Below are positions 1 through 32,341 of a stretch of DNA of 32,341 bases, piece after piece. The position numbers and the translations under genes are program-made. Every line of letters begins with the position of its first letter. The first letter of the stretch is position 1. Below the pieces are notes generated by a model. The model saw nothing but the letters and a program-made list of their open reading frames with translations. It had not been told where the DNA came from and ran no database searches. This stretch comes from a bacterium (lineage in GTDB: Bacteria; Calescibacteriota; Calescibacteriia; Calescibacteriales; Calescibacteriaceae). The stretch spans positions 1-32,341 of the forward strand of contig JAUQOU010000024.1 in the NCBI GenBank assembly GCA_030550715.1, read 5' to 3'.

Positions 1-15
1 TTTATTTCCGCTTAA

Positions 16-29
16 CAAAAACTCTCCTC
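16..29 (-). promoter_or_regulatory. Likely ribosome binding site and TTG start of the next gene downstream of cbiFG
   Basis: On the minus strand, just after the cbiFG stop codon, the sequence reads GAGGAGAG (22-29), followed a few bases later by a possible TTG start (16-18) that stays open to the window edge. This would be the next gene of the same minus-strand operon. Too little is visible to say what it encodes; another cobalamin gene would fit the context. Confidence 0.3.
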
Positions 30-36
30 AAAAAAA

Positions 37-2034
37 TCATTTTTGTCTTGAAAGTGCTACAGCAAAAGTTATTCCAGCTCCGCTCTCTGATTTCCTCTTC
101 ACCTTCGGCACTATAAGAACAGAGTTCTCACCAGCAGACAAAATAGCAGATGCCTCAGAAACAGAAGATACACCAACATATTTTTCAGCAAAATGAGATG
201 GATTCTTGACAAGATGCGAGACACTCAAAAGTTCATCTTTCGTAAAAAACTCAAATTCAATACCGAATTCGTTTCTCATAAGCTCAGCAAATTTTATAAA
301 TTCGGAATCATTCTTTTTCTTATCAATTGTCGCAACTTTCTTCACGCTGAAAAAAGACAGGTTGTTCTCTTCAAGAACCTCTTTCAGAAATTTTTCAAAT
401 TCGTAATGTTTTACACCTTCATCAAAACCTATTCCTACACATAAAACACGCGGTCTATAAAAAACGCACGGGATTTTTATTTTTCCTTTATCTACAATTC
501 TGTGAGTTATGAAAAGGCATGCTGAAAAATCTTTCTGCTTCTCGAGAAACTCTTTTTCTGAAAGCTCAAACACATTCGGCGGAAGCTTGAAAAACCTCTC
601 TCCCGACTCCTGAACTAATGCAACCCTCTCAAAATTCACAACCGCAGATGAAACCCTAACAAAAGTGTCGTGATCTCCTTCCTGTTTCCATCCGAACTCA
701 CGTCCGAATATATCAACGGGAATGGTTCCTATTGAGTCAGAAGCAGTTGTTATCACAGGGGTTGCTCCTATGATATTGGCTATCTCTCTTGCAAGTTCAT
801 TTGCTCCTCCAATATGACCTGATAGCAAGCTGATAACGAATCTTCCCGCATCGTCTATCGCTAAAACCGCAGGGTCCTCCTCCTTTGACCTGATATGAGG
901 AGCTATAATCCTTATGAGAGCTCCAACAGATATAACCCCGCAAATAGCATCATACCTTGAAAATATATCTCCTATAAGCTCTTTCAGATTCTTGAAGAAA
1001 GTAATAGATTTGATATTTTTATTTTCCGATGTGGGACTATCTTTTTCAAACTCTGACTTAAACTTTTCAGAAATGAAAAAATACGCATCAGAAAAATCTA
1101 TCTTTCCCTCTAATTTTTTAATAATTTCTACTCCTCCCTTGGTTATAGCTAAAAACGCTATACCCTTTTTAAATATAGATGAAAGAACTTTTTTTCTTGC
1201 GGAAGGAGAAATCTCAAAACCATAAAAACTTTCTTTTTTCTCTGAAACAAGATTTTTTTGCTCAAACCTTTTTGCTTTCTGAATGATTCCTGAGTAATCA
1301 TCTGAGTAGACGAAAGACCTCTTCCCCCTTGCTGTAAAGACCTTTGAGACAACAAAAAGAGCATGAGATGTTATTCCTTCCTCCTTTGCTTTATCACATA
1401 TATCAGATAGAGTTCCAAAAATTATCTTCTCGTCATTCCATGTCACCTTATAGCAGAGCGCACAAGGAAAATCATATGGATAACCAACATCAATAAGGTC
1501 TCTGACGATATTTTTCAGCAGAGAAGCAGAGAGAAAAAAAATAAGAGTCGGCTTCTGCTTAGCTATCTCTTTTATGTCCTCAGGAACAGGCGTCTTTCCC
1601 GGATACCTCGTTATAACAACCGTTTGAGTGACATCGGGAACAGTGAATTCTGTTTTAAGACGGCTTGCGCAGGCGAGAAAAGATGAGACCCCCGGAACAA
1701 TCTCAAAATCAATCCCATAACTTTCAAGAACTTCCATCTGTTCTTTTATTGAGCCGAATATAGAAGGGTCTCCATCGTGCAGGCGCACAACTGTCTTCCC
1801 TTCCCGATAGAACTCACGCATCAGCTCGCATATCTCCTCAACTGTTCTACCGTGAGAATCAAACTTTTGAGCATTTCTCGCAAAATCCAAAATCTCCTTG
1901 TTTATCAGAGAGCCAGTGTAAATTACAACATCTGCGCTTTTGAGAACTTCATAACCTTTCAGTGTTATAAGATATGGATCCCCCGGTCCAGCTCCAACAA
2001 AGTAAATCTTTCCTTCTTTCTTGTTCTCATTCAT
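37..2034 (-). CDS. CbiF-CbiG fusion: cobalt-precorrin-4 C11-methyltransferase / cobalt-precorrin-5A hydrolase
   Basis: Bifunctional enzyme of the anaerobic (early cobalt insertion) cobalamin pathway. The first ~240 residues are an SAM-dependent tetrapyrrole methylase of the CbiF/CobM type: GAGPGDPYLITLKG near residue 13, the IYTGSLI segment, the LHDGDPSIFGS loop and the VPGVSSF motif. The rest is a full CbiG: an N-terminal part starting AFLAITKGG, the central GALIRIIAPHIRSKEEDPAV / SLLSGHIGGANELA region, and a C-terminal CbiG_C part (VGIGFDEG ... SAGENSVLIVPK). The two activities act consecutively (C11 methylation, then lactone opening with loss of C20 as acetaldehyde), so the fusion is logical. 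The frame is open upstream to 2169, but that would overlap the nifU-like gene; the ATG at 2034 gives MNENKKEG directly before the methylase fold and 665 aa. No good Shine-Dalgarno precedes it. Confidence 0.9.
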   Translation of the reverse strand: MNENKKEGKIYFVGAGPGDPYLITLKGYEVLKSADVVIYTGSLINKEILDFARNAQKFDSHGRTVEEICELMREFYREGKTVVRLHDGDPSIFGSIKEQMEVLESYGIDFEIVPGVSSFLACASRLKTEFTVPDVTQTVVITRYPGKTPVPEDIKEIAKQKPTLIFFLSASLLKNIVRDLIDVGYPYDFPCALCYKVTWNDEKIIFGTLSDICDKAKEEGITSHALFVVSKVFTARGKRSFVYSDDYSGIIQKAKRFEQKNLVSEKKESFYGFEISPSARKKVLSSIFKKGIAFLAITKGGVEIIKKLEGKIDFSDAYFFISEKFKSEFEKDSPTSENKNIKSITFFKNLKELIGDIFSRYDAICGVISVGALIRIIAPHIRSKEEDPAVLAIDDAGRFVISLLSGHIGGANELAREIANIIGATPVITTASDSIGTIPVDIFGREFGWKQEGDHDTFVRVSSAVVNFERVALVQESGERFFKLPPNVFELSEKEFLEKQKDFSACLFITHRIVDKGKIKIPCVFYRPRVLCVGIGFDEGVKHYEFEKFLKEVLEENNLSFFSVKKVATIDKKKNDSEFIKFAELMRNEFGIEFEFFTKDELLSVSHLVKNPSHFAEKYVGVSSVSEASAILSAGENSVLIVPKVKRKSESGAGITFAVALSRQK

Positions 2035-2080
2035 TTCAAAATAATTAAAAGAAAAACTTCCTGGAATAGTTTTTATCTGA

Positions 2081-2617
2081 TTAGATTTTTGAGTTTTGGA
2101 CCTTTTGGGTTGGTTTCGGAGCAAGTTTGAATCCAAAATTCGGTTCAACCGGCTTTTCAGCGGGTTCAACCTTTTTTATCCACGGTATATGGTCTGATAG
2201 TATTCTTTTCACTCCCGCTTTCATAGTAGCCACAGCAGACGGACAAAGCGCACAAGCTCCCTTCAAAGATACAACCACTAAACCCTCACCTTCGCTTATT
2301 TCTTTTACCTCAATATCTCCCCCGTGCGACCTTATGTACTCCCTCACTCTGCTCATAACATGCTCAACTTCTTTCTCGGCAGAGTCAAAAACTACTATAT
2401 CTTTGCTATGGATTTTCTCCCTCAGGCGGGCTTCAAGCTGTAAAAGAGCTTCATCTTTTTCTCCGTTCGTATTGAACCTGACACCGAAGAAAATCTTTTC
2501 TTTCTGCTCATCTACAACATACGCTTTTTCAACAAATTTGAAATTTTCCAGAATATCTGTGAGGATATGGGAATATTTCTCATTCAGAATTTCTCTCAAT
2601 GGCTTTATAAGTGGCAT
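2081..2617 (-). CDS. NifU-like Fe-S scaffold protein
   Basis: Protein of 178 aa. Residues ~87-150 match the NifU C-terminal (Nfu) domain: an amphipathic helix (VREYIRSHGGDIEV), then SLKGACALCPSA with the two cluster-binding cysteines at about 122 and 125 (CxxC), then the MKAGVKRIL helix. Such domains hold and deliver [4Fe-4S] clusters in the cytoplasm. The N-terminal ~85 residues are a separate, unrecognised alpha/beta region and the C-terminus is a Pro/Lys-rich tail. It lies 46 bp before the cbiFG start and 70 bp after the next minus-strand gene, so the three may be co-transcribed. No Shine-Dalgarno is seen before the ATG at 2617. Confidence 0.8.
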   Translation of the reverse strand: MPLIKPLREILNEKYSHILTDILENFKFVEKAYVVDEQKEKIFFGVRFNTNGEKDEALLQLEARLREKIHSKDIVVFDSAEKEVEHVMSRVREYIRSHGGDIEVKEISEGEGLVVVSLKGACALCPSAVATMKAGVKRILSDHIPWIKKVEPAEKPVEPNFGFKLAPKPTQKVQNSKI

Positions 2618-2687
2618 AATAAATTCTGTTTCTAAAATTCAATTTGTTTTTAAGTTCTATCAGGAGAACGGGAGAATTTTTTTCAGT

Positions 2688-3011
2688 TCAGTTTTCATTC
2701 CAGAGTTTGAGAAAGTCGTCTGGTGGGATTTCAGCAAGTCCAACAACTCTTTTTATTTCAGGGAATTCGTAGGCAAGTTCGTTAGCTATGAGTTGAGCGA
2801 TCTGATTTGCAGCGCATCCGCAGAAAGGAGAGCATCCGACGCCATCTCCGAGCGCTAATCCTAAAACAAGAGTTCCTGTTTCCTCATCAAAATCTTTGAC
2901 CCAGACGACTACATCTTCTATTTGCGGACTTGCCTTAATTCTAGGTCTTATATCCGAAAGGATATAGTTATTAAACTTTTCCACCCTCTCGTTTAAGCTC
3001 TTTTCTTTCAT
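2688..3011 (-). CDS. Small Cys-containing protein, NifU/MIP18 (DUF59)-like
   Basis: Protein of 107 aa with the pattern expected of the small alpha/beta Fe-S assembly domains: a beta-rich half (VVVWVKDFDEETGTLVLGLAL) followed by a Cys cluster in GCSPFCGCAANQ (C60, C64, C66) that caps a helix, then a strand and a hydrophobic tail ending DDFLKLW, reminiscent of DUF59/MIP18 proteins. The neighbouring nifU-like gene supports a role in Fe-S cluster handling, but this is inference. The frame is open upstream to an ATG at 3035; I chose the ATG at 3011 because a perfect AGGAGGT (3021-3027) sits 9 nt before it. Confidence 0.6.
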   Translation of the reverse strand: MKEKSLNERVEKFNNYILSDIRPRIKASPQIEDVVVWVKDFDEETGTLVLGLALGDGVGCSPFCGCAANQIAQLIANELAYEFPEIKRVVGLAEIPPDDFLKLWNEN

Positions 3012-3020
3012 ACCAGCTTT

Positions 3021-3027
3021 ACCTCCT
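3021..3027 (-). promoter_or_regulatory. Strong Shine-Dalgarno that sets the start at 3011
   Basis: AGGAGGT on the minus strand, 9 nt upstream of the ATG at 3009-3011. It lies inside the alternative N-terminal extension and so argues against the upstream ATG at 3035. Confidence 0.8.
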
Positions 3028-3225
3028 TTTGTCATTCATTTTAAATTAATAAATTTTTTCATAAAAAAAGTTTTTTTCAAAACGAAAAATTCACATATAG
3101 ACAGGATTTTCGTCAGAAAGTATCCCGGACAATCTCTAAATAGATTTAAAAGTTTTAACTCTCAAGAATCAAAAAAGATAAAATTAAATTGATGATGGAA
3201 GAATAAGAAATAAGGGAGTTGAAAC

Positions 3226-3534
3226 ATGAACGCAAAAATATATAATGAGTCGCTAAAAACTCTTATAGAGATCATAAAAAGCGTTTTAAATGAGAAAGGC
3301 ATAACGGTTTTTCTATTTGGTTCAAGAGCAACAGGAAAAGCTAAAGAAAACTCTGATATTGATATTGGTATAATTTCTACAAGTAAAGATATAAGCAAGC
3401 TAATTTCTTATTTGAGGGAAAGAATAGAAAACTCAAACATACCATATAAAGTGGATATTCTGGATTTATCTCTAACTTCGGAAGAATTCAGACAAAAAGT
3501 TTTAAAGGAAGCAAAAGTTATATGGAAAAGTTAA
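3226..3534 (+). CDS. MNT-type minimal nucleotidyltransferase (HEPN/MNT toxin-antitoxin, antitoxin side)
   Basis: Protein of 102 aa with the nucleotidyltransferase signature FLFGSRATG (G32, S33) followed by ENSDIDIGI (D44, D46), the catalytic GS...DxD of MNT/KNTase-fold enzymes. In HEPN/MNT pairs this protein is the antitoxin and modifies or masks its HEPN partner. An AAGGGAG site (3212-3218) lies 7 nt before the ATG. A TAAAAT (3179-3184) could be its -10 box, but no good -35 is seen. Its stop overlaps the start of the broken HEPN reading frame by 13 nt, the usual operon arrangement, but that partner is disrupted, leaving an orphan antitoxin. Confidence 0.8.
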   Translation: MNAKIYNESLKTLIEIIKSVLNEKGITVFLFGSRATGKAKENSDIDIGIISTSKDISKLISYLRERIENSNIPYKVDILDLSLTSEEFRQKVLKEAKVIWKS

Positions 3535-3708
3535 GAAGGAGAATTAGGGAAGCAGAAAGAGCTTTAAAAACATTAAGGGAAATATTAAAAGAGACATATT
3601 CAATAATTTATATGCAATTCACCAAAATCTTGTTTCAGGGAAGCATTTAGCGTTGGGCTTTTGAATGAAGAGCAAACAGCCACCTGCCTTGAAATCAGGA
3701 AAAGATAG
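3522..3708 (+). pseudogene. Remnant of a HEPN partner (HI0074-type nucleotidyltransferase substrate-binding protein)
   Basis: Two pieces of one HEPN protein lie in different frames. Piece one, 3522-3608, starts with ATG inside the MNT gene and reads MEKLRRRIREAERALKTL followed by REILKETYSII, the usual first helix of this family. Piece two, 3613-3705, is in the +1 frame and reads CNSPKSCFREAFSVGLL then NEEQTATCLEIRKR before a TAG. By comparison with the family from memory, about 30 residues between them (the helix with the EYTFEALWK-like segment) are missing, as is the C-terminal helix. So the gene carries an internal deletion with frameshift plus a 3' truncation. Function is surely lost. The remaining sequence to 3871 shows no other gene. 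Confidence 0.7.
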
Positions 3709-3871
3709 CGATAATTGTGAATGCCGACCGCTTAATAAAAAGGATTTAAGAAAGGATTATGTTCAAGCAAAAGTAAGCTTTGAAAAAGAAATTATTTCAA
3801 AAAAACCAAAAAATTTTACTCATTTTTTCTTAAATATCTTTGCTTATTGTTAAACTTAATAATAAAAGGAA

Positions 3872-4618
3872 ATGAGCGAGATAGAGAAGAAAAGAGAAAT
3901 GAGCGGGATTCAAGAAAGGTTGAGAATGTTTGAAGAGTTCAGAATTGCAAAAAACAAAATCCTCTCACAAGACGACTTTATGGAAGTGACCATAAAAGAC
4001 AAAAAAACAGGAGAAATAAAGAAGAAAAAAATGCTCCTCAAATCTGGTTGGAGAAAAATAAAACTCTTCTTCGGAATATCAAGCGAAATACTTGAAATAA
4101 AAAGAGAAAAAGATGGAGATAAAATAATATACATGTGTAAAGCAAGGGTCTCTGCTCCATCTGGAATGTCCGCAGAAGCAGTCGGGATATGCTCTTCTGA
4201 CGAACCCGGTAAATCAAATATGCCTGAATACATACTTTCATCAATAGCACAAACAAGAGCTATAAATAAAGCGATTGCAGACCTCGTCGGCGCTGACTTT
4301 GACGAAGAAATAGATGTAGAAAAACTCTCCGAAGAAGATTTAGACATATCACATATAGAACCTTCGTCTAAAACCGAAAAAGCCCTCCCCTCAGACAAAA
4401 CAAAACTCGTCTCACTCATATTTGACATGATCCGCGAGATAGAAGGAAAAATATCTAAAACCGAAATCTTCTCAAAAATAAAAGATTCTCTTGGAATACC
4501 AAAAGATCAGAACATAAAAATAACTCAACTTGATATAGACCAGCTCAAAAAAGTTGAATCAATACTGAGATCAGAAATACAGAACTTAAAGGCAAAAGAA
4601 ACCGAAAACTTCTTCTGA
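3872..4618 (+). CDS. Possible Rad52/DdrA-like single-strand annealing protein
   Basis: Protein of 248 aa. Residues ~50-150 contain KSGWRKIKLFFGIS, then a strand-rich stretch (MCKARVSAPSGMSAEAVG), then SIAQTRAINKAIADLVGAD. This GWRK...FGIS...TRAxNxAIxDLVG order is one I associate with phage and mobile-element proteins of the Rad52/DdrA-like annealing group; that assignment is from memory of the pattern and is tentative. A helical C-terminal domain (~170-240) ends LKKVESILRSEI, which could mediate protein contacts. AAAAGGAA precedes the ATG. It sits alone between toxin-antitoxin debris and an empty intergenic stretch, consistent with a mobile-element leftover. Alternative: another ssDNA-binding phage protein. 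Confidence 0.55.
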   Translation: MSEIEKKREMSGIQERLRMFEEFRIAKNKILSQDDFMEVTIKDKKTGEIKKKKMLLKSGWRKIKLFFGISSEILEIKREKDGDKIIYMCKARVSAPSGMSAEAVGICSSDEPGKSNMPEYILSSIAQTRAINKAIADLVGADFDEEIDVEKLSEEDLDISHIEPSSKTEKALPSDKTKLVSLIFDMIREIEGKISKTEIFSKIKDSLGIPKDQNIKITQLDIDQLKKVESILRSEIQNLKAKETENFF

Positions 4619-5034
4619 TCGCAATAAATAACGCACCACTTTATTTTTCACCGTCAAAAATATAAACCTTATGCCCGCCCTTGAAGCTTATAGCTTTTCT
4701 ACAAAATTTGTCTGATTCGTAAAATCCACATAATTTCGGAATTTCTGCATATCTTTTCCCAGTTCATCAAAAGAGTTTGTCTCATTGCTTAGATAATCTC
4801 ATTCCTACAAAGCGTAGCCAAAAAAGGTTTATCTTTCTACCATACATTCTTTTATTTTGTTTTTTCATAACAATTTTGCCTGCTCTCTACAAATCAAAGC
4901 CACATGAGAATTCAAAACCTCTTGTTTCCCAGCGTGTGGTATGCAAATGAAAAATCACCTAAAAATAAAAAACTCACAAACAAAACAGAAAAATTCCCCC
5001 CAACAAACTGAAAAAGTTAAAAACTTCCCTATTT
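4619..5034. other. Gene-free stretch with a degenerate minus-strand reading frame
   Basis: No intact gene is visible. On the minus strand from an ATG at 4868 to a stop at 4641 one frame reads MKKQNKRMYGRKINLFW and on to MRLSKQ, then three stops within eight codons, then about 40 open codons containing GKRYAEIPKLCGFYESDKFC and ending KVYIFDGEK. The last piece has protein-like composition (paired Cys, mixed charge), so this may be the decayed end of a gene. I do not recognise the family. Confidence 0.3.
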
Positions 5035-5040
5035 TATAAT
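5035..5040 (+). promoter_or_regulatory. Consensus -10 box 12 nt before the SurA/PpiD-like start
   Basis: TATAAT, a perfect -10 hexamer, ends 12 nt before the ATG at 5053. Transcription would start about 6 nt before the ATG, leaving no room for a Shine-Dalgarno. No clear -35 is seen at 16-18 bp spacing. Confidence 0.55.
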
Positions 5041-5052
5041 TAAGTTAAAGAT

Positions 5053-6423
5053 ATGGGTGTATCTGTATTCAAAACTCTAAGGTCAAAAACCGCAAAAACC
5101 ATATATGTAATTCTTGCAGCCGCATTCTTCATAGGTTTCGGAATACTCTCATCACTCTCACCAAAAAACACTATGAAAAGCATAAAAATATCAGGAGAAA
5201 AAGTGTTTCAAGACGAGTTCTTCCTTATTATGAAAGAGCTTGAAAGAACAGATAGCGAGATTTCAAAAGAAGAGATAGAAAACCAAGCATTTGAAACACT
5301 CATCGCAAGAAAAATAATATCAAAAGAAATTGAAAACTGGGGATTAAAACTATCTCACGAAGAACTTCTCGCCATGCTCGGCTCACAAGCAGGAATATCA
5401 ACAAGAAGAGATTACATCAACTTTTTGAGAAGCCAGGGAGTAAGTCAAAAATCATTTGAAAATTACCTAAGAGATTCTTACAATTTTTCAAAATTTCAAG
5501 ATATACTGGTAAGAGCCGAAACAGTGGGAGATACCGAGGTTTTTCAGGAATACCTTTCCCGCGCCCTCGGAACAAGATATGTCACAATAGCAGAAATAGA
5601 TAGATCAAAGTTCAAAGTTCGAGTAGATCAGAAAGAAATTGAAAGATACTATATTCTCAACCGAAACGAATTCAAAATAGGTGAAAAAAGAGAAATATGG
5701 ATAGCAAAATTTGATACAGAAGAAAAAGCGAGGTCATTTTCCGGAAATCAAACGTCATTTTCTGATTTCTCTGACTTTGAGAACTCCGCAACAAGAATAG
5801 GAGGTAAAGCAACAAGCGTAATACTTGGCAAAGAAGCAAGTAGCCAGAATCCTACATTCGCCCCATTTTTCGCAGAGACAGCAACAGAAGGAGTCCTCGC
5901 CCCTCCCATAAATGTCGGCAATGAGTGGTGGGTCATAAAAATACACAAAATATACCCAGAAAGAATAGCAGAACTAAAAGAAGCCGAAGATAAAATAAGA
6001 GAAAAAATAATCACCCAGAAAGTTTTCCTGAAAGTCAAAGAAATCCTTGATAACCAAAAAGATAAAATAAAATCACAGGAGGAATTCAAAAAAATCTTCT
6101 CTCCATACTCTTCATCAATATATGAAGATACATTTTTGCCTTATCTTGAAGCATACCCAAAGGTTGAATTTCAGCCAGAACTGAGCTCAGCTCTCATCTC
6201 AAAAGAAGAGAACTTCGTCTTCCCAAAACCCATAGAAAACAAGGGAAATATTTTCGTTGTTTTTGTTGGAAAAATCATACCGGACCCTACCAAAATCTCC
6301 GACTTTTTCATCTTTGATATACAGAGGAACTTCCAGAACATTGTAGTAAGAGAAATATCAAACATGAAGATAGAGCCAAAATCTAAACAGGAAGCCATAA
6401 AAAAGCTTCTTGGAAACATGTAA
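5053..6423 (+). CDS. SurA/PpiD-like membrane-anchored periplasmic chaperone (parvulin family)
   Basis: Protein of 456 aa. Residues ~15-37 (KTIYVILAAAFFIGFGIL) form an N-terminal membrane anchor, as in PpiD. Next comes a SurA_N-like helical region (~45-190) with the typical SxxEIENQAFETLIARKII and RSQGVSQKSFENYLRD segments. A divergent parvulin domain follows (~195-310), ending FFAETATEGVLAPPINVGN then EWWVIKIHKIYPE, matching the end of the PPIC fold. The first half of that domain lacks the usual GGxLG signature, so isomerase activity is doubtful; a chaperone role for outer-membrane proteins is more likely. It heads a plus-strand run of envelope genes. No Shine-Dalgarno; a TATAAT lies directly upstream. 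Confidence 0.75.
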   Translation: MGVSVFKTLRSKTAKTIYVILAAAFFIGFGILSSLSPKNTMKSIKISGEKVFQDEFFLIMKELERTDSEISKEEIENQAFETLIARKIISKEIENWGLKLSHEELLAMLGSQAGISTRRDYINFLRSQGVSQKSFENYLRDSYNFSKFQDILVRAETVGDTEVFQEYLSRALGTRYVTIAEIDRSKFKVRVDQKEIERYYILNRNEFKIGEKREIWIAKFDTEEKARSFSGNQTSFSDFSDFENSATRIGGKATSVILGKEASSQNPTFAPFFAETATEGVLAPPINVGNEWWVIKIHKIYPERIAELKEAEDKIREKIITQKVFLKVKEILDNQKDKIKSQEEFKKIFSPYSSSIYEDTFLPYLEAYPKVEFQPELSSALISKEENFVFPKPIENKGNIFVVFVGKIIPDPTKISDFFIFDIQRNFQNIVVREISNMKIEPKSKQEAIKKLLGNM

Positions 6424-6445
6424 AGGAAAAATCAAAGCAACAAAG

Positions 6446-6451
6446 CATAAT
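6446..6451 (+). promoter_or_regulatory. -10-like box 7 nt before the hydrolase start
   Basis: CATAAT (5 of 6 to consensus) ends 7 nt before the ATG at 6459, so a transcript from it would begin almost at the start codon. No Shine-Dalgarno is present in that gap. Confidence 0.4.
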
Positions 6452-6458
6452 CCAAAAA

Positions 6459-7487
6459 ATGCTGAATCTTCAAGATAGATTTCACAGAGCACTTAAAATA
6501 GCCCGAGAAGGATTATCAGAACTATATCCTTCATGCGCGTTAGCTATGGGAGATGAGACAAGTTATCTTGAAGAGTATTTCACACAAAATGGAGAACCAG
6601 CTCTTTTTGATATAGCTTCTTTGACCAAACCTCTCGCAACACTCCCAATACTTATTGAAAACAAGATAAACCTTGAAAGCAAGATCTACAATTTTATGAG
6701 CAAAGATGAAATACGAGATTCTGAAAAGAAAAAAATCAAAATAATTCACATCGTTGAACATAAAGCGGGATTTCAAGCTCATATACCACTCTTTGAAGAA
6801 ATAGAAAGAAATTTCCAAAATCTAAAAAACGATGATAAAAACTTCTTCCACCTCGAAGGAAGCACGAAAGTCAAAATAAGAGAAAAGATGATAGAGCTCG
6901 CATTTGAATCGAACCTATGCGGAAAGGTCGGGGAAAAAACTCTTTACAGCGATATAGGTTTTATATGTCTTACAGGATTTGTAGAAAAATACCTTTCAAA
7001 AGGACTACTTGAAATATTTGAAGAAGTGAAGAAAAAACTTTCCCTTGAAAAAATTTACTTTTACAACTACGCTCCCGAAAAAGAAAAGATAGTAAAAACA
7101 TATTACTACCAAAGAGTCCACGATGAAAACTCATTTTATATGGATTCTTTATCTTTACACGCCGGACTCGTATCTGACCTGAAATCAATTTCAAAACTAT
7201 GCACATACTTTCTCAACAAAATAAACTTTGAAGATGGGAGAAAAAAAATTGAAGGTGGAGAGAGATTTTTTTTTGGCTTTGACTCATTCGTAGTTCAAAA
7301 CAGAATACTTTTTGGACATCTTGGATTCACAGGGTGCGGATTCTGGCTTATTCCCGAAAGAAAAGAGTTCTGCGTTTTCCTCTCAAACAGAGTTTTTCCC
7401 TCAAAAGGAAGGTACGCGGAAAAACCCCCCGAGAAATTTTTAAAGCTCCGAAAAAGAATCTGGGAAATATTTTCAGGTTCCGATTGA
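6459..7487 (+). CDS. Beta-lactamase-fold serine hydrolase (class C / DD-peptidase-like family)
   Basis: Protein of 342 aa with the three motifs of penicillin-recognising serine hydrolases: S54-L-T-K57 (SxxK, in FDIASLTKP), Y163-S-D165 (YxN-like, in LYSDIGFICLTG), and H287-L-G289 in GHLGFTGCGFW, standing for the KTG/HTG triad. The YSD variant is common in this family; Leu in place of Thr in the third motif is unusual and may change substrate. There is no obvious signal peptide, so it may be cytoplasmic. The substrate cannot be told from sequence: peptidoglycan peptide, ester or lactone are all possible. It lies 35 bp after the SurA/PpiD-like gene. Confidence 0.8.
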   Translation: MLNLQDRFHRALKIAREGLSELYPSCALAMGDETSYLEEYFTQNGEPALFDIASLTKPLATLPILIENKINLESKIYNFMSKDEIRDSEKKKIKIIHIVEHKAGFQAHIPLFEEIERNFQNLKNDDKNFFHLEGSTKVKIREKMIELAFESNLCGKVGEKTLYSDIGFICLTGFVEKYLSKGLLEIFEEVKKKLSLEKIYFYNYAPEKEKIVKTYYYQRVHDENSFYMDSLSLHAGLVSDLKSISKLCTYFLNKINFEDGRKKIEGGERFFFGFDSFVVQNRILFGHLGFTGCGFWLIPERKEFCVFLSNRVFPSKGRYAEKPPEKFLKLRKRIWEIFSGSD

Positions 7488-7504
7488 AAAACTAAATTTA
7501 CACA

Positions 7505-7513
7505 AAAGGAGGT
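7505..7513 (+). promoter_or_regulatory. Strong Shine-Dalgarno for the GTG start at 7522
   Basis: AAAGGAGGT ends 8 nt before GTG at 7522, fixing an otherwise uncertain non-ATG start. Confidence 0.8.
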
Positions 7514-7521
7514 CAATAAAA

Positions 7522-8244
7522 GTGAACATACTCACCCTTACCACTCTGGTTATAACTTTGAGCGGACTTGAAATCATGAAAAAAGTTGATTCTCAACCCA
7601 TACCGCAAAGTTCAATAAGCACAGTAAAAATGATAATAAGCAAAGGCGGAGATACACGAGAAAGAAAACTCATAATATACACCAAAAGAGAAGGAGATAA
7701 AAGATACTCCGCTACAAAATTTCTAGAACCAGCAGATGTGAAAGATACTCAATTCCTCCAAATATCTGATGAAAAAGGAGAGACAAATCAATGGCTTTAC
7801 CTCCCCTCACTTAAAAGGTCAAGAAGAATAGCAGGAGCGCAGAAAAAAACATCTTTCATGGGAAGTGAAATTACATACGAAGATATGGAAAGAAAAATTC
7901 CAGAAGAATACAACCACAATATAATAAATGAAGACGATAAAATATATGTCATAGAATCCACACCCAACAAAAATAAAGATTCTCAGTACTCAAAAGCGGT
8001 ATTTTATATAAGAAAAGAAGATTTAGCAGTAATCAAAACAGAACTTTACGATAAAGACGGGAAAAAGATAAAAGTGATTGAAAACGAAGTAAAGAAAATT
8101 GAAAATAAATACAACATACCCATAAAAACTACCGTCAAAAATCTTGAAAATGGGAACTATACAGAAATGATAGTTGAAGAGATAAAAGTAGATGTCCCCG
8201 TGGATAAAAAAATATTCTCTCCTGACTTTCTCGGTCAGTGGTAA
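7522..8244 (+). CDS. LolA-like outer-membrane lipoprotein-sorting family protein
   Basis: Protein of 240 aa. After a short hydrophobic N-terminus (NILTLTTLVITLSGL), a weak signal-peptide candidate, the body is a beta-rich LolA-like fold of the kind annotated as outer-membrane lipoprotein-sorting protein: KLIIYTKREGDKRYSATKFL, NQWLYLPSLKRSRRI, KTSFMGSEITYEDMERK, and a late VDVPVDKKIFSPDFLG close. These proteins work in the periplasm and often sit beside an RND/MMPL transporter and a large barrel protein. Here a barrel follows 77 bp downstream but no transporter is in the window. GTG start chosen from the AAAGGAGGT upstream. Confidence 0.75.
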   Translation: MNILTLTTLVITLSGLEIMKKVDSQPIPQSSISTVKMIISKGGDTRERKLIIYTKREGDKRYSATKFLEPADVKDTQFLQISDEKGETNQWLYLPSLKRSRRIAGAQKKTSFMGSEITYEDMERKIPEEYNHNIINEDDKIYVIESTPNKNKDSQYSKAVFYIRKEDLAVIKTELYDKDGKKIKVIENEVKKIENKYNIPIKTTVKNLENGNYTEMIVEEIKVDVPVDKKIFSPDFLGQW

Positions 8245-8321
8245 AATTTCAACTTTTAACAAAAACAAAAAATCTAAAAAACAAAAACAATAATCAAAAC
8301 CCTAAAAATAAAAAATAATAA

Positions 8322-9776
8322 ATGGCGATAAAGTGCGGAAAGATAAAAAAGGAAAAGGATTATAGCCAGGAAAAAAAGTTCTCGGTTCCTCTTATAGTGG
8401 TGATAACCGCTCTGATTTGCCAGAACACAGCAAAAGCTCAAACACTCTACTCACTCACAAGAATATTTTTAGATATACAAAAACAAAATCAGTTTGAAGA
8501 TTTAGCAGAAGTAAAAGAACGCCTCTTCCTTGAATCCAAATATACAAAAGATAAATACTCAATATTATTTTCAGGAAAAATAGACCTGAACTACTTTTAC
8601 GGCGGATTTCCAAGATTTCAAGGTATTTTCGACCTACATGAAATATATCTTTCCACATCTTTTAAAAATGCAGGTATATCTTTTGGAAGAAAAATCGTAA
8701 GTTTAGGAATAGTAGATAACTCTCCATACGATGTCATAAACAGACCAGATTTCCGTGAAGGATTTTTCAATCTGACCGACCCAAACTTTCTCAAGACCCC
8801 CGGAATAATTCTTGATTCGATAATGTTCATTGGAAACTCAACTTTGAGAATAATTTATGAACCGTTTTTCACTCCCCCGCTCTTTTACGATATAAAAAGC
8901 GACTGGGCTATAATGAGCTGGAATTTTCTCAACAACGCCTTTGAAGGAGATAAAAATTCAGAACAGCTCAAAAATGTTTTAGATGGTCAGTTCTCACCTG
9001 TCGTAAAAAATTATCCATCAAGAATTGAAGACGCGCTGAAAAGCTTCGGACTTGGACTTTACTTCTCCTCTAAGTATGAAAACCTACAACTCGCACTTAT
9101 AGGATATACCGGATACAGCATTTTCCCTATGCCTTTTTTTGATTCTCTCTTTCTGCAAGAACTCGAACGCATGCCTGGAACCCCAGAAGAAAAATTATCA
9201 AACATATCAGCAGCAGAGATACTTGAACCAGCTTCAAGAGGTGAAAGCTTTCTGAAACTTGAACCAAGAAGGTATCATATCATAGGTGGTGGGTGGTCGT
9301 ATGAGATAGCAAACTTTCTCATCAAAAACGACTTAGCCATGTACCTTATGGCAGACCTACCAGATGAGAACCTCAAAATCAGGGAATTCTCACTGCTTTC
9401 ATTTGCACTTGATGCAGAAAGAGAAATAATACCAAACCTCCTCCTAATACCAAGCATAAGAGGAATAATAAACTTCTCGCCTCAAAACATAATAGTAGTA
9501 AAGAAAGGAAATATCTTTCCTTCAATCTCCATAAGATATGAGTTTTATATAAAGAACTATTCTTTTTCTTTCACAGCTAATTTATCTTCTGATGTCCCTC
9601 TTGAAATACCTTTATCAGTAAGAAGCTTCTTCTCTTTCATGTCCGCGGTATGGAAACCAACCGATTTAATAGAAGTATCTGGTGGAGCGATCATACTCAG
9701 CGGAAAAGACATATCTGTATTCGGATTTTTTAAAAATAACTCTGCAATATTTATATCATCAAAAATATTCTTCTGA
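8322..9776 (+). CDS. Outer-membrane beta-barrel protein
   Basis: Protein of 484 aa. A signal peptide with a long charged n-region is followed by SVPLIVVITALICQNTAKAQ, with likely cleavage after AKA (39/40). The mature part shows alternating-residue strands throughout, e.g. YSILFSGKIDLNYFYGG, SFSFTANLSSDVPLE, SVFGFFKNNSAIFISS, and ends in Phe (SSKIFF), the C-terminal signal for BAM-mediated insertion. The layout (LolA-like protein followed by a large barrel) resembles DUF1302-type export loci, but I cannot assign a family firmly. The ATG is preceded by an A/T-only stretch with no Shine-Dalgarno. Confidence 0.7.
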   Translation: MAIKCGKIKKEKDYSQEKKFSVPLIVVITALICQNTAKAQTLYSLTRIFLDIQKQNQFEDLAEVKERLFLESKYTKDKYSILFSGKIDLNYFYGGFPRFQGIFDLHEIYLSTSFKNAGISFGRKIVSLGIVDNSPYDVINRPDFREGFFNLTDPNFLKTPGIILDSIMFIGNSTLRIIYEPFFTPPLFYDIKSDWAIMSWNFLNNAFEGDKNSEQLKNVLDGQFSPVVKNYPSRIEDALKSFGLGLYFSSKYENLQLALIGYTGYSIFPMPFFDSLFLQELERMPGTPEEKLSNISAAEILEPASRGESFLKLEPRRYHIIGGGWSYEIANFLIKNDLAMYLMADLPDENLKIREFSLLSFALDAEREIIPNLLLIPSIRGIINFSPQNIIVVKKGNIFPSISIRYEFYIKNYSFSFTANLSSDVPLEIPLSVRSFFSFMSAVWKPTDLIEVSGGAIILSGKDISVFGFFKNNSAIFISSKIFF

Positions 9777-9849
9777 AAAGCAAATTCTTCATCAAAAAAG
9801 ATAAAAAAATAAATCAAAGAAAAAAATAGTGAATTAAACTTATTTTTTT

Positions 9850-10479
9850 ATGAGCAGAGATACATTTTTGAAAATCATATCTGTTGTCTTTGCTTCATCA
9901 ATAACAATATTCTCATCTCTGACATTCAAAAGAGAAATATCAACAAAATACAGAGTAAAAGTAGAAAGCGTATCTGAAAACATAATTTTATCTCCTGATT
10001 CCACAAAATATGTAGAAGTGAATCTGGAATGCCCACATCTGATAAGCGAAAACTTAGTGAAAAGACCAAAAGAAATAAAGATAGACCTGAAAGGAGAAAG
10101 GTATTCATCAGTTCAAATTGATGTAGATGAAATCAAAATAGATAAACCTGCACTATGCAAAATCAAAGAGATAAACCCAAAAACAATATACCTGAACCTA
10201 GAAAGAAAAATCTCAAAAGAACTTGAAGTCGTACCAGATATTGTAGGAAGAGTAGATGATAAGTATTCGGTATCTGTAACAGTGGTTCCAAAATATGTAA
10301 AGGCGGTTGGACCGGAAAATGAACTCAAAGGTAAAAACAAAGCATATACAGAAATGATAGATATTCAAGGGAAAATGCAGGATTTCTCTCTTGAAGTCCC
10401 TCTCTATAAAATAAATAACAGCGTAAATTTTTTCCCTCAAGTGGTAACTGTATTCGTAAAAATAAGAGAAAAAGAATGA
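9850..10479 (+). CDS. YbbR-like domain protein
   Basis: Protein of 209 aa with one N-terminal membrane segment (residues ~7-25, FLKIISVVFASSITIFSSL) and an extracytoplasmic beta-rich part. VPDIVGRVDDKYSV and VVPKYVKAVGPENELKG match the VxPxxVxVxGP core of YbbR repeats, followed by IDIQGKMQDFSLEVPL, the standard closing element. YbbR (CdaR) proteins usually sit beside the diadenylate cyclase gene cdaA; no such gene is here, so the regulatory partner is unknown. Convergent with the mlaD-like gene 30 bp away. No Shine-Dalgarno; TAAACT (9835-9840) is a weak -10 candidate. Confidence 0.7.
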   Translation: MSRDTFLKIISVVFASSITIFSSLTFKREISTKYRVKVESVSENIILSPDSTKYVEVNLECPHLISENLVKRPKEIKIDLKGERYSSVQIDVDEIKIDKPALCKIKEINPKTIYLNLERKISKELEVVPDIVGRVDDKYSVSVTVVPKYVKAVGPENELKGKNKAYTEMIDIQGKMQDFSLEVPLYKINNSVNFFPQVVTVFVKIREKE

Positions 10480-10509
10480 GGATATTCGAAGATAATCTTA
10501 AAAATTAGG

Positions 10510-11463
10510 TCAAAAAATTCTCACCTTCACACCCTTTTCAAGCGTTTCATTCAACCTCATCAGAGTAGGAGCTACAAGAGTCGCAACATTCTGAAACTCA
10601 GGAAGAACAGAGTTAAGAGTTGAAATAAGTTTCAAGGTCTCAGAAAGAAGATCGGGAGTTAGCTCAACGACCTTGGTAATATTATCTTGATAAAATCTCA
10701 ACTGCTCTAAGGTATAGTTTATACTCCGGGTTAAAGTAACAACACTTGGGAAAACCGAATTTATATTTTCAATCAGAGCTGGTCCAACTTTAACGAGGTT
10801 TTCCAAATTATCTTGATTCTGAGATAGTATGGAGACAAGTTGATTTGTTTGCTTGACTATACTTTTTATATCAGAAGAAAGAGCGAGAATATCTGGAAAT
10901 ATCTTATCTATTTTTTCCAAAACTTCCGAAGAATTTTTAATCAGAGGTTCAATATCTTTCACGAGCTTCGGGGCTAATTCTGCAATCTGAGAAATAAGCT
11001 CAGGGTTCAAAGATTTCATAAAAGGTTCAAGAGACATTATAAGTTCATCTGGTTCAAAAACAACTTTTGTTTTTGTTATCGTAAAACCATCTTCCGCGGG
11101 AGAAATATCTCCTGTGCCGGTCGGGACAAGTTCTACAAATTTTTCACCGAGCAAACTTTTCAACCTTATCTGTGCTTCAAAATCCTTTCTCACAGGAACA
11201 TCACTTCTCAACTTCATCACGACTTTTGCATAAACTTTTGAATCAGAAAAGTAAAAATCTATTTTGTCAACGAAACCGACTTTGACACCTGCAAGGCGGA
11301 TTTCGGCTTTTTCAGCCAAACCCTTCGTGTTCTCAAAAACAGCATAATAGGTCTTATATCCACCAAGACCCAACTTGCCGATCTTTGAGATAAGATAAAA
11401 AAGCGATGCTACAAAAACTATAAAGATTATCCCAAGAAAAAATAGGTTCTTTCTCTCTTCCAT
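10510..11463 (-). CDS. MCE/MlaD family lipid-transport protein
   Basis: Protein of 317 aa: membrane anchor at residues ~7-27, one MCE domain (~33-120) with YYAVFENTKGLAEKAEIRLA, GVKVGFVDKI and LRSDVPVRKDFEAQIRLKSL then LGEKFVELV, and a long helical tail (~130-310) with repeated coiled-coil stretches. MlaD-type proteins form hexameric rings in the inner membrane that pass phospholipid across the periplasm; the long tail suggests a PqiB/YebT-like or Mce-like tunnel. The permease (MlaE) and ATPase (MlaF) genes are not in the window. It has its own promoter with a consensus -35 and a leader of only a few bases. Confidence 0.85.
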   Translation of the reverse strand: MEERKNLFFLGIIFIVFVASLFYLISKIGKLGLGGYKTYYAVFENTKGLAEKAEIRLAGVKVGFVDKIDFYFSDSKVYAKVVMKLRSDVPVRKDFEAQIRLKSLLGEKFVELVPTGTGDISPAEDGFTITKTKVVFEPDELIMSLEPFMKSLNPELISQIAELAPKLVKDIEPLIKNSSEVLEKIDKIFPDILALSSDIKSIVKQTNQLVSILSQNQDNLENLVKVGPALIENINSVFPSVVTLTRSINYTLEQLRFYQDNITKVVELTPDLLSETLKLISTLNSVLPEFQNVATLVAPTLMRLNETLEKGVKVRIF

Positions 11464-11472
11464 AAAACATAA

Positions 11473-11500
11473 TTTATAAATCTGTATTCATATTTGTCAA
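11473..11500 (-). promoter_or_regulatory. Sigma70-type promoter of the mlaD-like gene
   Basis: On the minus strand TTGACA (11495-11500), a 16-bp spacer, and TATAAA (11473-11478). Only 9 nt separate the -10 from the ATG at 11463, so the mRNA leader should be about 3-4 nt. This is the best-supported leaderless-type promoter in the window. Confidence 0.75.
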
Positions 11501-11609
11501 GATTTAGTTTAAATCCCTCCGCAAAACTGCAAAGAAAATCACCTGAAAATAAAAATTTTTTGAAAATACTGAACTACAAATAAAGCAGATTATCTGTTTT
11601 TACTCTGTT

Positions 11610-12158
11610 ATGTCACGCATAGGAAGAAAACCGATAGAAATTCCAAAAGATGTGAAAGTAGATATAAAAGATGGAGAAATTTTCGTCCAAGGTCCAAAGG
11701 GGAAACTTTCTATGAAAATCCCTCAACCTATTGAAGTTAAAACAGAGAACAACACAATTTATGTTATAAATCCGCACCCAGACGAAAGAAAAGCAAAAGC
11801 TTTACACGGAACAACACGAGCTCTCATAGCAAACATGATAAAAGGAGTCACAGAAGGTTATAGAATAGAGCTTGATATATCTGGAATAGGATACAGAGCA
11901 GATATGCAAGGAGACACACTCGTTCTGAAAGTCGGATACTCCCATCCTGTCTATTTCAAACCACCAGAAGGAGTTAAAGTTGGATTAAGAAGTCCTGTGA
12001 GAATATTTGTTGAAGGCGTAGATAAATATATGGTTGGTCAGGTTGCAGCGCAAATAAGAGATATAAAACCACCAGACCCATATAAAGGAACAGGAATAAA
12101 ATATGAAGATGAGGTCCTCAACCTCAAACCCGGAAAAGCAAAAGGTAAGAAAAAATAA
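11610..12158 (+). CDS. rplF: 50S ribosomal protein L6
   Basis: Protein of 182 aa starting MSRIGRKPIEIPKDVKV, the family's hallmark, with two L6 repeats; the second has LDISGIGYRADMQGDTLVL, and RDIKPPDPYKGTGIKYEDE near the end is the conserved 23S rRNA-binding segment. A Lys-rich tail follows. Normal length for the family. First gene of a three-gene ribosomal cluster; the spc genes that usually precede it (S8, S14, L5) are absent and a minus-strand gene lies upstream. No Shine-Dalgarno before the ATG. Confidence 0.97.
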   Translation: MSRIGRKPIEIPKDVKVDIKDGEIFVQGPKGKLSMKIPQPIEVKTENNTIYVINPHPDERKAKALHGTTRALIANMIKGVTEGYRIELDISGIGYRADMQGDTLVLKVGYSHPVYFKPPEGVKVGLRSPVRIFVEGVDKYMVGQVAAQIRDIKPPDPYKGTGIKYEDEVLNLKPGKAKGKKK

Positions 12159-12188
12159 ACTTTAAAAATTTAAAAGGAGAGAAAAAAT

Positions 12189-12566
12189 ATGCTTTATGCT
12201 ATGGTGTCTGAAAAGAAAGAAAGAGAAATAAGGAGAGAAAGAAGAATTCTCAGAGTCAGGAAGAAGGTTTTCGGAACACCGGAAAGACCGCGACTATGTG
12301 TTTTCAGGTCAAACAAACACTTCTACGCCCAAATCATAGACGACACAAAAGGATACACAATCTGTTCCGCTTCAACACTTGAACTTAAAGATAAAATAAA
12401 AAAAACTTGGTCCCAAGAAGCAGCAAAGGAAGTAGGAAAACTTATAGCTCAAAAAGCTCTTGAAAAAGGGATAAAAAAAGTTGTCTTTGACAGAAGATTT
12501 TATAAATATCACGGAAAAGTAAAGGCATGTGCGGAAGGAGCAAGAGAAGGAGGTCTTGAATTCTAA
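12189..12566 (+). CDS. rplR: 50S ribosomal protein L18
   Basis: Protein of 125 aa: [20 protein letters not shown] then [18 protein letters not shown], and the conserved end [18 protein letters not shown] followed by AREGGLEF. L18 binds 5S rRNA in the central protuberance. AAGGAG (12173-12178) precedes the ATG at 12189; an ATG at 12201 (MVSEKK) is an alternative start. Its stop overlaps the rpsE start (TAATG), implying translational coupling. Confidence 0.97.
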
Positions 12567-13159
12567 TGGGCAAGTGGGGAAAAAGGGGAAGAATGTACGC
12601 AGGAAATTCATATGTATATCTTCAAAGATACATACCAAAAGAAGATGATGAAATAGTGGAAAGAGTCCTTGAAACATCAAGAGTGACACGAGTCACAAAA
12701 GGAGGAAAAAGGTTCTCGTTCAGGGCTTTCTGCGTTGTCGGAAATATGAAAGGAGCAGTAGGATATGGAATGGGAAAAGCTCTTGAACCATCAGAAGCAA
12801 TAAGAAAAGCAGTAAATGCAGCAAAAAAGAACATGATAGTCATTCCGATTGTCAAAGGAACAATCCCACACGAGGTTGAAGGAAAGTTCGGAACTTCAAG
12901 AGTGATTTTGAGACCCGCCGCTCCCGGAACAGGTATAACCGCAGGAGGAACAGTAAAAGCAATAATGACAGTAGCCGGAATAAAAAATATACTCACAAAA
13001 TCAATAGGAGGAAACAACCCTCTAACACTTACAAAAGCAGTATTTGATGCTTTCTCTAAACTCAGAACACTCTCTCTGCAAGCAAAGCTCAGAGGTAAAA
13101 AATTAACTGAACTACTATGGGAAGAAAACAAAGCAGAAGGCATTATTGAAAGTCAATAG
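12566..13159 (+). CDS. rpsE: 30S ribosomal protein S5
   Basis: Protein of 197 aa: RVTRVTKGGKRFSFRAFCVV then GNMKGAVGYGMGKA (dsRNA-binding-like N-domain) and VILRPAAPGTGITAGGTVKA (C-domain), both diagnostic of S5. About 25-30 residues longer than the Escherichia coli protein, through extensions at both ends. Start ATG shares its A with the rplR stop. In most bacteria rpmD, rplO and secY follow; here the next gene is a glycerol-3-phosphate dehydrogenase. Confidence 0.97.
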   Translation: MGKWGKRGRMYAGNSYVYLQRYIPKEDDEIVERVLETSRVTRVTKGGKRFSFRAFCVVGNMKGAVGYGMGKALEPSEAIRKAVNAAKKNMIVIPIVKGTIPHEVEGKFGTSRVILRPAAPGTGITAGGTVKAIMTVAGIKNILTKSIGGNNPLTLTKAVFDAFSKLRTLSLQAKLRGKKLTELLWEENKAEGIIESQ

Positions 13160-13291
13160 CCAGCTCAAACCCCACGGCTTCAAAAAATTTCAAAAAACCC
13201 TATTTCAAAAGCAATCTGAAAACCTACTTATATGGCTTAAAGAATTCGTCTGACTTTTTAAAAAATTAATATTTTGTTAAATTTTTAAAAT

Positions 13292-14947
13292 ATGAGCGAG
13301 AACCATGAAAAATCAATTCCACAAAGCGAAAACATAAGCGTAGAAAATTACGATGTCGCAGTCATAGGAGGAGGTATAAACGGAGTAGGAATAGCAAGAG
13401 ACCTCTCTATAAGAGGGCTGAAAGTGATTTTATTTGAGAAAGAGGACTTCGGATGGGGGACAACTTGGGCTTCATCATGTCTGATGCACGGCGGAGCAAG
13501 ATATATCATAAACGATATCGGTGTCACATATAAATCATCAAAAGAAGCAGGTGTGGCAAAAAAAATTTCCGCACACCTTCTTTCACGAAGACCTTTCATA
13601 ATCGTCTCCCACTCAAAAACCATGATAAAACTCTTTGATATTTATATGAGCGTATATGATATGTTCTCAATAATGAGAGGAGCTATAAGACATTTCAAAA
13701 TAAATGAAGAAGAAGTTGAAAAAATAACAGGAAAAGAAGTTGTATCAAAGGGAGGCGGAGTAGTAACCGAAGAATACGCTGTAGACCCCGTGAGATTATC
13801 TGTTCTTAACTCAATATCTGCAAAAGATTTCGGAGCAAAAGTTCTAAACCACACAGAAGTCATAAAGATAAAAAAAGAAAACAACCAATACCTCGTGGTA
13901 GCTAAAAACACACTGTCAAAATCAGAAATAATTGTGAGATCAAAAATAGTCGTGAATTCAACAGGTCCTTGGGCAGATAAATTCATCCTAAATGCAACAG
14001 AAAACAACAAAAAAAAGAAAAGATTAAGACCTACAAAAGGAATACATATCGTATTTCCCGGAAAAATTCTGAACTCAGTAATAAGCTTTCAGGCAATAGA
14101 TGGAAGGTACCTTCTTTTTGTACCCCTTGAAGATAGAACTATTTTGGGGACAACAGATGACGACTTTTTCGGTGACCCTGACGAAATAGAAATTTTAAGA
14201 GATGAGGTTGAATACCTCATCCACTCAGCAGAAAAGTTTATACCCAGAATAAGGGAGTTCAGACCGTTTTCAACAAAAGTTGGTCTGAGACCAACTCCGT
14301 ATGTGTACGGAGTAAACGAAGATAAAATAACGCGCGAGTTTGAGATAGAAGATGATGATGGATTCATTTCTGTTCTTGGAGGGAAACTCGCAAGCTATCG
14401 GCTCCTTGCAGAAATAGTATCAGACCTCGTATGCAAAAAACTCGGAGTAAGCAAAAAATCAAAAACTCATCTTATCCCTCTCCCTGGCTCAGAAAACTCA
14501 GAAGGAGAAAAAGACGAAGAGATAGAAAAATTCTCAGAGAAAATAAAAGATTATCTTTCAAGAAATTTCAGAATTCCCGAAGATGTCGCACACTTTATGG
14601 CAAAAAAATACGGATGGAGGTCAAAAGAAATCCTATCGTACTATGACTCAGGAGAACTCGTATGCGAGTGTTCAAAAGTTTATGAAGGAGAAATAAAATA
14701 TACGATAGAAAAAGAAATGGCTTATACATTAGAAGATGTAGCAAGAAGAACATGGGCAGGAGATGGATTCTGCAACGGAATACTATGCGCAAAAAAAATA
14801 ATAAAAATCCTTCTTGAAAAAGAAAGAAAACCAGAAGTAGAAAAATTTATATTGAGACGGGAAAAACTCCTTGAACCCGTGAAAAAATATAACCAAAAAC
14901 TCTGGGAAGAATTTCAAAAATTCAAAAAAGAAATGCTCAAAGATTAA
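13292..14947 (+). CDS. FAD-dependent glycerol-3-phosphate dehydrogenase, GlpA-like with C-terminal Cys motif
   Basis: Protein of 551 aa oxidising sn-glycerol 3-phosphate to dihydroxyacetone phosphate and passing electrons to the membrane pool. The FAD-binding GGGINGVG is at residues 26-33, followed by the GlpD/GlpA signature WGTTWASSCLMHGGARYI. Later come FVPLEDRTILGTTDDDFFGD, KVGLRPTPYV and SVLGGKLASYR. The tail carries C458-x-C460 and C494-x4-C499 (in CECSKVYEGE and GDGFCNGILC), the layout of the BFD-like [2Fe-2S] domain of anaerobic GlpA. That suggests an anaerobic-type enzyme, though glpB and glpC are not adjacent. The alkyl-DHAP-synthase-like gene follows 56 bp downstream. No Shine-Dalgarno; TTAAAT (13277-13282) may be a -10. 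Confidence 0.9.
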   Translation: MSENHEKSIPQSENISVENYDVAVIGGGINGVGIARDLSIRGLKVILFEKEDFGWGTTWASSCLMHGGARYIINDIGVTYKSSKEAGVAKKISAHLLSRRPFIIVSHSKTMIKLFDIYMSVYDMFSIMRGAIRHFKINEEEVEKITGKEVVSKGGGVVTEEYAVDPVRLSVLNSISAKDFGAKVLNHTEVIKIKKENNQYLVVAKNTLSKSEIIVRSKIVVNSTGPWADKFILNATENNKKKKRLRPTKGIHIVFPGKILNSVISFQAIDGRYLLFVPLEDRTILGTTDDDFFGDPDEIEILRDEVEYLIHSAEKFIPRIREFRPFSTKVGLRPTPYVYGVNEDKITREFEIEDDDGFISVLGGKLASYRLLAEIVSDLVCKKLGVSKKSKTHLIPLPGSENSEGEKDEEIEKFSEKIKDYLSRNFRIPEDVAHFMAKKYGWRSKEILSYYDSGELVCECSKVYEGEIKYTIEKEMAYTLEDVARRTWAGDGFCNGILCAKKIIKILLEKERKPEVEKFILRREKLLEPVKKYNQKLWEEFQKFKKEMLKD

Positions 14948-14985
14948 AAGAGAAACAAAAATACAAAATAAAAAATAAAACAAAA

Positions 14986-14991
14986 TATAAC
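14986..14991 (+). promoter_or_regulatory. -10-like box before the alkyl-DHAP-synthase-like gene
   Basis: TATAAC (5 of 6) ends 12 nt before the ATG at 15004, the same distance as the TATAAT at 5035. A second candidate, TATCTT (14992-14997), overlaps this zone. No Shine-Dalgarno is present. Confidence 0.35.
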
Positions 14992-15003
14992 TATCTTACT
15001 CTT

Positions 15004-16590
15004 ATGGAGAAAAGGAAAGTCAAATGGAACGGATGGGGATATGAAGATGAAGAATACCCAAAAGATAAAGCCAAAAAAATAACAGAAATCTTATCTGGAT
15101 TTCTTGGCTTGAACAAAGACGATTTTTCACCATCTATAACCCTTGACAAAATAAAAGTTGAACCACCAGAGATAAATATAGAAGAAATCCGGAAAAAACT
15201 CAAAAGCTCTGTGATAACTTCTGATAAATACGAAAGAGTTCTCCACTCAAGCGGTAAAAGCTACAAAAACCTCATAAGATTGAGAAAAGGAAAAGTCAAA
15301 AAATTTCCGGAAGCAGTCATATACATAAAAGATAAGAGAGAAATTGAAACCATACTTGAGTGGTGCGAAAAAAACGAAGTCGCATGCGTTCCATACGGTG
15401 GAGGAACAAGCGTCGTCGGAGGAGTTGATGTTGAAGATATAAAAAAACCAGTGATAACCTGCGACCTCACAGAACTCAACAGAGTCATTTCAGCAGATGA
15501 AAAATCACTTACCGCAACAGTTGAAGCAGGAGTGAGAGGACCAAATCTTGAGCAACAGCTCAGAAAATTCGGAATGGCTCTGCGACACTACCCTCAATCT
15601 TTCATGCTCTCTACCCTTGGAGGATGGATCGCCTCAAGGTCAGCAGGGCATTTCTCATCAAGATACGGCAAAATAGAAGAAATGATCCAAAGCATAGAGG
15701 TAATCACTCCGAAGGGAGTTATAAGGAGTTTTGATGTTCCTGCAACCGCGTGCGGACCAGATATACCGCGCCTTTTCGCAGGGTCAGAAGGAACGCTCGG
15801 AATAATAGTTTCCGCAACTATAAAATGCCACAGGATACCCACAAAAAAATTCTCAACATCGTTCATCTTTCCAGATTTTCAATCGGCATGCGAAGCAGCA
15901 AGAATAATAATTCAGAGTGAAATAAACCCACCACTTTTGAGAATTCTTGACGAAAGAGAGTTTATGATATCTTCTCTGGTTTCCGGTGGAAACTTCAACG
16001 GTGGTTCGCTCCTCCTTTTAGGTTTTGAAGCAGATAACGAAAATGAAAAAACAATAGAAGCAGAGTTTGAAAAATCAAAAGAAATATGCCAAAAATTAGG
16101 AGGAAAAGAGGAAGGAAAAAGAAAACTTGATGACTGGAAAAATGAGTACTTTGAGCAACCTTACCTCAGAGATGTTCTGATGGATTTCTGCATCGTTGTT
16201 GATACATTAGAAACCGCAACCAACTGGTCAAACCTTATGAACCTATATGAGAAAGTAAAAACCGCAATAGAAAATGCAATATTTTCACATACATTAGGCG
16301 GTGTCTCCTGTAGAGTAACTCACGTCTATACCTCCGGTGCATCACTATACTTTTCTTTCTTTGCAAAATCAAAAAAAGATGAAGAAGAGGAATTATGGTG
16401 GGAAATCAAAAAATCAGCTTCTGATGCTATCTCAAAAGGCAAAGGAACTATATCACATCATCACGGTGTAGGAAGAGACCACAAAAAATGGGCAGAAATA
16501 GAGCTCAAAGATTCGCTCATATTACTCAAAGGAATAAAGGAGTTTTTAGACCCTCGCAAAATATTGAATCCCGGAGCAATTTTTGATTGA
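15004..16590 (+). CDS. FAD-linked oxidase, alkyldihydroxyacetonephosphate synthase-like
   Basis: Protein of 528 aa. It starts with VKWNGWGYEDEEYP, the opening typical of the alkyl-DHAP synthase (AGPS) group. It has the PCMH-type FAD-binding core: CVPYGGGTSVVGGV near residue 130, AGVRGPNLEQQL, LGGWIASRSAGHFSSRYGKI, GSEGTLGII. A H485-H486-H487 triad lies in SHHHGVGRDH, matching the His triad of AGPS, and the end FLDPRKILNPGAIFD is canonical. AGPS swaps the acyl chain of acyl-DHAP for a fatty alcohol, the committed step of ether-lipid synthesis. Bacterial relatives may instead be D-lactate/glycolate-type oxidases, but the His triad and N-terminus favour AGPS. The upstream G3P dehydrogenase makes DHAP, which supports a lipid role. 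Confidence 0.8.
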   Translation: MEKRKVKWNGWGYEDEEYPKDKAKKITEILSGFLGLNKDDFSPSITLDKIKVEPPEINIEEIRKKLKSSVITSDKYERVLHSSGKSYKNLIRLRKGKVKKFPEAVIYIKDKREIETILEWCEKNEVACVPYGGGTSVVGGVDVEDIKKPVITCDLTELNRVISADEKSLTATVEAGVRGPNLEQQLRKFGMALRHYPQSFMLSTLGGWIASRSAGHFSSRYGKIEEMIQSIEVITPKGVIRSFDVPATACGPDIPRLFAGSEGTLGIIVSATIKCHRIPTKKFSTSFIFPDFQSACEAARIIIQSEINPPLLRILDEREFMISSLVSGGNFNGGSLLLLGFEADNENEKTIEAEFEKSKEICQKLGGKEEGKRKLDDWKNEYFEQPYLRDVLMDFCIVVDTLETATNWSNLMNLYEKVKTAIENAIFSHTLGGVSCRVTHVYTSGASLYFSFFAKSKKDEEEELWWEIKKSASDAISKGKGTISHHHGVGRDHKKWAEIELKDSLILLKGIKEFLDPRKILNPGAIFD

Positions 16591-16613
16591 TAAAAGAAAT
16601 TTAAACCAAAAAT

Positions 16614-17420
16614 TTAAACCGAGTTGAGCAAGGCGAGCATACGTGACTTTATCATCTTCTCTTTCATCTCTTGAACCGCTTTTTCAAATCCCAAAAATAT
16701 AGAGCGCGAAACTATTGAGTGACCTATTGAAAGCTCTTCTATTTCAAGTATCTGAGCTATATTTGAGACGTTGTGAATGTTCAGTTCATGACCAGCCATA
16801 ACCTCTAGCCCCTTCTCAAAAGCATAGCGAGCAGATTCCCTTATTTTCCTCAACTCATCTTTATCAGAAGGGTTCCTTGAATATGCCGTGGTATTTACTT
16901 CAACAAAAGACAAACCGCATTCCAGAGCATAATCTACCATGCGATTTTCAGGGTCTATGAAAACCCCTACCCTAACTCCTTTCTCTTTAAGCGCAGAGCT
17001 AAATTTTATTACCAACTCTCTTATTTTCTTATCCGAAAGGTCCATACCCCCCTCGGTTGTGACCTCCTCAACTCTTTCTGGAACAAGAGTGACTTTATAA
17101 GGTACAACTTGTATGACAAATTCTAAAATGTCATCAAATAAACCCATCTCAACAGTAAGCGGGAGCTGAACAACTTCCTTTATCAACATAACATCTCTTT
17201 CCTTTATGTGCCGTCTATCTTTTCTGAGATGGACCGTTACTCCATCAGCTCCTCCAAGCTTTGCCAGAACGGCTGCGTGAACTGGGTCTGGTTCTTTTGA
17301 TCTTCTCGCCTCACGCAAAGATGCAACATGGTCAACATTAACAGATAACCTTATGTCAAGAGTAAATCCTCTTTTGCTTTCAAATGATTTACTTCCAGTT
17401 TTTAGATTTAGTTCTTCCAT
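16614..17420 (-). CDS. pdxJ: Pyridoxine 5'-phosphate synthase
   Basis: Protein of 268 aa condensing 1-deoxy-D-xylulose 5-phosphate with 3-amino-1-hydroxyacetone 1-phosphate in the DXP-dependent vitamin B6 pathway. Diagnostic segments are SVNVDHVASLREARR, GGADGVTVHLRKDRRHIKER, LTVEMGLFDD, VGVFIDPE, VEVNTTAYS, and VMAGHELNIHNVSN then LSIGHSIVSR. The core starts at about residue 26, so the protein carries an N-terminal extension of about 25 residues beyond the usual start. The ATG at 17420 is the only ATG ahead of the core in this frame. Convergent with the upstream plus-strand gene and divergent from the lipoprotein gene at 17571. Confidence 0.95.
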   Translation of the reverse strand: MEELNLKTGSKSFESKRGFTLDIRLSVNVDHVASLREARRSKEPDPVHAAVLAKLGGADGVTVHLRKDRRHIKERDVMLIKEVVQLPLTVEMGLFDDILEFVIQVVPYKVTLVPERVEEVTTEGGMDLSDKKIRELVIKFSSALKEKGVRVGVFIDPENRMVDYALECGLSFVEVNTTAYSRNPSDKDELRKIRESARYAFEKGLEVMAGHELNIHNVSNIAQILEIEELSIGHSIVSRSIFLGFEKAVQEMKEKMIKSRMLALLNSV

Positions 17421-17490
17421 AGCTCAAAAAATCTTTTTTGAATAATAATTGAATAATATTAGAAAATTTTCCCAAAAAACCAAAATTTTG

Positions 17491-17519
17491 TTGACTTCCA
17501 AAAAAGAAATGATTAAATT
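17491..17519 (+). promoter_or_regulatory. Sigma70-type promoter of the lipoprotein gene at 17571
   Basis: TTGACT (17491-17496), 17-bp spacer, TAAATT (17514-17519). The transcript would start near 17526 and carry a leader of about 45 nt containing a strong Shine-Dalgarno. Confidence 0.65.
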
Positions 17520-17552
17520 TAAGGTGAAAAAATTATTTAAAAAACAAAAAAC

Positions 17553-17561
17553 GGGGAGGTG
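17553..17561 (+). promoter_or_regulatory. Strong Shine-Dalgarno that sets the start at 17571
   Basis: GGGGAGGTG lies 9 nt before the ATG at 17571. It contains an in-frame GTG (17559) that could be mistaken for the start. Confidence 0.75.
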
Positions 17562-17570
17562 AAAAAAATA

Positions 17571-19496
17571 ATGACGGGGTGGATAAAGTGGGGAAAAAAT
17601 TACAAATGGTGTAAGTATATTCTTCCTTCTATCATATTATTATTTCTTGCTTCGTGCGGCACTCAGGAAAATACTCTCAAAGGCAAACTTCCAGATAATC
17701 TCCGCGCTGTTTCTACTTACGGAGAAAAAAGTTTTGACTCACAAAACTTAAAAGTTGATTTCACCGGATGGGAAGCAGACGCACCTCAAACAATATTCAT
17801 AGTTGACCAGAACGACAGAAACTACCTTATGGCATATGTCCTTCCAGAAAAGCTCGTAAAAGAAGTGTGGGGAGAAAACGATAAAACCCTCGGACACTTT
17901 ACCTCTGGAAGAACAATAAATGTTGATGAAAGAACAACAGCATTAGCTCTCGTAATTATGTCTCCGCCTTACTTCTGGGCTTTCACACCAAGAGCAATAG
18001 TTTATTCAGCACACTTTATAGTCACTCATGAAAAATTTGAAGAACTCTCGCAAAAAATTGCCTCTATTCCTCCCGGAGAACTAACTTCTGGAAAATATCC
18101 TGAAATCTTCGCTCTTGCGTCAGAAATTGCAAGAGATGTCAGAGAAAAAATAATGCCAGCCGAAAAAACATACGAAAGAATCTTCGCAAAAGATGAAACA
18201 GATTATGTCGAAATTCCCTGCAATATCAACGACCAAGGAATAGCTAAACTTGAAGATGCTCCCGGACTGCAGGTAAAGTTCAAAGCAAAAAATATGGTGT
18301 GGTATGGAGGGGGAATTTTCAACAGTTATGACCCCGGAAAAATAAATCAAATACAGAGCTATTTCGTTCTCAAAGCACAAGATGCTAAAATTGACCTCTC
18401 AATAGATAATATCTTAACTTTGAATATAATAAATCCAGTAGTTGAGACAACCGTAACCCTTCCCTCATACGGACAGCACGCAATAAGAGTTGAAAAAGGA
18501 ATTGAGTTCAGCTTATCTATTTTTACTGACCCTATAAAGAGAGTAGGACTTGCAGCAAACTTCGGAAGATTGGTAAAGTACGCGGTAGAAATAGCTGTTC
18601 CCAATATAGCTGCTTGCATACCAGATGGGGATACCTGGGGATACGCAGTAGCATTAGCACAAGAAATTCTTGACTCAGGAACAATAAACAGCATCAGAGG
18701 TCTTCTATCAAGCTCGTGGGATGAAATTGTCAGAGTTCTTGTTTCACATTTTATTGACACAAACTCTTTCATATATAGAATTTTGAACAGAGTTGGTTTT
18801 GCAAGTTGCGCTTACTCTCCAAACTTCATCATAAATCAAATAGCAGCAATATTCAGAAACTTCCCTATTGTCAAGCTCTATGACGCTTTCACAAAATATA
18901 TACCGTTTGGGATAGAACTTTTCACAAAACCTAAAACAGGAGTGTATTATGCAGCAGAAGGTGTTCCTCTTCCCTACGACATACCTATTGTAAAGGAGTT
19001 ATATCCTCTTCCTGCATCTTCTCCCGGAACGCTGACTTTAAAATCAGTGGGACCCGAATGCACAAACTGCAGGGTGAGATTAGTATGTCCAGACAGAACA
19101 GTAATTAACCAAAATGTCTACATATCTTGCTCATCTCAGATTAACTTATATATTCCTCCGGATATATCTGGAACTTGTAGTTTTATCCTCTCAAAAGTTG
19201 AGACCTACACACAAGGAGGGTTTTTAGGTTTTGGGGGAACAACATATTCCAACGAGATAGTTTTAACTCAGTGGCAAATACAGGTAAATAGTTGTCCATC
19301 TTGTAGCACCGCAGGATTTCCGGGCAGTGTAACAGAATACTACAATAAACAAAAGGAACAGCAAGGAGGGGGATGTAGAGCTTCCTCTCCAATAAACACA
19401 TACTCAGCCATTGCAATAGCTATAATATTTGCTCTTAGAGAACTGAGGAGAAGAAAAAAAGGAGAAAAATTAATAAAGGAACTCAACAAAAATTAA
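17571..19496 (+). CDS. Large lipoprotein with a MYXO-CTERM-like C-terminal tail, function unknown
   Basis: Protein of 641 aa. An N-terminal signal (YILPSIILLFLASC) ends in a lipobox LASC with Cys at 29, so it should be lipid-anchored. The C-terminus has GGGC (Cys 602), a short hydrophobic stretch (AIAIAIIFAL) and a basic tail (RELRRRKK), the three-part layout of MYXO-CTERM-type sorting signals. Between lie a mixed alpha/beta region and, after ~500, a Cys-rich beta segment (ECTNCRVRLVCPDRT, then NSCPSCSTAG). I recognise no enzyme motif. The ATG at 17571 is chosen over the in-frame GTG at 17559, which lies within the ribosome binding site. Tandem with a second lipoprotein gene 70 bp downstream. 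Confidence 0.7.
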   Translation: MTGWIKWGKNYKWCKYILPSIILLFLASCGTQENTLKGKLPDNLRAVSTYGEKSFDSQNLKVDFTGWEADAPQTIFIVDQNDRNYLMAYVLPEKLVKEVWGENDKTLGHFTSGRTINVDERTTALALVIMSPPYFWAFTPRAIVYSAHFIVTHEKFEELSQKIASIPPGELTSGKYPEIFALASEIARDVREKIMPAEKTYERIFAKDETDYVEIPCNINDQGIAKLEDAPGLQVKFKAKNMVWYGGGIFNSYDPGKINQIQSYFVLKAQDAKIDLSIDNILTLNIINPVVETTVTLPSYGQHAIRVEKGIEFSLSIFTDPIKRVGLAANFGRLVKYAVEIAVPNIAACIPDGDTWGYAVALAQEILDSGTINSIRGLLSSSWDEIVRVLVSHFIDTNSFIYRILNRVGFASCAYSPNFIINQIAAIFRNFPIVKLYDAFTKYIPFGIELFTKPKTGVYYAAEGVPLPYDIPIVKELYPLPASSPGTLTLKSVGPECTNCRVRLVCPDRTVINQNVYISCSSQINLYIPPDISGTCSFILSKVETYTQGGFLGFGGTTYSNEIVLTQWQIQVNSCPSCSTAGFPGSVTEYYNKQKEQQGGGCRASSPINTYSAIAIAIIFALRELRRRKKGEKLIKELNKN

Positions 19497-19553
19497 GGTT
19501 ATCTGAACTGAAAGCAAAAACACAAAGAGAATAAAATCAAACACGAAAAAAAT

Positions 19554-19559
19554 TATATT
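19554..19559 (+). promoter_or_regulatory. -10-like box 7 nt before the second lipoprotein start
   Basis: TATATT (5 of 6) ends 7 nt before the ATG at 19567, which would put the transcription start at or next to the ATG. No Shine-Dalgarno and no clear -35 are seen. Confidence 0.4.
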
Positions 19560-19566
19560 TATATCT

Positions 19567-21288
19567 ATGAAATCGGTGGAGAAGCGGTTTTTTTATCATT
19601 TACAGAGATGGATTTTTTTCTTTTTCGCATTTATTTTCGGGCTCTTTCTAATTCAATGCGCAAAAGAGAAGAAAGAAGATTTCTCAACAGGGCTTGCTAA
19701 CAGGGACCCAAAAATTTCAGAAGGTATAACATATATAGAAAAAGAGAAAACTCAGGAAGCTAAAAAATTTTTCAAGGAACTCGGCAAGGAAAATCCCAAA
19801 CACTGCGGATACCTCATAGGATACCCTCTTGTATCAATACAGGAGTATCTTTCAAAAATAGCGGCAATAATAAATTTTGCAGTAAGCGTTTACGGAACAG
19901 GGGGAGGAGGGGTAGCTCCATCAGTACTCCCGAAACAGACGGAGATAAACCCAAAAGCTGGATGTGATGATGCTCTTGATAGAATGATCCGCGAATTCGC
20001 AAAATCGCTCCACAATGAGACCGAAGATGGTTTAGCACTTATAGAAAAAGCTATATCTCAAGGGTGTGAGATGGAACTTGAATATCCGCTCAGTGTATCT
20101 ATTGGGAACTCGTTCAAAATTCGGCTCATTCTCTACGGAAAATTCGGTTCAGCAGAAATGTCACTCCTCAGATACATAGGATACCTGACATTAACTATCT
20201 CATCCGCCATTCTTTCGCACGATTACTCAGTAGATACTCTAACTATACTGCAAAACATATCAAAGATAGAAGCAAGGAATATAACGAGCTTGCTCCGAAC
20301 TCTCGCATTTATTATGGTCGGATGCGATAGAACCCTCTCTTTCCACCCAGAAGATAAATCTTACCTTTCAAAAATAACATCTTATGTGGTCAAATCAATT
20401 GAAAGCGGATTTTCATTCTTGCAAGAGCTTGAACAAAGAAACGGAAAAGAAGGATATGTTCTTTACTTCAAAGATAAATCAGGTGAAGGAAAAATAGGTT
20501 ATAACCCCGATACCGTCACCATAGCAACACCATTAGATGAGATAGCAATTCAGGTAAAAGGAGAGATTCAAGCGGGAACAATCAAATTGAATATGACAAA
20601 AATAACGATTGAAGTTCCCTACATAATATCGTTTGATTTTATAAACGAAGCAAAGCAGGTAGCAGATAAAATAAAGAAAATTTTAGATGAAGGGAAAGGA
20701 GGATGTCCAGAAAACTGCATATCAATAGCAGACGCGAATTTCTTCCTCAGGGCACTCAATACAGCTAAAATTGACGACTTCGTAAGAATTGATATAGTGA
20801 AATTTATAAAAGAACCCAAACCAATCCGTGAAATTCTTCCATACTGGTTTTTTAATTCAACACTCAAAAGATGGGAATTTATGCTTGAATCAGAGGTTCA
20901 TCCAAATAGACAAGACACATCGTACTTTATCTTCAACTACGATTCACCTCACTTTAACTTCCCAGATGTAATAACATTTATGGGGAAAGAAATCAAAAAT
21001 TTCTCTATTCCACAAGATTGTGTCTTTTTAGACCAAAGCTCTCCTGACTGGATACTTATTCCTTACCTGCTCTTACAGGACCCAACACTTGGCGGAAGCA
21101 TCTATATGAGATTAAAAGGTACTTTCATTGAAAGGTGTAGCGGAAGAGAAGACCCGTTTATGACAGATGAATGGAAGCCAGCGGATGATTACATGATAAA
21201 CAAAATGATAGCAATAATAACCAAAAAAACCGGCTCAATAATAATCCCTCTCATAGATATAATATCAAAATCTGTAAAATTAGAGTGA
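19567..21288 (+). CDS. Probable lipoprotein with a TPR-like N-terminal segment, function unknown
   Basis: Protein of 573 aa. A very aromatic signal segment (WIFFFFAFIFGLFLIQC) ends in LIQC with Cys at 31; Gln before the Cys is unusual for a lipobox, so lipidation is likely but not certain. Residues ~48-75 (ISEGITYIEKEKTQEAKKFF) resemble a TPR-like helix pair. The rest is mainly helical to about 250, then mixed, with scattered Cys (e.g. GGCPENCISIADANFF). There is no recognised enzyme motif and no C-terminal sorting tail. It follows the other lipoprotein gene and may act with it in the envelope; that is inference from position only. Confidence 0.6.
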   Translation: MKSVEKRFFYHLQRWIFFFFAFIFGLFLIQCAKEKKEDFSTGLANRDPKISEGITYIEKEKTQEAKKFFKELGKENPKHCGYLIGYPLVSIQEYLSKIAAIINFAVSVYGTGGGGVAPSVLPKQTEINPKAGCDDALDRMIREFAKSLHNETEDGLALIEKAISQGCEMELEYPLSVSIGNSFKIRLILYGKFGSAEMSLLRYIGYLTLTISSAILSHDYSVDTLTILQNISKIEARNITSLLRTLAFIMVGCDRTLSFHPEDKSYLSKITSYVVKSIESGFSFLQELEQRNGKEGYVLYFKDKSGEGKIGYNPDTVTIATPLDEIAIQVKGEIQAGTIKLNMTKITIEVPYIISFDFINEAKQVADKIKKILDEGKGGCPENCISIADANFFLRALNTAKIDDFVRIDIVKFIKEPKPIREILPYWFFNSTLKRWEFMLESEVHPNRQDTSYFIFNYDSPHFNFPDVITFMGKEIKNFSIPQDCVFLDQSSPDWILIPYLLLQDPTLGGSIYMRLKGTFIERCSGREDPFMTDEWKPADDYMINKMIAIITKKTGSIIIPLIDIISKSVKLE

Positions 21289-21362
21289 AAGAATTACAAG
21301 CAAAAGAGAAATAAACCTATAAAATAAGAATTCGGACCACCGGCTTATTACTCTATTTTAAT

Positions 21363-24140
21363 ATGGATTTTATATATGTAAAGGGAGCAAGGCAGAACAA
21401 CCTCAAAAACATAGATGTTAAAATACCCAAGTTCAAATTCGTAGTTGTGACGGGAGTTTCTGGCTCTGGGAAATCATCGCTCGTGTTTGATATACTATTC
21501 GCAGAAGGACAGAGAAGGTATATAGAGTGTCTGTCTTCTTATGCAAGGCAGTTCATAGAACAGATGCCCAAACCAGATGTTGATGTAGTTGAAGGGCTCT
21601 CTCCATCAATAGCGATAGACCAAAAAGGAGCGAGATGGAACCCACGCTCAACGGTATCAACATCAACAGAAATTTACGACTACCTGCGTTTGCTCTTTGC
21701 CAGAGTCGGAGAACCTTACTGTCCCGATTGCAAAATACCCATATCTGCCCTAACACCACAGAAAATAGCCGACTTTATATTCTCTCTTGAAGAAGGAACA
21801 AAGGTATTTATCTATTCTCCCTATGTGAGAGGTAAAAAGGGAGAATACAGAAAAGATTTAGAAATCTGGCGAACAAGAGGATTTTCAAGAGTAAGAATTG
21901 ACGGACAAATCTACGACCTTTTGGAATCAATACCACAACTCGAAAAAAACAAAAAACACACAATAGAAATCCTGATAGATAGGTTGATATTGAAGAAAGA
22001 TGAAGATACAAGGAGGAGAATAACATCTTCATGCGAGCAGGCAAAAGATATTTCAAAGGGACTTATACTCGTTGAGTGGGAAAAAGATAATTCAAAAGAT
22101 TCGCGTCTTTTTTCAACAGAGTTCTCGTGTCCAAACTGCTCTTTTTCTTACGGAGAAATATCACCAAGATTGTTCTCATTCAACTCACCATACGGAGCGT
22201 GTCCCGAATGCCACGGAATAGGAAAAGTTCTAAAAATAGATGAAAAACTGCTTATAGACGAATCAAAATCAATAGAAGAAGGAGCTATAAAGTCGTTCAG
22301 GAAATCAATCCCAGATTATATTGAAAACTGGCTTGAAGTAATATCAAAAAAATTCAACAAAAATGTTCTCAAAACAAAATGGTCAAACCTTGATGAGAAA
22401 ATTAAAAGAGCAATACTTTACGGAGAAGGAATTGAAGAATTTGAAGGAGTGATAAATTTCCTTTGGGAAAGGTATGAAGAAGGATACTGGTGGGATATTG
22501 AAAGATATATATCATCTTTTGTATGTCAGACATGTGGTGGTTCGAGATTGAAAAGAGAAGCTCTTTCTGTTCTGATAAATGGTAAAAGTATAAACGACAT
22601 TGTGAATATGACAGTTGAAGAGGCGCTTGAATTTTTCAAAAACATAAAATTTCCAGAAGGAAAGAGAGAAATAGCTGAAAGAATTCTTTCGGAAATAATA
22701 TCACGGCTTGAATTCATAAAAGATGTGGGATTAGGATACCTTGAACTATCAAGGGAGTCATCCACGCTTTCAAGTGGAGAGGCACAGAGATTAAAGCTCG
22801 CAGCTCAGCTCGGCTCAAGATTAACAGGAGTGCTTTATGTCCTTGATGAACCAACATGCGGATTGCATCCGCGAGATATTGATAAACTTATAAAAACACT
22901 TGAAAAACTCAGGGATATGGGAAACACAGTCGTAGTCGTTGAACACGATAGAGAAACAATGAGCAGAGCTGATTTGATTATAGACCTCGGGAAAGGCGGA
23001 GGAATATATGGCGGGGAAATTGTCTTTTACGGAACTCCCGAAGAAGCAAAAAACAACGGAGACCTTCACCCTAACTCTCTGACCTGCCAATACCTCTCCG
23101 GAAAAAGAGATATTCAAAGAACAACAAAAAGAAAATCCCCAGACGGAAGATGGATTGTATTGAAGGGAGCAAGAGGGAGAAATCTCAAAAATATTGACAT
23201 CAAAATTCCGGTTGGACTTTTTGTATGTATCACCGGTGTATCTGGCTCTGGCAAATCGTCTCTTATAGTTGATACGCTCTACCCTGCGCTGAAAAACGCT
23301 CTTGAAGGAGATTCATCAGAAAAACCACTTGAATATGACTCAATAGATGGACTGCAATACATTGATAAAGTGATACTTGTAGATCAATCTCCGATAGGTA
23401 GAACACCGAGGTCAAACCCTGCGACATACACAGGTGTTTTCACTCCGATAAGAGAGCTATTTGCTTCACTACCTGAATCACGAGCAAGGGGATACACAAT
23501 ATCTCGTTTTTCATTCAATGTTCCCGGGGGGAGATGCGAAGAATGTAGGGGAGAAGGTTTTATAAAAGTTGAGATGCATCTTCTTCCTGATATGTTCATA
23601 ACATGTAAAGCGTGCGGGGGAAAAAGGTTCAACAGAGACACTCTTGAAGTGAGGTTCAGAGGTAAAAACATAGCAGACGTACTTGATATGACTGTTGATG
23701 AGGCGTTAGAATTTTTTGAGAATCAGCATTTCATAAGAGAAAAGTTGCAGGTTCTCAAAGATGTGGGGTTAGGATACATAAAACTTGGTCAGCCAGCGAC
23801 GACACTTTCTGGTGGAGAAGCTCAAAGAGTGAGGTTAGCAAAAGAGCTTTCGAAAAAACCAACAGGAAAAACCTTGTATATTTTAGATGAGCCAACGACG
23901 GGACTGCATCTTGAAGATATAAGGTATCTTGCAAATGTTCTTTTGAGGTTGGTTGAAATGGGGAACACCGTCGTTGTAATAGAACATAATCTTGACCTAA
24001 TAAAGATAGCTGATTGGATAATTGACCTTGGACCGGAAGGAGGAGAAAAAGGGGGATACATAATAGCGGAAGGACCTCCTGAGGAGATTATAAAGAACGA
24101 GTTATCTTACACAGGGAAGTTTTTGAAAAGAACTCTATAA
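21363..24140 (+). CDS. uvrA: Excinuclease ABC subunit A
   Basis: Protein of 925 aa, close to the usual ~940. It is the damage-recognition ATPase of nucleotide excision repair. Two ABC ATPase halves are visible: Walker [14 protein letters not shown] near residue 31 and [13 protein letters not shown] in the second half; signatures [12 protein letters not shown] and [12 protein letters not shown]; Walker [14 protein letters not shown] and [13 protein letters not shown]. Zinc-binding pairs include [14 protein letters not shown] with CPECHGIG, and CEECRGEGF with CKACGG. The N-terminus [19 protein letters not shown] is standard. It stands alone, without uvrB, and is the last core gene before the accessory region. 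No Shine-Dalgarno precedes the ATG. Confidence 0.98.
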
Positions 24141-24272
24141 GTTATTTTTTCGCTGACTTTCATTTTGCTTGACTTTTTTGAAAAAATGGTTAAAGATACT
24201 TGCTGAAACTTTGAAGCAATTTTTTGAAAAGATTGAGCGGACGTCCTTGATTTTATTGAGAGGTCTTTGCAG

Positions 24273-24301
24273 TTGAAATATGCCAAAGATGGATTTAAAA
24301 T
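24273..24301 (+). promoter_or_regulatory. Near-consensus sigma70 promoter of the zinc-ribbon gene
   Basis: TTGAAA (24273-24278), 17-bp spacer, TAAAAT (24296-24301). The predicted transcript start is near 24308, just before a perfect hairpin. Confidence 0.7.
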
Positions 24302-24310
24302 AGATTTTAT

Positions 24311-24334
24311 GCGGGTTGAAAACAAAAAACCCGC
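24311..24334 (+). promoter_or_regulatory. 5' stem-loop at the start of the zinc-ribbon mRNA
   Basis: GCGGGTT (24311-24317) pairs perfectly with AACCCGC (24328-24334) around a 10-nt A-rich loop. The stem is GC-rich in an AT-rich region, begins about 3 nt after the predicted transcript start and ends just before the AAAGGAGGTG ribosome site (24337-24346). It may protect the mRNA 5' end or tune access to the ribosome site. It is not followed by a T-run, so it is not a terminator. Confidence 0.6.
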
Positions 24335-24352
24335 TCAAAGGAGGTGCAAGGT

Positions 24353-24619
24353 ATGGCTAAAACCATCCCAACAACTTGTCCTTATTGTAAAAGCCGGCTG
24401 GCAGAAACATTAAGAATGGTTCAATACGGAACAGCTACTTGCAGGGTTTATATTGTTGATTGTGAAAATCTGGGAACTGGTGAGAAAAAGCCATCACTCG
24501 GTTGGGCTATTGAGGATTTTAGTCCGAACGAGATAGAGTTCAGATGTGATAACTGCTGGGAGGTTATAGAAATTGATGAACCAACGGCTATAAAAATACT
24601 TTTAAGGGAAGTGCAATAA
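24353..24619 (+). CDS. Small zinc-ribbon-like protein, function unknown
   Basis: Protein of 88 aa with two Cys pairs: CPYC at residues 9-12 and CDNC about 55 residues later (FRCDNCWEVIEIDEP), the layout of a split zinc ribbon. Two further Cys lie between (TATCRVYIVDC). No family recognised. The ATG at 24353 is chosen because AAAGGAGGTG (24337-24346) lies 6 nt upstream; an in-frame GTG at 24344 is inside that site. It has its own promoter and 5' hairpin, and lies 129 bp before the helicase gene, so it may be the first gene or a regulator of the defence module. That link is inferred from position only. Confidence 0.65.
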   Translation: MAKTIPTTCPYCKSRLAETLRMVQYGTATCRVYIVDCENLGTGEKKPSLGWAIEDFSPNEIEFRCDNCWEVIEIDEPTAIKILLREVQ

Positions 24620-24748
24620 AACATAAGAAGGAGAACTTCGTGAAAGAATGTTTGAACTTATTGTTATTTGCAAAAGAGGTTGCGATATGCTAAAAAGGAA
24701 TCTAACCAAAGGTTGAATTAGGGGTCTTCAAAATATTTAAGTTGTAAT

Positions 24749-27700
24749 ATGTCAACGAAGGATTTAAACCATTTAGATTTAACCTTTATAGTAAATGAAC
24801 CGGGCAAGACGCTTAAGGATAGATTTAAGCAACTCATAAAGGACTGTAAGTTCTTCGATTGCCTCGTCGCTTATTTTTATGTAAGTGGATTTTATGAAAT
24901 ATATGAGGCGTTAGAAAGTGCTGAAAGAATAAGAATTCTCATCGGCATCGGAACATCAAAACAGACATTTGATTTAATAAAAAAAGCTCAAAATGAAAAC
25001 CTATCTCATCATGAAGTAAAACAAGAAGTAAAAAATCTAATAGAAAATGAACTTGCTGATTCAGAAGATAATAAATCCGTTGAAGATGGAATAAATAAAT
25101 TTATTGAATGGATAAAAAACGGCAAATTACAAATTAGGGCTTATTCTAAAAAAAATTTACACGCAAAGTTATATATCATAACATTCAAAGAAGGCGATAG
25201 AGATAAGGGAAGGGTTATTACGGGCTCAAGCAATTTTACTCAGTCAGGTTTAGAAAATAATCTTGAATTTAATGTTGAGTTAAAGAATCGTAGCGATTAC
25301 GAATTCGCAAAGCAAAAATTTGAAGAACTATGGGAAGATTCTGTTGATGTTAGTGAAGAATATGTTCAGACAATAACTGAAAAAACTTGGCTCAATCAAA
25401 ATATAACTCCATATGAACTTTACCTCAAATTTTTATATGAGTATTTTAAAGATGAATTATCAAGGAAAGACGAGGTTTTCACAAAGTATCTTCCTGAGAA
25501 CTTCAGAAAACTAAAATATCAAGAACAGGCGGTATTGAATGCAAAAAAGATACTTGAACAGTATGGCGGAGTTTTTTTATCAGATGTTGTTGGACTTGGT
25601 AAAACCTATATCGCAGCTATGCTCGCGGGACAACTTGATGGCAGAACAATGGTTATAGCACCTCCAGCGCTTCTTAATAGAAATAACCCGGGCTCATGGC
25701 CCAATGTATTTTCCGATTTTCATATTCCGGCTGAATTTATATCTGTTGGTAAACTTGATTCCGCAAAGAGAGAAGTTGAACGCAGAGAATATAAAAATAT
25801 TATCATAGATGAAGCACACCGCTTTAGGAATGAGAGCACAATCAGTTACGAAGATATCGCTGAGATATGTCGTGGTAAAAGGGTGATTTTGGTTTCTGCC
25901 ACGCCCTATAATAATTCACCAAAAGATATACTTGCTCAGATCAAACTCTTCCAGAATGCCAGAAAAAGCACCATCCCAGGAGTTCCAGATCTTGAAAAAT
26001 TTTTTGGAGAACTTGAGAAGGAATTGAAAAAAGTTGACCGTCAGAAAGACTATAACAAGTTTCTTGAAATAACAAAAAGAAATGCGAAAGAAATCCGGGA
26101 TAAAGTTTTGAAGTATTTAATGGTCAGAAGAACAAGAAGCGAGATAGAAAAATATTTTGCAGAGGATTTAAAACGCAATAATATAAAATTTCCGGAAATT
26201 GAAGATCCAAAGCCATTTTATTATGAGCTCAACGATGAGGAAGATAAAATCTTTATGGAAACAGTTGAGCTTATAACCCAGAAATTAAAATATGCTCGTT
26301 ATATGCCGTTGCTATACCTAAAAGCGTCTATCGGACCACTTGAAGCTCAGGCACAGCGGAATATGGGTGGGTTTATGAAGGTTCTACTTGTAAAGCGTCT
26401 TGAAAGCAGTTTCTATGCTTTCAGAAAAAGCATTGATAGGTTTATCAAGTCCTACGAAATGTTCATCAAGGAATATCAAAGAGGAAATGTATATATAAGT
26501 AAAGATTACATAAACAAAATTTTTGAGCTTTTGGAAAAGGGAGATGATGAGGCAGTCCAGAGACTTATTGATGAGGGAAAGGCGGAAAAATATTCAAGTT
26601 CAGATTTTAAGCCTGATTTTGAGAAAGACCTAAAAAATGACTTTGAAATCCTAAACCAAATAAAATCAATGTGGGGGAAAATTAAAAGAGACCCAAAGAT
26701 TGAAAAGCTTATTTATGAGTTAAAAAATAACCGTATTATCAAAGATAAAAAAGTTATTATTTTTACTGAATCAAAAGAGACAGCAGAGTATTTAACTCAA
26801 AAGATAAACGAGGAGTTTGGAGAAATAGCTTTACTTTTTCACGGAAGTTCTTCTGAAAGCGTTCGTGATAAAGTCATTGAAAACTTTGATGCAAGAGCGA
26901 AAAATCAAAAAGATGATTATAGAATTCTTGTATCAACAGAGGTTCTTTCAGAAGGTGTTAATCTTCATAGGTCAAATATTGTTATCAATTATGACATTCC
27001 GTGGAATCCAACAAGGTTGATGCAAAGGGTTGGAAGAGTAAATCGTATAGATACAAAATTTGATAAAATATACACATTTAACTTTTTCCCGACGAAACGG
27101 GCGGATTCTGAAATTGAACTCACAAAAATTGCGCGCTCAAAGATAGAAGCATTTTTGACTCTACTTGGAGGCGACTCGGCAATTTTAACAGAAGGTGAGC
27201 CAGTTGCCTCACATGAACTCTTTGATAAACTCCTTTCGAAGAAAACAATTATACAAGAAGATGAAGAAGAAGAAAGCGAACTCAAGTATTTAAGAATTAT
27301 TGAAGATATTCGTGATAAAAATCCAGAACTTTTTGAAAAAATAAAGCGTCTTCCGAAAAAGGCACGCTCTTCAAAAAGATTTTCTGAAAATTTAAAGGAT
27401 TTTGCCTCTCCTAATTCTTTGCTTACATTTTTTAGAAAAGGCAAACTTATGAAATTCTTTTTATCAGATAAAAGTAGAACAGTTGAACTTGATTTTCTTA
27501 CAGCAGTAAAGATTCTTGAGACCTCACCGAATGAGAAAAGAGCACAACTCCCTCTTGAAAATTACTATGAACTCCTTGGTAAGAATAAGAATGCCTTTTT
27601 CTATGCCACTACTCATGAAGTAATAGAAACACGAAAGCGAAGCGGTAGAAGTATCTATGAAGAACTTTTTAAAATTTTGAAAGCAACACAAAATAGTAAG

Positions 27701-27961
27701 ACAAAATTAACAGAAGAGCAGAAAGAGTATCTCAGAATTCTGATAAATCGTCTTGAAGAAGGTTCTATACCTAAAAAAACAGTCCAGAAAACACTTAAGG
27801 AACTGAAAGCACTCAAAGAAGACATACAAGACCCTTCAAAAGTAATAAGCATTTGCCAGAGAGAAATATCATCAACCTTTCTCAAAAGCCATTATGCTCA
27901 AACTTCTGTATCAACGGAAGATAAAGGAGAGGTTATACTATCTTTATATTTAGATGGTTAG
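24749..27961 (+). CDS. PLD-domain SNF2-type helicase (putative restriction/defence effector)
   Basis: Protein of 1070 aa. The N-terminal domain (~1-205) is a phospholipase D-like fold with one HKD-type motif: H138-A-K140-LY, then [20 protein letters not shown]. Such single-motif PLD domains can act as nucleases when dimeric, as in BfiI. The rest is a superfamily 2 helicase of SNF2 type: Walker A DVVGLGKT near 279, DEAH at 354-357 ([13 protein letters not shown]), VSATPYNN near 383, and in the second lobe [26 protein letters not shown], then [16 protein letters not shown] near 760. It should translocate on DNA and perhaps cut it. It is followed by a toxin-antitoxin pair and a large adenine methyltransferase, so a restriction or anti-phage role is likely. 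No Shine-Dalgarno is seen at the ATG. Confidence 0.85.
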
Positions 27962-28259
27962 GAGCATGAGAAACATTGAAGAGATAAAAGAAAAATTAAA
28001 GGAATTGAAGCCAATCTTCAAGGAAAAATACAAAGTTAGCGAGATAGGAATCTTTGGCTCTTATGTAAGAGGAATGCAGAAAAAAAGGAGCGATTTAGAT
28101 ATCCTCATAGAGTTTGAAGAGGTTACTGACCTTTGGACCTATATTGAGCTACAGGATTTTTTATCAAAAAAATTAAAAGTTAAAGTTGATCTTGTAATGA
28201 AATCTGTCCTTAAGCCATATATAGGGAAAGTTATCTTGCAAAAGGTGGTTTATATATGA
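27954..28259 (+). CDS. MntA-like nucleotidyltransferase antitoxin
   Basis: Protein of 101 aa with [10 protein letters not shown] (G35, S36) and [10 protein letters not shown] (D47, D49), the active-site motif of MNT antitoxins. MntA proteins AMPylate a tyrosine of the HepT toxin and so silence it. The first ATG overlaps the helicase stop by 8 nt; a second in-frame ATG at 27966 (MRNIEE) follows AGGAG but with only one base of spacing, so the start is uncertain. The stop overlaps the hepT-like start (ATGA), so the two are coupled. Confidence 0.85.
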
Positions 28260-28576
28260 GAGAAATAAGAGATTATCTGATGGATATAAAAACTGAATGT
28301 GAATACTTATTGAGCAAAAGTGAAAATTTAAAATATGAAGATTTTATAATGAATGAGGAATTGAAAAGAGCTTTTGTAAGAAGTCTTGAAATAATTGGAG
28401 AGGCTGCTAAACACATCCCTAAAGAGATAAGAAGAAGATATCATCAGATTAGATGGAAAAGTGTTGTAGGAATGCGAAATATTCTTATTCATGAATATTT
28501 TGGAGTTGATTACAGGGTCTTGTGGAAATTGATTAAAGAGCGAATACCTGATTTTATGAAATCATCAAAAAGATGA
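28256..28576 (+). CDS. HepT-like HEPN RNase toxin (DUF86)
   Basis: Protein of 106 aa, all helical, with the HEPN catalytic motif RX4HXY: R74-NILI-H79-E-Y81 in [13 protein letters not shown] and H make up the RNase active site and the Tyr is the residue that MntA-type partners modify. [17 protein letters not shown] is also typical of DUF86. All key residues are present, so the toxin should be functional. It is placed between helicase and methyltransferase, all in one direction with short or overlapping junctions, so the four genes probably share a transcript. Confidence 0.9.
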
Positions 28577-28595
28577 TTGAGGAGATAAATAACAA

Positions 28596-31500
28596 ATGAA
28601 TAGAGAACAGGCAAAAAAGCTTATAATTGAGACCTTTGAGAATCCCTTTGATAAAGGAAAGTTTATTAATTTTATTAATAATCTACTTAAAACTTATGAT
28701 AGAAGCAAAGCTCTTGAACCAAGAAGTGGAATTCAAGGAGTAACCGAAAAATATCTAAGGTTTATTAGTTCTTGGGAAAGGATCGGTCGGTATGAAGACA
28801 AAGATGGTAAAAAGATAGATATTTTAGTGGTGAAATTAGAAAAAGAAACCTCTTTATATCGCGCCCGTTCAGCTCAGAGGAATTTCGTTGCTGAATATTT
28901 AAGGGGAAAGCTTGGAACAGGAACTACAAAAGATGCTGCACTTGTCGCCTTCATCTCACCAGCTTCTGAAGATTGGAGATTCTCCCTTGTCAAACTAGAT
29001 TATCGTTTTGAAGAAACACCTTCTGGCAAAGTCAAAGTCAAAGAAGAATTCACACCTGCTAAAAGATGGTCGTTTCTGGTTGGTAAAAATGAAAAGAGTC
29101 ATACCGCCCAGAGTAGATTTTTGCCTATTCTTGAAAATGACGACTGGAAACCTACCCTTAAAGATTTAGAAAAAGCATTTGATGTTGAAATCGTTACAAA
29201 AGAGTTCTTTGAAAAATACAGAGACCTCTTCATAAGGACAAAACTTGAACTTGATAAGATCGTTCAAAGCAACCAAGAAGTCAAGCAGGAGTTTGAAAGT
29301 AAAAACATCAACACAGTTGATTTTGCTAAAAAACTTCTCGGTCAAATTGTGTTTTTGTATTTCCTGCAAAAGAAAGGTTGGTTCGGTGTTGAGAGAGATA
29401 AACCTTGGGGAACAGGCCCAAAAGATTTCATCAGAAAATTGTTTAATAAAGAATACGGTGAATATGAAAACTTTTATAATGATATTCTTGAACCACTATT
29501 TTATGAAGCACTTAGAACAGACAGATCCGCTGATGACCACTACTACAGCAGGTTTAATTGTAAAATTCCGTTTTTAAATGGTGGACTTTTTGACCCTATA
29601 AACAATTTTGATTGGGTAAATATTGATATTCTTTTGCCAAATGAACTTTTCTCAAATAAAAACAGAACTAAGGAAGGTGATATTGGAGATGGCATTCTTG
29701 ATGTGTTTGATAGATACAACTTTACAGTAAATGAAGAAGAGCCCCTTGAAAAAGAAGTCGCCCTTGACCCAGAATTACTTGGAAAAATCTATGAAAAGCT
29801 AAATGCTATAAGACCAGATAACTTTGACGAATATGTAAAAATTTTGAAGTCGGGCAGAAAGGGAGAAGAAATAAAGTTCAATAAAGAATATGGTGTTTAT
29901 TACACACCAAGAGAAATAGTCCATTATATGTGTCAAGAAAGTTTGATAAACTATCTTGAAACAGAACTTGCGGGGAAGGTCAGAAGAGAAGACATTGAAG
30001 AATTTGTAAGATATGCTGATTTATTTTTAGAACACGAAAAAATAGCTCTTGAAAAGAGAGAAAAAATTGAAAGAGGAGAGCAGAAAGACACTAAATATAA
30101 ACATAAAATACCCGAAAGTATCCTTCAAAACGCAGAGCTTATAGACAAACTTCTTGCTGATATAAAAGTTTGCGACCCTGCAGTTGGTTCAGGGGCTTTT
30201 CTTGTTGGCATAATGCATGAAATTGTAAAGCTAAGGCAATTGCTTTCGGTTTATCTGGGTAGAGAAATTAACACCTATGACCTAAAACACCACTGTATTG
30301 AAAATTCCCTTTATGGAGTTGATATAGACCCTGGAGCTGTTGAGGTATGTAGGCTGAGGTTTTGGCTTTCTTTAGTGGTGGATGAGGAAGATTTTTATAA
30401 CATAAAACCACTTCCTAACCTTGATTATAAAGTCGTTCAAGGTAATTCGCTTTTGGGACTACCTGAAGAAATTTTGCCGAACGATGGAATAAGTAGAGAA
30501 ATTGAAGCAATGAAAAAAGTACTTTTTTCAATAACTTCTCCCTCAGAAAAAATGAAGGTCAGAGAAAAAATTAATATATTGTTTGCTAAACAGATAAATT
30601 TTGTTAGACAATTTGATCCATCTATAGGAGACATAAAATTTGATTTCAGAATACATTTTTCAGAAGTATTTCATGAAAAAAATGGCTTTGATATTGTGAT
30701 AGCTAATCCGCCGTATGTAAGGCAAGAAAGAATTAAACACCTAAAACCTAAGCTTAAAAAGGCATACAAAGATTTCTTTGTTTCCACGGCTGATCTTTAT
30801 ACATACTTTTATAAAAAATCTTACGATATTCTGCGAAACAATGGAGTGCTTTGCTTTATTTCAAGCAATAAATGGATGAGAGCAAAGTATGGAGAGAAAT
30901 TGAGAAGGTTTTTAAAGGAGAAAACAAAAATTATTGAAATTGTAGATTTTTCTGGCTACCCTGTTTTTGAGCAAACTGTGGACACTAATATAATCATCCT
31001 TTTGAAATCCAGACCAGAAAAAGGACATTTGGTAAGCTTTGTTAATGTAGGAAGTGATGTTGATGATGAGATAGATTACATCAGAAACAATAAGAGAACC
31101 ATATTACAAGAAAAACTCTCTGACAGTGCCTGGACGCTTGCAGAAGACAGGGTTTTGGCAATAAAAGAAAAGATAGAAAAAATAGGAACACCTTTAAAGG
31201 AATGGGATGTGAAAATTTATCGTGGAGTTTTAACAGGTTTTAATGAAGCGTTTATTATTGATAGTAAAAAGAGAGAAGAGATTTTAAATAATTGTAAAAC
31301 AGAGGAAGAAAGAAAGAGAACAGAAGAAATAATCAAGCCAGTTTTAAGAGGTAGAGATATAGAAAAGTGGAGGTATAAGTGGGCGGGGTTGTGGGTAATA
31401 AAAATTGAAGCTGGATGGACAAATAAAAATCGTGGGAAAGAAAAACCAGAAGAGTTTTTCAAAAATACATATCCTGCAATTTATGACCATTTAATATCAT

Positions 31501-32036
31501 TTAAAAATTATAAAGGAAAAGGTAAAGGACTAATCAATCGTGATGACCAAGGCGATTATTGGTGGGAATTAAGGCACTGTGATTATTATCCTGAATTTGA
31601 AAAGGAAAAAATTGTGTGGCAGGAAATAGTTGAAGAACCAAGTTTTGCCTATGATAATACAGGAATTTACTGCGAAGCTACAGCATTTATAATGACAGGA
31701 AAAAATCTAAAATACTTGCTTGGACTGTTAAACTCAAAACCTGTTTCATTTTTCTTTAAAAAATTTTACGCTGGTGGCGGTTTAGGAGAGGAAGGTTACA
31801 GATATAAAAAAGCATTCTTAGAACGCCTCCCCATCCCCAAAATTCCCGAATCAGAGCAAAAACCAATCATTGACCTTGTGGATAAAATCCTCTCCTTAGC
31901 TCAATCTCCCGATTACAAAACAGATCCACAAAAGCAAGCCAGAGTAAAAGAACTTGAAAAACAACTTGACCAGCTTGTTTATAAACTTTATAATTTAACC
32001 GAAGAAGAAATTAATATTATAGAAGAAATAAGATGA
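28596..32036 (+). CDS. Eco57I-type N6-adenine DNA methyltransferase (type IIG/PglX-like)
   Basis: Protein of 1146 aa. Methylase motif I DPAVGSGAFLVGIMHEIV is near residue 527 and motif IV NPPYVRQERI near 704, in the order of gamma-class adenine methylases of the Eco57I family. The long N-terminal part (~1-210, including IDILVVKLEKETSLYRARSA and the WRFSLVKLDY segment) is shared by large type IIG-like enzymes; I cannot see a certain PD-(D/E)xK nuclease in it. The C-terminal part (~850-1110, PVLRGRDIEKW, YWWELRHCDYY, FYAGGGLGEEGYRYKKAFLERLPIP) is a TaqI-like target-recognition region. The end LDQLVYKLYNLTEEEI is typical. GAGGAGAT lies upstream of the ATG. It probably marks host DNA for the PLD-helicase partner. 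Confidence 0.88.
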   Translation: MNREQAKKLIIETFENPFDKGKFINFINNLLKTYDRSKALEPRSGIQGVTEKYLRFISSWERIGRYEDKDGKKIDILVVKLEKETSLYRARSAQRNFVAEYLRGKLGTGTTKDAALVAFISPASEDWRFSLVKLDYRFEETPSGKVKVKEEFTPAKRWSFLVGKNEKSHTAQSRFLPILENDDWKPTLKDLEKAFDVEIVTKEFFEKYRDLFIRTKLELDKIVQSNQEVKQEFESKNINTVDFAKKLLGQIVFLYFLQKKGWFGVERDKPWGTGPKDFIRKLFNKEYGEYENFYNDILEPLFYEALRTDRSADDHYYSRFNCKIPFLNGGLFDPINNFDWVNIDILLPNELFSNKNRTKEGDIGDGILDVFDRYNFTVNEEEPLEKEVALDPELLGKIYEKLNAIRPDNFDEYVKILKSGRKGEEIKFNKEYGVYYTPREIVHYMCQESLINYLETELAGKVRREDIEEFVRYADLFLEHEKIALEKREKIERGEQKDTKYKHKIPESILQNAELIDKLLADIKVCDPAVGSGAFLVGIMHEIVKLRQLLSVYLGREINTYDLKHHCIENSLYGVDIDPGAVEVCRLRFWLSLVVDEEDFYNIKPLPNLDYKVVQGNSLLGLPEEILPNDGISREIEAMKKVLFSITSPSEKMKVREKINILFAKQINFVRQFDPSIGDIKFDFRIHFSEVFHEKNGFDIVIANPPYVRQERIKHLKPKLKKAYKDFFVSTADLYTYFYKKSYDILRNNGVLCFISSNKWMRAKYGEKLRRFLKEKTKIIEIVDFSGYPVFEQTVDTNIIILLKSRPEKGHLVSFVNVGSDVDDEIDYIRNNKRTILQEKLSDSAWTLAEDRVLAIKEKIEKIGTPLKEWDVKIYRGVLTGFNEAFIIDSKKREEILNNCKTEEERKRTEEIIKPVLRGRDIEKWRYKWAGLWVIKIEAGWTNKNRGKEKPEEFFKNTYPAIYDHLISFKNYKGKGKGLINRDDQGDYWWELRHCDYYPEFEKEKIVWQEIVEEPSFAYDNTGIYCEATAFIMTGKNLKYLLGLLNSKPVSFFFKKFYAGGGLGEEGYRYKKAFLERLPIPKIPESEQKPIIDLVDKILSLAQSPDYKTDPQKQARVKELEKQLDQLVYKLYNLTEEEINIIEEIR

Positions 32037-32158
32037 ATAACATTCTTGATGACATTGTCTTTGACGCCCTTGGTTTAACCGAAGAAGAACGAAAATAGGT
32101 CTATTGGGCAGTTGCTGAACTTGTAAAAACAAGATTAGAAAAAGCAAGGAGTGTTTGA
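32033..32158 (+). pseudogene. Remnant of a second methyltransferase C-terminus
   Basis: One frame reads MNNILDDIVFDALGLTEEER-K, a TAG at 32096-32098, then VYWAVAELVKTRLEKARSV and a stop at 32156-32158. The joined sequence is like the usual last ~40 residues of another branch of Eco57I/type II adenine methylases. The single TAG stands where GAG or AAG would complete the family pattern, so one base change broke it. It abuts the stop of the full-length methyltransferase, suggesting that a new C-terminal specificity region was inserted or recombined in, leaving the old end behind. Confidence 0.6.
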
Positions 32159-32160
32159 AG

Positions 32161-32341
32161 ATGAAGGGAAAAGAGGATATGAAGGAAATTATCAAAAAGA
32201 AAGTAAAAGAAATTTTTGAAAGCAAAGGAATTGACGTCCTGAAAATCATTCTATTTGGTTCAAGAGCAAGAGGTGATTATAAAGAAAATAGCGATTGGGA
32301 CATTTTAATTATTGTTAGGAGTGATTTGAACACACAGGAAA
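32161..32341 (+). CDS. MNT-type nucleotidyltransferase, cut by the window edge
   Basis: The first 60 residues are visible. ILFGSRARGDYKENSDWDIL (G33, S34, D45, D47) is the nucleotidyltransferase active site. AAGGAG (32146-32151) lies 9 nt before the ATG, inside the methyltransferase remnant. This is the third MNT gene in the window; a HEPN partner may follow beyond the edge. Confidence 0.85.
   Translation, partial: MKGKEDMKEIIKKKVKEIFESKGIDVLKIILFGSRARGDYKENSDWDILIIVRSDLNTQE

Follow-up and report, generated by a model that had tools for sequence, protein, structure and literature searches.

The adjacent genes ORF1 and ORF2 most probably encode a DHAP-level step in making or breaking glycerol ether lipids, a reading to which we assign a probability of somewhat under 60%. 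They lie in a window of 32,341 nucleotides from a bacterium whose lineage is poorly known, by which we mean the whole stretch of DNA that was analysed (Table 1). A preliminary description had placed a G3P dehydrogenase gene next to an AGPS-like gene here. Its outer coordinates, 13292-16590, proved exact; both reading frames are intact and spaced by 56 nt. The pair follows the ribosomal genes L6-L18-S5. Scanning positions 12900-16800 for promoters and terminators yielded nothing decisive, and no plus-strand terminator was seen between S5, ORF1 and ORF2. Neither a lipid kinase nor a fatty-alcohol-forming reductase (FAR) gene is present beside the pair.

Table 1. Location of the ORF1-ORF2 gene pair and its domains and motifs in the window
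Feature	Position	Strand	Description
ORF1	13292..14947	+	551 aa; GlpA-type FAD-dependent glycerol-3-phosphate (G3P) dehydrogenase, C-terminal BFD [2Fe-2S] domain
Fer2_BFD [2Fe-2S] domain of ORF1, residues 456-507	14657..14812	+	Pfam PF04324, E 7.6e-10
ORF2	15004..16590	+	528 aa; AGPS-family (alkyl-DHAP synthase-like) flavoenzyme
KWNGWG N-terminal motif of ORF2, residues 7-12	15022..15039	+	Seen in the sequence; lines up with both AGPS structures
FAD_binding_4 domain of ORF2, residues 102-241	15307..15726	+	Pfam PF01565, E 5.3e-33
FAD-oxidase_C substrate domain of ORF2, residues 282-525	15847..16578	+	Pfam; contains R313, R389, Y449, H485-H487

Judged by its clade, its BFD domain and its site residues, ORF1 is a GlpA-type FAD G3P dehydrogenase in the wider sense. 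Pfam assigns DAO, DAO_C and Fer2_BFD domains, the last of which is also present in the orthologue from genome G001. GlpA was the best NCBIfam model, the score of 283.1 bits being below the curated cut-off of 552.8. In the GlpD tree, which was built without 18 near-duplicate loci, ORF1 groups with E. coli GlpA in a clade of 11 rows (support 99). Two other rows of this tree, L120 and L127, were mis-trimmed and their pairing is an artefact. The alignment shows conservation in ORF1 of R54, R317, R332 and K354 of E. coli GlpD, which we take to line the G3P site. In its residue pattern ORF1 matches ordinary G3P dehydrogenases, and its substrate may therefore be nothing other than free G3P.

ORF2 is, by sequence and predicted structure, a true AGPS-family flavoenzyme with an intact active site. 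The best solved relatives are the AGPS enzymes of Dictyostelium (E 1.2e-84) and guinea pig (E 3.9e-71), compared with E 1.8e-24 for a D-lactate dehydrogenase structure. The WNGWG start, FAD core and HHH triad described earlier were all recovered, the first as KWNGWG, the second as FAD_binding_4 plus FAD-oxidase_C in Pfam and the third in the alignment at residues 485-487. H195, T204, R313, R389, T439, Y449 and H485-H487 of ORF2 align with guinea pig AGPS H300, T309, R419, R515, T568, Y578 and H615-H617, and all catalytic residues examined are kept. Mutagenesis of Dictyostelium AGPS is described as showing that R352, R447 and Y508 matter (PMC3509576). These correspond to guinea pig R419, R515 and Y578 and to R313, R389 and Y449 of ORF2, the Dictyostelium numbers fitting the structure-chain positions with an offset of 3. 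GlcD and D-lactate dehydrogenase (TIGR00387, 8jdb) have the FAD fold in common with ORF2 but differ at these sites: all eight aligned glycolate/lactate-oxidase rows carry E at the R419 position, lack Y at 578 and show GEH in place of HHH. Assignment of ORF2 as a GlcD was rejected on these residues and on its TIGR00387 score of 138.1 bits against a cut-off of 567.9.

The AlphaFold2 model of ORF2 (pLDDT 89.4) gives the same picture. In a Foldseek search ranks 1-37 were all AGPS, with query-normalised TM scores of 0.77-0.92. VIA-align superposed the model on AGPS with Z 43.6 and an rmsd of 2.0 over 514 residues (span 3-527), versus Z 36.1 and 2.8 over 444 residues (span 55-527) for D-lactate dehydrogenase, so that the part before residue 55 is matched by the AGPS fold and has no match in D-lactate dehydrogenase. 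Thus ORF2 shares with eukaryotic AGPS/ADPS (4bby, 2uuu) the full-length fold, the N-terminal WNGWG, the FAD domain and R419/R515/Y578/HHH, at 28-31% identity in the structural alignments. ORF2 is likely to carry out AGPS-type chemistry with DHAP as the backbone.

Tree placement had been set beforehand as the test between AGPS and glycolate/lactate oxidases, and together with the catalytic residues it came out for AGPS. In a 50-row tree ORF2 and both eukaryotic AGPS belong to one clade of 42 rows (support 100/99), which excludes the six glycolate/lactate-oxidase rows (100/100); forcing ORF2 to group with GlcD/D-lactate dehydrogenase was rejected (p-AU 0.003). A sister relation to eukaryotic AGPS was likewise rejected (p-AU 0.0006), which speaks against recent transfer from eukaryotes and makes the earlier wording "eukaryote-like" too strong. 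The 50 rows were obtained from a 77-row tree, itself built without 26 near-duplicates among 80 named loci, by dropping 27 of the 77 rows as duplicates or long branches (including L002, L008, L009, L011, L013 and L014). Both AGPS trees contain two eukaryotic AGPS and leave out Myxococcus MXAN_1676.

The sister group of the window lineage's AGPS-like proteins is a broad bacterial clade, here clade II (support 100/100), which takes in proteins from PEG and dioxane degraders and likely includes degraders of other ethers. The clade II members of Sphingopyxis macrogoltabida and Xanthobacter dioxanivorans share 82% identity, and some clade II genes sit within gene clusters of ether-degrading bacteria. 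The Xanthobacter gene (L195) is located on a plasmid between aldehyde dehydrogenases on one side and GST plus glcDEF on the other, a context different from that of ORF2. It counts against the proposed step that, of the clade II rows examined, only L158 has a linked dehydrogenase. From this kinship ORF2 could be thought to act on another ether or a 2-hydroxy or alkoxy acid, unrelated to lipids. We consider this improbable: ORF2 keeps R389 and an SLYF motif resembling CLYF and CIYF of AGPS, whereas in many clade II members R515 is gone or the motif is APYF, and ORF2 adjoins a G3P dehydrogenase gene in two genomes (G000 and G002).

AGPS homologues are common in bacteria, with 588 confirmed matches. 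We examined the neighbourhood of the best 80 of these, assigning neighbouring genes by targeted phmmer in flanks of up to 10 kb. A G3P dehydrogenase gene is found beside the AGPS-like gene at 41 of these 80 loci, which are rich in Actinomycetota, so that this is no unbiased frequency. At the same loci, 41 of 42 dehydrogenase matches lie within 1.2 kb of the AGPS-like gene. A YegS-type lipid kinase is present at 37/80 loci, and dehydrogenase and kinase together at 35/80. In Parvibaculum (L082) glpD, kinase and AGPS genes are consecutive, and in one Hydrogenedentota genome (L079) an 863-aa kinase-dehydrogenase fusion adjoins the AGPS-like gene. These two loci and that of Mycobacteroides (L115) share with the window a G3P dehydrogenase and an AGPS-like gene with kept catalytic residues, but differ in that a lipid kinase belongs to the unit or adjoins it. 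We found no description of a bacterial dehydrogenase/AGPS-like/YegS-type kinase unit in the literature searched.

The dehydrogenases linked to AGPS-like genes do not form one clade in the GlpD tree, and therefore the linkage looks functional. On the AGPS tree the linkage state, with 14 of 39 scored rows linked, changes at least six times. Among the best 80 of the 588 matches the pairing turns up in Actinomycetota, Chloroflexota, Alphaproteobacteria and Hydrogenedentota, with dehydrogenases of different subfamilies. This recurrence also makes it quite unlikely that ORF1 and ORF2 are two unrelated housekeeping flavoenzymes which came to be neighbours by accident behind ribosomal genes in one genus, as could be supposed from their direct adjacency in just two of five lineage genomes.

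These five genomes (G000-G004) belong to one family and are 82-87% complete. Orthologues of ORF1 and ORF2 are both encoded in all five, and their presence is therefore not due to chance. They are adjacent in G000 and G002, whose proteins are 92-94% identical, 22 kb apart in G004 and on different contigs in G001 and G003. A supply of DHAP by ORF1 does not convincingly account for the pairing, as DHAP is central to metabolism and 5/5 genomes have GpsA. The recurrent linkage is better accounted for by a dehydrogenase that shares its lipid backbone with the AGPS-like enzyme.

We also searched the five genomes for the partners of classical ether-lipid synthesis, in which a PlsB-class enzyme acylates DHAP, ORF2 puts a fatty alcohol in place of the acyl group and a reductase yields 1-alkyl-G3P. 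A candidate for the expected DHAP acyltransferase was indeed found: a PlsB/GPAT-class protein of about 537 aa is encoded in 5/5 genomes, although specificity for G3P is equally possible. Its best NCBIfam model is PlsB, at 85.5 bits against a cut-off of 618.5, and its best PDB relatives are two GPATs, weaker CutA matches apart. In G003 this gene lies about 3.5 kb from the ORF1 orthologue. PlsY was found in none of the five. The expected fatty-alcohol-forming reductase did not appear: the search, which covered the PF07993 type of acyl reductase, gave 0/5 genomes with a top score of 68 bits, compared with 160-223 bits for controls (Marinobacter 223 and 174, Mycobacteroides up to 219, Hydrogenedentota also within this range). 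By eye the eight best lineage matches resemble sugar epimerases or other SDRs. For the acyl/alkyl-DHAP reductase, SDRs proved too numerous for any one to stand out as a candidate. A search with PF03015 (FAR_C) was uninformative, as no control matched. An anaerobic plasmalogen or glycerol ester reductase route of the PlsA-like kind was rejected for this lineage: the PF09989 (DUF2229) domain, which presumably marks PlsA, gave no activase-type protein in the five genomes and matched in 4 of 14 control genomes.

The intact AGPS active site of ORF2 and the acyltransferase, in genomes where PlsY was not found, fit classical synthesis, and a Myxococcus AGPS homologue is described as having a minor part in ether lipids (PMC9131029). 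The PF07993 result stands against it, and the route has no need for G3P oxidation. Overall we regard it as somewhat unlikely. The ether-lipid step proposed in the preliminary description is partly supported: AGPS chemistry on DHAP is likely, and the synthetic direction comes slightly behind breakdown.

ORF1 would oxidise the C2 hydroxyl of free or 1-substituted glycerol 3-phosphate to the ketone required by AGPS chemistry. In ORF2, Y449 would then take the C1 proton from 1-substituted DHAP and the C1 carbon would add to the flavin N5; the C1 oxygen substituent would leave and another enter, with no net redox change. We infer substrate, coupling and direction of this step from the evidence given above. 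Because no PF07993-kind reductase was found and a lipid kinase accompanies the pair in other bacteria, we place breakdown or salvage slightly ahead of synthesis. Here a lipid kinase would form 1-alkyl-G3P from alkylglycerol, the dehydrogenase would convert it to alkyl-DHAP, and AGPS in reverse would release a fatty alcohol and DHAP or acyl-DHAP, all anaerobically. The joint occurrence of dehydrogenase and kinase, the Hydrogenedentota fusion, the gene row of Parvibaculum, where PF07993 scores reach only 56 bits, and the PEG and dioxane degrader proteins in clade II are consistent with such a direction. Against it, the window lineage pair has no adjoining kinase, and ORF1 is of GlpA type with an ordinary pocket. 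Moreover, Rv2252 of M. tuberculosis, the kinase of such a locus, reportedly acts in PIM synthesis as a diacylglycerol kinase. DAGK_cat proteins are encoded elsewhere in the lineage genomes, with 4-5 matches per genome. Breakdown is a tentative reading. It is unlikely that the window pair represents a pared-down version of a widespread, undescribed bacterial unit of G3P-dehydrogenase-like flavoenzyme, YegS-type lipid kinase and AGPS-like flavoenzyme, cleaving glycerol ether lipids without oxygen by way of kinase, C2 oxidation and reverse AGPS. AGMO needs oxygen. This tetrahydrobiopterin-dependent enzyme is said, in the accounts consulted, to be the sole one cleaving the 1-O-alkyl bond (PMC7911779, PMC9192799).

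Bacterial AGPS homologues were already known from Myxococcus xanthus, where MXAN_1676, of the MXAN_1676-1674 operon, is proposed to act in ether-lipid synthesis (PMC9131029). That operon is described as encoding a FAR-GNPAT fusion and an epimerase-like SDR; in the window the neighbour is a G3P dehydrogenase, and no FAR partner of the kind searched for was found. Among the sources consulted, experimental support for a bacterial AGPS homologue came from Myxococcus only (PMC9131029), and one of them describes such homologues in use as ether-lipid markers in screens (PMC11868695). An AGPS match in a metagenome need not signify ether-lipid synthesis. The making and breaking of glycerol ether bonds by bacteria belongs to the question of the "lipid divide". 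The recurrent pairing in unrelated bacteria suggests that bacteria have a route, so far uncharacterised, by which ether lipids are made or broken down, and the dehydrogenase-kinase-AGPS linkage and the single fusion provide a concrete hypothesis involving three enzymes. Breakdown of ether lipids by an AGPS-type enzyme, if true, would be new.

We determined the family membership of the AGPS-like gene product (ORF2; AGPS, alkyl-DHAP synthase) by sequence, fold and phylogeny. By sequence its best relatives of solved structure are the AGPS of Dictyostelium (E 1.2e-84) and guinea pig (E 3.9e-71), compared with E 1.8e-24 for D-lactate dehydrogenase. An AlphaFold2 model built from a 22-sequence alignment (pLDDT 89.4) retrieved AGPS at ranks 1-37 in Foldseek and superposed in VIA-align on AGPS with Z 43.6 (rmsd 2.0, 514 residues), versus Z 36.1 (rmsd 2.8, 444 residues) for D-lactate dehydrogenase. 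In the alignment, guinea pig H300, T309, R419, R515, T568, Y578 and H615-617 are all retained and the position of S527 holds T, while all eight glycolate/lactate-oxidase rows differ from AGPS at R419, Y578 and the HHH triad. A review describes R352, R447 and Y508 of the Dictyostelium enzyme as important for catalysis, Y508 being the proposed base (PMC3509576). By our own arithmetic, using a chain-numbering offset of 3, these are the positions of guinea pig R419, R515 and Y578. ORF2 is an AGPS-family protein.

In a 50-row tree the five ORF2 proteins of the window lineage form their own group (100/100), lie inside the clade holding both eukaryotic AGPS (100/99) and are set apart from the oxidases (100/100). 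A bacterial clade of 21 rows, hereafter clade II, is sister to them (joint clade 100/100). Forcing the lineage proteins together with the glycolate/lactate oxidases was rejected (p-AU 0.003), which bears out the AGPS-like identity claimed in the preliminary description. Grouping with eukaryotic AGPS was likewise rejected (p-AU 0.0006), as was a tree that joins them to the dehydrogenase-linked clades and leaves clade II outside (p-AU 6e-6). Within the AGPS family ORF2 thus represents a bacterial branch, not a recent import from eukaryotes.

The neighboring ORF1 product carries DAO, DAO_C and Fer2_BFD domains (Pfam); its top curated model is GlpA at 283 bits, far under the cut-off of 552.8 bits. 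The five lineage orthologues group with E. coli GlpA in a clade of 11 rows (support 99*) within a 47-row tree, and the positions aligned to E. coli GlpD R54, R317, R332 and K354, which we take to be the G3P-binding residues, are all retained. From this placement and these site positions we identify ORF1 as a GlpA-type G3P dehydrogenase.

The two genes are spaced by 56 nt, with genes for ribosomal proteins L6, L18 and S5 upstream and pdxJ downstream on the opposite strand. The GlpA-type gene comes directly after L6, L18 and S5, a place in which one might expect secY and further ribosomal genes; in genome G001 of the lineage a frame that by eye resembles SecY is located some 2 kb upstream of the GlpA-type gene. 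The contig belongs to a 1.95-Mb assembly that is 87% complete. It also encodes two large adjoining proteins, the first of which has a counterpart with a lipoprotein-like start in genome G002, and a likely defence island comprising a PLD/HKD-SNF2 helicase (PADLOC C3a139, 174 bits), an MNT nucleotidyltransferase (PDC-S09) with a HepT-like partner and a type IIG restriction enzyme-methyltransferase (1196 bits).

Coordinates of features in the window and in loci of other genomes (L-numbers)
Feature	Location	Strand	Remark
ORF1	window 13292-14947	+	intact gene
ORF2	window 15004-16590	+	intact gene
L6-L18-S5, then GlpA-type gene directly	window 11610-13292		
L6-L18-S5, then GlpA-type gene directly	L060:2076-7250		
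Two large adjoining proteins	window 17559-21288		645 and 573 aa, no Pfam match
Likely defence island	window 24749-32036		PADLOC match and annotation
G3P dehydrogenase/YegS-type kinase fusion	L079:1259-3847		Hydrogenedentota; DAO, DAO_C, DAGK_cat, YegS_C
AGPS-like and GST-like genes	L195:5276-13442		Xanthobacter dioxanivorans plasmid
AGPS-like and GST-like genes	L194:6968-9316		Sphingopyxis macrogoltabida
AGPS-like and GST-like genes	L138:8179-13876		Afipia

Genome contigs were scanned for AGPS relatives with an eight-sequence alignment, and flanks of up to 10 kb were analyzed for the best 80 of at least 588 confirmed loci. Among these 80, a G3P dehydrogenase is present in 41, a YegS-type lipid kinase in 37 and both in 35; 41 of 42 dehydrogenase matches are within 1.2 kb of the AGPS frame. 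Considering only the loci having at least 2.5 kb on each side, 37/63 are linked. The arrangement differs between groups: mycobacteria and their relatives have a divergent glpD, then AGPS and kinase, Parvibaculum has glpD-kinase-AGPS, and three of the Chloroflexi loci have AGPS-glpD. In Hydrogenedentota the fusion is a single 863-aa frame adjoining the AGPS-like gene. Close spacing of the two genes was likewise seen in two other genomes searched, G028 and G041; in G048 the matched stretches are separated by about 2 kb, with the AGPS-like match not far from the end of its contig. On the 50-row AGPS tree the linkage state requires at least six changes (14 of 39 scored rows linked), and the linked dehydrogenases are split over their tree rather than forming a single clade. 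That dehydrogenases which are not orthologous have repeatedly come to be paired with AGPS-like genes is hard to explain unless the two share a function.

AGPS chemistry requires a C2 ketone on the glycerol phosphate. The kinase would make the phosphate and the dehydrogenase then the C2 ketone on a 1-substituted G3P, yielding exactly the AGPS substrate, so that a unit run from kinase via dehydrogenase to AGPS would take apart ether lipids. Given this fit, and since kinase and FAD dehydrogenase have no clear role in the synthetic direction, breakdown is favored for the kinase-bearing loci. The window pair is without a kinase and its ORF1 pocket is of the ordinary GlpA type; we put ether-lipid breakdown by this pair at about 0.33.

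Ether-lipid synthesis by the window pair, the possible eukaryote-like step of the preliminary description, is rated only slightly below breakdown. The family of the window in the genome search comprised four other genomes, two in the same genus; the next relatives offered share the domain only. Both proteins are encoded in all five lineage genomes. Only G000 and G002 have the genes side by side; G004 has them 22 kb apart, and in G001 and G003 they are on separate contigs, the AGPS gene of G001 being close to a contig end. Of the partners proposed for synthesis, a DHAP acyltransferase has a counterpart at the level of class, with either G3P or DHAP as substrate: each genome holds three or four PF01553 acyltransferases, including one of about 537 aa (5/5) that in NCBIfam matches only PlsB, AGPAT and related acyltransferases and has GPATs as its nearest solved relatives. 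Because PlsY (PF02660) was found in 0/5 genomes, this PlsB/GPAT-class protein is the likeliest sn-1 acyltransferase, predicted to act on G3P or DHAP. PF09989 was also found in 0/5, and GpsA in 5/5. The expected fatty-alcohol-forming reductase did not emerge: PF07993 scored at most 68 bits in the five genomes, and by eye the eight best frames resemble sugar epimerases or other SDRs. In Marinobacter the same search gave 223 and 174 bits; the maximum in Mycobacteroides was 219, and the Hydrogenedentota genome scored 160 and Parvibaculum 56. A search with PF03015 was uninformative.

Bacterial AGPS homologues as such are known. Myxococcus MXAN_1676, 42% identical to human AGPS, is reported to share an operon with a FAR-GNPAT fusion, and ether lipids to fall only a little when it is lost (PMC9131029). 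A count of AGPS homologues in metagenomes from the Black Sea covers many phyla (PMC11868695), and a separate paper places an AGPS gene close to a fatty acyl-CoA reductase (PMC11948995). Against this background the dehydrogenase-kinase-AGPS linkage is the new element; no description of it was found in the literature searched.

Plasmid relatives (67 records) include proteins of Sphingopyxis macrogoltabida and Xanthobacter dioxanivorans, which are 82% identical and both belong to clade II. The Xanthobacter gene is flanked by aldehyde dehydrogenase genes on one side and GST and glcDEF on the other. For this Xanthobacter dioxanivorans strain a transcriptome study reports upregulation on dioxane of, among others, a glcFED cluster together with two aldehyde dehydrogenase genes, numbered near-consecutively (GE05986-88, GE05991, GE05994; PMC8508750); matched by gene order, this cluster appears to be that of the AGPS-like gene. 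An AGPS-like gene adjoins a GST-like gene at this Xanthobacter locus (L195), in Sphingopyxis macrogoltabida (L194) and in Afipia (L138). By eye, aldehyde dehydrogenase and GlcD-type genes accompany them in Afipia as they do in Xanthobacter, and two of the three hosts of the AGPS-GST loci are named after dioxane or polyethylene glycol degradation. The AGPS-like proteins of these loci are candidate ether-cleaving enzymes for alkoxyacetates, e.g. 2-hydroxyethoxyacetate. Another substrate for the window pair is less likely than either direction of ether-lipid metabolism. Gene context and dioxane transcriptome together suggest that clade II enzymes may cleave alkoxyacetate-type ethers, a reading that would back ether chemistry for the AGPS family, yet weaken a lipid assignment made from homology alone.
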